This document shows positions 1 through 64,000 of a stretch of 64,000 nt of DNA, one piece after another. Within the stretch, counting starts at the first letter, position 1, and the number at the start of each line of letters is the position of its first letter. The position numbers and the translations under genes were made by a program. Under the pieces are notes generated by a model. That model ran no database searches. It had not been told where the DNA came from and saw only the letters and a program-made list of their open reading frames with translations. The DNA is from Lunularia cruciata (taxonomy: Eukaryota > Streptophyta > Marchantiopsida > Lunulariales > Lunulariaceae), in NCBI GenBank assembly GCA_948567375.1, contig OX419761.1:19382243-19446242 (forward strand), given 5' to 3'.

Positions 1-488
1 GATGGAGAACTTAGATCAGATAGAGGTATCACCAAAAGAGCACTTCTACTAATAGGGCAGAAGCCAAAAATAGCATGAAAACTTCAAAGCCATTTTCAAA
101 GGCCTAAACGGATGAATTAGGCCTCAAAAATAGAAAGATTCCTTGCTCCTTGGGGAAAAAAGGCTTGCCTTCTCCCCCCATGAATTTTCTTGTTGAGGCT
201 TTCTAATGGTACCTTACCCATGCAATTCTGAGCTTCCTACAAGAAGATTCCCTTTGGTCAAACCCATTTGACCAGCTAGATAGGACAAGGATTGACATGT
301 CACCCATCCAAACAACTAATCCAAGGATGGAGCTCACTAATAGATTACCAATCCATGTATTTGATCCAAGGGTGGAGCTTCCTTTGAGGGGATCCTCTTT
401 GCTATATAATAAAGAGAAGGTGCTCCTTTAGTGCATCGAAGGATTGAGTGTGAAATCTGTGTTTTCTTTCTTGAAGAGTTCTATTACA
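1..488 (+). mobile_element. LTR family A, 3' part, cut by the window edge
   Basis: This stretch matches, in the same orientation, the LTR at 31921-32612 and the reverse complement of the LTRs at 59941-60664 and 61571-62304. It has a TATA-like GCTATATAATAAAG near 399-412 and ends in TATTACA at 488, the terminus shared by the family. The next bases (TCAAT) should be one copy of the target duplication, but the 5' end lies outside the window. It is non-coding and carries promoter-like signals only. Confidence 0.75.
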
Positions 489-494
489 TCAATA

Positions 495-735
495 CATAAT
501 CAAACCTTCTTTGGTACAAATAGTATTGGTGCTCCCTAAAAGGATTTACTATATTGTATGAAATCATTCTCAAAAAACTTGGTCAATGTTATTTGAAGCT
601 CTTTTAACTCCCGTGGTGAAGGCAAATAGATTGATCTACTCATTGGAGTACTACTTAGCAATAGCTTGATCTTGAAAGGCATACCTTGATTAGAGTGTAA
701 CCCCTTTAGAAGATGTCACGCCATTAGTAATGTTG
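495..735 (-). pseudogene. Chromovirus fragment: start of reverse transcriptase
   Basis: The sequence is a diverged copy of 8120-8345, the stretch that encodes the linker and first part of reverse transcriptase in the chromovirus at 5073-10063. Shared blocks include TTCTTTGGTACAAATAG and the stretch that ends in GGAGTACTAC. It abuts LTR A at 488, so LTR A appears to have inserted into an older gypsy remnant. No frame is open across it. Confidence 0.55.
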
Positions 736-737
736 CA

Positions 738-1180
738 TCTAGATTGTTTGGACACTAGAGTTGCAGTGATAGTAGTTAGAGGCATCTTAGCAGTTACTCA
801 TAGACTACTTTTAGACTGTCATATTTTGTGTTTGGGATATTGACTTCATGGTGGAGCCCATTGTCACTTTGCACTGTTTGCACCGTTGGGTATGCCATCA
901 GTGGGACCGTTAGGGTTTGAGACCTAGCTTGAGTCCAAGGGGTATACTTTCAAAGTGAAGCTCCAGAGAGCTCACTTCTCTAATGTTGAGCCTTCAAGTT
1001 CTTGGCTATGGTGGATAGAGGCCAGTGAACGTTACCTGGATTCCCTTAGCTAGAATGGATGTGACTTCACTATAATCAATGCCCAATTATTGGTAGTTTA
1101 TAGAATGATAGATCAAGTACTAATTTGAGTTGAGTTGATTTGAGTGGTATAAACAAACTGATTACATCAAAGAAGTGAGG
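738..1180 (+). repeat. Interspersed repeat B, copy 1 (probable LTR)
   Basis: This segment is repeated at 13847-14290 and, more diverged, at 25770-26206. Shared blocks include GAGAGCTCACTTC, TCTTAGCTAGA and GTTGGTAG. Copies 1 and 2 bracket the plus-strand gag and methyltransferase remnants, which is what a pair of LTRs would do. I could not fix TG/CA termini or a target duplication, so LTR identity is an inference. Confidence 0.5.
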
Positions 1181-2229
1181 TAAGGGGAAATTGAGTGCAA
1201 GAACTGAGAGTGTTGGTGGTATCTCCAAGACTTGCTGATTGTTGGTAGCTCGATCGGAGTTCAAGTTTTCCCTAGTGTGCAGACGCTCATTTGGTTGATG
1301 TAGGTTTGGTAGTGAAGCGGTGTGTGGAAGCACTAGCCAAATTTTGAGCAAAGAGAAGCACTTTTTGAGTAGTGGTTGTGATTTTGAGCTCAAGAGGTGA
1401 AAGTAGGACCAATTTGTTGCGAGTTGGGCTTAGAAAGTGAAATTGAAAGTGGAACCTATCCTCGTGAATTTGTGATTTGGAAAAACCCATCATTTCAATT
1501 TGGCCCAAGTGAAGAGTTAGTGGAGGATTTGGCAATCATCCAACTTTAGGGTTTATGTCAGATTTTATATCAGATTTGGTGTCAGATTTGGAGGAGTTTT
1601 GGCCAGAGTTGGTGGAGTTTGGCTAGATTAAGACATATGACTATGGACATTGTTTGAAAAAATCTGCCCATCTAGCTAGATTGTGCACAATAGGGTTTGA
1701 TCCCTAGATCTCTAGTTCCTAGATTGGTGCCTTAGCCAAGTGGTCCACCCTCACTTGTTGTCCTAGTGATTGGCCCACTATTATTTATACACTTATAGCT
1801 TTGGCTAGAGAGGTAGTTTGATCCCATTCTTGGTGATCCTAGTAGCTTAGGATGTAGATAGGAACTCCTATTATGTCAAATGCCAAATGGTGATAGAGTC
1901 AATCCCATGTTGCTTTATGAGATGAAGGGTTTTTGTTTAGATTTCTTGTGATTGGACCCCCTCCATTCTCTACTTCTTGTTTGTGCACCATGTTTGTGTG
2001 AGGTGCACTAAATTTAGAACGTTGGTGCTCTAGTGTGCTCTTGGTGAGGCTAGAGTGATGACCATCTAGACTACCTTTGTTTCTCTCCGATGAGGTAGGA
2101 AGTGATGACCTGTAGACCGTGAGAGTGCGTGTGATGGTAGGGTATAGGTTGCACTTTCTCCTAGTGTATTTTTCATAGTTAGAGCTACATTAGTTGGTGA
2201 CGTTTAGTTGGTGGTGTTGGCACTTGCGG
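1181..2229. other. Leader-like stretch without a recognisable gene
   Basis: No frame stays open and I recognise no domain. The position between repeat B and the first gag-like frames suggests the untranslated leader of the plus-strand element. Several short direct repeats such as CAGATTTGG (about 1560-1590) are present. Confidence 0.3.
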
Positions 2230-4440
2230 TTTGCAGTTTGCAATTGGTGGTTTGCAGTTGGCGGTTTGTGGTTATTTTGTCACAATGGAGTTCTTTGGAG
2301 ATTCCAAAGGAGATAGCCTTGCACTACCCAATGGGTTTACTCAAAGTGGCACTCGGTATCAGCTTGTATTTCAAATCCTATTGAGGGAGGAGATTGACTC
2401 TCAGTTGGAGTTTGAAACATGAGCTAATTCAATTGAGAGTGCACTTGGTGTGTCCGTACCATTGTTGTGGGACATTGAACAGATTTATGGGGCTTCCAAA
2501 GGCCTTAGACTCTAGTATAGTGAGCACCATTGAGTTGGATGACTTCATCCAAGAGTTTGATAGTTGGTTTGATCTGTAGTAGATTCTGAACTTGACTTTG
2601 TTCACACCTTTCATGGCATGGAAGGGCTTGTTTCAACATCTGGAGGGTACATTGATGGACAACTACCATGAGTTCAGGAGAGCTCACTTGGAGGAGATTG
2701 AGCTATGGAGATAATATTGCTCTCTAAACTATGTCTCTATTACTTCAAGCTTAGTTTCTAGGGGTAGATTGGTTGTACCCACGAGTTCTAGCTCAAGTAG
2801 CATTGGTGGAGCTAGTGGAGGTGCATTAGTTGGAGATAATGCTACTACAAGTGGAGGTACCACTACAAGAGGTGGTGTAATACCAAGGTTTAACCCCATG
2901 GTGGAGTTCTTCTAGTGTTTGAGGCATACCTACCAAGGAGTACAGACTAACAAGGTGAGGAGCTTGCAAGAGTTCCAATGGAAGGCTAGAGAGAGCCTAT
3001 GCAAGGCATATACTAGCATGAGACAACTGATCAGGTTTACTCAGGGACTTATTGAGGCCCAAGCAGTCTAGTTTTGGTATGGGATATTATACAGGAAGTT
3101 GAGACATAGAGTTTGTGATGCTACATTGCTACAAGCTACTTTGCCCACTTTGGCAGTGGTCTTTGGTTTGGCTGAGCGTATTGAGCTCAACATGGTGGAG
3201 GAGAGAGTGGTGACATCTGGATTTGGTAGGGAGACCTCATCCACAATTGTGACTTCTTTTAGAGTGCAATAGAGTGCACCACGCCCAATTGATTTTCAAG
3301 GATAGGGTGGACAGCCTAGGTCCTATGGAGTGAGTGGAGAACCTACTATAGTTAGACCCTTACCTTCATTTTTGGGTCAACAATAGCTAGTGAATAGTGG
3401 TGTTGCTTGGTAGACTTGTGGTGGACCTCATCATAGGAAAGAGTGCCCTTAGGCAACAACTTGATACCTCTGGTGCATCACAACCAACATAGAGGTAGTG
3501 TAAGCATTACCACAGATTTGGTCACACTAGTGATTGGTGCTTTGACCTACACCCGGAGTTACAGAGTGGTAGGGCTACTATAGTAGGTGGTAGAGGAGCT
3601 CCAAGTCATAGAGGACGAGGTGGTAGAGGATCCACACCTAGTAGAGGTGCAATACCTGCCCTTACTTTTGTCACAGCCATGACTACTTGCATTGAGCAAT
3701 TGGAGTAGAGATTGGCTAGCATGGCCATAGCTCAAAGGAGGTCAGATTCAGGTGATGAGGCTTCCACCTCATATGCTAGTGATAGAGATGCCTTGGATTT
3801 CATGTGCGGAGCAACACAAGTAGATCCCTTTGCCACAATGACTAGGAGTGCAGTATGTGCTCAAGAGTCTAGAGAAGCATCAGTGGAGTTGGACCCACAG
3901 AGAGGAGAGGTTGGGAGACAAGTTAGACTTCCTCAGTCTTTCACGCTCTCTAAGGCCCTACATACATCATCCATGACTCTTAAATGTCCTAGTGCAAGTG
4001 TGGTAGGTGGTGATGGGATGCATGATGGACTACCTACTAGTCAACCATCTACTACTACAAAGATTGAGTCTAGCATGATGTTGTGAGTGGCTCAATTGAT
4101 TATGCACTATCCTTTATTTTCAGCCAATGACATGTGTACATTGGAAGTTGACCCAACCCTAGTGTTCTGGTTGGCTGCCAAGCTTTGTGAGGGTAGGGAT
4201 GATGTGGTCCATACTACTAGAGTAGAGGTGGTTGAAAGTGGAGTTGACTCGGTTGAGGAGCATGGGATTTGCTCAACGACTAGTGGTTTGTGGCAAGCAA
4301 TAGCGGCTAGATTGGAGGAGTTACCAACTAGACCAGCCTTTGAGCAAGCACGGTTTATACCTAGTGTTGTCCTATTGGATAACCAAAAGGGGATTTTTTG
4401 TTTGGTGAGACCTTCAAGGAAGGTCTATACACCACCCTAG
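2230..4440 (+). pseudogene. Gag-like polyprotein of the plus-strand methyltransferase-bearing retroelement
   Basis: Plus-strand frames interrupted by stops encode a retrotransposon capsid-like region. Around 2940-3210 the translation reads LQEFQWKARESL and ends in AERIELNMVEERV, a pattern I recall from gag proteins of plant Ty3/gypsy elements. Two zinc-knuckle relics follow. One is TCGGPHHRKEC near 3414-3450. The other is CKHYHRFGHTSDWC near 3499-3541, where the second cysteine has become tyrosine. A GRGGRG-rich basic stretch follows near 3590-3640. From 3712 to 4440 one frame is open except for a TGA at 4084. Several stops are TAG where Gln or Trp is expected, consistent with C-to-T decay. 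The element continues directly into the retropepsin at 4440. The exact gag start is not determinable. Confidence 0.65.
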
Positions 4441-4646
4441 CTTAGCATATCATCTTACTTGACTATGGTGCATAGCTCCTTTTGTTGGGGAAGGCTACAA
4501 TTGTCGGTTTGGAGTTACGGAAGACCGATGTGGAGAGGTGTCCATTTCAGATCCAAACATCTCTAGGTGGTGGTTTGACACAATACATCACATGTTGTCA
4601 TAGGGAAAATAATCTACGTGAACCATTGGTGCATTTGGTGGGAGAG
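4440..4646 (+). pseudogene. Retropepsin-like protease, 5' half (continues at 12804)
   Basis: The frame reads LDYGA at 4458-4472, where a retropepsin has D-S/T-G-A, so the middle residue is mutated. It continues LLLLGKATIVGLELRK, then VERCPFQIQTSLGG. This resembles aspartic protease domains of plant and algal Ty3/gypsy elements. The domain stops abruptly at 4646. Its continuation (VRAQAIATIVESYDVLVGG) is found at 12804, after the inserted purine-rich element. The junction motif TTGGTGGGAGAG (4635-4646) is repeated as TTGGTGGTGAGAG at 12795-12807, consistent with a target duplication. Confidence 0.65.
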
Positions 4647-5072
4647 TTTTGTTGACTTTTCATTATAGTGACTTTGGCATTTTGTTATGTTATTGTATCT
4701 TGGGAATATTTTTCATGCCATTGTTAAGTCGGAAGCTATCGTGTGTTGCGATAAGCTTGGGGAAGTTTCAAGGGTTGAGTAAACTCAGAAGTCCTTTTAT
4801 GTTTCAAGAGCTCAGAGGGTTTGAAAAATGATGCATAAGCTCGGGAGTTTCTTTGTGCTACACAAACTCAGGGCTTAAATATATGTTACACAAGCTCAGG
4901 ATTTTGTTTATGCTACTAAATTTTGGGAGTATTTCAATTTAGCGCCATTTGAACAAATAAGTCTTGTGAGAGTTTTTCATTTAGTAATGTTGAGCAAAAG
5001 GCTTTAGAGAGTTTATTTGGAACACTTTGAGCAAAAGAGTTGTTTGGGATTTTCCATGTTGAGTAGTGACAA

Positions 5073-5496
5073 TGTAAAAGACCAAAATCGAGGAGAGAAA
5101 TAGGAGAATGGAAACTCACATTGGGACACTTGAATGAGGGAAAAACTCCGAATGCCTAGCATGAGCTTTGGCTTTGGTATTTATAGGTAGCATACAAGAC
5201 CCTTGAAGCTTCTCAAGAAGCTTCCTTGAGCCGCTTTCTTGGAGTGCAAGCCAAGTTAACTAGGAAGCTTCTCAAGAAGCTTCCTTCTAGAAGCCACCTA
5301 CTTGGCGTGCAAGCTAAGCTAGTTAGAAGCTTCTAGAAGCTTCCTTCTAGAAACTACCTGCTTAGGGCACAAGTTAACTAGTTGGGAAGCTTCCCAAGAA
5401 GCTTCTTAGATGCTTCTAGAATATTCTATGCTATTTTGTCTTATTCTCTACTTCATAAGCCCGACTAACTTCGTTGTTAAACTCCATATTGTTATA
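5073..5496 (-). repeat. 3' LTR of chromovirus 1
   Basis: This is 424 bp and starts TGTAAAAGACC on the plus strand. It ends TGTTATA where sister copies end TGTTACA, so the terminal CA has mutated. In the minus orientation the order is U3 with GAAGCTTC palindromes, a TATA box (CTATAAATA, 5178-5186), then R and U5. Heat-shock-type blocks lie at 5326-5343 and 5414-5426. Confidence 0.9.
5178..5426 (-). promoter_or_regulatory. 3' LTR copy of the TATA and heat-shock element block
   Basis: The same arrangement as in the 5' LTR is seen here. TATA is at 5178-5186, the four-unit GAA/TTC block at 5326-5343, and the three-unit block at 5414-5426. Transcription from here would run out of the element toward lower coordinates. 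Confidence 0.55.
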
Positions 5497-5513
5497 TATT
5501 CCCCCGCCGCTAG
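5497..5513 (-). promoter_or_regulatory. Polypurine tract of chromovirus 1
   Basis: On the minus strand the bases just upstream of the 3' LTR read GGCGGGGGAATA, a purine run in the place expected for the plus-strand primer. One C interrupts it. Confidence 0.45.
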
Positions 5514-6830
5514 TTGGTGACGTTCTTGTCGCCAGTGAAGCTTCGAATTCCTTGATGGCCATTTGTGCACTTTGGAGGTGGGAAAGAGGTTCCCATATGG
5601 CATTGTGAAGGGGATACCCTTTCCAAAGGACCTTGTACTCCGTATGTTGGCGATGGCCTCGTTGAATATGACAACGTGCAAGGATACGATCAACTTTGTA
5701 CTCCTCATGATCATTGATAGGGACAGGCAAAGGAGGAGGTTGGACTCGAGAGGAAAAGGAAGAGGGGTTAGGAACAAATGGTTTCAACTTGGAAACATGA
5801 AAGACAGGATGGATATGCATGTGATAAGGCAAGGCAAGTCGATAAGCAACAGGATAGACAATGTGGGTGATATCAAAGGGTCCTATCCAATTAGGAGCAA
5901 GTTTACGAACTTGGGTATCAAGTGGGAGAGGGAGGTTACTAGAGGATAACATGACTTTATTGCCAACTTCAAAGGTGAGATCACGACAATGGTGATCCGC
6001 ATATTGTTTTTGGCGATTCTGAGCAACAAGGAGGTGAGACTTGGCTTGTTGGAGAGATTGGGATATAGTGGTCAAGAATGTGGAAGTATGAGAAACCTGA
6101 GAGGGAGGGGGAGCAAGAAGAGAATCTAGAACAAGCGGATCTTGGCCAAAATTGAGAAAGAAGGGAGAAAATCCGGTGCTTGCCTGTTTGGAATTGTTGT
6201 AGGCAAATTCTGCAGCTGCAAGACATTCATCCCAGTTGGTATGGTGGACATTGACAAAGGCCCGCAACATATCCTCCAATGTATGATTGGCGCGTTTGGT
6301 TTGTCCATCAGTTTGAGGATGATAGGCCGTGGACAAAGCAAGCTTGGTGCCAAGTATCTGGAAGAGTGCTTGCCAAAACTTTCTTGTAAATCAAGGATCA
6401 CGGTCGGAGATGAGTACACATGGCATCCCATGATGCTTGAAGACATTGTCAAAGTAGATTTGTGCTAAGGTTGGAGCATCCACGGTATTACAGGTTGGTG
6501 CCAAGTGGATTTGCTTACTAAGCTTATCCACAAACACCGCGATTGCGGTGTGTCCTTGTTTTGTCTTTGGCAAGGATGTGATGAGATCCAAGCTCACATG
6601 CTCCCAACAAGCGGATGGAATGGCGAGTGGTTGAAGGAGTCCACTTGGCTTCTGGTTGCTGGCCTTGTTCCGTTGGCAACTCTCACATGATCGGACAAAG
6701 TCTCAAACATCTTGTGTCATGTTGGGCCACCACCATTGGCGTTGGAGGGTGCCCAAGGTCTTGTCTACTCCCATGTGACCAGCTATTGGTAAATCATGGG
6801 CTTCTTGAAGGCGCACAAGTCAAAGATCAC
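5514..6830 (-). pseudogene. Chromovirus 1 integrase with C-terminal chromodomain
   Basis: In transcription order the N-terminal zinc-binding part is visible near 6830-6680 (a GHMG-type histidine region, then CESCQRNK). The DDE core follows, with LDLITSLP (first Asp, about 6590), SDRDP (second Asp, about 6395) and HPQTDGQT then NHTLED (Glu, about 6285). The C-terminus has the GPF/Y-like WIGPFDI and a chromodomain (YKVDRIL, YKVLWKGYP, WEPLSHL) near 5700-5540. This is the hallmark of chromoviruses, whose integrase is thought to read chromatin marks. A TGA directly after SDRDP, where CGA (Arg) is usual, breaks the frame. The long frame at 5431-6336 runs past the coding end into the LTR. Confidence 0.85.
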
Positions 6831-7129
6831 CTTTGGCTAGAACATAGATCTGGTCTACATGGAATAAAAGGTCTTCCTTGAAGGAGAAGGTGTTGTACTC
6901 CTTGTCGCATGCTGTTAGACAACCGTGTACCATTTGGAAGAAAGGATCTCATTGTAGAGCTGATTGAAACTCATTATGAACCTTAGGGTCAATGGACACC
7001 ATTGTAATTGCTGCCGTGATGAGAGGAAGAGCCTTCAAATCAGGTTGTTGTGATAGAGCATCAGGGATGACATGGAACCGACCTGGTTTGTACTCAAGTT
7101 TGATGTCAAACAATTGGAGTTGCTCTTCT

Positions 7130-8310
7130 CATCAATGATGCCGACTCTTCATGTGCTCCAAGTGCTTACAATGGCTTGTGATCAGTTTGCATGATCACTT
7201 GTTTCCCCAAGAGATAATGCCTCCATACCTTGGTGGCATATACCATTGCAAGTTGTTCTCGATCTCGAGCAGAGTAATTTCTTTCAGCTGTATTTAGTCG
7301 GCAAGACACAAAGGCAATAGGATGTTGTCCATTTGGAAATTCTTGTTGTAACACAGCTCCAATCGCAAAGTTAGAAGCATCAAAATCAACCACACAAGGT
7401 AGTTGAGGATCATATGGTTGAAGAATGGGTCTTGAAGACACCATATGCTTTAACTTCTGGAATGCTTCTTCATGCTTGGTGGTCCAGTGGAAGCTTGAGT
7501 TCTTTCCCAAGAGGTCAGTCAATGGTGCAGCCACGTGAGCATAATAGTGGATGGACCGTCAGTAAAAACTGGCCAATCCATTGAATGCTTGTACTATTGT
7601 AGCATCCTTTGGGGTAGGCCAATCAGTAATGGCCTTGATCTTCTCTTCTTCCATCTTGATCCCCTCAGATGAGATCTTATGACCCAAGAAGGTAACCTTC
7701 TTTTGCCAAAAAGCACACTTTGACTTCTTGCAGTAAAATTTCCACTGTCGTAGTCGTCTTAGGACTTCTCGCACATGATTCATGTGTTCTGCCTCTGTCC
7801 TACTATAGATTAAGATATCATCTAAGAACACCACCACGGACCGATCCAATAATCCCTCCAACACCCGATGCATTTGATCCATGAAGACTGCTGGAGTCCG
7901 AAAGGTAGAACTCTCCACTCAAAATGTCCATACCTTGTGCAAAAAGCAGTCTTTTGCACGTCCTTGCCTTCAATAGGAATTTGCCAATAGCCGCTACAAA
8001 GATCTAGCTTGGAAAAGTAGCGTGCTCCACTTAGTTGATCAAGCAGGTCATTGATCCGAGGCAAGGGATATGCATTCTTCATGGTTTGCTTATTGAGTCC
8101 ACGGTAATCAATACAGAAACAAAGTCTTCCATCCTTCTTTGGAACAAATAGTAGCGGTGCTCCCCAAGGAGAGGTACTATGTTGTATGAAATCCTTCTCC
8201 AACAACTCTATAAGTGTTGTTTGCAACTCCTCCAACTCCTTTGGTGAGAGCCGATAGATTGGTCTACTCACTGGAGTACTCCATGGCAATAACTTGACCT
8301 TGAAGGGCAT
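7130..8310 (-). pseudogene. Chromovirus 1 reverse transcriptase and RNase H
   Basis: RT motifs in order are [10 protein letters not shown] (about 8150), [32 protein letters not shown] (about 8010), RVLPFGL and [11 protein letters not shown] (about 7830-7800, the catalytic DD box). RNase H shows DFDASNFAIGAVLQQ (about 7385), the block SARDREQLAM (Glu) and QTDHKPL. Between PFGL and VFMDQMH about 10 nt present in the sister copy at 20550-20580 are missing, between two CTC triplets, so the frame shifts within RT. The protein could not be made as one piece. Confidence 0.88.
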
Positions 8311-8313
8311 ACC

Positions 8314-9108
8314 TCAATTGGAGGGTAATCCCTTTGGCAGATCATCCGGAAACACATCTGCAAACTCCTGAACTATCCGATCAACCATTGCTTGATGCGG
8401 CACTTGGCCCTCCTCAGATTGTTCTTGTGCAATCGGCTTGATCCACATCGCAAATACAGATTTATCTTCCTCCAAAGCTTGCTCTATGGCTGCTTCATTA
8501 ACAAACTTCCCTTCTAGGGACTCATCTCTCTTCCAAGCTTGCTCCATGGTTGCCTTCTTGGCAAACTTCCCATCTTGGGACTCATCTCCCTTCCAGATTT
8601 GCTCTATGGCTACCTTCTCGACAAACTTCCCATCTTGGGATTGACTATTCTTAGGTGTCTTACTCAGAGGTGCCAGACAACCTAATTGGAAATTCATACC
8701 TTGGTGTTGTACTTGAATTTGGTGTCGGGTCCAATCAAATTGAACCTTATGACATTCAAGCCAAGGTAGACTCAGAATGATATCATAGTGTAGAGGTGCC
8801 ACTACAAATCTCATACACTCTAAATACTCCTTCCCAATCTTGAAGGTAACAGGATGCAAGGTGCGGAATGCAGAACCCTTTCTACCATCCGCCATCATCA
8901 AACTACTTCCAATCATTGGCTTGATAGGAATACCCAATTCCTTTGCTACTTGCATAGACATGCAATTCTCTGAACTTCCAAAATCAACCAAAATTCTACA
9001 ACCCCGATCAGATATCATACCTTGCAAGTGAAGCAGACTTGCATAGGTTGAGCCTTCAATCCCATTGGAACTAATCAAGCTCCCAGTAGGTGGCTCAAAA
9101 TCTCCCAT
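8314..9108 (-). pseudogene. Chromovirus 1 retropepsin and linker to RT
   Basis: A frame of 264 codons is open. Near residue 40 it reads ILVDFGSSENCM, where chromoviruses have VDSGSSHNF or similar, so the active-site D-S-G has become D-F-G. The flap region and PWLECHKVQFDW follow. Residues 155-215 contain three near repeats of a 24-residue acidic unit (ESQDGKFVEKVAIEQ and variants). The sister copies at 21022-21276 and 48724-48918 share this repeat, so it is an old family trait. The frame ends two codons before the RT frame. Confidence 0.8.
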
Positions 9109-9109
9109 T

Positions 9110-9626
9110 GGGATTCCTTGTTTCCCGGATCATTCCGCTCCACAACCTCCACTTGGGCAACTTGTCAAGGTCGTCCATTCTTGAGTGGACATTCAGCAAT
9201 GCAATGCCCCAACTGGCAACAATAAAAACAACCTCCATTTTGTTGTAATCTTTCTCTATCTACTGTGCCAAGTGGTCTTTGTTGGATAGCATCAATCTCC
9301 ATTGGTATTGGTTCTTCCACTCGTGGTACTGGTAGGCTTTGTGTAGGTCAAGGTCAAGACCAAGTTGTCGCAACCAAGGAATCAAAATGCTCAGCCAAGT
9401 GCATGGCTTCTTCTATGTTTTGTGGCTCCCGCATGGTCACCTCCAATTTGGTTCGTGACTTCAACCCTCGCACAAATCGATCTAGAACTTCACCTTCTTG
9501 GATATCTGGAATTTGCAAGGTGATGAATTGTATGAAACGATGCTTTGGAAATATCTAGACATGAAAGTCCCAATGGTTTGGCGGAAGTGGATTTGGTGGT
9601 CCATAAATTCGATCCATCCCATTCCT
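9110..9626 (-). pseudogene. Chromovirus 1 gag remnant with zinc knuckle
   Basis: A CCHC zinc knuckle reads CFYCCQLGHCIAEC near 9190-9235 on the minus strand. Upstream a short capsid remnant is interrupted by stops. Compared with 21780-22940 in chromovirus 2, the stretch between about 9519 and 9525 lacks around 640 bp. The part of capsid encoded there is gone, so this copy could not have made a normal Gag. Confidence 0.75.
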
Positions 9627-9638
9627 GCTCTGATACCA
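9627..9638 (-). promoter_or_regulatory. Primer binding site for initiator tRNA-Met
   Basis: On the minus strand, just inside the 5' LTR, the sequence is TGGTATCAGAGC. This is the usual complement of the 3' end of plant initiator tRNA-Met and is the standard minus-strand primer site in many LTR retrotransposons. Confidence 0.9.
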
Positions 9639-9639
9639 A

Positions 9640-10063
9640 TGTAAAAGACCAAAACCAAGGAGAGAAATAGGAGAATGGAAACTCATATTGGGACACTTGA
9701 ATGAGGGAAAAACTCCGAATGCCTAGCATGAGCTTTGGCTTTGGTATTTATAGGTAGCATACAAGACCCTTGAAGCTTCTCAAGAAGCTTCCTTGAGCCG
9801 CCTTCTTGGAGTGCAAGCCAAGTTAACTAGGAAGCTTCTCAAGAAGCTTCCTTCTAGAAGCCGTCTACTTGGCATGCAAGCTAAGCTAGTTAGAAGCTTC
9901 TAGAAGCTTCCTTCTAGAAGCTACATGCTTAGAGCGCAAGTTAACTAGTTGGGAAGCTTCCCAAGAAGCTTCTTAGATGCTTCTAGAATATTCTATGCTA
10001 TTTTGTCTTATTCTCTACTTTGTAAGCCCGACTAACTTCATCGCTAAACTCCATATTGTTATA
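9640..10063 (-). repeat. 5' LTR of chromovirus 1
   Basis: This is 424 bp and collinear with 5073-5496. As the upstream LTR for minus-strand transcription it would have driven the element. The primer binding site follows immediately at 9627-9638. Confidence 0.9.
9745..9993 (-). promoter_or_regulatory. LTR promoter: TATA box with upstream heat-shock elements
   Basis: On the minus strand a CTATAAATA box lies at 9745-9753. Upstream of it are several GAAGCTTC palindromes. Two blocks fit the heat-shock element rule of alternating GAA and TTC every 5 bp. One is GAAGCTTCTAGAAGCTTC at 9893-9910 (four units). The other is TTCTAGAATATTC at 9981-9993 (three units). This order, with HSEs in U3 upstream of TATA, is that of a heat-inducible promoter. 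Function is inferred. Confidence 0.6.
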
Positions 10064-10310
10064 GACAAAGTGGCCTAAGAAGGTTTTTTTTGAGTGGACC
10101 GAGAAGGAGAAAAAATGCCTTGAAAGGGTTTGGTGATTTTGGATAGGAAGACAGAGAGGGAGGGAATGAAATTTGAGGGTTTTGGGGTTGGACAAGAGGA
10201 AGAGCTCAGGAGGAAATTTTTGAAGTTGGGGCTAAGGGTGTTCAGAGGATAGTGGGGGAGAAGTGGTTGCAGAGGAGTAAACTTTTGAGTGAGAGGGGTC
10301 TGAGCAAGAG

Positions 10311-11308
10311 AGAAGGCAAGTAAGTTCTCCCACAGGAATGAAGGAGTTAGCAAGCTTGGACAAGAGTGAAATTTTGAGTTGGATAGGAAGGTTGTGTAGG
10401 AGAGAAGGCAAGTAGGGTTTTCCCATAGGAATGGAGGAGTGCAAGCTTGGATAGGAGTGAATTTTTGAGTTAGAGAGGTCTGAGCAAGAGAGAAGGCAAG
10501 TAAGTTCTCCTGCAGGAAGGAAGGAGTTAGCAAGCTTTGACAAGAGTGAAATTTCAAGTTGGACAGGAGTGTTGTGCTATAGAGAAGGCAAGTAAGTTCT
10601 CCCATAGGAATGAAGGAGTTAGCAAGCTTGGACAAGAGTGAAATTTTGAGTTGGATAGGAAGGTTGTGTAGGAGAGAAGGCAAGTAGGGTTTTCCCATAG
10701 GAATGAAGGAGTGCAAGCTTGGACAAGAGTGAATTTTTGAGTTAGAGAGGTCTGAGCAGGAGAGAAGGCAAGTAAGTTCTCCCGTAGGAAGGAAGGAGTT
10801 AGTAAGCTTGGACAAGAGTGAAATTTTGAGTTGGACAGGAGGGTTGTGCTGTAGAGAAGGCAAGTAAGTTCTCCCGTAGGAATGAAGGAGTTAGCAAGCT
10901 TGGACAAGAGTGAAATTTTGAGTTGGATAGGAGGGCTGTGTAGGAGAGAAGGCAAGTAGGGTTTTCTCGTAGGAATGGAGGAGTGCAAGCTTGGACAGGA
11001 GTGGATTTTTGAGTTATAGAGGTCTGAGCAGGAGAGAAGGCAAGTAGGTTCTCCCATACGAATGAAGGAGTGCAAGCTTGGACAAGGGAAGAGAAAAATT
11101 TTGAGTTAGAGAGGTTTATGTAAGAGAGAAGGCAAGTAGGGTTTTCCTACAGGAATGGAGGAGTGCAAGCTTGGACAGGAGTGAATTTTTGAGTTAGAGA
11201 GGAGTGACCAGTGGAGGAGAAAAGGCAATAAGTTCTCCTGTAGGAATGGAGGAGTGTAGGAATGGAGGAGTGCAAGCTTGGACAGGGGTGAAATTTTCAA
11301 CGGAAAGG
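10311..11308. repeat. Higher-order minisatellite, trimer period 272 bp
   Basis: The landmark AGAAGGCAAG recurs at 10311, 10403, 10491, 10583, 10675, 10763, 10855, 10947, 11035, 11127 and, mutated, near 11218. Spacings are 92, 88, 92 and then repeat. Units of type A (AGTAAGTTCTCC) alternate with a shorter type B (AGTAGGGTTTTCC) in the order A-B-A'. The array is therefore a 272-bp higher-order repeat of about 3.5 copies. A separate duplication of period about 95 bp follows at 11341-11530. The plus strand is strongly purine-rich. Long minus-strand frames here are by-products of the repeat. Confidence 0.88.
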
Positions 11309-11530
11309 AGACTTGAGCTGTGCAAGAGCTGAAGGGTATGGACAAAGGAAATCAAAAGGAAGGACATTGAGGGGAGGGCTGAAAAGGAGAAATTTCAAAG
11401 GAAGAGACCTAGCTATACATGAGCTGGAGAGGATGGACAGAGGAAATCAAAAGGAAGGACATTGAGAGAAGGGCTGAAAAGGAGAAAATTCAAAGGAAGA
11501 GACCTGGCTATGCAAGAGCTGGAGAGTATG

Positions 11531-12794
11531 GACAGAGAAGTGAGAAGTGAAGGAATTTTTGAGAGATTTAGCACTGGACAGAGAAGTGAGAAAGGGAAGG
11601 AATTTTTAAGAGATTTTGCACTAGGATAGAGGGGAAGGGGTTCAGGTTTCAGAAGTTTAGTCAGGAGAGAATGAGATGAACTTTGAGAGGATAGGGTTTT
11701 ACAGGATAAGGACTGTGCTTTGAAGGAAAAACTATGACTGATCAAGAGACACCCAAGAGAAACTTTCAAGTTTGTTGTGAAGGTTTGAGAGTGAACCAAG
11801 AGAGGCAAGAAGGAGGAGTTTCAGAATTTTGTTGTGAAGGTTTGAGAGTGAGCTAAGAGAGATAGACAAAGAGGAATTTTTGAGCTTTACAATGAGAGCC
11901 AAGAGAGCTGGAGACAACAGAGCAGTTCTCGAAGGTTGGGGAATGGCTGATGCTGGGCAGAAGATATAGAGGCCATTCTCTTGAAGGTGATGTGAAGGTC
12001 TGATGCTGAAGTGACAGGGCAGAGAGAAGAGAAGGAGAGGCTTCGAATGCTGAGTGATGAGTGACAGTTTGATAAAAGAGAAGGAGTTGAGAAGATTGTC
12101 TGCATGTGATTGGGTGAGTTTGGATGTTCAGCTGGAATGTCTTGGTTGCCCAAGTGATAAAGTAGGAATGGTCACTCCATATGAAAGAGTTGTTTGTCTT
12201 GTTTGACTTATAGTTGTATGACTGGTTGAAGAGGATGATTCATGAACGGATAAATGTACTCTGAATTATGGATGTTGTCAAGAGAAGGGTTGCATTTAGG
12301 AGCTCTTGGTCCAGTCTATATGATTGCATAGTTCAGTGATCGATACATCCGGGTTTGACCACCATTAGTTGCTTGTGGTTATTTCACAAATTCTCACCAG
12401 AGCCGTCTTAGAAACCTGTCTGAGCCAAGAGCCAAACCCACAGACCTGAACATAAAAGAGAACTAGAAGCAAAACTATATAGGAGTAGAGCTACAAGGCC
12501 AAACACAGCCAAACACAATTGAACACTATAAATCAACTTTAGGCTACAAAATCCAACATACAAACCCTAGAAGAAACCTACCCTGGGACAATCAAAACAA
12601 CCTGACCTATTGGAAAGAGCTGCAAGCCATACCAAAAAAGGAAGAGAATGGCAAACCTTGGGAAGACTCAAGTCATTGAACCAATTGCAACTAAGCACAA
12701 GCAGCCAAGTGCCCGATGCACTCTCAAGGACAAAACTCCATGACAACATGGAGAGCTTGTTGTCTAGGTTCAGCCTGGTCATTCAATTGATAGC
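11531..12794. other. Purine-rich tail and 3' end of insertion M1
   Basis: The G and A bias on the plus strand continues to about 12160. From about 12295 it gives way to a block shared with 37260-37630. Within it GTCTATATGA could be a TATA-like signal, but I cannot show a promoter. No protein is recognisable. Confidence 0.4.
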
Positions 12795-12803
12795 TTGGTG
12801 GTG

Positions 12804-13846
12804 AGAGCTCAGGCCATTGCGACCATAGTTGAGTCATATGATGTGTTAGTTGGGGGAGCAGTGTTATACCCCAAGGGTTTCAGTATTGACTATTAGGAGG
12901 AGACAACCTCCTATAGACCAAGTTGGCAGTCTAGTGAGGGACAAGTATGTCGCCTACCAATATGCTTTAGTAGTGGCAATCTTGGCTCACTACAGTCCAA
13001 GACCATGACAACATCAGTTTCAACTTATAGTGGTGCTATTACTTGGCTTGGTGATTTATTGGAGTGGAATGCCCATGCAAAGGATACTTCAGTACCAGAG
13101 GAGATCACTCGGATTTGGAGTATGAGTGGGATTTTTTCATCCACCTTGGATGTTCCATTGTGGATTTTGGAGGATGCATTGCAGCAACATGCAGATTGGT
13201 TGGTGCAATAGGCTTGGAGTGGAGCCTTTGTACCACTAGGAGATGAGTGTGAGGATGAGCCTCTAGAGTCAATTACCTTGACACCTTTGGATAACACACT
13301 CGTTGCTTGGCAATATTCAATAGAGGGAGTATGTCTATTGGAGTCGTTAGATGGGACTAGCACCAGACTAGTTGTGGTACAACATGCAGGTATACAAGTA
13401 CATAAGTTCATGTATGTGGAGAGAGATGAGACTGCTAGGTGAGTCTCGTTACATCATATGGCACACTTGGCTTATTGGTATCCTAAGATATTACCAATGT
13501 CAACAATTATGGGTTACCCCATGAATACACATTTCCTTGCTAGGGGCGCATGACTTGTAGAGACATGGTCCCATTCACTTGGTGATTTCTAGATAGTCAT
13601 GTCAAGGACATACACATGTTGGTTGAGGTTTGGGTCTTTAGGATCCCTGTTTTGGTGTGTTTTGGGAGATGTTACAAATACTACAATATCTCCAAGTTCA
13701 TCAATCTATTTCTCCAACTTACATTTTGGAGAACATCCCCTTGATAGGTGATTCTTGCACTATGGTGGTGGCAAGTACACATTAGGTCCATTCTTGGATA
13801 GGACCTACGGTACTATTAGATGATCATTGCAGTACTATTAGATGCT
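12804..13846 (+). pseudogene. Retropepsin 3' end followed by a C5 cytosine DNA methyltransferase domain
   Basis: One frame runs from 12804 to 13551 with in-frame stops (TAG 12894, TAG 13209, TGA 13440). It opens with ESYDVLVGGAVLYPKGF, the continuation of the retropepsin at 4440-4646. Then come methyltransferase-like motifs. VCLLESLDGTSTRL (13329-13370) is a decayed motif I (E-x-F-x-G-x-G-x-x-L type). HKFMYVERDETAR near 13401-13439 fits motif II. After a frame change at about 13549, HLVISR*SCQG (13576-13608) is motif IV, with the catalytic Cys codon at 13600-13602 and Pro mutated to Ser. YILENIPLIGD (13720-13752) is motif VI (E-N-V/I). SWIGPTVLLDD near 13788-13823 fits motif VIII. The target-recognition part and motifs IX-X are absent because repeat B begins at 13847. 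No RT or integrase follows. C5 methyltransferases transfer methyl from S-adenosylmethionine to cytosine. Confidence 0.72.
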
Positions 13847-14290
13847 ATCTAGATTGCTCAAACACTAGAGTTGCAATGATAGTGGTTAGAGGTATTTTAG
13901 CAATTACTTGTAGACTACTTTTCAACGGTCAAATTTCATGTTTGGAGTATTGACTTCATGGTGGAGCCCATTGTCACTTTGCACCATTTGCACCATTAGG
14001 TGTGCCATCAACGGGACCGTTATGGTTTGAGACCTAGCTCAAGTCCAAGGGGTATACTTTTGAATTGCAGCTCTAGAGAGCTCACTTCTTTGACGTTGAG
14101 CTTTTGAGTTCCAGGCTATAGCAGACAGAGGCCAGTAAGCATCACCTAGATTCTCTTAGCTAGAGTGTGTGCGGCTTCAATGTAATCAGTGCCCAATTGT
14201 TGGTAGTTTATAGAGTGACAAATCAAATACTGATTTGAGTTGAGTTCATTTGAGTGGTGTAAATACAATAATTATTGTAGCACTTTAGAG
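13847..14290 (+). repeat. Interspersed repeat B, copy 2 (probable LTR)
   Basis: It is collinear with 738-1180, sharing blocks such as GGTGGAGCCCATTGTCACTT, and lies directly after the methyltransferase remnant. It is the natural candidate for the other LTR of the plus-strand element, although termini are not resolved. Confidence 0.5.
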
Positions 14291-14389
14291 TCTATGTATG
14301 ACTTATGTGTGATTTATGTGTCTATAGTAGTGTATGATGTTGATAGCAATGTATGCTATGTAGCAATGTATATATGCACAACAAAGATC

Positions 14390-15938
14390 ATTCAAAAAAA
14401 TCTACAAACTCCTTAACTATCTAATCAACCATGACTTGTTGAGGCTTCTTATCATCATCAACTTCTCCTTGTGCAATTTGTTTGGTCCACATAAGGAAAA
14501 TGGAATATATTTCTCCAAATCTTGTTTTATCAATGCTATACTCACAAACTTCTCAAGTGGGGGCTAACTACCCTTAGATGTCTTCCTCAAAGATGATAAG
14601 CAACCTAATCAATAAGCCTTATGTTGGTGTTGTACTTGAATTTGTCATTGGACCCAATGAAATTGAACCTTATGCCAAGGGTGACTTAGAACAAAATGAT
14701 AGTGTAAAGGAGCTGCTACAAATCTCATTTACTTTGAATAATCCATCCCAATCTTAAATGTAATAAGATGTAAGATATGGGATATAGAACCTTTTTTTTA
14801 TTATCCACCATTATTAATTTGCTACCAAATACCAGCTTGATAGGAATACATAATTCCTTTACTAATTGCATAGATATACAATTATCAAAAAATCCCATAA
14901 TCAACCAAAATCCTACAACCACTATTGGATATCATATCTTGCAAGTATATCAAATTTGCAAGTATATCAAATTTGGTTCAATCCCATTAGAACAAGTAAA
15001 CCTCCCAATAAGTGGCTTGATATATCCTATTGGGATTCTTTGTTTGTTCATCCTCATGCTCCAAGAACTCTATTGGGGAAATAGATCAAGATTGTCCATT
15101 CCTTGGTAGACATTCAACAATATAATGTTCAATTTGGCAATAATAGAAGTAACCACTATTTTGTCACAATCTTTCTCTTTCTACAATGCCAAGTGATCTT
15201 TGTTGGTAACATCAATCTTCATTGGTGATAGCTCCTCTACATGTGTGTGGTGTGTTTGCAAGTTCTATGAAGGTTGAAGTCAAGGCCAAGTTGTGACAAC
15301 CAAAGAATCAAAGTGCTCAGCCAACTAAATAGCTTCTTCCAAGTGTTTAGAAGAAATGCATGGTTACTCATGCATGGTTACTTCCAAGTCCTTGTGCAAT
15401 TTCAAGCCTCTTACAAACCAATTTAGAGCTCAACTTCAATATCTTTGGAATTTTTACATAATTGTATTTTGGAATTGAGTGATGCAACTCCTCATAAAAC
15501 CAATCTATGTCAATCCTACCAATCTATCTTGTGTAGCTTGTGTAGCATTCATTGCTTGGAACAACCTAATTATTTTTTTCTTAAGTTCTTCCTATGTTGA
15601 GATGAGAGCAACAAATTGCCATTGAGCTTGCTATACTTGGAATTGCCATTTTTTTCATTATGTTAATTGGCTTGATGCCATGAAAATCTATCCTCATTCA
15701 TCCAAAATATTTGTAGCTTCAAAATAAAATTCACAATCAAACACAAAATTCTCTATTGCACTTGGTAGATTGAAAGGATCCATGGCTCATTGAACAAGGT
15801 GATTGCATTCAAAAAAATTTGCACAAAGCGTGAAATGATGTTTTGGTAGTACATTAACACAAAAATCCTAGTGGTTTGAGAGAAAAAAAATATGGTGCTC
15901 CATAGATTCCATTCATCACATTTCTACTTTCATACCAA
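14390..15938 (-). pseudogene. Chromovirus 4 remnant: protease and gag only
   Basis: The order on the minus strand is gag, zinc knuckle, protease, as in chromovirus 1, and a mutated primer site (TGGTATGAAAG) is at about 15926-15936. The protease reads FFDNCISMQLVKELCIPIK near 14830-14900, matching 8940-9000. Homology stops at about 14390, so RT, RNase H, integrase and the 3' LTR are missing. Every frame is broken and no part is likely to be expressed. Confidence 0.7.
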
Positions 15939-16310
15939 TCTAAAAGACCAAAGAGAGAAATAGGAAAATGGAGTATCAAAGTGTAAGATCACATTTGAAC
16001 TTTCAAGTGAGTGAAATTATGAATGCCTAGTATGAGCTTGGGCTTTAGCATTTACAGTAAACCAATACAAGGCTCTTGAGAAGCTTCCAAAGAAGCTTCC
16101 TTCTTGAAGTGCAAGCTAAGCTAACCAAGAATATTCCAAAAAAGATTTCTTTTAGAAGTTTTCTACATGGAATGCAAGCTAAGTTAGCTATGAACTTTGT
16201 ATACAAGTTATTCAAACTTTGGAAAGTATCTAGAAAATTCTCACCAAGAAGCTTCTCAGATACTTCTAGAATATTCTACCAAGAATTTGTAGAACAATCT
16301 TAGAATTCTT
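15939..16310 (-). repeat. 5' LTR of chromovirus 4, degenerate
   Basis: It starts TCTAAAAGACC where the family has TGTAAAAGACC, directly after the primer site. It retains GAAGCTTCC blocks and a three-unit TTCTAGAATATTC at about 16265. The far end is not clear. Confidence 0.65.
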
Positions 16311-16399
16311 AGTTATATTTGGGTTATTTTAATTTATTTTATATGTTTTTGGCTTTATTTTATTTTATTTAGAGTAGAAAATTAGTTGATGCATAAAAG

Positions 16400-16690
16400 G
16401 ATAGTAAAAGACAAAGGAAAAAAAGAAGAAGAATAGAAGCTCACATTGGAACCCTCAAATGAGAGAAACTCTAAAGGTCTAGCTTGAGCTTGGGCTTTGG
16501 TATTTATAGGCAACTTAGGTACAATGCTTCCAAGAAGCTTCAAAGGAAGGTTCCTTCTAGGGGCCATCTTTCTTGGAGTGCAAGCTAAGCTAGCCATCAA
16601 CTTGATAGCAAGTTACTCAATCTTTGGAAAGTTTTTAGAAACATCTTAGCAAGAAGTTTCTTGGATGTGTGGTGACTTAGTAGCAATGTA
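16400..16690 (-). repeat. Second, truncated chromovirus LTR in tandem
   Basis: Another copy of the same LTR begins near AGTAAAAGAC (about 16402) and shares GGTATTTATAGG and GAAGCTTC blocks. It is cut off near 16690. Its tandem position after 15939-16310 suggests a separate insertion or a rearranged solo LTR. Confidence 0.55.
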
Positions 16691-17749
16691 CTTGTGATAT
16701 AGTAGGTAAGAGTGGTTTACATCAGTTAGAACTGACTAGAATGAGACAAATGGGGTCACAATGATTACAATATATTATTTTGTCTTTAACTTCTTGGAAA
16801 ACATCATTCCCAAAAGAGTGTAATGTCACAAAAACTAGAATCATTACACAAAATATAAGCAATCTATTCTCTTGTGTATTAAAAGATCAAATCCAAAGAA
16901 TTTCTAAGAAGAGTGGATTCATTTGTAACAAAGTTAACTTTGTTTTGGAAACTCTTGGTTCACTACTTGTCCATTTGAGCCTCAAACTACCATTGTGTAG
17001 TTTGTAGGAGCCACAATTTGTATGTTACTCTCACCACAAGCTATATAAAATGAAACCCACTACCACCTTGCACAAATAGTGTCTAATGACTTTGACAACT
17101 AAAACCAGAGTAAGAGGTTTCAAAATTTCCATCATGTTGAGGACTACAACAAAAATACAATGTTTTACCCTTCCCAAAAGGTACAATGTTACAAAATTCT
17201 AAAATGATTTGCAATACTCAATCATACATAAGGATGTTACTTGATGAGACACTAGACCTACAAAGTCCAATTACTATATCATTCTTGAATCTTGGAAAAC
17301 TCCTAGAGTGATGCACTCTAGTTCCACAAAAATACAACACCACACTCTAGTGCTTTGGCTCACACCTCAAGATTTCTCACTCCTACATTTACTAAGTATA
17401 CTATCATTTATTCATAGAGTAGACTAATACACTCATGAATCTTGATGGTATAAAACTTTTTTTACTTGCAAAAGAAGGATGCACTAAATAGACTCAAAAA
17501 ACATTATGCCTAAGCCTTTTATACATTTTGTACTTCCTCAGCAAGATCCAATGGCTACAATGGATAGAAATTCCTAAACACATCTAAATTTCCCAATCTT
17601 AATCATATCTTATCTTCTAACCCTAAACCTAATGTTAGGTAGCCATAGTTCTAATCAACTCTATCAGGGTCATCTACCTCTAATAGACTAACATTACTTT
17701 TCATATTAATATGGGTATCTATTTGCAAAGTATGTACATCCACAAAATT
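16691..17749. other. No gene recognised
   Basis: About 1 kb of AT-rich sequence with only short frames. I found no domain and no match to the other repeats in the window. Confidence 0.4.
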
Positions 17750-18165
17750 TGTAAAAGATCAAGACTAAGGAGAGAAATAAGAGATGGAAGATCAAAAAGG
17801 AACACTTGCGTGTGGGAAACTCCAAATGCCTAGCATGAGCTTCAACTTTGGTATTTATAAGGAGCCTACAAGGCTCTTGAGAAGCTTCTCAAGAAGCTTC
17901 CTTGAGCCGCTTTCTTGGAGTGCAAGCCAAGTTAACCGAGAAGTTTTTCAAGAAGCTTCCTTCTAGAAGTTGCCTACTTGGTGTGCAAGTTAAGCTAGTT
18001 AGAAGCTTCTAGAAGCTTCCTTTCTGGGAGCTACCTACTTGGGGATCAAGCTCAAAAGTACTTAGGAAGCTTTTTAGATATTTATAGAATATTTTAGGCT
18101 AATTTGGCATATTCACTACTTTGTTAGCCTTAACTAACTTCATTGCTAAACTCCATATTGTTACA
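17750..18165 (-). repeat. 3' LTR of chromovirus 2
   Basis: This is 416 bp with intact TG/CA ends. The four-unit GAAGCTTCTAGAAGCTTC block is preserved at 18002-18019 and the TATTTATA box is at about 17852. Confidence 0.85.
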
Positions 18166-18179
18166 TATTCCCTCACCGC

Positions 18180-21100
18180 TAGTTGGTGATGTCCTCATTT
18201 CCATTGAAACTTCAAGCTCCTAGATGGCAGTTTGTGCATTCTGGAGATGAGAAAGAGGTTCCTATGTGACATCATGAAGGGGATACTCTTTCCAAAGGAC
18301 CTTGTACTCCGTATGTTGTCAGTGGCCTTGTTGAATGTGGCAAGGCACAAGGATACGATCAACTTTCATACTCCTCATGATCACTAATAGGGATAGGAGG
18401 AAGAAGAAGAGGTTGGACACAAGAGATAGGTTAAGAAGATAGGTTAGGAACAAAGGGTTTCAACTTGGAAACATGAAAGACAAGGTGGATGCACATATGA
18501 CAAGGCAAGGCAAGTCAATAAGCAACAAGAGAGATGATTTGGGTGATATCAAAGGATCCTATCTAATTAGGGTAAGTTTATGAACTTGGGTATGAAGTGG
18601 GAAGGGTAGGTTACAAGAGGAGAGCATGATCATTGACTTGAAAGGTGAGATCACGATGATGGTGGTCTGCATATTGTTTCCGTCAATTTTGAGCAACAAG
18701 GAAATGAGATTTGGCTTCTTGGAGGGATTGGGGTATGGTGGTCAAGAAGGCGGAAGTATGAGGATAATGAGATGGAGGAGGAGCAAGAAGGGAATTTGAA
18801 ACAAGTAGATCTTGGCCAAAATTGAGGAAGAAAGGAGAGAATCTGGTGCTTGCATGTTTGGAATTATTGTATGCAAACTCCATAGTTGTAAGACATTCAT
18901 CTCAATTAGCATGGTGGATATTGACAAAGGCACAAAGCATATCCTCCAAGGAGAAATTTGCATATTCAATTTGTCCATCAATTTGAGGATGATAGGTTGT
19001 GGAAAAAGCAAGCTTGGTGCCGAGTATCTAGAAAAGTGCTAACCAAAATTCTCAAATGAATCAAGGATCATAGTTGAAGATGAGTACACAAGACATCCCT
19101 TGATGCTTGAAGACATTGTCAAAGTAGATCTACACCAATGTTGGAGCATCCATGGCATCAAAGGTTGGTGCCAAATGGGTTTGCTTACTAAGCTTATCCA
19201 CAGACACCACAATTGTTGTGTGACCTTGCTTCATCTTGGGTAAGGACATGATGAGATCCAAGCTCATGTGTTCCTGTCAAGCATATGGAATGGGGAGTGG
19301 TTGAAGGAGTCCACTCAGTTTTTGGTTGTTGGCCTTGTTGTGCTAGCAACTCTCACATAATCACAAAAACTCTTGAACACCTTGTGTCATGTTGGGCCAC
19401 CACTATTGGCATTAGAGAGTATCCAAGGTCTTGTCTCCATCCATGTGACCAACTACTTGTAAGTCATGGGCTTCTAAGAGGCACAAAAGTTGAAGATCAC
19501 CCTTGGTTGGAACATAAATCCGGTTCTCACAAAATAGAAGGCCTTCCTTGAAGGAGAAGGTGTTGTACTCCTTGTTGCATGTTGCAAGACAACCTTGTAC
19601 CATCTCAAAGAAAGAATCTTGATGTAAAGTGGTCTTAAACTCAAGCTGGACTTTGGAGTTAATTGATACCGTCATAATTGCCACCGTAATGAGAGAAAGA
19701 GACTTCAAATCAGGTCATTGTTATAGGGCATCAAGAATGATATGAAATAGATTGGCTTTGTATTCAAGTTTGATGTCAAAAATTTTTAGTTGTTCCTCCC
19801 ATTGACAATGTTGACTCTTCATGTGTTCTAAGTGTAATGTCTACAACAAAGGTTTGTGATCAATTCATATGATCACTTTTTTCCATAAGAGATAATGCCT
19901 CCATATCTTGGTTTCATAAACCATTGTTGATTGTTCCTAATCTTAAGTAGAGTCATTCCTTTTTGCTGTATTTAGTCTATGAGACAAAAAGGAAATGGGA
20001 TGTAACCTATATGGGAATTCTTGTTGCAACATGGCTCCAATTACAAAGTTAGAAGCATCAAAATCAACCACACAAGGTAGTTGAGGATCATATGGTTGAA
20101 GAATGGGTCTTGAAGACACCATATGTTTCAGTTTCTAGAATGCTTCTTTGTGCTTGTTGGTCCACTAAAAGCTTGAGTTCTTCTCCAAGAGATTGGTCAA
20201 TGTTGTGGCTACATGAATATAGTAGTCGGTAAAAACTAGCCAATCCATTAAATGCCCATACTTTTGTAGTATCCTTTGGAGTAGACCAATCAATGATGGC
20301 CTTGATTTTCTCCTCTTCCATCTTGATCTCCTCCAATGAGATCTTATGACCCAAGAAGGTAACTTCCTTCTACCAAAAGAAGGCACACTTTGACTTCTTG
20401 TAGTAAAAATCCCATTGTTGTAATCATTGTAGGACTTGTCGCGCATGATTTATATGTTCTTCCTTTGTCTTGCTATAGATTAAAATGTCATCCAAGAACA
20501 CCACCATGTACTGATCCAATAGTCAATCCAACACCCTATGCATCTGATCCATGAAGACTACTTGAGCATTAATGAGCACAAAAGATATAATTCTCCATTC
20601 AAAATGCCAATACATTGTGCAAAAGGCAATCTTTTGCACATCCTCTCCATCAATGGGAATTTGCCAATAGCCATTGCAAAGATCCAACTTGAAAAATTAT
20701 CATGCTCCACTCAATTGATCAAGCAAGGCATCAATTCAAGGCAAGGGATATGCATTCTTCACTATTTTTTTATTGAGCCCATGGTAATCAATACAAAAAT
20801 GAAGTCTTCCATCCTTCTTTGGAACAAATAATACTGGTGCTCCCGAAGGAGATATACTATGTCATATGAAATCCTTCTCCAACAACTCCATAATGGTTGT
20901 TTGCAACTCCTCCAACTCCTTTGGTGAGAGCCGATACATTGGTCTACTCATTGGAGTACTCCTTGGCAATAACTCAATCTTGAAGGGCATACCATGATCG
21001 GAGGGTAATTTCTTTGGCAGATCATTTGGAAATACATCTGAAAACTCTTGGGACTATTTGATCAACTATTGCTTGATGAGGTTTTTGATCCTCCTTAGAT

Positions 21101-22940
21101 CTTCCATACACAATCAGCTTGTTCCACATTAGAAAAATAGACTTATCTTTCTCCAAAGCTTGCTCTATGGCTGCTTTACTGACAAATTTCCCATCTTGGG
21201 ACTCATCTTCCTCCAAAGCTTGCTCTATGGCTACTTCATTGACAAATTTCCCATATTGGGACTCATCTTCCTCCAATCTTGCTCTATAGTTGCCTTCCTA
21301 ATAAACTTCCCATCCTAGGACTGACTATTCTTAGGTGTCTTGATGAGAGATGCTAGCCAACCCAATCAGAAATTTCTACCTTGAGGTTGCACTTGAATTT
21401 GTTGTTGATTCCAATCAAACTGAACCTTATGACATTCAAGCTAAGGTAGACCTAGGATGACATCATAATGTAGAGGTGCCATTACAAACTTCATACACTC
21501 CAAATACTCTTTCCCAATTTTAAAGGTAATATGATGCAAGGTATGGAATGAAAAACCCTTTCTACCATCCGCCATCATCAATCTACTTTTAATTATTGGC
21601 TTGATAGGAATATATAATTCCTTTGCTAATTTTATGGACATGCAATTTTTGAACTTCCAAAATCAACCAAAATTCTACAACTATGATCAAATATCATACC
21701 TTGCAAGTGAAACAAACTTGCATAGGTCGAGCTTTTGATCCAATTGGAACTAATCAAGTTCTCAATAGGTGGCTCTTATTGGGATTCCTTATTTCCTTGA
21801 TCATTTTACTCCACAAACTCCATTTGGGTGACTTGTCAAGGTCGCTCATTTTGGAGTGACCATTTAGTGATGTGATGTCTAATTTGGTGACAATAAAAAC
21901 AAGCACCATTTTATCACAATTTTTCTCTTTTTGTAATGCCAATTGGTCTCCATTTAAAAACATCAATCTCCATTGGTATCGGCTCCTCCACCTATGTGTA
22001 GTGTATTGGTAGGTTTTATGGAGGTTGAGGTTACGACCAAGGTGTTGCAACCAAGGAATCAAAGCATTAGGCCAACCGCATGGCTTCCTCCAAGTGTTGT
22101 GGCTCTTGCATAGTTATCTTTAATTTGGTTTGTGACTTCAAGCCCCTCACAAATCAATCTAAAACTTCACCTTCCAATATATCTGAAATTTGCATGATGG
22201 TGTTCTACAATTGCATGGTGTAACTTCTTATAGAGCCAATCTGCTTCAACTCTATCAACCTATCTCATGCAGGTTATGTAGCATTTATAGCTTGGAATCA
22301 ACCAATTATTGCACTGTTGAATTCTGCCCATATCAAGATTGGTGTAACAACTTTCCATTCATCTTGCTCCACTCAGAGTTGCCACCATAACTTTACTACT
22401 CCATTCAATTGGCTAGAAGCCAAGAGAATTTGTTTCCATTCACCTTGAAGATTAGTAGCTTTGAAATAACATTTGCAATCAAATACAAAATTCTCCACTA
22501 CACTTAGGAGATTCTTGCCTTCAAAAAACTTGGGTTTTGGCATTTAGATTTGGCCTTCTCCTTCTCAAACTAGTACTCCGTCTACATGCTCTTGTCGTTG
22601 ATGATCTTGCTCATCCAACAATCAAGTAAGGTGCTTGATTTGTTGCTACATAACAATGATAGCCTTAGGCATTGCCGCCATGGTTACTACTCTATCACAC
22701 CATCTGTAATCTATCTAATTGAGTAACACATAAATACAACATGTCCATTAGTCTCCATAAGTTACAACCAGAAGTACCAAGGGTTCCTTGGACAAGGTGA
22801 TTGTATTCAAAAAGTCCTACGCAAAGCATGAGGTGATGAACTGTGTGAAATGATGTTTGGGTAGTACTTAGACACAAAAATCCCATTGGTTTGGCAGAAA
22901 TGGATTTGGTGGTCTATAAATTCCATCCATCCCATTTCTG
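18180..22940 (-). pseudogene. Chromovirus 2 gag-pol remains
   Basis: In transcription order gag occupies about 22940-21780, protease about 21770-21000 (KPIIKSRLMMADGRKG near 21560), RT about 20990-20200, RNase H about 20200-19850, and integrase about 19560-18200 (EFAYNNSKHAS near 18860). Each matches the same part of chromovirus 1, but every frame has stops and small indels. The RT segment near 20560 keeps the 10 nt missing in copy 1. The protease linker keeps the repeated ESQDGKFV unit. A chromodomain is hardly readable. Confidence 0.8.
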
Positions 22941-22952
22941 CTTTGATACCAA

Positions 22953-23366
22953 TGTAAAAGATCAAGACCAAGAAGAGAAATAAGAGAATGGAAGATCACA
23001 TTGAGACATTTGAGTGTGGAAAACTCCAAATGCCTAGCATGAGCTTTGGCTTTGGTATTTATAGGGAGTATACAAAACTCTTGAAAAGCTTCTCAAGAAG
23101 CTTCCTTGAGCCGCTTTCTTGGAGTGCAAGCCAAGTTAACCAAAAAGCTTTTCAAGAAGTTTTCTTCTAGAAGCCACCTATTTGGTGTGCAAGTTAAGCT
23201 AGTTGGAAGCTTCTAGAAGCTACCTACTTGGGAAGCAAGCCCAAAAGTATCTAGTAAGCTTCCCAAGAAGCTTCCTAGATACTTATAGAATATTCTAGGC
23301 TTATTTGGCCTATTCACTACTTTGTTAGCCCTAACTAACTTTGTTGCTAAACTCCATATTGTTACA
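22953..23366 (-). repeat. 5' LTR of chromovirus 2
   Basis: This is 414 bp with intact TG/CA ends. The heat-shock-type block has decayed to three units (GAAGCTTCTAGAAGCTAC, near 23206-23223), and TATTTATAG remains near 23056. Confidence 0.85.
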
Positions 23367-23439
23367 AAGTTCCTAAGTCTACAAGACAAATGCAAACAAT
23401 ATGTACAAAACAACATTCCATTTTTGGAAAATGAAAATG

Positions 23440-24900
23440 ACCATGGCTATTTTTTTAATACTATGCTCCATTAGTTATTTTTTGGTAGAAGAGGGTGGCG
23501 GTGAGTGGTGTTGGGGACAAACTCTCAACTCCCTTGCTTATTTGAATGAGGTATGCAAGGTCATTTATGTAGCCATCAACAATTTGTTCATTATTGGTTT
23601 GAGCCTCCTCAAACTTGGTGCTAGTATGGCCTTGGAGTTTGGCAAAGAACACCTTGAGTTGCTCATTTGTGTATGTTTTCCTCTTGAGCATATCAATTTG
23701 AGTCCACAAATCCTTTGCCTTTATATTTTAGGAGGTTTTGTTGGCCATGTGCTCCAATTGGCTGAGTAGTTGAGTGGTTGTATGCCCAATATTTGTGAGC
23801 AATCCCACTTGTTTGGTTTCTAAATTGGCTCATTTTTTGTTGAGTTTATCGGTCAACTCCTTATGGATCATCTTTTCTTGCTCTAACACCTTCTCTTGTT
23901 GTTGTTTTAGGTTGGTGGATAGGTTGGAGATGCAAAGGTTAGTTAGCTGTTTTAAATTATTGTATCTAGTCTCCATTTCCTTTGTATCAACCAACCTCCT
24001 CTAATCCTTGAATTAGATTTTTTTACCCCTCCTACCATTTTAGTTCCTCCCTTTAGAACTCCTCTAGGTTCTCTTTACTTTTCTTGTCCTTCTCATTCAT
24101 CTTGGATTAGACTATGTGATGCAAGTGGCATATGAAGACTGCTAGCTCTTTCATCTTTGGATCCAACTTTTGGTACTAGGGTAGAATCTCTTCCAATGTT
24201 TCCATCATTGGTGTCACGGTGTGGATAGTATAGGGTGCCATTACTCAAGGTAGAGAATCATCATCCTTGCACAATTTTTTTCATAAATCCTTCTTTGTTT
24301 TGGGCATGGGGTTCTTGTCTTGGCTCAAAATGGTCTTCTCCTTGACCTTGTGAATAAGAGTTGAGTCCTTGGCAGTGCTTGCCCTATTGTTGTATTAGTA
24401 ATGGCATTGTTCTTGTTTTTTTCCCATTTTGGAGACATTAGAGGTGGCCTTGCTGGTTTCATTGGGCTTTGGCAAGACGTCCCTACCTTTGTGTTATTGG
24501 TTCCTTTGACAAACTTTGCCACCTGAATTTGTTTTTACAACACTTTGTCTTGGAATACAAGACCTCTCCTTTGTTAAGAGCCATGTTGTGGATTGGAGCC
24601 ATGGTTGGGATGATGGATCTTGTGGTTGGCATCTTATCCTTGTCCATTGGAAATTTTTCCTCCTTAAAAAGCAAGAGAGATGGCTAGGCCTCGTCATTTG
24701 GTACCTCTCCTTTGTTGTTAGCCATGTGACAAAATTTGTGTGAAGGACTCCTTGCTTCCGGACTCTGTGCTCTGGAATCCTATGGCAACTTTTTCATGAA
24801 ACACCTCTTGTCCTTGAGGCAGACCTTCCTCACAAGCTGACTTATATGTCTTAGTCTTCCTCTCACTTTCCTTGCCCAAGATTCCACCTCTTGAGGTCTT
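23440..24900 (-). pseudogene. Coiled-coil coding remnant of the unrecognised element family
   Basis: On the minus strand, stop-broken frames give charged heptad-like sequence such as NLSTNLKQQQEKVLEQEK and LTDKLNKK (about 23860-23940). An 82-codon frame at 23461-23709 begins MWTQIDMLKRKTYTNEQLKV. The style, length and charge match the coiled-coil parts at 28430-29312, 30605-31860 and 37650-38807, so it is probably another copy of the same family. No enzymatic motif is seen and I cannot name the protein. Confidence 0.4.
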
Positions 24901-25034
24901 TTTGGTTTCTTTGAGGCTTGCACCTTGGCATGGGCAATAGGAATCTTTCTACAAATTATAATTGAGTTTCATAATTCCACCACTCATACAAACTTCCTCA
25001 TTTGGGTATACTCTTCTTTTGCATTATGATATTG

Positions 25035-25520
25035 TAATCTCCTTAGGTAAGTCCGGGTCTTTGTTGAAGTAAGCTGAGTGGTGCAAGTGAGATGGGAAAT
25101 TCTCCTTCTCTCCATCCGTATAAAGATTCAAGGCAATTTAGAAATGAACAATGAAGAGGAATAGAATGGTTGCAATATCTTATCATATCTTCCAATCATT
25201 CAATGATTCACTCAAAAAACATCTTGGCCTAACTCACCAATCTCTGCTTGTGTGCAATTGAAAGAAGATGGCTTGGTTAATCTCCTTAGGTAAGTCCGGG
25301 TCTTTGTTGAAGTAAGATGAGTGATGCAAGTGAGATGGGAAATTCTCCTTCTCTCCATCCATATAAATATTCATGCCAATTTAGAAATGAACAATGAAGA
25401 GGAATAGAATGGTTGCAATATCTTATCATATCTTCCAATCATTTAATGATTCACTCACAAAACATCTTGGCCTAACTCACCAATTTTTGCTTGTGTGCAA
25501 TTGAAAGAAGATAGCTTGGT
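25035..25520. repeat. Tandem duplication, 243-bp unit, two copies
   Basis: The stretch beginning TAATCTCCTTAGGTAAGTCC occurs at 25035 and again at 25278. The two 243-bp copies are nearly identical over their whole length, so the duplication is younger than the surrounding decay. Confidence 0.92.
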
Positions 25521-25769
25521 TAACATAGTTTGTTTGTTTTGAACAAAACAACCACATGATCATTTTCTTGATTGTCTAACAAGCAAGATCCTTCATGTTC
25601 TCAATCTTGTATCCATTTGTGGACTTCTCTTTGACAAACAAGTCATCAATTTGTCCCTTAAACCTTTTGATAAGATGACCATGTAGGGTATCTATATGAA
25701 TTTCCTTGAATGATGAGCAAACTACACCCAACATCTTGTCAAGCTATTATAGTGGCAAAGCTAGTTTGC

Positions 25770-26206
25770 TTGGATGTTGGAGTGGTAGTGTTGGCAATCA
25801 TAGTTATTTTGGTAGTTGCTCATGGACTACTTGATGGCGGCCACATTTCATGTTAGGGGCTAATGATCATATAGTGGGACCCACCATCACATGCACCATC
25901 CATATCATCAAATGTGCTATCAATGGTACTATTAAGGTTGGAGATCCATGTCAAACAAAGAAGTATACTTTCAAAGTGCAGCTCTAGAGAGCTCACTTCC
26001 TTGATGTTGAGCCTTTGAGTTCTTGGCTATGGTGGACAAAGGCCAATAAGAATCACTTGGAGTCTCTTAGCTAGAGTGGATGTGGCTTGTTTGTAATGAA
26101 TGCTTAATTGTTGGTAGACTTGTGAGTGGAGGATTGCATTCAGATCTGATCTGAGTGTGATTTGAGTAGAAGCGTGAACTGATTATATTAGAGAAGTGAG
26201 AGTTAG
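25770..26206 (+). repeat. Interspersed repeat B, copy 3
   Basis: It is diverged from 738-1180 and 13847-14290 but shares TATACTTTCAAAGTG, GAGAGCTCACTTCC and TCTTAGCTAGAGTG. No gag or methyltransferase flanks it, so it may be a solo LTR. LTR A begins directly after it. Confidence 0.5.
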
Positions 26207-26550
26207 TGCAATACAAATAGCTAAACATATTATCTAGAGGTGAAAATTAGCTTGGTAACATCTAGAAGGATTTTGTATACAATAGGCTAGGTAGATCAGA
26301 CTGAGGTGTCCCCAAAAGAGTACTTCTAATAGGGCAAAAGCCAAAAATAACTTGAAAACTTTAGAGCCAATTTTGGAGGCCTAAACAAATGAATTAGGCT
26401 TTGAAAAAGGATACAAAATTCCCCTCAGGAGTTAAAAAGGCTTGCCTTCTCCCCCCAATTGTTTGTCCTATCAAGAGCTGTCCAATGGTACCTCATCCAC
26501 GCAATTTTGAGCTCTCTACAAGAAGATTCTTCAAAATTTGCTTTTCTTGA
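26207..26550 (+). mobile_element. LTR family A, truncated 5' part
   Basis: It starts TGCAATACAAATAGC, matching TGTAATACCAATAGC at 32076, and follows the family up to CTACAAGAAGATTC near 26530. The 3' half with the TATA signal is missing. Confidence 0.65.
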
Positions 26551-26925
26551 CCAAATTATGCTTAAGTGCTAAAGAAGGACCATGGATATTAGTAATTACT
26601 AGGGGAATTTCTCCAAAAAGAGGTGGCACTTGTAGTGGTATTACAAAAGTCAGGATGAGCAACATTCAAAGTGATGTATAATCCCAAGTGCTTGTAAGAG
26701 TAGCAACACCTAGAGTGATGTAGGATAATCCCAAGTGCTTATAGGCTTGAGGAACTAGTACACTCATTGGCACTTATACATAATGCCCCCCCTCCTCCAC
26801 CCCCCACCAATTTGAATGTGCCGCAAGCTTTGCCAAGAATTGCCACCAAGAGCCATTATAATAAAGATAACCATTGGCACTTTAAAGGTAGGCTTGGCAT
26901 GTAGGAAAATGACCAATCAAGAAAG

Positions 26926-27250
26926 ATTCATGGGTAAGAAAGTGAAACCTAACCATGGAAGACATGCAAAAGCCCTTGGATGTACAGATGGCAAGCCCTC
27001 ACCTCTCCTTAACCACCAAAGGGCTGAAGAATGAATAAGGACCTAGACTATAAATTGAGGAGTTTGGCCAGTAGATATACTTTTTGGAGATTCATGGGTT
27101 AGAAAATGATACCTAACCATAGAACATGAAAACACTTAGATGTGCGGATAGGCAAGCCCTCACCTCTCCTTAACCACCAAAGGGCTGAAGAATGATACAG
27201 GACCTAGACTATAAATTGAGGAGTTGGCCGATAGATATATTTTTTGGAGA
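26926..27250. repeat. Tandem duplication, 164-bp unit, two copies
   Basis: ATTCATGGGT begins copies at 26926 and 27090. Both contain CAAGCCCTCACCTCTCCTTA and ACTATAAATTGAGGAG, a possible TATA signal that is therefore also duplicated. Confidence 0.88.
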
Positions 27251-27656
27251 GTTACACACCTTTGTAGCAAATTGAGTAAAGCTTCCACTTTGTTGAGAAT
27301 CAAGAGAGTCCACAACCTTCTGAATTAGGTAGCACCTAGAGTGACCTTCAATACTTAGAGTAGATCAAAATTCAAATTTTGCCTTCTTCCTACCATCCAA
27401 AATCATGGTATTTGTACTAGAATGTATAGAAAGATCCTATATGCCATCTTGAGGTCTCCTACTGTGAGCAAATGAGCAATATAATGTACAACTACAATAA
27501 TCTAGAGCAATAATTTGGGATTCTTGCTCTAGAACTGGGAATTGAGTGACTTTGCCATGATGCATGAAAGAGAGAACACACCAAGGAGAAAGAAGAAGAA
27601 ACCTCAACAATTAGAAAAAGGAGCATTAGCACATTGTACTCGGCCAAAATGTAGGA

Positions 27657-28019
27657 GTGAAGGAGCAATTATTCTTGAATGAAAAATTTATAGACAAGGA
27701 GTTGATTGCCAAGATCAAAGCTACTTTCAATGACAAGAGATCAAAGAACAATGGATGGAGAGTAGCCAATTTAAAAGATCCTACAAGAAGAGCCATAGTA
27801 GAGGCAATTATGAATGTCTTCAAACCCAAAAGAACTTCCTACTTGACTAATAGCCTGGTTGTGTTCTTTAATTATATGTTTTTAGGCAAGCTAATTGATT
27901 GGGTTGACATGTTCAATCAACATGCTAGGACCTTGCACCAAGATTTTGAGGAAGAAAGAGGTGCTACATACCTTGCTCTATTTGCCATACTTTTTTCTAC
28001 ATGGGAACCACTCTCCTAA
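27657..28019 (+). pseudogene. Conserved domain of an unrecognised element family, copy 1
   Basis: A frame of 120 codons contains a domain homologous to the one at 33475-33900. Aligned landmarks are GWRVANLKDPTRRAI with GYKVESYKHSMKRGI, VFKPKRTSY with IFKPEKTTY, and FLGKLIDWVDMFNQH with FAGEPINWAKCFHQC. Two diverged copies with matching hydrophobic pattern imply past coding function. The layout faintly recalls the plant putative-transposon-protein or mobile-domain type found in large plant elements, but I cannot establish the family. It is followed on the same strand by coiled-coil sequence. Both ends of the true protein are uncertain. Confidence 0.5.
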
Positions 28020-28429
28020 CTTGAGATGAGAAGAAGAGATTCCCTATCCATTTCCATCATGCAAGCTATTTTGATGAACAACCTGAAGAACCCATCCTAA
28101 TAGCTAAGTATAGAGATGTTGATGCCCAATATGCTATGATTGGCCTCTTTGTGCTAGTGAAAACAGATTTAGTTGCACCAAAGACTATAGCAGAAAGGAA
28201 GATGAGTACCTCAAAGAAGCCACCACCATCTGCCAAGAATTTGTGCACCAATACTCAAGTGATCAATGTTTCCTCATCAAAAGGAGAGGTAGAGGGCACA
28301 AAGGATGATGAGGACAAGTAAGAAAAGGATATTGGGAAGATGCACAGTGTATCCAAACTTGACATGCAAGTGTGTCTAGCAAGATGTGAAGAAGATATGA
28401 CCAAGAAGGATAATGCATCAAATTAAGCA

Positions 28430-29312
28430 CCATTGAGCCCCATCAAAGAAGAAGAAGAATGCCCAATTGAGCACAAAGATTTCATTGAGTGCCTAGGAAC
28501 TTTTGCCCAAAGTTCTTGACAATGCCAAATTCTTGAAAATGCCAAAGTCCTACAACAAGAAGATGACCAAATCATCAAGCATGATAAAGAGGAAGATGTT
28601 GAAATTGAAGCCAACATTCTATACCTTGCAACAAGGATGTAGATCAAGATTGGAGATGAAGCAAGAATTTCAATGTCGAAGCCAGTTTAGGAGAGGACAA
28701 AATTTGTCATGCATTGAATTGGGGCTACATGGCAATTGATGGAGACCATCCAATCCTAGTACCAAGCCAAATGCCCTTAAAATGCAGATTATGCCACACT
28801 TGTCCAAAACATACACAAGCAAGTCTACACTTGGAAGGCTAAAGAAGACCTAGCTAAAGAAGAAGAAGCCAAGGCCAAAGACTTTTACAAGGAAGAGGCA
28901 ACAAATGTAAATAATTTGGTGCAAGAAAACCACAAAATCAAGATGCACTTGGAACTAGTAGATAAAAGAAGACAAGTGAAAGAAAATATATCAGTTGGAG
29001 GAGGCCAAGAACTTCTTCATCAAGGAACTAAATGAAGAAGTCCAACTGACAAAAAAATGGCATGAGCTGAAGTTCCAAATACAAAGGCTAGAAAACAAGG
29101 AGGAGAAGATGAACCTCTTATCCTTGCAGTTAAGGGAGTATTTTGACAAGAAGTTCATAGAAACTTGCCATACATGCATGTTAGAAATAACTAGATATCA
29201 AGCACAAATTGACCAACTAGTTAGGTACCTCAAAGGCAAATATATTCTATTGCTTCTAGCAATTATATCCAAAGGTACTCTATTGAGAGGAGGTCACAAG
29301 CACTGTAAGTAA
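28430..29312 (+). pseudogene. Coiled-coil region after the conserved domain, copy 1
   Basis: Plus-strand frames separated by stops encode charged sequence. The clearest part, 28995-29312, reads EEAKNFFIKELNEEVQL and KFQIQRLENKEEKMNLLSLQ, a regular heptad pattern typical of coiled coils. No catalytic motif is visible. By position and style it is the C-terminal portion of the protein that begins with the domain at 27657. Confidence 0.45.
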
Positions 29313-29439
29313 ATAGTCAAATACTTGGAGTTGCACACTAGTTAGATACTTAGAGTTGTATATTAGTATCTACACTTGGAATTGTACATACTTCATGAAG
29401 AGTGCACTAGCAATTATATAGGACATTGGAGTTGTACTT

Positions 29440-30600
29440 TTGAGGGTTGTGGATTAAAACTAAACTAGGTGTGGAAGAATTGATAGTTTCCTTGACATGT
29501 GTTAGGTGCCTAATCTTTCTACAAATGATTAGGATAGGGTAGGATTAACACCTTAACGAGTGATATACAATGTAGTTTAGGAGTCTTAGGAGATCCACTT
29601 GGGCTCTTGATCCCTTTGGCTTGAAGCAATAAAAGTACTTAAGGCCTACAACCAAAGGCACTCATGTTCAATTTTCTATACTCTGATTACAAGTAAAGAG
29701 TACTCTATAGTCTTTGCAAGTTTTGGTTCTTCATATAATGTATTGTCAAATGTCTAGATAAGAGGAGGTGATGAATTTCACAATAAGGCCCAAGTTTGTA
29801 GTATAGAGGTAATCAAGGGTGTGCAATTAAGGATCTGAAGGACTGAGCTTGTGTAAGGAGTGGATTGGGAAGCTCCTTGCATGAGCAATACCACGGAATT
29901 GAAACCCAAGATATTCAGCCAACATGAGGTGTACTCTATAAGCTATGCTCTTTGGGAAGGGTGGAATACACTTGTAGGAGTAACAACTTTGGAATGGAGT
30001 GACACTCAAGGTGAAGTACTATGTAGTCTTTGCAAGTTTTGTTTCTTTATTTGATGTATTGTGAAATGTTTAGGTAAGAGAAGGTGAGGAATTTCACAAT
30101 AAGATCCCAAGTTTGTAGTACAGAGGTAATCAAGGGTGTGCACTTAAGGATCTGAAGGACTGAACTTGTGTAAGGAGTGGATTGGGAGGCTCCCTGTATG
30201 GGCAGTACCACAAAGGTGAAAACCCAAGATATTCAGCCAACATGAGGTGTACTCTATAAGCTATGCTCTTTGGGAAGGGTGGAATGCACTTGTAGGAGTA
30301 ACAACTTTAGAATGGAGTGGCACTCAAGGTGAAGTAAGCCATCACCTTCAAGAGTAATCCCATATAATATTTGTAATGAGAGTGATTATTTTGGGTTTCT
30401 TTTTCTTTTTTGTAATGCACCATGGAGTGTGACACTACTTTCTTCTGGGAGTGGTTCCTACCCAAGAGGCTAAATAGGAAATAAAAAGAAACTGCAATAC
30501 TAGGGCACTTTTTCTTCAATTCTTAGCCATTTCCAAATTTTATCCTTGTGGGAATGACTTTTTTACTGATCATACTATAAGTATGTTGATATTGGGCTGT
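29440..30600 (+). repeat. Repeat C, probable LTR, with internal duplication
   Basis: Its end (about 30400-30560, GGGAGTGGTTCCTACCCAAG, then TTAGCCATTTCC) is shared with 42040-42180 and, in part, with 39780-39930. Its start shares the ACATGTGTTAGG-type block with about 41095. The location just downstream of coiled-coil remnants suggests an LTR of that family. Termini are not fixed. Confidence 0.45.
29708..30339. repeat. Tandem duplication, 316-bp unit, two copies
   Basis: TAGTCTTTGCAAGTTTT starts copies at 29708 and 30024. Both contain GGATCTGAAGGACTGA and ATTCAGCCAACATGAGGTGT. It lies inside repeat C. Confidence 0.9.
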
Positions 30601-30604
30601 CACA

Positions 30605-31860
30605 CTCCGCAAGTTCCTTTTGAGTGCTGGCCAAGACATCATGAACTTGCATTTGGTATGCTTTTCAATCAGTCACCCAACTTGACCAATTGCTGCTAGA
30701 GTAAACCTTCATCTCTAATGCATAGATTGTTTACATCAACTCCAATAGCTTCATTTGATGAGCTTGAGTCAAGATCAACATCTCCATTTGTACTTTCATG
30801 TAATTAGCGGTATTCTCCACTTCCATGATGACTCTCATTTTCTCCTCATCCAAGGTATCCCTAATGGATTACATCTCCATTTCCACCTCTTGCCTTACTT
30901 GTACATAAAGGATCAGCTCCTTCTCCTCTTGCTCAATAGCCATTGCAATCAACTCTTCAATGTGCATATTAGCCTTCTCATTGTAAGTGTTGTGAATGAG
31001 CATGTCCTCGGCTAATTGATTGTAAGTATCTCATAGGCTTTCTTTAGGGAAGCCACTTCATCACCACAAGCATGTATTTGATCTTATTGGTCCTTCTTGT
31101 AATGCACAAATGCTTGATTATGCTACTTAGCTGCTAGCTTCATAATGCTCACTTTGGCCTTTGTCTTCTACAACTCCATGTTCATTCTTGTCTTTCTTCA
31201 ATTGATTCCTTATACTTGCCCAATACTTGTATTTCTCCCACATGGAGTTCAGATCTTTTTGTTGTGCTATGAGCCTCTCCTCTATGGATTTTCTATGTAG
31301 GGGGTAGCTTCCAATTGTTGCATTAATGCCACTATGTCTTTGTCCTTTTTCTCCAATGCTTACCGTTGCTCACAATACCTCACTTCTGCACTTATGAGTT
31401 GCTCTTTGAGTTGTGTGAGCTCTTGCAAATCTATATGCTCTCTTGCCAAGTCAGATGTTGCTCTTGCTTGTGACTTTTACTTGCTTCATCAACGGTTGTG
31501 CCTTGAACTTTGACATTTTGCCTTGGGCTACCATTAATCTGTTTGACAATTCTCTCTTCCCCCAATAACAACTTTGGATATTGTATTGGAGGTACTCTAT
31601 CAATGTTGGGTAATTTTTGACATCAAGTGTATATCTTGGCAGAAAGGGAGTATCCTTCATTAGCTTCATAGTGTGCACCAATGTGTGGACCACCCACATA
31701 GACATTGGCATATGTTGGAAGGTTGGCATTTGTTTTCATTCTTGTGGCAGTCCCATAGGGTCTCCTTTCTCTTGTGGACATTTCCATCCTTTTCTCTTTG
31801 TTGGATGGAATTGTCTACCCCTAGAACCATCAAGGTGTTCCTCACCTCTAGCACCTCTTT
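30605..31860 (-). pseudogene. Coiled-coil coding remnant on the minus strand
   Basis: Minus-strand translation gives long charged stretches. A 92-codon frame at 31451-31729 contains YPTLIEYLQYNIQSC followed by GKRELSNRLMVAQGKM. Further down come LREQ-like heptads and IEELIAMAIEQEEKELILY near 30920. Stops interrupt about every 60-100 codons. It resembles the plus-strand coiled-coil regions nearby but runs in the opposite direction, so it is a separate copy rather than part of the same transcript. Confidence 0.42.
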
Positions 31861-31920
31861 GGAGCATGATCATACTTCTCCTTTTTAGTATGTTCTCTCT
31901 TGTACCTATGCTTGGGTAGG

Positions 31921-32612
31921 TGTAACACCAATAGCTAGACTTATTAGCTAGAGGTGAAAACTGGCTTGGTAATATCTGGAAGGATGTTATGTATGATGGG
32001 CTAGGTAGATTAGATAGAGGTGTCACCAAAAGAGTACTTCTACTAATACGGTAGAAACTAAAAATAACCTAAAGTTGTAATACCAATAGCTAGAGGTGAA
32101 AATTGGCTTGGCAACATCTAGAAGGATGTTATGTATGATGGGCTAGGTAGATGAGATAAAGGTGTCATCAAAAGAGGACTTTTACTAATAGGGTTGGAGC
32201 TAAAAATAGCCTAGAAACTTCAGAGCCAATTTTGAAGGCCTAAACAGATGACTTAGGCATACAAAATGTGCAGGTTCCTCCCTCTAATGGTGTAAAGGAT
32301 AGCCTTCCCCTCCCCCTTGGTTGGTCTCATCAAGAGCTTTCCAACGGTACCTCACCCATGAAATTTGGAGATTCATACAAGAAGATTCCCTAAAGATTCC
32401 TTTTGTCAAAGGTTTGACCAACCCGATAGGATCATGACTAACATGTCACCCATCCATGTATCTGATCCAAGGGTAGAGCTTCCTTTGTGGCAGTCTACTT
32501 TGCTATATAATACAATCAAGGTGCTCCTTTGGAGCATCAGAGGTTTGAGTGTGAACCTATGTGGTTCTTATTTTGTGTTTTATCTCAGGTCTCCTATTCT
32601 CAGAGTATTACA
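31921..32612 (+). mobile_element. Solo LTR of family A with internally duplicated 5' end
   Basis: The unit runs from TGTAACACC at 31921 to TATTACA at 32612 and is flanked on both sides by GTAGG (31916-31920 and 32613-32617), a perfect 5-bp target duplication. The first 155 bp are present twice (31921-32075 and 32076 onward). A TATA-like GCTATATAATAC lies near 32503. No internal retroelement sequence is present, so this is a solo LTR left by LTR-LTR recombination. Confidence 0.85.
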
Positions 32613-33474
32613 GTAGGGTATGTGGTACCCATATTTTTGTTTTTTAAATTTTTCATCATATTTTTGAAGAAAAGTGTACAAACAAAGTCATATTGTACCG
32701 GTATGGCATCAAAAGGCAAAGAATGGTGTCTTCGGGTTGTAACTCAAACTAAAGTGACTTTGTGTCAAAAGATGAAGTACTCGGATTGGTCCTATCAGCA
32801 TTCAACCCAAAGTAAGGAAACTTTGTCTTAGGATGCTCAACCTGAGGCAAGGACAACATAACAAATTCCTCTAGGGTTGGACATTCAAGAAGGTACTGCA
32901 TACAAAAATGGTTGGCATATGAGTGGGGGAAAATTGACATTGATAGGAGCATGCAAAAGGTGTGATTTCTCGGTACAAGCTCAAAGTGAAGAAAGACTGA
33001 GGAGTCGTGCCACTATAAGATTCAGGATTGAGACAAAGAGATGGCAATTAGCTTCCCATCACCATTAAGGAGCCATCTAGAGGGAGATCGGGAAAAGGGA
33101 TTGTAGTAAGAGACGTACTTGTGCATCGAGAGGAAGTCACGCTTGTTAGTTCCAAAATTGGGCGGAAGAGTTGTCACCAACCCAGAGTGGAGGAGAGTAA
33201 GATGGGAGGTGGAAAGAAGAACTCAGAATTTGTAGTGAGAAATCATGCAATTTGGAGGTTAGATGTGATTGCAAGGATTGAAGTCTTGAGCAGGCTTTGG
33301 ATCACATTTTTGGCATGGAACTAGAACATTAGTTTTCCAAGTCTCATGATCGAGATAATAGAGAGTAAGTGTCTGGATGGACCCAAGGCAAAAGGTAAGA
33401 GAGGAAATCCGGCTTGATGGACAGAGTCGGATTGGAGGTTAGTACTTGGAAGAGAGGAGCAAGGAGCCACATTC
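32613..33474. other. No gene recognised
   Basis: Only short frames are present. Plus-strand fragments are rich in charged residues but I recognise no domain. It may be the 5' part of the element whose conserved domain begins at 33475. Confidence 0.3.
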
Positions 33475-33900
33475 TTGGGGAGAGGAGTGGTAGCTAAAGA
33501 AACCCAGGAAGTACAAGACGCCTTTTCTTCAAAACCGCACAAAGAATGCACAAAGAATGGATATAAAGTTGAGAGTTATAAGCACTCTATGAAGAGAGGC
33601 ATCATAGGAGCAATGATGGCCATCTTCAAGCCGGAGAAAACCACTTATGTGATGAAACACCAAGCAATGTTTTTCCATAAGATATTTGCAGGGGAACCCA
33701 TCAACTGGGCAAAGTGCTTTCATCAGTGCATAAGACAGATGGTGTGGAATTTACAATATAAGATGCCTCCACACTACATTGTGCCATTTGCAGCCCATTT
33801 TTACTTGGGATTGAATTTATCCAATGCAATGGAACAACACAAGATGGTGTCGTACTTCCATCCCAACTTGAGGAAAGATGCTAGTGCAGATGAGCAATAG
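33475..33900 (+). pseudogene. Conserved domain of an unrecognised element family, copy 2
   Basis: A 141-codon frame carries the same domain as 27657-28019, with landmarks GYKVESYKHSMKRGI, MMAIFKPEKTTYV and INWAKCFHQCIRQM, then YIVPFAAHFYLGLNL. This copy has no internal stop. Downstream lysine-rich frames (about 33950-34080, KSKKRSQPKEG) come before the purine-rich module M2. The coiled-coil part resumes only at about 37650, so M2 separates two pieces that are adjacent in copy 1. Function is unknown. Confidence 0.5.
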
Positions 33901-34179
33901 TACATTCTTCAGATCAAAAGCAGTGACAAGTACTAAGCACAAACAAGGTAGAGTGTGAGATTGGCAGTGAATGCTCCAAAGTCAAAGAAGAGGAGTCAAC
34001 CCAAAGAAGGAGTAGCAGTGACGAGACCACGGAAGACACAAAAAAGTGAACCCAAAGAAGGACCTGGTGGCAATAGCATTATTGGATGAAGAATAAGAAG
34101 GTGAGGCCGATGTTGTCATGAAAATAGCACACACGTAACCTTGAGGTTTGTTGTGCAAGTTTAGAAGTTGTTCAGGGGT

Positions 34180-37100
34180 CATGTTCAATAGGTTTCAGGA
34201 GTTGGTTTTTAGCTACCTTGCCGCAGGAGATGTTTACTATGTTATGGTGAAGTCAGGAAAAAATTGTGGTGTTATTAGCTTGAGGACTTTGTTTGTGTGG
34301 CTAGAGCTGAGAAATAATTTTAGGTGACATGAGCTCAGGTATTTTATGTTATTGGAGTGAAGAGCATTTTCCTTGGTGGAGGAGCAAAAGGAATTTAGTG
34401 GGAAAAGAAGGCTGAGGAGAATGTTTCCAGAGAGAACTTGTTATGGTCAGGCTGCAGGAGAAAATACTATGGGAGCCCTTTGCTAGGAAAAGTCATTAAG
34501 GGAGAGATGCTTTGAGACCTTTGGGGCTGTGACAAACCAGGAGAGGGAAGAGTTGACAAAAGGAAAAGGGAAGACAAGAAAGGTCTTTGGGAGGACAGAG
34601 GCAAGGAGAATTGGGAATCAAGAGGAGAAAGTATCAAGAGAACAAGAGGTCAAAATTTTTGAATATAGGAAGGGTTTTCTAGAAGGAAAAATAAATAAAA
34701 TCAGAAAGCATCAAAAGGAAGATAGAGAGACTGGGACAGAAATCGAAGGGGGAAAAAGGAAGAGGAATCAAGAGGACAAGAGAAAGAAGAGAAGAGGAGA
34801 AGAAATCAAAAGGGGAAGACAGGATAGGTATTCGGGAGAACAGAAATCAGGAGAACAGTTTTTGAGAGGACAAGAGGAAATCAAAAGAGAAGACAGAAAT
34901 TCAGGAAATGAGAGGATTTAAGTGAATCGAAAGGAGAGAGAAGGATCGAAACCAAGGCGCGATTGAGGCATTAAAAGGAAAGACATAGTGGAGGGTTTTA
35001 GGAAATCAGAACACTCGAAGGCAAGGTAGGAGTGAAGATCGAAGGGGAAGACATGAAAGGTCTTTGAGAGAACAAAGGACAGAAAAGATTGGAAACCAGG
35101 AGAAGGATTTTATGAGAGGACAAGTAGTGTAGAAAGGAGAGAGAAGAGTTCAGAAATCGGAAGGGAAATCCGGAGAGGGTTTTTGAGAGACAGGAAATAG
35201 AGGATAGTGGACAGGAAAAATAAGAGGTCAAGAGAGGGTTATCGAGAGACGAGAGATTGAGAAGGAGGACAGGAAGGGAATCGAGAAAGCAAGAAGGCCA
35301 AGGGAATCGAAAGGAAATCAAGAGAGGGTTATCTAGGGACCAGAAATTGAGAAGGAGGAAGGAAGAAACCAGGAGAAGGATTTTTGATAGAATAAAGGAT
35401 AGGGAAAAAAAAGGGAAGACTGAGAGGTGTTTTTGAGAGGATAGGAGGAAGGAAAATTGTTTTTCAGGAGAAAGGAGTTTTGAGAAGATCAGTAGGGCTG
35501 GCAAAGAGTTTTTTGGAAGTGGCAGAGGGATTTGAAGGGAAAATGTTTCCCAAGAGTGGAGTTTAGACAGTAAGGAGTTTTGAGAAGATCAGTAGGGCTG
35601 GCATAGAGTTTTTGGGAAGTAGCAGCGGGATTTGAAGGGAAAATATTTCACAAGAGTAGAGTTTAGCCAATAAGGAGTTTTGAGAAGATAACTGGGGCTG
35701 GCAGTGGAGTTTTTGGGAAGTGGCAGAGGGGATTGAAGGGAAAATGTTTCCCAAGAGTGGAGTTTAGACAATGAGGAGTTTTGAGAAGATCAGTAGGGCT
35801 GGCAGTGTAGTTTTTGGGAAGTGGCAGAGGGATTTGAAGGGAAATTGTTTCCCAGCAGTGGAGTTTCGGGAAGATCAGTAGGGCTGGCAGGAAGTTTTGT
35901 GAATTGACATGGGTTTTGAGGAGAAATGTTTGCAGGGGTTTAGTCAGCAAGGAGTTTTGTGAATTGACATGGGTTGGAGGAGAAGTGTTTATAGGAGAAT
36001 AGTGAGGGTTTTGGGGAGAAACATAGGAGGTGAGTGGCACAATTTTGAGAGAAGAGAATGAAGTGACTTGTGTTTTTCTTGGGAAAGGATGTGTGGAGTT
36101 TTGTGAGAAAACAAAAAATGAGAGAGAGGAAGAGAAGGAAAATTGGGAAATTTTGTGCTAGATAGAGCCCTAGACAGAGAAGACATACAAAGGTGAAGGA
36201 AATTTGAATGGGAAAGACTAGAGACTGTGGATTGTAGAGAGATCTTTTGAGAGAAAAGGCTGATAAGGAGAGAGAGAGGATTTTGTGAAGGGCTGCAAGA
36301 GGAAATTTTCCCAAAGAATAGAAGATAGTTTCAGTCTTGAGGAGAAAGAGTTTGAACATGAGGTTTTAGACACTGAGAGCAAGGAGTTGAAAGGGAAGAC
36401 AAGACGAGGGTTTGGAGAAGAATAGAGAGCAAGGCAGGGGAGAAAATAATAAATACAGAATGTTGAGTTGGAAGGACAAAGGATCAAGAAGAGGGTTTCT
36501 GAAATACAAAGAGTATCGGAATTGGTTCTGAGAAAAGGGAAGAGAGAGAGGGTTAGAACTGTAAGGGAAGAAAAATATGGAGAAAGATGAGGTCTGGACT
36601 GATCAGGGAGATTGAAGGGGAGGGGAGTTTTCAAGCGTTTGTTGGCCTGGTCTGCGACAAGACAGAGGAAAGAGAGAGAATTGCCTCAAGAGGCCTTTGG
36701 GCAGTGACATGACCAGGGAGAGAAATTTTGAAATTGAAGAGCTGATGGGTGTGGATACAGGGAGAAATTTCAAAGGAAAAGCTGACATGTGACATGAATG
36801 ACTGAGCAGATGCTGGCACAGGACTTTGAAAACGAAGAGTCAAAGATAGTTGTGGACTGAACTGCTGATAGAATTTTCTTGAAAGGTGAGGTGATTTGCA
36901 ACAACAAAAAGAAAGCAAAGAGGGAGAAGTATTTTGTGAATGGAGTCTGAAGGAGGAAGAGGATTGGTTTGAAGGAATAGGAGATTGGGAAATGTCTCTA
37001 GGGTTTTCTGAGAAGTGGAAAATTGAGGAGCTGAGCATGTGGAGATAGGGTCTTTCACAAAAAATGTGGCTGAAGTTTTTGGCAGTGACTGGAATAGTTA

Positions 37101-37640
37101 AGAGGTCAAGAATTGATTTATGTGAACCGGAGAGCTGAGTATGTTTCATGAAAGGATCTTTGGCTGAGAACAAAAACCTTTGCAAGGAAGCATTGATGGG
37201 AATGCTGCTGAAAGGTGAAGGAAGGGACAAAAGGGACTAGCATCAAGGAAACTCCATTTTAGGAGCTCTCAGTCCGTCTATATGAATGGTTTGATTCAAT
37301 AGTCTGGGTGCCAGGTTGAGCCTGAATAGAATACTATTTGTTGTTTGTAAAATTCCCAGCCCATTTCTAGGAACCACGGGTTCCAAAACCATAGCTGAAA
37401 CTGCATGAGCTAGCCAGTTCTATGAAGGCTGAGGACAAACACAAACCCTTGAGAAACCCAACCTCAGGAAACAAAAAAAACCCCAAATTCTTGCAAAGTT
37501 AAGATTTCCAACACACCAAGAATAGGAGGTGAATGTCAATCTACGAGAAACTTTAAATCAACTACAATAAAGACAAATTGAGCACAAGCAACCATGTGCC
37601 CGGTGCACTCTCGAGGCCAAACAAATTCCCTGACACCAAG
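34180..37640 (+). repeat. Purine-rich module M2
   Basis: It is about 3.4 kb of strongly G and A biased plus strand, ending in a block homologous to the end of M1 (TTTAGGAGCTCT near 37259, then GTGCCCGGTGCACTCTC near 37595). Like M1 it interrupts a coding remnant and contains its own minisatellite, unrelated in unit sequence to that of M1. Charged or Ser/Leu-rich frames inside it (for example 34529-34921 and, on the minus strand, 36631-37230) follow from base composition and are not treated as genes. Confidence 0.5.
35472..35890. repeat. Minisatellite of about 100 bp, four copies
   Basis: AAGGAGTTTTGAGAAGAT recurs at 35472, 35572, 35672 and, with one change, 35773. Each unit also has AGTAGGGCTGGCA or a variant and GAAGGGAAAATGTTTCCC. 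A partial fifth unit follows. Confidence 0.88.
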
Positions 37641-37649
37641 TGCAGGTCA

Positions 37650-38807
37650 AAAGACTTGGAGAGAGAAGAGGAACCTAAACTCACATTGCAAAGTGGTGAA
37701 GCGAGTAGTGAGAGTGAAGATGGAGTGGAGATACAGCCAGTACCAGAGGGAGAAGAGAGAAAGCTGGAGATGGCAGAAGAAGATAACCAAAAGGAAGAAG
37801 AGGAAGTTCCAAAGAAATTGGAGAAGAAGGTTATCATTCAGAGAGGTCTGATCAAGAAGAAGCATAATGCATGAGGCGGGGCCCAATCAAAGAAGAGAAA
37901 TAGAGAGTGAGAGTGCGAGGAGTGAGAAATCAATTCCATTAGGTGAATTCAACTAAGGAGAAGAGTGTCAGGCAAAGAAGAAGCAAAGAAGGAGAAAAGC
38001 CCGCAAGTAGAAGGGAACCAGATCAGAGGGGTGGAGTATATGGGGGAGATTGTTTGCCCGTTGGTGATGAAGCTGGAGGAGAAGAAGAAAGAGTACACTG
38101 ATGTAAAAACTGCATTGCAAGTGCTAGCATGGTTAGAAGAAGAAAACCTGGAGTTGAAGGAGATTATAACCTGAGGAGAGGAGCAAAAGGAGATACTACA
38201 AGTAGATGCAATAGTACAAAATCAGGTGATTGAAAATTTAAAGAGAGAAGTGGGGAGTAAAGAGAGAATAATAAAGCAAAAGATCATAGCCAGAGAAAGA
38301 CATATAGCTGAGTATGAAATCTTGAAACAACAGTTTGATGATTCTTGATTAGAAGTCATCCATGCTATGGAAAAGGTAGCAGAGATGGAGCAAGAACTCA
38401 ATAGAATGATGCAAAGTGTAGAAGGGAAGAAGCAACTTTGGCAAAGAGAGTTAACAATGAGGTATAAAAAAGAAGAAAAATTGAGGGAGTTACTTGGTCA
38501 TCTAGAAGAGAAGGTAGTGCAGAAAGAGAAAGAGAAGGAGAATGTGAAGGCCAAATTTGAGGCAGAATTGGCAATGTACCAAGAGGACTGGCAAGCAGAT
38601 CGGAAATGTGAGAGAAGAATGAGGCTCAAACCATTGAAGGAGATAGTAGTGAAGATGAATGCAATGCTAAGTACTAAAGCCAATGTAAGAATTGAAGAAA
38701 CAAGGTTGTGCAAGTTAAGATTGTTGGTGCAGGAGACAAGGAGAAGAAATGCAAAGGATAATGACTTGAATGCTTTACTGAGTAGTCTCAGAGAGGAGTT
38801 GATCTAG
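37650..38807 (+). pseudogene. Coiled-coil protein remnant, copy 2
   Basis: Three plus-strand frames separated by stops are at 37578-37874, 37965-38174 and 38367-38807. They encode acidic and basic heptads, for example MAEEDNQKEEEEVPKKLEKK, LEEKKKEYTDVKTALQVL and REKEK-rich helices in the last, 146-codon frame (MEKVAEMEQELNRMMQSVEG). The whole would be a long coiled coil with no catalytic motif. It follows module M2 and would be the C-terminal part of the protein starting at 33475 if M2 were absent. Confidence 0.48.
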
Positions 38808-39269
38808 CTTAGTGAGTGATACTCATGTAGATAGGAAGATATTGGAAGTGGAAGACAATATCATGATTAGATTAGATTTAGTTAAGTTAGAAGTAGATAA
38901 AATTCAGAAGGATGTAAAAGTGAAACCCAAAGTAGAAGAAGTAGGAGTACACATATCTTTGGAGTTGCCATTGAGATGTTGAGAAAGATGGGTTGCAAGA
39001 AGAAGATGTACAAAGGTTACCCATGATAGGAATTGCAAATTAGAGTGAAGAAGTGTTAGAATTGGTAGAAGAGTTAGTAGTTGTAAAACCTGAGGATAGA
39101 GTAGTATGTGAAGTACTTTGGGTTTGGAAGCTGAAGAAGAAGAAGACATCGGGTTGGAGTAGTAACAAATTTGAGATTTGAAGAGGCAAATATGAAGAGG
39201 TGCATTCTCATTTTGGATTTGTAGGTAGTGAAAGTTGTTGTAGAACGGTATAGTTGTTAGCAACTATTG

Positions 39270-39960
39270 ATTGCTCCACTATTTAAAAGAGGGTGTCCGC
39301 AATAAAATTTTGTTCAATGCTCATAATTCTAAGAATAGAGAAAGCAAAGTGCTGATTTCGATGCTCGTTGTTTGAGCTTAATTCCAAGTATCAATTGTGT
39401 GTTTGTGTTTGTGAGTGTATGGAGAATTTTTAAGTACAAGTTAGTGTGCTTGTTGGATGTTGGATTCTGCAGCCTTGATCTTCATTCTATGTGTTTGATC
39501 CTCAGTGAAGTGCAATTGGAGCAATGCCTTGACAGATCTGAAGGGAATTGTAGTGTTGGTAGTATTTTGTAATTGTGAGTGCAGCACAATAATGATGTGA
39601 AGCAATTTTGATTGAGGAAGTTGTGCCCTCAATGGAAGGGTGGAACAAAATTTTGGCGTGAAGTCATTTTGCAGTGAAGTGCCATTATTGGGAGAGATTG
39701 AATCATCACAATCAAGATTGTTTGGAAAGATTTGATGGAGTTGTGATTAAGTGTGACAAATTGTTGTGACTAGACTCTGAATCAGTGTTTGTTACTCCCT
39801 TTTGGGTGTGGTCTGTACCTAAGAGACTAAAGACGCAACCAAGAAGAACTACTTGTTACTGTTTGACTTCATATTTGACCAATTTTGAATTGTATCTTTG
39901 CAGGAACAAACTTTACTTACCTGATTACCACAAAAGTGATATTTGCTAGGTTGTCACAAG
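39270..39960 (+). repeat. Repeat C, copy 2 (probable LTR)
   Basis: It contains a TATA-like TATTTAAAAGAGG near 39282 and ends with CCTAAGAGACTAAA followed by a pyrimidine stretch that parallels 30440-30560 and 42070-42180. Similarity is partial, so the family assignment is tentative. Confidence 0.35.
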
Positions 39961-40470
39961 GTAGTTATGGCACAAAAATTTTCTTGAAAGTGTAAGTTTA
40001 TTAAATATTTCTACTTTCTTATTAGGGATGAAGAAGCATATTGTTATGGCCCGGTGAGAAATCTCTCAATTCGGTGTTATTAAGCTTCATCCTTGTGTAT
40101 GCCAAGATACAATGAGGGTGGTCCAAAAGCCCTTCAACTGCAACCACCTTTGGCCCCAAAGACATAGATAAAAAACTGCCACCAAGGATAGCTAGTGCCC
40201 AACCAAGAGGTCTCATGCAAGGATAGTGACCACCCAACCACCAAAGAAGTCTTCTCCCTTAAGGACCCTACTCCAAAGAGTTTTCTTCCCAAAGGGCTTG
40301 TGTTGTGCACACTCTAAGGCTCATATCTCTACCATTACATTTTCAATTGATATGATGATAGTTTCATTGAAAGCATCTTCTCACGGACTTTTTAGTGACA
40401 TCAAAATTGTAGCATTTAGACGTTTGTAGCAAATGTTACAAGCATTTGAAATTCCATAAGAAATTTGGGG

Positions 40471-40720
40471 AGGAAGACCTTTGGCAGTGTTAGAACTTCA
40501 AGAGGAAGGACTTATGCATTGTACATACCTTCAAAGAAGAAGACTTTGGCATTGTGGAAAAATTTAGGAGGAAGACTTTGGCTTTGTGCAATTTTGAGGA
40601 GGAAGAAAATTGGCATTGTATATACCTTTGAGGAGGAAGGCCTTTGGAGTTGTAGATACTTTAGGAAGAATGCACTTAGATACCTTCAAGAAGAAACATT
40701 TCAACATTTTACATACTTGC
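40471..40720. repeat. Degenerate minisatellite, period about 32 bp
   Basis: AGGAAGA-type starts recur at 40471, 40503, 40534, 40568, 40600, 40634, 40663 and 40690. Most units contain TTTGGCATTGT or a variant. The open frame at 40465-40776 is a result of the repeat. Confidence 0.7.
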
Positions 40721-41084
40721 AAGGAGTGCACTTAGAGGTGCAAATAGTTCAAGAGGAAGATCTTTATAATTGTTAATATTCCCAAAGGAAGTATTTTGGT
40801 GTTGTGATGAAATTTGTTATCAAGGAAGTTCCTTGTAGATTTTAAGATAGAAAGGAAGCCAAAGGGCTTTGGCCTTGCACATCAACTTTAGGAAGAATGC
40901 TTTTAGCCTTGTTTATAACTTTCAAGAAAAAGGACTGTGGCCTTGCACTTCAACTTTAAGAGAATGCCTTTGTCCTTGTTGTATAGTTTCTCAAAAGGAC
41001 ATCAACTACTTACAATATCCTTTGGATGAGTGCCACTTTGGGGTAATAAATCTAGGGAAGAAAAATTCAAAGTAGACTTCAAGG

Positions 41085-42190
41085 GAAGACATGACACCTT
41101 CCTCAACACATGTTAGAAACTTAACTAGTTAGTTAGATTAGGATGCAATAGAATCAAAATCTTGAGTGAGTAAATTAAGATAAGATTGGGATCCCAAGTG
41201 AATCATGTAGGATTAGATAGAGAGTTGCTAGGAAATCTACTTTGCCATTAAGTCCCTTTGGAGCAAAGTAGGAAAATGTATATGAAGATGTTCCTTGTCA
41301 ACTTGTCAAATAGGAACTCAAAGGACTTTAGCCCTATAATTAATTTTTAAAGAGAATACCTTCAACTTTGTAACACCTTCTTGACCAAGTATCACTTTAG
41401 TGCAATAACTTTGGGAGGTAATTTGTGATTCAAACACATACTTTAGGTAAGAATTGACAACTTCTCTAGCATGTGTCAAAGTTTTATTAGGTAGGATAAC
41501 ATAGAAATTAAGACTATAATTGGTAGTGGTGGAGTATTTAGGTTTGATGAGGAACCTGCTTAGCCATTTGTGACCATTTGAGGCAACGTGGAGTAACTAT
41601 AGGAAATCATACATGAGGGTTTGGCTAGATGTCTTAGAGTCCACTCTTCCATGCAATTTTTTATACAATCCAAAGTCTAGTTTGATCAATTCGTATTCAC
41701 TTAGTGTCTAGCTTTGAATGTGCTTGCAAGAGAAGACGTGTGAATCACATAGTAGGATTTCAATTATTTGAATATTGGGTGGAGAATTGGCAATTGGATT
41801 TTGAATGTGTAGAGTGGCCTAGTGATGGATTTGATCTGCCTTAAGTGCCACATGTAACATGGAATTGAAATTAAGGACATTTGTAGTTAAGCCCCTTTGA
41901 TGGTGTGATTTGGGGAAGGTTAGAACATATCATTGAGGTTGAGGCCTTCATGGCAAAATGAGCCATCACCTTTGGGGTAACTTTGATTACAAGTAGATTT
42001 ACGAGTGATTTAGGATCTTTTTGGTTTATTATGGAGTACCACAATGGGTGCCTTTATCCTTACACTGGGAGTGGTTCATGCCCAAAAGGTTAAACAACAA
42101 AAAATGAATAAATTGCACATTGTGACACTTTCCCTTCACTTTTAGCCATTTCCGTACCCATGTTCTCATGGGATCAACTTGTTCTTACTA
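41085..42190 (+). repeat. Repeat C, copy 3 (probable LTR)
   Basis: The start (ACATGTTAGAAAC near 41110) and the end (GGGAGTGGTTCATGCCCAAAAG near 42070, TTAGCCATTTCC near 42140) match the repeat at 29440-30600 in order and strand. Confidence 0.45.
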
Positions 42191-42229
42191 TTTTACTATT
42201 ATTACATCAACCTGAGGTTGTTATAGCAG

Positions 42230-42990
42230 TAAATGGAGCTAGTATATGTTCTCAATCAAGTATGATTCTTGACTCTTGTATTTACCTTTCTCCACAAATG
42301 TAGGTTCTTTCTTCTCCTTTGACCTTCCTCCTCCCAAACTTATTGGTTGAAGTCTTGGGGCTTTTGGTAACTATCCTCTTGGTTGTTCCCTTATCTATTG
42401 ATGTGAAATACCTATATTGTCCAAGATATCCTCACTTCTATCTTGGGATTTTTGATCACTTATTTTTATAATGTCACAATTATAACTACTTCCTCCTCTT
42501 CTTCCATAGATTTCCTCTTCTTTGGAGAAGTGTACTCATGATGAACTGCATCCATTCTCATTGTGGGATTGGACTATACTTCTTCTTAAGCTACTTCCCC
42601 ATCCTCTTGGTTTGAGGATCACTCTATCTTGGAGAAATATATTATCAGCATTGGGGATGGCCATTTTGATACTAAGGATTGTCCACTACCTCTCCTCCTA
42701 TACAATTGCACAAGCTTTACATAAGGAGTAACTTCTTATCCTTGATTGTCTTCATCATTGCTCTCTAACCTCAAGTCCCACTCCATATTGCAATCACTAT
42801 CCTCCAAAGAGTCATCAATTACTTGTGGGTTACGCATGTACCTCTTTAAAATCAACCCAATTGATGCCATATTATTCTTCCTCTTGCTCCAACAATCTAT
42901 GAGATCTTTATCCATCTTTTTATCTCTTGATACTTTTGCAACGCTCCTTTGTACTTTTAACTTGGTTGTAGACTTAGGCTGGGATTTGTA
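42230..42990 (-). pseudogene. Unrecognised minus-strand coding remnant
   Basis: Minus-strand translation of about 42960-42500 gives a low-stop stretch including KVSRDKKMDKDLIDCWSKRK, ILKRYMRNPQVIDDSLEDSD and SPKKRKSMEEEEEV. The composition is that of a soluble, charged protein. I recognise no domain and see no homologue elsewhere in the window. Confidence 0.35.
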
Positions 42991-43195
42991 ATGTCACGAT
43001 GAGTAGTGATGTGCAAGAATACCTTCTTCTCCTCCTTTCTTTAATAGCTTCATCCCAATGTAGAAATATATCATGAATGAGGAGAGAAAGATATTCCCCC
43101 ATTCTTTTATACCAACTTTGTCAATTCCATGGTTTGGTGGTAAAACATCTTTGCCCATCCCATGGGGTTGCTTTTGTGCAACAATTGGAAAGTAT

Positions 43196-43628
43196 TGTAA
43201 AAGACCAAGGAAAGAAATAGGAGAATAGAAGGTCAAAATAGAAATTCACATTGGAAACACTCAAGTGAAGGAAATTTCAAATGCCTAGCATGAACTTGGG
43301 TATTTATAGCAAAGCAACACAAGGCTCTTGAGAAGCTTCCCTCTCAAAGCTGCCTCCTTGGAGTGCAAGCTAAGTTACCCAAGAAGCTGCCAAGGAAGCT
43401 TCCTTCTAAAAGCCACCTACTTGATGTATAAACTAAGCTAGCAATTAACTCCATGTGCAAGTTACATGATCCTTAGAAGGTATTAAGAAGCTTCCAAAGA
43501 GCTTTTATAACATTTGACCAAGAAACTTCCTAGATGCTTCTAGAACACTCTTATCACCCTTAACTATATTTGGCTTATTTTACTAACTTATTACCCTTTG
43601 CTAACTCTAATAACTCCATATTACTACA
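43196..43628 (-). repeat. 3' LTR of chromovirus 3
   Basis: It runs from TGTAAAAGACC to ATTACTACA, 433 bp, and is clearly the same LTR family as 5073-5496. GAAGCTTCC blocks remain but the four-unit heat-shock pattern has decayed. Confidence 0.8.
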
Positions 43629-46244
43629 TATCCCTCCACTTCTAGTTGGTGAAGTCCTTGTCATCATGGAACCTTTGAACTCCTAGATGGCCATTTGTGC
43701 ATTATGGAGATGAGAAAGGGGCTCCCATGTGACATCATGTAGAGAATACCCTTTCTAGAGGAGCTTATATTCCCTATGTTGTTGGTAGGCATGTTGGATG
43801 TCATGACATGGAAGTATACAATCAACTTTGTATTCCTTATTATTGTTGATAGGGATGAGAAGAAGAGGGTTTTGGACACAAGTGGAAAGAAAGATGGATT
43901 GGAAACAAAGGGTTTAAATTTGAGACATGGAAGATAGGATGGATTCATATGTGACTAGGCAAGGCAAGTCAATATGCAATAAGAGAAATGATCTATGTAA
44001 TGTCAAATGGACTTATCTAATTAGGAGTAAGTTTACAAACTTGGGTACTCAATAGGAAAGGAAAATTACTCAAAGAAAGCATGACCTTACCACCTAGTGG
44101 AAAAGTGAGATTACAACAATGCTTATTATCATATTGGTTTTGTCAATTTTGAGCAATGAGAAGATGAGACTTGGTTTGGTGTAAGAATTTAGATAACATG
44201 GACAAGAAGGTGGAAGTATGAGGAATATGAGATGGTGGGAGGCAAGAAGGGGATCCGGAACAAGTGAGTCTTGCCCAAAATTAAGGAAGAAAAGAGAGAA
44301 CCCATGTTTGCTTGCTTGCTTGAAATTATTGTAGGAAAACTTGGTAGTTATAAGACAAGTATCCTATTTGGCATAGTGAATGTTGACACAAGCATGAAGT
44401 TTATCATCCAAGGTTCAATTTGAATTTTTGGTTTGCCCATCAGTTTGAGGATGATAGGCCATAAACAAAGCAAGCTCCGTGCCAAGTAACTTGAAGAGTG
44501 CTTGCAAACATTTACCAATGAATTAAAGTTCACGGTCAAAGATGAGACCCTTGGCATCCCATGGTGCTTGAAGAATCTCATGGTAAATCTTGGGTAGCAT
44601 TGGAGCATTCATGGTATCCAAAATGGATGGCAAACAGATATGATGCTAACTTTATCAAAAAACACCACAATAGCGATATGGCCTTGATCCATTTTGGGCA
44701 AGGATATGATGAGGTCAAGATTAATATGTTCTTATTAGGCAATTTGTATGGAAAGTGTTTGAAGTAGTCTACCTAATTTTTGGTTTCTAATCCTGTTGCA
44801 TTGCAACTCTTACAAGATCAAATAATTTCTAAAACTCCCCTTGCCATGTTTGGCCACCACCATTGACATTAAAGGGTACTCAAAGTTTTGTTCACACCCA
44901 AATGACCAGCAATTGGTAAGTTATGGGCTTCTTGAAGGCATATAAGTTGGAGGTCACCCATAGCTACAAAATAGATCCAGTTCTCATAAAATAAAATGCC
45001 CTCCTTGAAGGAAAAAGTGTTGTTCTCATTGTTATGCACTGCAAGACGGCTTTGCACCAATTCAAAGAAGGGATCCTATTGTAAAGTAGTCTTGAACTCC
45101 ATGTGTACCTTTGAGTTGCTGACACCATGGTCATTGTTCCAACTGTGGTAGATTCAAGAAGGACCTTCAAATCAAGACATTGTGATAGTGCATTAGAAAT
45201 GATATGGAACTTATCAAGTTTGTACTTGAATTTGATGTTGAACAACTATAATTGTTCCTCCCATTGATTGATTATATGCTCCAAATTTAAAGTCTACAAT
45301 AAAGGATTATGATGGGTTTTGCATTATCATTTGTTTCCCCAAAAGATAATATTTCCATACCTTTATGGCATATACAATTGCAAGTTGTTTTTGATCCTAG
45401 GCAAAATAATTCCTTTTTGTTCTGTTTAGTCAATGAGAAACAAAGGTAATGGAATGTAAACCATCTAGAGATTGTTGTTGCATTATTGCTCCAATGGCAA
45501 AGTTAAAAGCATCAAAATCAACCACAAAAGCTCATTGAGGATTGTATGGTTGGAGGATGGGTCATAAGGACACCATATACTTCAATTTCTTGAGTGCTTT
45601 TTTGTGCTTTTTGGTCCATGCAAAGCTTGATGTCTTTCCCAAGAGATTGGTCAATGGTGCGGCCATATGACCATAATAGTGGATGAATTGTCAGTAAAAT
45701 ACTTACCAATCTATTAAATGCCCAAACTTCCATGGCATCCTTAGAAGTAGGCCAATTGGCAATGACATTGATTTTCTACTCTTCCGTCTTGATCTACTTT
45801 TCTAAGACCTTATGACCCAAGAAAGTAACCTCCTTTTGCCAAAAAACACACTTTGATTCCTTGCAATAAAACTCCCATTGACGTGGTTGTTGTAAGACAT
45901 TGTACATGATTCCAATGTTCTACCTTTGTCTTATTGTAAATTAAAATATCATCCAAGAACACCTTCATATATCTATCCAATAGCCCTTCCAACACCAAAT
46001 ACATTTGATCCATGAAAATTTCCAAAGCATTAGTGAGGCCAAAAGGTAAAACTCTCTATTCAAAATGCCCATACCTTGTGCAAAAGGTAGTCTTTTGCAC
46101 ATGCTCTTGATCAATGTGAATCTACCAATAACCACTTTGTAAATCCAACTTTGAGAAGTATTGTGTTCCACTTAATTGATCCAACAGTCATCAATTCAAG
46201 ACAAGAGATATATATTCTTCATGGTTTATTAATTAAGGCCACGG
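43629..46244 (-). pseudogene. Chromovirus 3 integrase, RNase H and most of RT
   Basis: It is collinear with 5497-8105 of chromovirus 1. The integrase C-terminal region is near 43670-43950, the core near 44350-44600, the zinc region near 44870-45060 (HNLPIAGHLGVNKTL), RNase H near 45300-45540, and RT near 45690-46240 ([14 protein letters not shown] near 45950). Frames are broken throughout. Homology stops at 46244, where an unrelated 2.2-kb insertion begins, and resumes at 48457. Confidence 0.8.
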
Positions 46245-48452
46245 TGTAGTGTTGTGGTTTACATAGCCATGAAAAAGTAAATTAACATAGTTTATCTCCA
46301 CATTAGTGGAATAGGTTGTATGACGGATCCCACGATTGAGCTATGGCCATATGAGCAATCTATGTATGTGTATGCAATTGGCCACATGGGTTATGATCTT
46401 ATTCTTTTCAAGAGCTATGATGTATATATGTGGTGGAGTTGAATCAAAGGAGGGCTTTAGTGGGAGTCTCAAGCGGAAGAAGGACATTGAGAGTGAAATT
46501 TGTAGTAGAATGTGGAAATATGGCATCAAAGAGAGAGGTTGAGTAGGAGATGTCCCATGTCCCAATCTGCCACTCCCAAATCCTTTTCTCATTAGACTTT
46601 AGATTCTACACCGTGACAGCTTACGAGATTGGATGGTGGCACATTTTGGGGTGGCAATTATGGAATTGGTGATGGGAAACCCAGATCCTATTGTCCTTCT
46701 AGTGCTTACTTATGAACAAGTCTAGGACTTAAAAATTTATGTGCTCTTATAGATGGAGAACAAATCAATTTTGCTCATGAGCTTCAAGGTGGACTTGTGG
46801 GGTCTATTTGTCAAAAAGTGAAGAGACTAAATGATAAACTTGTAAGAGATTGGGTCCCAAATGGAGAACTCAAGAGTTTTTTGACCTTCAAGGGAGTATG
46901 GGGAGGGTATTCAAGGAGAGGAGACCATGGTTGGAGGGAAGAGCTGACATGCTACAACTTGGAGATAGACTCAAAAGATTTGAGCAGATTCTGGGAGGGA
47001 TATCATTGGTTGAATCAAGGGAGGTAGAATTCATACCCAAAAGCACAAAGTAGGCAATTTGGAGAGCTTCTTGAAATATTTTCATTATCTATAAATGGAA
47101 TTGGAGATGAGACAAAGTGCTTATAGTGCTAAATGCAAAAAAATTAGTTTTGGGTAAATCTCAAATCAGATTTGCTTGACTAAAGTTGGTGCTTTTGGGA
47201 TGTAAGGTGTTGGAGAAGAGTTGATGATCAATTATGGAGTTTTGGTCACTCCCTAAGTTGTGGTTTGATTCACCTTATGAAAATTTCTAGTGTTGTTGGT
47301 CGTTAGGTTTTGCATCTTTTTGCAAAGGTTTATGTAGATTCCTTAAAAGGAGAATTCAGCATCTTGGATTAAGTTACCTATGTTTGTAGAGCTCACAAGT
47401 TAGCCTAGCTCAAGAATTGATCCATATCTAGAGATTGGGGTTGAACTAATCCATCAAAAATTTTAGAGGGTTAAACAAGGGCACAACCAGCTAATATAGA
47501 GAATTTTTTTGGCTTTGGATCCATGAAGAGTAAGAGTTGATGCAACAAGTGTTGTTGAAATACTATTGTAAGCTTGGTAGAGCAATTCTATCTTCAATCA
47601 TGAATGATTGGCAATTCTCCTATTTTTTGTGATTGTGATTGAGGATTTTAGACTTATTGGAGTGTTTTTTAAGATCAAGTGTACCTCTGATTCAGAAATT
47701 TGGGGAAAAGTTACAAAGAACCAAGAGCAAACCCTAAATTAGGGATTTCAAAATTAGGGTAAAAATTCCAAAAAATTGGCCAAGTTTGAGAGCTTGTCAA
47801 GTGAGCTGTCATAATCAGATTACATATGATTTTATATCATTGGAAAGCTTATCTCATAGGCTTTCTATTAAATCCTAGAACACTTGAATCCAAGTCACAA
47901 AAAAGGTTATGTCTATATGAGTTTTGCATACTTTTCCCTGTCAAAAAGATATAGAAGTTCCTCACTTGGATTAGAAGTTGATTGAAATCTAAAGAACAAA
48001 TTAGAGTAGAATTGGAGTACAGGTTGAAATTAGCTTGATGATGTAGCAAGAAGGCTTTGAAGCTCTTTTCCAAAAAAAAGTACAGAGAGCTATTGTCAAA
48101 CTCTTGTGATTGGATCTTCTTTGTACTTGCATGCATGTTTGTATGTCCAACTGGCTTGGATTGGTATGTGGGCATTATGCTTAGGTTCCTTCCTTCTAGG
48201 TGTGCTATTTTTTTCTCCTTGGTAATGTTGGAAGTGATAACCAACAGACTAGGAGTGCGTGTTACGATGACAGGTGTGGTTGCCTGCTACTTCCTTACCC
48301 GATAGGACTTATAGAAACAAGAGTAGAGGGTTCTACTGGTTGAGTACCACATGCACTCAGATTAGTAGTGACAAGTCTACACACAACCTCTGATCCATAA
48401 GCTACACAGCTAGGCACCCTGTGCTCTTAGAGAGAGAAAGGTAAAGTGCAAC
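46245..48452. mobile_element. 2.2-kb insertion of unknown class in chromovirus 3
   Basis: It breaks the RT homology of chromovirus 3 at a single point (CCACGG on the left, ATGGTAGTCAATACC on the right, against CCACGGTAATCAATACA in copy 1). The inserted DNA begins TGTAG, ends CAACA, and is flanked by ACGG and ATGG, a possible decayed 4-bp target duplication. A sub-block 46245-46610 starts TGTAG and ends CTACA and could be an LTR, but I found no second copy of it. Plus-strand frames near 46740-47030 (INFAHELQGGLVGSICQKVK) resemble no family I know. Confidence 0.5.
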
Positions 48453-48456
48453 AATG

Positions 48457-49451
48457 GTAGTCAATACCAAATCAAAGCACTACATCCTTCTTTGGTACAA
48501 AGAGTACCAATGCTTCACATGGAGATGTACTATGTTGAATAAAATCCTTCTCCAACAACTTGGTTAATGTTATTCAAAGTTTTTCTAGCTCCTTTGGTGA
48601 GAGCCAATAGATTGGTCTACTTAAGGGAGTACTACTTGGAAATAGCTCAATCTTGAAAGGCATACTCTTGATAAGAGGGTTATTCCTTTGGAAGATCTAG
48701 AAACACATCCATAAACTCTTGAATTATTTGATCATCCATTGGCTTCTAATCCTTATCATAGTCCCCTTGTGCAACAAGTTTGATACACTACAAAGATACA
48801 CTACAATTATAGTGATATCTTCCTCCAAAGCTTGCTCTACAATTGCTATATTGACAAACTTGCCATCTTGGAGTTGACTATTCTTAGATGTCTTACTTAG
48901 TGCTGCAAGACAACCCAATTGGTAATTCTTACCTTAGGGTTGTACTTGATTTGTGGTCATGCACAATCAAATTGAACCTTATGATGTTCAAGCAAAGGAA
49001 AAATCAAACTGATATTATAGCGTAAGAAGTGACAATGAATCTCATGTACATGGAATAATCCTTCCCATTCTTGAATGCAGTAGATTGCAAGGTTTGGATT
49101 GTAGAACTCTCTCTACTCTTTGGTATTATCAACTTTATATCTAATATTGGCTTTATATGAATACATAATTCCTTTGCTATTTGCATGGACATGGAATTTT
49201 CAAAACTTCCAAAATCAATCAAAATTCTATAACCTTAATCAGATCTCATACCTTGCAAATGAATAAATTTCCATAGGTTGAGCATTCAATCTCGTTGGAA
49301 CTAATCAAGTTCCAAGTTTAACATCTCTATTGGGATTCTTTGTTTCCTTGATCATTGTGATTCACAAACTCCATTTAGGTAACTAATCATGATCACCTGT
49401 TTTGGAGTGGACATTCTACAATATAATGTCCAATTTGGTGAGGATAAAAGT
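48457..49451 (-). pseudogene. Chromovirus 3: start of RT, protease and gag zinc knuckle
   Basis: It continues chromovirus 3 after the insertion. The RT start is near 48480-48680. The linker with one ESQDGKFV-like unit is near 48840-48870. The protease is near 49000-49230 (IDFGSFENSMSMQ at about 49190, again with DFG in place of DSG). The beginning of the zinc-knuckle region is near 49400-49450. It ends abruptly where plastid DNA starts. Confidence 0.75.
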
Positions 49452-49453
49452 AA

Positions 49454-49717
49454 CCATATGAAATTTAAATTTCACGTATGGTTCTGAAATGGAGTTTTTT
49501 TTAATCTACAACCGAAATGAATGTTAGTTCAATTTGAGGAGAATATGTGGAAGCTTTGCAAAATTATTATGAAGCTATGTGCTTAGAAATTGACCCTTAT
49601 GATTGAGGTTATATACTTTATACTATATGTCTTATTCATACAAGTAATGGAGAACATGCTAAAGCTTTAGAATATTATTTTCAAGCATTAGAAAGAAATC
49701 CATCTTTACCACAAGCC
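49454..49717 (+). pseudogene. ycf3: Plastid ycf3 exon 2 with end of group II intron 1
   Basis: At 49454-49484 a hairpin-forming block (CCATATGAAAT pairing with ATTTCACGTATGG) is group II intron domain V. It is followed by an intron end and, from about 49514, the Ycf3 exon 2 reading GEYVEALQNYYEAM, then [20 protein letters not shown]. This is part of the tetratricopeptide region of the photosystem I assembly factor. Two in-frame TGA codons and the missing exons 1 and 3 make it a non-functional nuclear copy. The frame ends at about 49717, before the usual exon end. Confidence 0.88.
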
Positions 49718-49751
49718 ACTAGACTTTGGTGAAAAATAGGTCAATCCAATA

Positions 49752-50090
49752 CACTGAGCTTCTCCATGAGTATCTAGTAACCAAGTATGAAAAGGCACCA
49801 TTGGTAATTTAACAACATAAGCTATTAAAAAACTTAAATATATTATTATTTCTAATACTAATGGGTATATTTTATTAATTAAGTATTGGAAATAAAAATT
49901 TATATTCATTAGAATTATAGAATGTCATCATTAAGGCTCTTGTTAAAATAAAAAGAGAGCTAACTACGGTATAAAAAATAAATTTTGTAGCAACATGTAA
50001 ACATTGTTTTCCTCCCCACATTGCTAAAAGTAAATAAAGAGAAAATAATTCTAATTCCAACATAAAAAGGTAAAGGTATCTTTTCAAAAT
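49752..50090 (-). pseudogene. ndhD: Plastid ndhD fragment
   Basis: Minus-strand translation gives [19 protein letters not shown] followed by ATKFIFYT, then SNEYKF, and in a shifted frame [20 protein letters not shown] and [14 protein letters not shown]. This is the central part of NADH dehydrogenase-like subunit 4 (NdhD) of the plastid NDH complex. Internal frame changes and lost ends show it is dead. Confidence 0.88.
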
Positions 50091-50235
50091 TTACATATTA
50101 AAGTTTTTTTACAAACACTTTATATAAAACCTCACCTTCAAGTTTACAAGGTGCTTTTCTTTTTTACTAATCAATTTGTAAATTGTAATTTTTTTCAAGA
50201 CAAGAATGTAAAATTCCTTTTTTTAACTATCTCAC

Positions 50236-50430
50236 CTTTTAACCAAGGATGTCAAAAAAATGAGCTAACCCAACTAATCTAGCTTAAACAATAGAAAGAA
50301 CTACAACTTTATTTTTTCAATGAACTTAATTTGCTAATGGAGTAAGTTCATGAGCCCAAGCTAAAGTTTCAATAAGTTCTTTCCAATATCTATGCAAAAA
50401 GAGAAGAAACATAAATCCAATAGCCCTTAT
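50236..50430 (-). pseudogene. psaB: Plastid psaB C-terminal fragment
   Basis: Minus-strand frames read [20 protein letters not shown], then after stops LSIV*ARLVGLAHF. This is the C-terminal part of the photosystem I apoprotein A2 (reference pattern [20 protein letters not shown]). Stops replace Gln and Trp positions, as expected for a decayed nuclear copy. Confidence 0.85.
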
Positions 50431-50542
50431 GAAAATACTTTTTCTAATTTATTTTTAAGATATCTTTATTAAATATTGAAAACATAATAATAAAATATTT
50501 TATCTTTTGATTATTAAAAAATAAGTTTTAATTTTTTTTGTC

Positions 50543-51763
50543 TTAAGTAAAATTCAGTAACCGATTGGATTGGCTCTTGTTTGATTGGTACTTCTGAACC
50601 ACTTTTTGCAACCACTCTTGGTCTGCCATACTAAGTGATCTTTGTCGGATGACATCAATCTCAATTGGTGTTGGCTTGTTCACTAATGCTTGGATTAGAT
50701 TCCTCTTCAAGCTTGGAACAGGCCTAACAGTTTCTACAAGATATGGCATTTTAATATAAACGTCACCTCTTTCCTCAATATCCAAAGGCTGATCATCTAC
50801 AAGATAAAATTTTCCAAAATCACCAGCAATGTAATTCAACATACACTTCTTTTGTGAGGTAGAGTGGAAAGAAGCTCTTGAATCAAAATCCATGATTCCA
50901 TGGGACTATCTGCATTAAGGATCAAAACATCATTAACTTCCTTTGAAGTTGCATTCATTGAATCCTCATTCTACCCCTCGCTTTGATTCTTCTTTATGAG
51001 CCAACAGTCTTTCTTGCGTGCACCTTCTTACCACAATTCCAACACCCATCACCTTTCAATTTGGACTTGCTCCTCCTCTTGGACTTGTATCTACTTTGAT
51101 TGTCACTATGTTGCATAGGTCTTCCTCGGTTTTCAAAAGCATTCATGGCCAATTCAGAGTTTATGCTAAACTTTCTCCTTCTAATATCTTCATTGAGTAT
51201 CAGATTTTAGACCTCCTCAAACCCCAATTTTTTTGAGCCACAAGAACTACTTACTATTGTCACAATTGCACTCCAACTTCAAGTAATGGGGATAGGAGAA
51301 TTAAAGTACACACTTCATCCTCAAAACTGATTTCCACTAGACTTAATTTTCTTGTGATCAAGTTGACGTTATTAATATGATATGTGACAGAGTGACCTTC
51401 ATTCATCTTTAGGTTGAAAAGACAACACATCAAATACACCTTGTTGGAAGTCTATTGTTTTTCATACATGTTAGACAAAGCTTCCAGTAGACCTATACTA
51501 GTCTCCTCCTCTAGAACATTGAACACCTAGTTTGTAGCTAATGTCAGGCGGACAACTCCCAAAGCTTGTATATTCTGGTATCTCAATATTCTGGTAACAT
51601 GAGCTCAGGTTTCACACCTCCAAGAGGTACATGAAGCTTGTTTTGATACAAGTGGTCCTTGTTTGCATTTTCCAAAAACCAAAGTCTTTACCATCAAAAT
51701 CTATCTATCCTGACCTTTCTTTCCTCTCCTGCCGTTGCTCTGACTCTTTCCTTCAAACCTATC
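50543..51763 (-). pseudogene. Ty1/copia gag and protease remnant fused to gypsy gag
   Basis: In minus-strand order, gag is near 51600-51070, a CCHC knuckle near 51045-51000 (CWNCGKKVHARK then C), and the copia protease from 50893 (MDFDSRASFHSTS, where DSGAS is usual; then YLVDDQPLDI and VPSLKRNLI). Near 50690 the frame passes without a stop into NKPTPIEIDVIRQRSLSMAD, which is the gypsy gag found in chromovirus 1 near 9260-9300. The 116-codon frame is thus a copia-gypsy chimera. Confidence 0.75.
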
Positions 51764-51877
51764 GCTCTGATACCAATTGTTGTGGATCTCTACTGATTTA
51801 TCTGTTCCTCTTATGATAGTGCTCTGATAACAATTGTTGGGGATCTCTACTGATGTATTTGTTCCTCTTATGACAGT
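51764..51877. repeat. 57-bp tandem duplication spanning primer site and LTR end
   Basis: GCTCTGATACCAATTGTTG at 51764 recurs as GCTCTGATAACAATTGTTG at 51821, with the next 38 bases also repeated. The element therefore carries two primer site/LTR junctions, one with a mutated primer site. Confidence 0.9.
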
Positions 51878-52390
51878 CTTCTACTATTGAGATCAACCCC
51901 GGGTAGGAAGGAAAAACATATATGGAGAAAAAAGAGAAAATATACTCACACACATCAATAGGTGCACAAGAATTTACATGGCGAGTCACTTGCTCCTACA
52001 TCCACCGCAATACAAATCTTGGATTTTTACTCCCTATCAATACGGGTTACAAAGATCACAAGAAAGCTATGTCCCGACCAACTCTTTCCATGTCCAATCT
52101 GTTTGTGTGTTTATCTGGATCCGCCTTCTCCTGATTGTCTCCTGCTCATATGATCAAACTCAGACTCAACTAGCCAGCTTCATGTGAATCAAAGTTATCA
52201 AAAGTTCATATTGAGTCTTTTCCATAGGCACATCTATATTCAACTCACTCTCCATGTCCCTGGTTACATTATACAGTTTCACCCATAAGAACAAGAAACA
52301 CACTCCCGTGATATCCCTGGATTGTCAAACACCTGTCTCAACCCTAGACAATATATCGCGTGGATGATCTGAGCCCGCAATCTCAACATC
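51778..52390 (-). repeat. 5' LTR of the Ty1/copia remnant
   Basis: The LTR begins TGTTGTGGATC on the plus strand, directly after a tRNA-iMet primer site (GCTCTGATACCA at 51764-51775). Its far end lies shortly before lectin kinase sequence starts at about 52405. The exact terminus is uncertain and no 3' LTR is present. Confidence 0.6.
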
Positions 52391-52404
52391 ACAGCTCGGA
52401 TAAA

Positions 52405-52930
52405 TCGGACTGATCAGGCTCCACATCCGAACATTCCCATCCGGATCCAAGATGAGAAATGTGGTAGAGATCCTGAAAGGTAGTGTTGGCATGCTTCCCG
52501 TCCTGACGTCGAAACCAGTAATGTAGTATCAAAGTGATGGACCTCGATACATCATGCCAGGCCTGAAGCCAAGAGCAACAACTGACAGTTTGGGATCTAT
52601 AGAAGAGCATTCGCAGGTATCAATATCGTTATCATCGTCAAACCATGGGGGATAGTGGAGCGTTGAGCCAATCTGCATCTTCCTTCCTTCCATTGTCAAC
52701 AAAGTTCGGCTGAGTCTACATCTTCTGCAAATGCACCGACGAGCAACCAATTCTAAAACGTTGAACTCGAGATCCTAAAGTGCACAAGAGGGGGAACTTT
52801 CAGCACATCTAATCGACCCACTACTGCGAGTTGAGGTCTTGTAGGAGCGCACGTATGTAGAATTGGCACTGCAGCTACCAGATGTAAATGTTTTTGCAGG
52901 CATTTATTTGCGAACCAACCTGTCAATATC
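52405..52930 (+). pseudogene. L-type lectin receptor kinase, C-terminal fragment (copy 1)
   Basis: Plus-strand sequence reads SKMRNVVEILKGSVGMLPV then PRYIMPGLKPRATTDSLGS, parallel to MRQVIEMQTGSVGMLLVPK and PQYLIPGLKPIATSDSLAV at 56690-56860. This is the last kinase subdomain (R-P-x-M-R type) and the C-terminal tail. A TAG follows KPVM. Similarity continues beyond the coding end to about 52930 (TCGGCTGAGTCTACATCTTC against TCGACTGAGTCGGCATCTTC). Lectin and most kinase sequence is missing. It is probably a partial duplicate of the gene at 55232. Confidence 0.7.
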
Positions 52931-55231
52931 CTTCGAATTTAGCAATATGATTGCAGAAGTTGCAGATTCTGTTTCTCCTAGGTGGCTCCTGGTACAGATG
53001 CTACGCACATTCAGTGAATGCACAGTTCCAAAGCTGTTTCGGCTACATGCACTTTAAAATGATGTATATGCTTTTGGCCTGTTATCACTAGAGCTGTTCT
53101 CAGCCAGAATTCGGTGGATCGGAGGAAACCAGAGGATAGTCTCGTCAAAAGGGAGGGGTCTTTGATAGAAAGTCATTATCTGGAAATGATGATCGATCTA
53201 AGTCTATAGCTCTGTATCTACTTCAAAGGAAAAGTATCGACTGAAGATGTGGCTTACTTGTTGATCGGTGTTGAAGGTTGAGACGCTTGCGATGAGGGGC
53301 TTACCGCAGGACTTTCATCATTCAGCAGCATATATAGAAATGGATAATGTTCTTTCAATTGTCGGTGTGTCTGCATGTCTTAGGGTTACTTGTATTCTTG
53401 CCGTATTATGGTGCACTTACATCCTTTCCTCTTATCATGTCTGCAGCAGACGTCAAACGAGTCTATAGTGAGGTTAGCAGATTCTACTAGTTCACACTCT
53501 GGAAATGTGTTCTCACCGTCCACGCTCTTGTGTTCTTATCCTTTTGTGCTCTTTGATATGCTTTGGGAACATTTTAGATGCCACGGCTGTGATACCCGGA
53601 AGTAGTTGAGTAATGACAGCTTGCTCACGAATCAACAAGAGGTTTCAGTCGAAGAGAGAAAAGAAAGACAAGCGGCCATCCCTTAAGGAGGAAAAACGAA
53701 TTCCCGCCCCCTCCCCCACCTAGCCACATGCGGATCAAAGGCAGTCAAAGTGAGAGACGAGCAAGTTAACTTGAGTCTGTAAACTGTTGGCTGCAAGGAG
53801 ATATTTTGATAATGGAGACACAGGAGATCCATCAATTATCCACCTTCTCTGTGACAAGATTTTTTGGCTTTTGTGAGCACGGCGCATGCCTTGATTCTAT
53901 TTTTGGTCGTCTTGCTACTGCATATTTATCCTCCATCTTTGAAAGCTAAGTCGATTTAAATCTAACCAAGAGATAGGCTAGGCTCGTCAATTGCAAGAGA
54001 GCATGTGCAGTATTAAAACGTAATAATTTGGAAGAGATCATCGATCCACCTATCTCTCACGTATCAGTACTCATCGGGAAAAGGAACACAATTGAGTTGT
54101 GAGGTAGTAGGGTCAGCAGGTACAACGGCTTCACGCTGTGGAAACTGATCCACCCTTTGCATCCACAAGTTCTCCTTCGCACTTCTCCTTCTGCTGCTGT
54201 GCCTTCTACGTTTGTGACAATCTAATTTCACATGCATTAGTGACGTTTTCATATCACGGCTGTGGCACCTGAAAGTAGTTGAGTTGTATGTCTTCTTTGG
54301 ACACGAACCAGCAGGCGGTTTAACTGAAAAACAGAAGAGACATAACAAGCCGCCATCCCATGGAGGAAACAAACAAACCCTCAACCAAATGCTTAGTTTG
54401 GTGACCTTGGAGCAGGACTTTGTCTGCTTTGGTGCACTTTGTGATTGTTTATCTTCTTTCATCATGCATGTCGGCCAATAAGGTCCAAGAGTGCCCATTT
54501 CAGCCCTGTTTCCCGCCGTGAACTACAAGCTTTTGTGCCATCGTGATCGACTGAACCGAGTTCCAACTAGAGAATGCTGGACGAGACAGTGAGAGCTAAC
54601 CTATCACAGGTACGAGAAAGAATCTCAGGTCCAATTAGAAGACTATATGAAATAACTTTTGACCTCATATCGTGGAAGTTAAAGAAGACACAGACAAGAT
54701 TGTACGGAGGACCTCCAAATATCCGATTGTCTCACGCAAGGGATGTGCCGAATCTTGCAGAGTCGTCATCATTTCTCCCATTTTAACTGATTGGAGATAG
54801 TATGACCTTTGAAGCATTGCATTGGCACTTGAATCGCGCAATGAACGGATATGAGGCCTGACACGTAGGTAGAAGTTATTCAAGGCAACACCATCAATGA
54901 TCCCAAAAATGGCAGAGAGTGCAAGTCAGCTCTGTAATCGCATCCAATTCTATATCGCGCACATCGCTTCATGTGAAGGGAATCCTTTAAGCGATGGAAA
55001 CCTCCAGCTAAATACGAAGAGAATCATGGAAGTTGATGTAGTATCTTTGTCAAAGTGATACTGGAGTCATCGCCTATCAAATCAATTCTCACTGTACTAA
55101 TCTTACTGCTGCATAATTGGTCCCGCACGTGAGGTGTCAAGTGTCGCAACTCAACGATACCCTGCGAAAACTCCTGCATGATACGAACGGCAGACGTGAC
55201 ACGCTTGCAGAGACGATTTAACAAATCAGCG
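52931..55231. other. Unique-looking sequence with a dispersed duplication, no gene recognised
   Basis: Base composition is less AT-rich than the retroelement blocks. About 110 bp at 53580-53695 (CACGGCTGTGATACCCGGAA) recurs diverged at 54255-54366 (CACGGCTGTGGCACCTGAAA). Frames such as 54064-54498 show no recognisable domain. Diverged 5' parts of lectin kinase genes may be present but I cannot show them. Confidence 0.4.
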
Positions 55232-56935
55232 ATAATTTGAGCTTCAGCATCGAAGTGGGCGGCTTGGGTCCAGGATATGGATTTGCATCCGCACTGCTAA
55301 GCGAGTGGCAATTTACAGGGGCTGCCGGAAACGCTCTCGGTGTGTAAGTACATGGCAAGACAGTCGTCCGCACGTTGGCAGTTGAGTTTGATACGCTCAA
55401 AACTGACGACCGCAACGATAATCAACGATAATCATGTTGGAGTGGACTTCCAAAGATTAAGGTCTCAAGAAGCGTTAGTGACCATTAATTAGTCTGAACC
55501 AAGGTGTCATATGAATTGGCTTCGATTCATTACAATTCTTCTTCCGAAATTTAAAATTTAGAATTAGTACCAGTACTTCCAGTTCCGTTCAAGCCTTTCT
55601 CAATACCCTATTGACTTATCTAATATCTTCCACAGCAGAGTGCCAATTTACATGGCCATTCCAGCACCGAAAGAGAGATTGTATAACTTCTTCACTGTCT
55701 ACCAGTGGAGCTTCCAAGCTTTTGAGCACAATCCAGGTGGTTTTGACAGGTCCTGCCAACCACTTGGTCCCGATCTCTGCCACAAGCACCAGCTAAGTGC
55801 CCTAATTGCTGGAGTCATTGCGGATTTGTAGTCATGCTATTAATCTCTGCAGGAATACTATACTTCCTATATATAGACGGAAATCCAAGACAAAATTCAC
55901 AAGAATTACTCTCAGGAGTCTAAAATAGACTAAGGGCTGGCTGGCATAGCGGACAGTCTGCAATTCAGTTTCCACCATGTGATTGGGGCTACACGAGGGT
56001 TCTCTGAAAGCTTAAACTAGGCCGGGGTGGTTTTGCAAGTACACAGAGGGAAATTGCTACAAAATAGGACAGCTAGTGGCTGCCAAGAGATTGAGCACCG
56101 ACTTCAATCAAGGTTTCAACCAATCAGCCAACTTCGTCACCTAACAATTGTCAAGTGCTAGGATGGTGTATCGACAAAGGAAATTTTTTATTGATGTACT
56201 AACTGGTGGCAACGGAAGGTTTGATAAGGCTTTTTTCCATCCAGTCGAGGGATTGGTATTAGATTGGAAAACCGGATCAAAAACTGTTAGAAAAACACAG
56301 TCCCTAGTACCTCTCACAATAGCACATCACAAACCACATTAAATAGAAATAGAAATCAGAAGACAACAGGAGATAATGTGGTTCACTTCCTGTCCCAGAA
56401 GCTACCTCCGCAAACGGACTCTCACCAGCCTTCGAGAACTTTATTTCTCACTAAATATATATATATAAAAAAACAGGTCCACCACTTGAACTTTTAGACA
56501 AGTAACAAGCAACTGCCATCAGTTACGTTTGCTTTTGCCCTTGCCCTTGACCAGTCATCACGGATAACAATCCAAACATAACAAGAACCATCACCGGTCC
56601 TGCAGACACTTCGCTTTATCTCCACGAAAACTCAAGAAGTCGCATAGTTCACCGGGACTTTAAGGCCAGCAATATCATATTGGATGCCCAAAATGAGGCA
56701 AGTCATAGAAATGCAGACAGGTAGTGTAGGCATGCTCCTCGTGCCGAAGCCAAAACCAGTTACTAAGTATCACAGTGATAGACCTCAATACCTGATCCCA
56801 GGCCTGAAGCCGATAGCAACATCTGATAGTCTGGCAGTGGCAGAAGAGAATTTCAAGGTATTAATATGTGTATCATCCAACGAAGGAGATAGTGAAGTGT
56901 TGAGCCAATCGGCATCTCCACTTCTTCAATGATCA
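55232..56935 (+). pseudogene. L-type lectin receptor-like kinase pseudogene, full architecture
   Basis: All parts of an intronless plant lectin receptor kinase are visible in order. The lectin domain shows NLSFSIEVGGLGPGYGFAS (55232-55292), GAAGNALGV, then TLAVEFDTLKTDD (about 55375-55413) and DNHVGVDF, and its C-terminal strand has PIDLSNIF (about 55608) and YQWSFQAF. The membrane segment is near 55795-55880 (LIAGVIA, then GFVVMLLISAGILYF). The kinase has a G-loop GRGGF (about 56021), AAKRLSTDFNQGF (about 56065, with the ATP lysine), LGWCIDKGNFLLMY (about 56157), VLDWKT (about 56259), SLYLHE, HRDFKASNIILD (about 56650, catalytic Asp present), then the end motif KMRQVIEM (56690). Between NIILD and KMRQV the activation-loop half of the kinase is deleted. 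About 285 bp is inserted at 56310-56595. Stops and frameshifts are many. Such proteins act at the plasma membrane in defence and stress sensing. Confidence 0.88.
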
Positions 56936-57392
56936 ATAATTTCGACTGAGTCGGCATCTTCTGCAAACGGTACCGAAGAGCACCCATTTCGTAAGCTGTC
57001 AAATCTGAGGTCTGCGAGTAAAATGTGGGGAAGCTTTAGCCCTTGTAATCGATCTATTTCTCGCAGTTTTGCGAAGGGAGGTTTGTAGAAGCACCCGTGT
57101 AAACTCTGCAGGCGTATCTGAGTGTAAATGTTCAAATTCAGAGTATTTAACCACGACCGGCCATCTAAATCAGACCTACGTGTTCAAGTTCTACTATTGT
57201 ATTGTTGCCCTATTGCTCAGTCTAGCTTCCCCATACTTTCGTGGCTTTGCACTTACATGTCGTCCGCAAGTTGAGTAGCACAAGCCAGAACCATCGGAAT
57301 TCCGACCAACTTCACAACATAAATAATTCCAGCACATAGCTTCCTCAGACGAGAAGGGACGCTTGTCTGATACAGGTTCATGGTGTTCCGAT

Positions 57393-57695
57393 TTACAGGT
57401 TTGAAATTGCAAGTTCACGGAAGGACATACAGATCCGGCCAGCAGGTTGATGCTTATCGTTGGTAATCTGGAACCATATTGGAGCGGATAATTCTACAGC
57501 ACAATATTCGAATTTAGCAATACTGAGGCAATCAACATAAACCTCTCCAAGGACAGGAACAGGGCCAGATTCATTCTGGTTTAATGCAAGGTGCACCTGC
57601 ATGTTCTGTTTGTAAGGTTCTGACAGGTGAAATTCGACCATCGCCCGATCCTGGAACTCATGATCTGGACTGCTGATCCTTTTCCTTGATTGCAA
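57393..57695 (-). pseudogene. Unrecognised 100-codon frame
   Basis: The frame reads DRAMVEFHLSEPYKQNMQVH, VPVLGEVYVDCLSI and QPAGRICMSFREL. Alternating hydrophobic stretches with GEVYV and PAGRI recall beta-sandwich proteins such as C2 domains, but no calcium-binding aspartates are visible and I do not claim that family. Upstream minus-strand frames (57700-57840) are broken. The region lies just downstream of the lectin kinase pseudogene and may belong to another decayed gene. Confidence 0.3.
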
Positions 57696-59482
57696 TAAGA
57701 TGTTCTTGATAAGGCGGCCCTGGGCTCCTCAGATCAGTTTTGACATGTAATGGTTCCGGAATAGCCATTCGCTCGACGAATCCATACTTGAACAGGGACA
57801 TTTCTGCGCAGATTAATTTTCACTTTCAAGTACGAGAACAGCAAAATCCAGATGGCCTCACACAAGACTTGATGCGGATGCGGGGAAATCTCAAATTACA
57901 GTAGTGGTAATCTTCTATGGACTTTACGTCTAAACAGGACATTAGCAAGCTGTCTCCCAGGAAGTTTCATGTTTACTGAAGCCTATGAGCTCTGATGGTG
58001 TTATTATGAGAGTATCTTATGTTCAATTCTAAAAGGACTTCGTGGCTTGTGAAAGACTGTTCTACTTCTTGGCAAGATCAAGAGCTGAGGATAGGCATAG
58101 TAAAAATCTACTAAGGAGAAGAATCTTGGATCAGGAATCGAGGATAGGCCTATTGTCCAGATCCATTTCTGCCCTCTCGCGATATTGTCTTCGAAACAAA
58201 GTATGCTTGGACCTTCTATCATCCAGGTGTCTCAACTCTTTCTACCCGAAAGCTACCTTCGCTTCAACCGCGGTGAACATCAATTCTCTCCGATCATAAT
58301 CCTCTCCCCGTCCTCTTCAACGTTGAACATCACATGCACATCAATTCTCTCCAATCATAATCCTCTCCCCGTCCTCTTCAACGTTGAACATCACATGCAC
58401 ACCTTTCGGATGCCTAGCTGGTGCCAAAGCCGAAATAAATGTATGGAAAATGGTCTCCATTCGCTATATACACATGATCTCGCCAAGTGCACGGCACTTC
58501 TCCGCGCTTTCCTGATCTCCCAACCTGCAATGCAAAGGCGTCCCTTATCGGCCCGATTGCCACAGAATACTCATTTCTCCGCTCTATACAGAATAATACT
58601 CCATACTAGGGACCATGGAAATCAATACTTTTCAGTTGCAAAAACTGAATTCATCTTCACCGATATCCATATTTCTCACCCTTAGTATCAAATCTATCAT
58701 CGCAAATTCAATATTTTTCAACTCCACTGTCAATCTTTTCCCGTGTAACAAACAATATTTATGAAAACCTCATTCAATATTGAATATACGGTACGCCACT
58801 TTTCAAAAGAATGTGATGGATGAATCTGCATCAAGTGAACCAACGCAAAAACATTTTTCATTTATTGATTCAAAATACCATCCACTTGGCAAATGAAAGC
58901 TTTACACATTTCCCGAAATATCTCTCTAGTTCCTTCCCTTGCATGAATACTAGATGACTCTGATATATCATGTTCTCCGTCCAATTTATGCGACTCTATT
59001 CACTCTTCCGCTTCTATCCACATATCTGACCTATTTATCATAAAACTACGCAAAATAATACAACAACTCCATGAGCCATTCCATGAGCTATGAATGGTTA
59101 TTTCAATTCACACAATGAATGTAATAGGGCCTTCAACACTCCAATGCAATGCTCATTGAGAACACATGCCTTAACAACATTGAGAGGCCTTAACATATTG
59201 AGAATACAGGCCTTAACAACACACTTATTGAAATCTATTTTGTCTTCTATACACTATTGCTTGAACAAGGAAACCAAATGACTCATGGATACATAACTGG
59301 CATCGCTTAGTAGATATGATGATAGTCAGAAAAATCATTAGATTCAAGTCACCCCACAATGGTGATTTCTTTATATAGTACATATCGGGATAGGACCTTT
59401 GCATCCTTACAATGATCCCACACATAACTTCAAAACTCACCAAATTGTACATAACATGGAACTCAAATAACTCACATTCCCT
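57696..59482. other. No gene recognised
   Basis: Short frames only. The 166-codon plus-strand frame at 58185-58685 crosses a 61-bp tandem duplication and has no recognisable domain. Sequence here does not match the retroelements elsewhere in the window. Confidence 0.35.
58278..58399. repeat. 61-bp tandem duplication
   Basis: CATCAATTCTCTCCGATCAT at 58278 is repeated from 58339 with one mismatch near the start (CGATC against CAATC). Confidence 0.93.
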
Positions 59483-59940
59483 TCACTTACCTCCCAAAAA
59501 ATGAGTGATTCTTTGCATATCATCGTATAACACTTGCTCGTTGATGGAGTAGGAAAACTTCTTACTAAAATAAATTTCTCCATCCACTTTGGGTCTTTGC
59601 ACTAAAGCAAAAATTTCTCCACCAATCCAACACACCAGCTGAACCCCTTTCAATGGAAACACCTTTGAAATTCTATTTCTCCCCTCTCTATCAAGCCAAG
59701 CTACTTCTTTCACGAGAGTGGATAAACCAAGTTTTCTGATAGAGTGCCATTGTATCCTTATAATCACTTCATTTTCTTCTATTGCAAACATATTGTCAAT
59801 CCATTGCTCATCCAATATTCTTAAGCACCGCGCACTCCTTGGATCCCCCTCATCTATGAAAATCAGATTCACCTTCCCATCTCTAGTGGAAATATGTTGC
59901 CTCATGCATATTTTTATTTCTCTCACAAGGATTTGCAATG
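59483..59940 (-). pseudogene. Unrecognised protein, 3' part, interrupted by a solo LTR
   Basis: A frame of about 150 codons is open from the LTR boundary to a stop at 59483. It has QILVREIKICMRQH, NLIFIDEGDPRSARCL, LDEQWIDNMFAIEEN and IRKLGLSTLVKEVAWLDREG, then GVQLVCWIGGEIFALVQRP. It reads like a globular plant protein but I cannot place it. If the LTR 59941-60664 and one target copy are removed, the frame joins DVEILTCSTL at about 60665-60700 without a shift, though stops follow a little upstream. The listed first 19 codons of the long frame come from the LTR, not the gene. Confidence 0.5.
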
Positions 59941-60664
59941 TGTAATACTCCGGGGACAAGAGAAGAGAGAAAACACAAATTTCACACTCAATCATCCAAA
60001 GAGAAGGTGCCCCAAAGGAGCACCTTCTCTTTATTATATAGACAAAGAGGATCTACTCCAAGGAAGCTCCACCATAGGATTAAGCACATAGATAGGTGGC
60101 ATGTCAGCAAGCTCCACCTTTGGATTACTTACTAGGATGGGTGACATGTCGGTCCTACTCCTATCTGGTGGGGCAACTAAGTTTTGACCGGAGGGAATCT
60201 TTTAGAGAATCTTCTTGTAAGAATTTCAGAATCACGTGTGTGAGGTACCATTGGAAAGCTCTCAATGCAGGGAGGAGGGAAGGCCATCCCTTACTCCATT
60301 GGTGGAGAGTCTGCACGATTTCAAGGCCTAATTCATCCATTTAGGCCTCCAAAATTGCAAGCATATTTTGGTTCCTATTCTATTAGTAAAAGTCCCCTTC
60401 TGGTGATATCTCTTTCTGATCTATTAAGTCCATCATGTGTAACATCCTTCTAGATATTACCAAACAAATTCTCACCTTTAAACCATATGTCTAGCTATTG
60501 GTTCTAAGGTTTTCATGTCTATTTTGGTTTCTGCTCAATTAGTAAAAGTACTCTTTTGGTGATACATTCATTTGATCTATTTTTTCCATCATGTATAACA
60601 TCATTCCAAATGTTACCAAACTGAATTCCACATTGAGATCATATGGCTAGCTCTTAGTATTACA
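59941..60664 (-). mobile_element. Solo LTR of family A with target duplication CAATG
   Basis: 724 bp from TGTAATACTCC to GTATTACA, in inverse orientation to 1-488. CAATG flanks both sides (59936-59940 and 60665-60669). CTTTATTATATAG near 60031 is the reversed TATA signal. It has inserted in the coding remnant at 59483. Confidence 0.92.
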
Positions 60665-60669
60665 CAATG

Positions 60670-61570
60670 TGCTACAAGTGAGAATTTCAACATCTCACCC
60701 AAGAGGAAAATCTCATAGAAAGAAATCTCAAATTCTATGGGAAGAAACATCCCACATGTTTACAAGCAAATTTGATAGCCAAGACTCTTAAATTTTGAAT
60801 AGGTTCAACTTTCTGTCATAGCAGAAGAAACACCATTTGTAAGCTTGCACTCCAACACTTGGTCTCCTTCACATTCAAATTTAAGTCCACATTATCATTA
60901 AGAATCTTAATTATACTTATGTGGTGATTAAAAATTACAAGGAGAAGTCCAGTAACTCATAAAACTCTACAAGTTATGAAAATTGTAAGCATTAAATATT
61001 TCAAAAATATGGGATTTTTCCCGTAATATTTTTGAGTGCACTATAATTGTTTTTGAGACCTCTATCTATGGGTTCCAAAAAAGCCCTATCTGAAATACCC
61101 TATGGCAATTGAGATTTTTACTAGTACCCATAAATTTGAGTAAACCTTTATATGTATTCAATCAATCTTTTAAAAGTTGTGATTCAAGGGGTACTCAAAA
61201 CTTTTACACTGAGGGTAGAGGCTTGTAGCTATAAAATTTGTTATGGGAAATTGAAATCATGACTTGTAAGATTTTTATGGACTGGTGTTGGTTGATCGGT
61301 GGTCATAAATCTTGATTAGAACATTAATAAGATTTAATTTTGAATGCAACAAGGGTCATCCTTAGAATGCTTCTTCCATCTCTTGGGGTGTATAGGAATT
61401 TCAAATTAAATGGAGCACTCCATGTTTGGACAAGTACCCATGGAGAAAGCAACCCCAATATGATTTGCAAGATTTCCAACAAGATGAAGTACTTTGTATT
61501 TGGAAGAGTATCCATGGAAAAATTAGCCCAAACATGATTCACAAAGTTCACTACCAAATGCCTTGCGGGA
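60670..61570. other. Mostly unrecognised; upstream part of interrupted frame at its start
   Basis: The first about 100 bp continue, on the minus strand, the frame broken by the LTR (MWDVSSHRI near 60755, stops between). From about 60850 on I see nothing recognisable. Confidence 0.35.
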
Positions 61571-62304
61571 TGTAGTACTCCGAGGATAAGAGAAGAGAGA
61601 GAAACACAATTTACACACTCAACATTCGATGCTCCAAAGGAGCACCTTCTCTTTATTATATAGACAAAGAGGATCTCCTCCAAGGAAGCTCCACCATAGG
61701 ATTAGGCACACAGATAGGTGACATGTCAGCAAGCTCCACCCTTGGATTACTTACTTGGATGGGTGATATGTTGGTCTAGGTCCTATCTGGTTGGTCAAAC
61801 AAGATTTGACCAGAGGGAATCTTTTAGGGAATCTTCTTGTGGGAATCTCAGAATCACATAAGGTATCATTGGAAAGCTCTCAACGAGACAAACCAAGGGG
61901 GAGGGAAGGCCAGACCTTCCTCTGTTGGGGTGGGTAATTGCACATTTTTTAGGTCTAATTCATCGGTTTAGGCCTCCAAAATTGCCTTCAAAGATTTCAG
62001 GCATATTTTGGTACCTACTCTATTAGCAGAAGTCCCCTTTTGGTGATACCTCTTTCTGATCTATTTAGTCTATCATGTGTAACATCCTTCTAGATGCTAC
62101 CAAACCAATTCTCACCTTTAAATCATATGTCTAGCTATTGGTTCTAAGGTTCTCAAGTCTATTTTGGTTTTTGCTCTATTAGTAGAAGTACTCTTTTGGT
62201 GATACTTCTATCTGATATATTTTTACAATCATGTATAACATCATTCTAGATATTACCAAACCAAACTTCACATCTAGATCATATGGCTAGCTCTTGGTAT
62301 TACA
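61571..62304 (-). mobile_element. Solo LTR of family A with target duplication CGGGA
   Basis: 734 bp from TGTAGTACTCC to GGTATTACA. CGGGA flanks both sides (61566-61570 and 62305-62309), a perfect 5-bp duplication. It is collinear with 59941-60664 in the same orientation, 1.63 kb away. The reversed TATA signal is at about 61650. Confidence 0.93.
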
Positions 62305-64000
62305 CGGGATTTGATTGTGTGATGCTTGTAGCTCAGAACATGGTAGATCAACCTATAGTGAGCCCTTAGTGAACCCATAGTTCAGCTTTAACATAACACA
62401 TATTATAGGCCTTAAGAAAGACTATATTGGAACATTCTTAAATTGGGTTTCTAATTAATAAGAAATCCACTTCATGATAGCGGGCTATACAAGAGAAGGA
62501 TCTATTGCAAGATCTACAATACGAGATCTACACCATAGGATGTGCGTGAGGAGTCATCTATGGGCTGACCAAGTTCAAATGCAACATAAATTCTCTAAAA
62601 GATGTAAAATAGTGTAGGATGAATCCTCTATGGGATAGTATAGTAGCAAAGTAGATAAGTAGGTAATTAAGGCTAAGGTAGCACTTTGACTATGTCAAGA
62701 TTGTAATCTAGTAGGGAAAATAAATGGTTAGGAGCCAATTGCCATTAATGGTGGTGGTATGAGAAGGAGATGTGGTTGTAATAAGAGTATTGTTAGGAGG
62801 CACAAATTTCTTTTTAGGGTTAAGACACTAGTATATAAGTGTGCTTATACCATTAAATGGGGATTCTTTTTTTCATTTGTGGTTCACCATTCATTTGTTA
62901 ATCCTCTATATTCTACATTCTAGTGATTTTGAGAGTGACACATTGAGTCCCTAGTCTATTCTTTAAGGAGAACCTTGTTTAGAGTGACTACATTACATTG
63001 AGTGATAACATTCTTGTAAGGAGATGCAAGATGCTTGTGTAATTGTAGGGTCCATAAATTGAGTTATTGTTATTTCCAGTTGTAGTTTTAATGATAAATC
63101 TAATTTTTTATTGAATTACCAATTCTATGATTTAGGTCCATTAAGCAATCCTTATCAAAAAAATTCCATTCTAGTTATTTTGATAATTTAGTATTATGAC
63201 CAATCTCAACGTTATGAATTTGTAAATGTGTGTATTGGTGCTCTTCATTTGGCTTGTTGCATTCTTACCTAAGCCATAGGGTGTTTTGTAGCACTACCTT
63301 ATAAGCAAGCTTGTCTCTCAATCAAGATGCTCCTTTGATGGCTATTAAGGTAGCGCACCATGTATTAAAAAGGCAAGGAACCCCCACTCCATCACACTCC
63401 TCCAAGACTCAAATATTGCTCACTAGAGATCTCAATGAGAGAGATAGTTGTAAATGAAAGGATGGTGAGTATCTCCTCACTCTGTACTTATATACTTGTA
63501 AAAAAGTTACATACCAAAGTTACTAATTATTGGATTAACTCAAGTTACTAAGCTAAAAGTCAAATAAAGTCAACAATTCTAAAGGAAAATCCAACAACTT
63601 CAACTTATCATTATTATCAACTTCAACGTATCATTGTTAATCCTATCATAGTGTATTCCTCCCAACTCCTTAAGATCATAAGTGTAATTCCCAAATACCT
63701 CTCCACTATGAAAATTCCAAAGTACTTAGGCAAGAACTTCTTTTACACACTCTTGAACCAAATGGAATCAAACAGCATTACCCAATCACCTTCCTTGAAA
63801 GGCTTTACCTTCTTCTTGCCTTACCTCTTTTTTAGCTCTCTATTTTTTCCCTTTTGGCTTGTTCCACTCAAATCATAGAAATTGTTCTTGCTTCTTCCAA
63901 TTTCTTGACTTCTTTGCATCACCTCCTTGTGCCTTCTTTGATTTCATATGAATGCTTTGACAAAGTAGAAAAATTAAAATGAATAAGTAAAATAGACTCA
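62305..64000. other. No gene recognised
   Basis: AT-rich sequence. The only notable frame is 63651-63878, a 75-codon plus-strand frame with a Phe/Leu-rich end (FFLPYLFFSSLFFPFWLV) and no recognisable domain. CTAGTATATAAGTGTGC near 62828 is TATA-like, but no gene follows. Confidence 0.4.

What the first reader, a model, noticed from the sequence alone, without database searches (positions are those of the whole stretch)
2230..13846. A retroelement carrying a C5 cytosine DNA methyltransferase domain
The plus-strand element has gag, a retropepsin (DYGA at 4461-4472), then motifs of a C5 methyltransferase: a decayed motif I (13329-13370), SCQG with the catalytic Cys at 13600-13602 (usual PCQG), ENI at 13729-13737 (usual ENV), and a motif VIII-like block. 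The retropepsin runs into the methyltransferase in a single frame (12804-13551). Retroelement-borne cytosine methyltransferases are known from some algae and protists. A copy in what looks like a seed-plant nuclear genome would be notable: an element able to methylate DNA in a host that silences elements by methylation.
Basis: partly seen in the sequence, partly recalled or inferred. Interest (0 to 1): 0.88.

Follow-up and report, generated by a model that had tools for sequence, protein, structure and literature searches.

The report
Liverwort retrotransposon carrying DNA methyltransferase gene
This stretch holds a decayed copy of a jumping gene from a liverwort-like plant; less damaged copies elsewhere in the same genome carry a complete-looking enzyme domain for adding methyl marks to DNA, the kind of mark plants normally use to silence such jumping genes.

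Summary
The core claim holds, at family level. The window copy (714-14383, 4-bp target duplication AAGA) is old, nested and internally deleted; Pfam alone finds nothing in the frames tried. But 12800-13822 matches 39 other scored places in the same genome at 84-85%, and stop-free copies encode gag, protease and a DNMT3-like C5 methyltransferase with motifs I, IV, VI, VIII, X in order, then UAG, then RT-RNase H-integrase and a PHD finger. The window keeps relics of motifs I, IV and VI (E 5e-103); motif VIII is deleted. The host is not a seed plant: relatives are in Marchantia, Riccia, Calypogeia, Sphagnum, Closterium and Klebsormidium; Lunularia is my guess from genome size. RT and methyltransferase trees suggest one green-lineage clade with two domain orders. 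Nearest described element: KnitGypsy-Dnmt3 of Klebsormidium (PMC5890265). My ten literature searches (open-licence PMC only) listed no land-plant description. The methyltransferase looks constrained (dN/dS 0.32, 7 copies), but activity is untested. Most likely mechanism, inferred: it is made with Gag-protease and methylates the element's cDNA or fresh insertion.

The parts
710..713 (.). left copy of the 4-bp target-site duplication (AAGA)
714..1163 (+). left terminal repeat A1, starting TGTCAC
   Evidence: blastn to A2 of copy L018 (82%); ends by comparison
1164..1870 (+). leader between A1 and the region matched by L018; not aligned separately
   Evidence: position only
2219..4434 (+). decayed gag (pieces 2219-2509, 2511-3446, 3463-4434) with stops and frame changes
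   Evidence: tblastn with ORF1 of L018, 63-78% identity
4452..4592 (+). first part of the retropepsin (LLDYGA)
   Evidence: tblastn 83%
4594..12745 (.). nested insertion (limits uncertain by a few bases; ACAT on both sides) that contains a minus-strand chromodomain Gypsy element with repeats at about 5070-5496 and 9637-10063
   Evidence: gap in the match to L018; repeats; Pfam protease, RVT_1, SH3_Tf2-1 and Chromo on the minus strand
12747..13019 (+). rest of the retropepsin and start of the linker
   Evidence: tblastn 80%
13026..13517 (+). linker and methyltransferase motif I relic (13329-13370)
   Evidence: tblastn 69.5%
13531..13821 (+). methyltransferase motif IV (SCQG, Cys codon 13600-13602) and motif VI (ENI 13729-13737) relics; ends just before motif VIII
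   Evidence: tblastn 74.2%; DNA match ends at 13822
13822..13846 (+). junction of a deletion of about 4.2 kb that removed motifs VIII-X, RT, RNase H, integrase, PHD, B1 and the first bases of A2
   Evidence: L018 match jumps from 5077 to 9272
13847..14383 (+). right terminal repeats A2 and B2 (B2 about 14274-14383)
   Evidence: blastn 82-85%; A1/A2 identity 83.2%
14384..14387 (.). right copy of the target-site duplication (AAGA)

Best explanation
The window holds a dead copy of a Ty3/Gypsy-type retrotransposon of a liverwort-like plant. Shown by sequence: less damaged copies encode ORF1 = gag, retropepsin and a DNMT3-like C5 methyltransferase, one UAG stop, and in the same frame ORF2 = RT, RNase H, DDE integrase and a C-terminal PHD finger; the ends are split direct repeats (A1 ... 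B1 A2 B2) with TG...CA termini and 4-bp target duplications. Inferred: the UAG with CAR-YYA behind it is read through at a low rate, so the methyltransferase is made at Gag level while RT and integrase come only with the read-through product; the enzyme methylates the new cDNA or the fresh insertion, and the PHD finger guides the integration complex by histone H3 tails, so that a new copy arrives already marked like host repeat DNA. My odds: identity 0.97, read-through 0.75, catalytic activity on DNA 0.6, self-methylation of cDNA or insert as the selected function 0.4. The confidence below is for the identity and layout together.
For: 39 other scored copies at 84-85%. Long stop-free ORFs with PF00145, RVT_1, RNase H, H2C2, rve and PHD. 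Motifs I, IV, VI, VIII, X in order; catalytic Cys in 20 of 20 near-full copies. DNMT3A best by sequence and by fold. TG...CA ends and perfect 4-bp duplications in 5 of 5 copies whose two ends were both recognised. UAG in 20 of 20 copies in which the place was found (26 loci examined), UAG-CAR-YYA in 19 of 20. dN/dS 0.32 over 7 stop-free copies. Long-term conservation: 57-67% identity to Marchantia proteins. C-to-T decay of the window at CG 35.4%, CHG 34.5%, CHH 7.7%.
Against: No activity data. In the 2018 yeast assay the Klebsormidium Gypsy enzyme gave no methylation (authors: inconclusive). The decay at CG/CHG sites is what host enzymes would also cause. The copies share recent ancestry, so the UAG context is not 19 independent cases, and one copy (L028) departs. 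dN/dS samples are small and chosen for lack of stops. The window frames give no Pfam hit. PF00145 covers only about 73 of 324 profile positions in intact copies. Other Gypsy elements thrive in this genome without a methyltransferase, as the nested chromodomain element in the window suggests.
Confidence: 0.9

Rival explanations
1. The methyltransferase fold is kept for something other than DNA methylation of the element: binding nucleic acid in the particle, or methylating RNA such as the genomic RNA or the primer tRNA.
For: The related Klebsormidium enzyme showed no DNA methylation in yeast (inconclusive); several algal relatives have ECQ in place of PCQ at motif IV, Closterium P0211 too.
Against: Cys of motif IV kept in 20 of 20 near-full copies; DNMT3-type fold; dinoflagellate DIRS enzymes of similar type methylate CG in yeast.
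Confidence: 0.25
2. The enzyme restrains the element or benefits the host: methylation of new copies lowers transposition, so that the host tolerates the family.
For: The window copy carries the decay expected of a methylated element; the authors of PMC5890265 raise this possibility.
Against: Copies with 98-99% A1/A2 identity point to recent activity; restraint is hard to select for at element level.
Confidence: 0.15
3. The enzyme is a recent capture of the host's own DNMT3.
For: The host genome has a DNMT3-like gene fragment that matches element enzymes (31% over 129 residues to P0021).
Against: 18 chosen element enzymes stand apart from host DNMT3 and DRM fragments (support 95, about 159 columns); the same element type is in Marchantia, Sphagnum and algae.
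Confidence: 0.03
4. Chance motifs in a decayed gag-pol, no methyltransferase at all.
For: No Pfam hit in the window frames at E<=1.
Against: E 5e-103 to a stop-free methyltransferase ORF of the same genome; shuffles reach 25 bits against 241; PF00145 over cut-off in four copies.
Confidence: 0.005

Closest known systems
KnitGypsy-Dnmt3 of Klebsormidium nitens (de Mendoza et al. 2018, PMC5890265; abstract, passages and sections 9, 10, 11 seen)
   Same: Gypsy domains with a DNMT3-type enzyme; terminal repeats described as DIRS-like; Klebsormidium RT proteins fall in the same RT clade here.
   Different: Here the enzyme sits in ORF1 behind gag and protease and before a UAG; the paper's text puts it in the Pol ORF. 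PHD finger, UAG context and 4-bp duplications are not in the passages that I read. None of the Klebsormidium proteins retrieved carried an enzyme match, so direct comparison of the enzymes was not possible.
SymbioDIRS-Dnmt3 and SymbioLINE-Dnmt of Symbiodinium (same paper)
   Same: Retroelement-borne cytosine methyltransferases; the DIRS ones methylate CG in yeast.
   Different: Other retroelement classes; not compared by sequence here.
DNMT3A/DNMT3B catalytic domain
   Different: Carried by a mobile element; no other chromatin domain found by Pfam in the ORF1 proteins scanned; the PHD finger is in ORF2.
Chromodomain Gypsy elements (chromoviruses), one of which is nested in the window
   Same: Gypsy domain order and a chromatin-reading domain behind the integrase.
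   Different: A PHD finger instead of a chromodomain, a methyltransferase, and split repeats.

Membership tests
Ty3/Gypsy retrotransposons | Order RT - RNase H - integrase, after gag and protease | tested here: met
   (gag itself only weak: Retrotrans_gag E 0.07)
Ty3/Gypsy retrotransposons | TG...CA ends and short target duplication made by a DDE integrase | tested here: met
   5 of 5 copies with both ends recognised; a sixth (L021 copy) had no recognisable right end
Ty3/Gypsy retrotransposons | Two plain direct LTRs | tested here: not met
   Split repeats A1 ... B1 A2 B2; so Gypsy-type by proteins, unusual by ends
DIRS-type elements | Tyrosine recombinase and no target duplication (recalled) | tested here: not met
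   rve integrase and 4-bp duplications
DIRS-type elements | Split direct repeats (recalled) | tested here: met
DNMT3-type C5 methyltransferase | Motifs I, IV (PCQ), VI (ENV), VIII, X in order | tested here: met
   stop-free copies; not met in the window copy, which lacks VIII-X
DNMT3-type C5 methyltransferase | Closer to DNMT3 than to other C5 methyltransferases | tested here: met
   (DNMT3A 2.4e-7, HhaI about 0.01, DRM2 0.095); no full tree with host enzymes
DNMT3-type C5 methyltransferase | Methylates DNA | not testable with these tools
   none
KnitGypsy-Dnmt3 | Same RT lineage | tested here: met
   three Klebsormidium RTs lie in the enzyme-bearing clade (support 100) and in the sub-branch with liverwort and Closterium rows (81)
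KnitGypsy-Dnmt3 | Same methyltransferase lineage | not tested
   no Klebsormidium enzyme among the proteins retrieved
Read-through stop of UAG-CAR-YYA type (recalled) | UAG followed by CAR-YYA, open frame after it | tested here: met
   19 of 20 copies (L028 has CAG-CTT); same frame
Read-through stop of UAG-CAR-YYA type (recalled) | Used in cells | not testable with these tools
   first ORF2 Met is at residue 48 in the three copies looked at, so a separate start is not excluded

The most novel reading that the evidence does not exclude
One very old lineage of Gypsy-type elements with split repeats has carried its own DNMT3-like methyltransferase together with a PHD histone reader through the green lineage (chlorophytes, charophytes, mosses, liverworts), with an ancient relocation of the enzyme within the polyprotein; in land plants the enzyme sits in the Gag-protease ORF ahead of a read-through stop, so that every particle carries many copies and pre-marks its cDNA. 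Such elements may have taken part in the Gypsy bursts of the larger liverwort genome.
Probability: 0.35. Interest if true: 0.85.

Novelty: new variant of a known kind. Interest (0 to 1): 0.7.

Why it matters
Retroelements that encode the mark used to silence them are a paradox described, as far as my searches show, only from algae. Finding the family in land plants, including Marchantia polymorpha (a genetic model, with copies such as Mp_4g09160 listed as hypothetical proteins), makes the question of what the enzyme is for directly testable. The wide distribution would turn a curiosity of a few algae into an old lineage, and the PHD finger, split repeats and UAG layout give concrete hypotheses on targeting, replication and dosage. 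DNMT3 gene counts of bryophyte genomes may include such copies.

Tried and rejected
Pfam on window frames (12701-13990 and 2230-5070, three frames each, stops as X): 0 families at E<=1; not taken as a negative because other copies settle the matter. Seed-plant host: rejected (closest named proteins from Marchantia, Riccia and Calypogeia; DNMT3-like fragment; tRNA-Arg(CCG) beside plastid rbcL, whose meaning is recalled). Chance motifs: rejected. Recent host capture: disfavoured, weakly tested (fragments only). A genome-wide copy count by pattern did not complete; the first-look numbers 11207 and 2161 are not counts. The AlphaFold model has mean pLDDT 51.7; only the methyltransferase core (blocks mostly 70-90, the loop after motif IV under 50) was interpreted. 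No Klebsormidium methyltransferase was named; only RT or integrase proteins came up. Pfam at E<=0.001 gave no PF00145 in the Sphagnum (P0023), Klebsormidium (P0192) and Cymbomonas (P0116) proteins and a sub-threshold one in Monoraphidium (P0082, 20.9 against 22 bits); for Sphagnum, Cymbomonas and Monoraphidium the enzyme rests on my own profile and on pairwise matches. The Tetrabaena enzyme match covers only 36 positions. One hit is labelled a bacterial MAG (P0111), which I take for mislabelled algal DNA.

Literature: 10 of 10 searches used (two were for the host). Open-licence PMC only, so a description elsewhere may exist. PMC12344493 (passages) says that some DNMT3 members sit in retrotransposons (it names LTR Copia and DIRS) of streptophytes and dinoflagellates, citing the 2018 paper. 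PMC6453930 and PMC6338049 (passages) held nothing on liverwort elements.

Rows dropped: enzyme tree 125 of 141 proteins (single match, at least 290 positions), then 52 of these chosen by me; RT tree 56 of 257 chosen by me; host-enzyme tree 18 of 257 element enzymes chosen by me; dN/dS only stop-free copies with at least 93% coverage; UAG context 20 of 26 loci, the rest not matched by the anchors.
Full report
What is in the window. Pfam finds no family in the six window frames tried at E<=1, so the window alone would not carry the claim. The window's own genome (566 Mb, 74 contigs) does. DNA 12800-13990 matches 40 scored places (of 11207 first-look candidates): the window itself and 39 others at 84-85% identity over about 12800-13822. 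The DNA_methylase family PF00145 matches 123 scored places (of 2161 candidates), most over profile positions about 48-120. Both lists are capped and are lower bounds.

Anatomy. blastn of L018 on the window and later checks give: A1 714-1163, leader, gag 2219-4434, protease start 4452-4592, nested insertion about 4594-12745, protease end and linker 12747-13019, linker and motif I 13026-13517, motifs IV and VI 13531-13821, then a jump of about 4.2 kb to A2-B2 at 13847-14383. Motifs VIII-X, RT, integrase and PHD are gone from this copy. The tblastn match of the stop-free methyltransferase region has E 5e-103; its best piece scores 241 bits against at most 25 in 100 block shuffles. The nested insertion carries a minus-strand Gypsy element with protease, RT, Tf2-1-type SH3 and chromodomain pieces.

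Ends and integration. Copies start TGTCAC and end CGACA (CAACA in the window and one other). Both ends were recognised in five copies (window AAGA, L018 TAGC, L020 CATA, L017/L022 ACTC, L019/L025/L026 ATGG), and all five have perfect 4-bp duplications; a sixth (L021/L023/L024) had no recognisable right end. The repeats are split: A1 at the left; B1, A2, B2 at the right. B1 ends and A2 starts two bases apart (GACA-GC-TGTC), and a run of G stands before B1. Such a layout is that of DIRS-type elements (recalled), and the 2018 paper says the same of the Klebsormidium element, yet integrase and duplications are those of integrase-using elements.

Expression signal. ORF1 ends in UAG in 20 of 20 copies in which the place was found (26 loci examined), ORF2 follows in the same frame, and 19 of 20 read UAG-CAR-YYA in four forms; L028 differs. 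That this is the read-through motif known from tobamoviruses is recalled. The copies are kin, so these are not independent cases. The first Met of ORF2 is at residue 48 in the three copies looked at. If the stop is read through, the enzyme is made with every Gag-protease, RT and integrase only in the minority product.

Age, constraint, decay. A1/A2 identity: L020 98.7%, L021 copy 98.7%, L017 98.0%, L030 97.8% (277 bases), L019 copy 94.9%, window 83.2%. Pooled dN/dS of stop-free copies: gag 0.24 (4 copies), protease and linker 0.43 (9), methyltransferase 0.32 (7), RT-RNase H 0.42 (4), integrase 0.62 (2), PHD end 0.67 (10). Samples are small, and the choice of stop-free copies lowers the values. 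Against the other copies (10 for the gag part, 22 for the methyltransferase part) the window has C-to-T changes at 35.4% of 147 CG, 34.5% of 354 CHG and 7.7% of 1114 CHH sites, as expected of an element once methylated at CG and CHG. Host enzymes suffice to explain this.

Distribution. The first search (methyltransferase region of P0001) found 40 proteins among 7991 scored candidates: 14 labelled Marchantia polymorpha at 57-67% identity, one Sphagnum fallax protein at 46%, the rest metagenomic or unnamed. The second, from an unnamed metagenome relative (P0024), found 112 among 3139, with Monoraphidium neglectum and Cymbomonas tetramitiformis named. The third, from RT-integrase-PHD, found 489 among 7993 (120 listed), with Calypogeia fissa, Riccia sorocarpa, Closterium, Klebsormidium nitens, Tetrabaena socialis and Marchantia named, and an animal element far down. 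With my own profiles, of the first 141 proteins 88 have RT-MT-IN with or without PHD, 9 have MT before RT, 23 show MT only, 21 other partial combinations; of 116 further proteins 86 show RT-IN with or without PHD and no MT, many probably ORF2 proteins like P0002. Closterium P0211 has MT-RT-IN in one protein and ECQ at motif IV. Pfam does not confirm PF00145 in the Sphagnum, Cymbomonas and Klebsormidium proteins and is just under the cut-off for Monoraphidium.

Trees. The enzyme tree (52 chosen rows, quick method) has one branch with all enzyme-before-RT rows but P0039 and P0042 (16 rows, SH-aLRT 95, two of them of unknown order) and one with all RT-before-enzyme rows (34 rows, 87). The RT tree (56 chosen rows) puts all 24 enzyme-bearing rows, with 21 rows in which no enzyme was seen, in one clade against 11 ordinary Gypsy rows (support 100); the 15 RT-before-enzyme rows are one group (99); Klebsormidium, Closterium and liverwort rows join with 81. 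Loss of the enzyme and its placing in a separate ORF cannot be told apart in rows without one. Transfer between lineages is not excluded. Host DNMT3 and DRM fragments stand apart from 18 element enzymes (95, about 159 columns).

Host. Eight contigs of 60-85 Mb make up about 558 of 566 Mb. rbcL lies intact on a 112.5-kb contig, with tRNA-Arg(CCG) beside it. The genome has a DNMT3-like fragment and, by my own reading, DRM- and CMT-like ones. Lunularia cruciata, about 580 Mb and described with bursts of Ty3/Gypsy elements (PMC9985172, passages and section 11), fits best; Blasia pusilla at 377-390 Mb does not (PMC13182070, passages). This is inference, about 0.75.

Comparison and novelty. The nearest described element is KnitGypsy-Dnmt3 (PMC5890265, sections 9, 10, 11 and passages). 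In ten searches I found no report from a land plant, of the PHD finger, of the UAG layout or of the green-wide clade; the library holds open-licence papers only, and I saw most hits as listings. I therefore call it a new variant of a known kind. In the 2018 work the Klebsormidium enzyme showed no activity in yeast, judged inconclusive by its authors, while dinoflagellate DIRS enzymes methylated CG.

Mechanism. Shown: protein parts and order, ends, duplications, UAG context, recent copies. Inferred: read-through, packaging of the enzyme with Gag, methylation of cDNA or fresh insert, guidance by the PHD finger. The advantage may be passing as host repeat DNA, protection of cDNA, or restraint; I favour the first two together at 0.4.

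Noticed in passing
window 4594-12745: Two-level nest: a minus-strand chromodomain Gypsy element (repeats 96% alike, about 5070-5496 and 9637-10063) inside a further insertion with ends TGTTGTCAT...ATGACA and no terminal repeats found.
   Followed up: partly
window 10301-11296: Tandem repeat of about 272 bases (four copies, 64-100% to the first) in the outer part of that nest.
   Followed up: no
window 25767-26170: A further 71% relic of the A repeat of this family.
   Followed up: no
window 18809-20945 and 45698-46187: RT/integrase relics of other Gypsy elements (21-32% to this family's ORF2, minus strand).
   Followed up: no
metagenome relatives P0026-P0032, P0036; Closterium P0211: Motif IV reads ECQ instead of PCQ in many algal relatives, Cys kept.
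   Followed up: no
P0003, P0004 and 12 further Marchantia proteins; Sphagnum P0023: Bryophyte copies stand in public databases as hypothetical proteins, so counts of DNMT genes there may include mobile elements.
   Followed up: no
P0111: A polyprotein of this family is labelled as from a Minisyncoccia MAG, probably mis-binned eukaryotic DNA.
   Followed up: no
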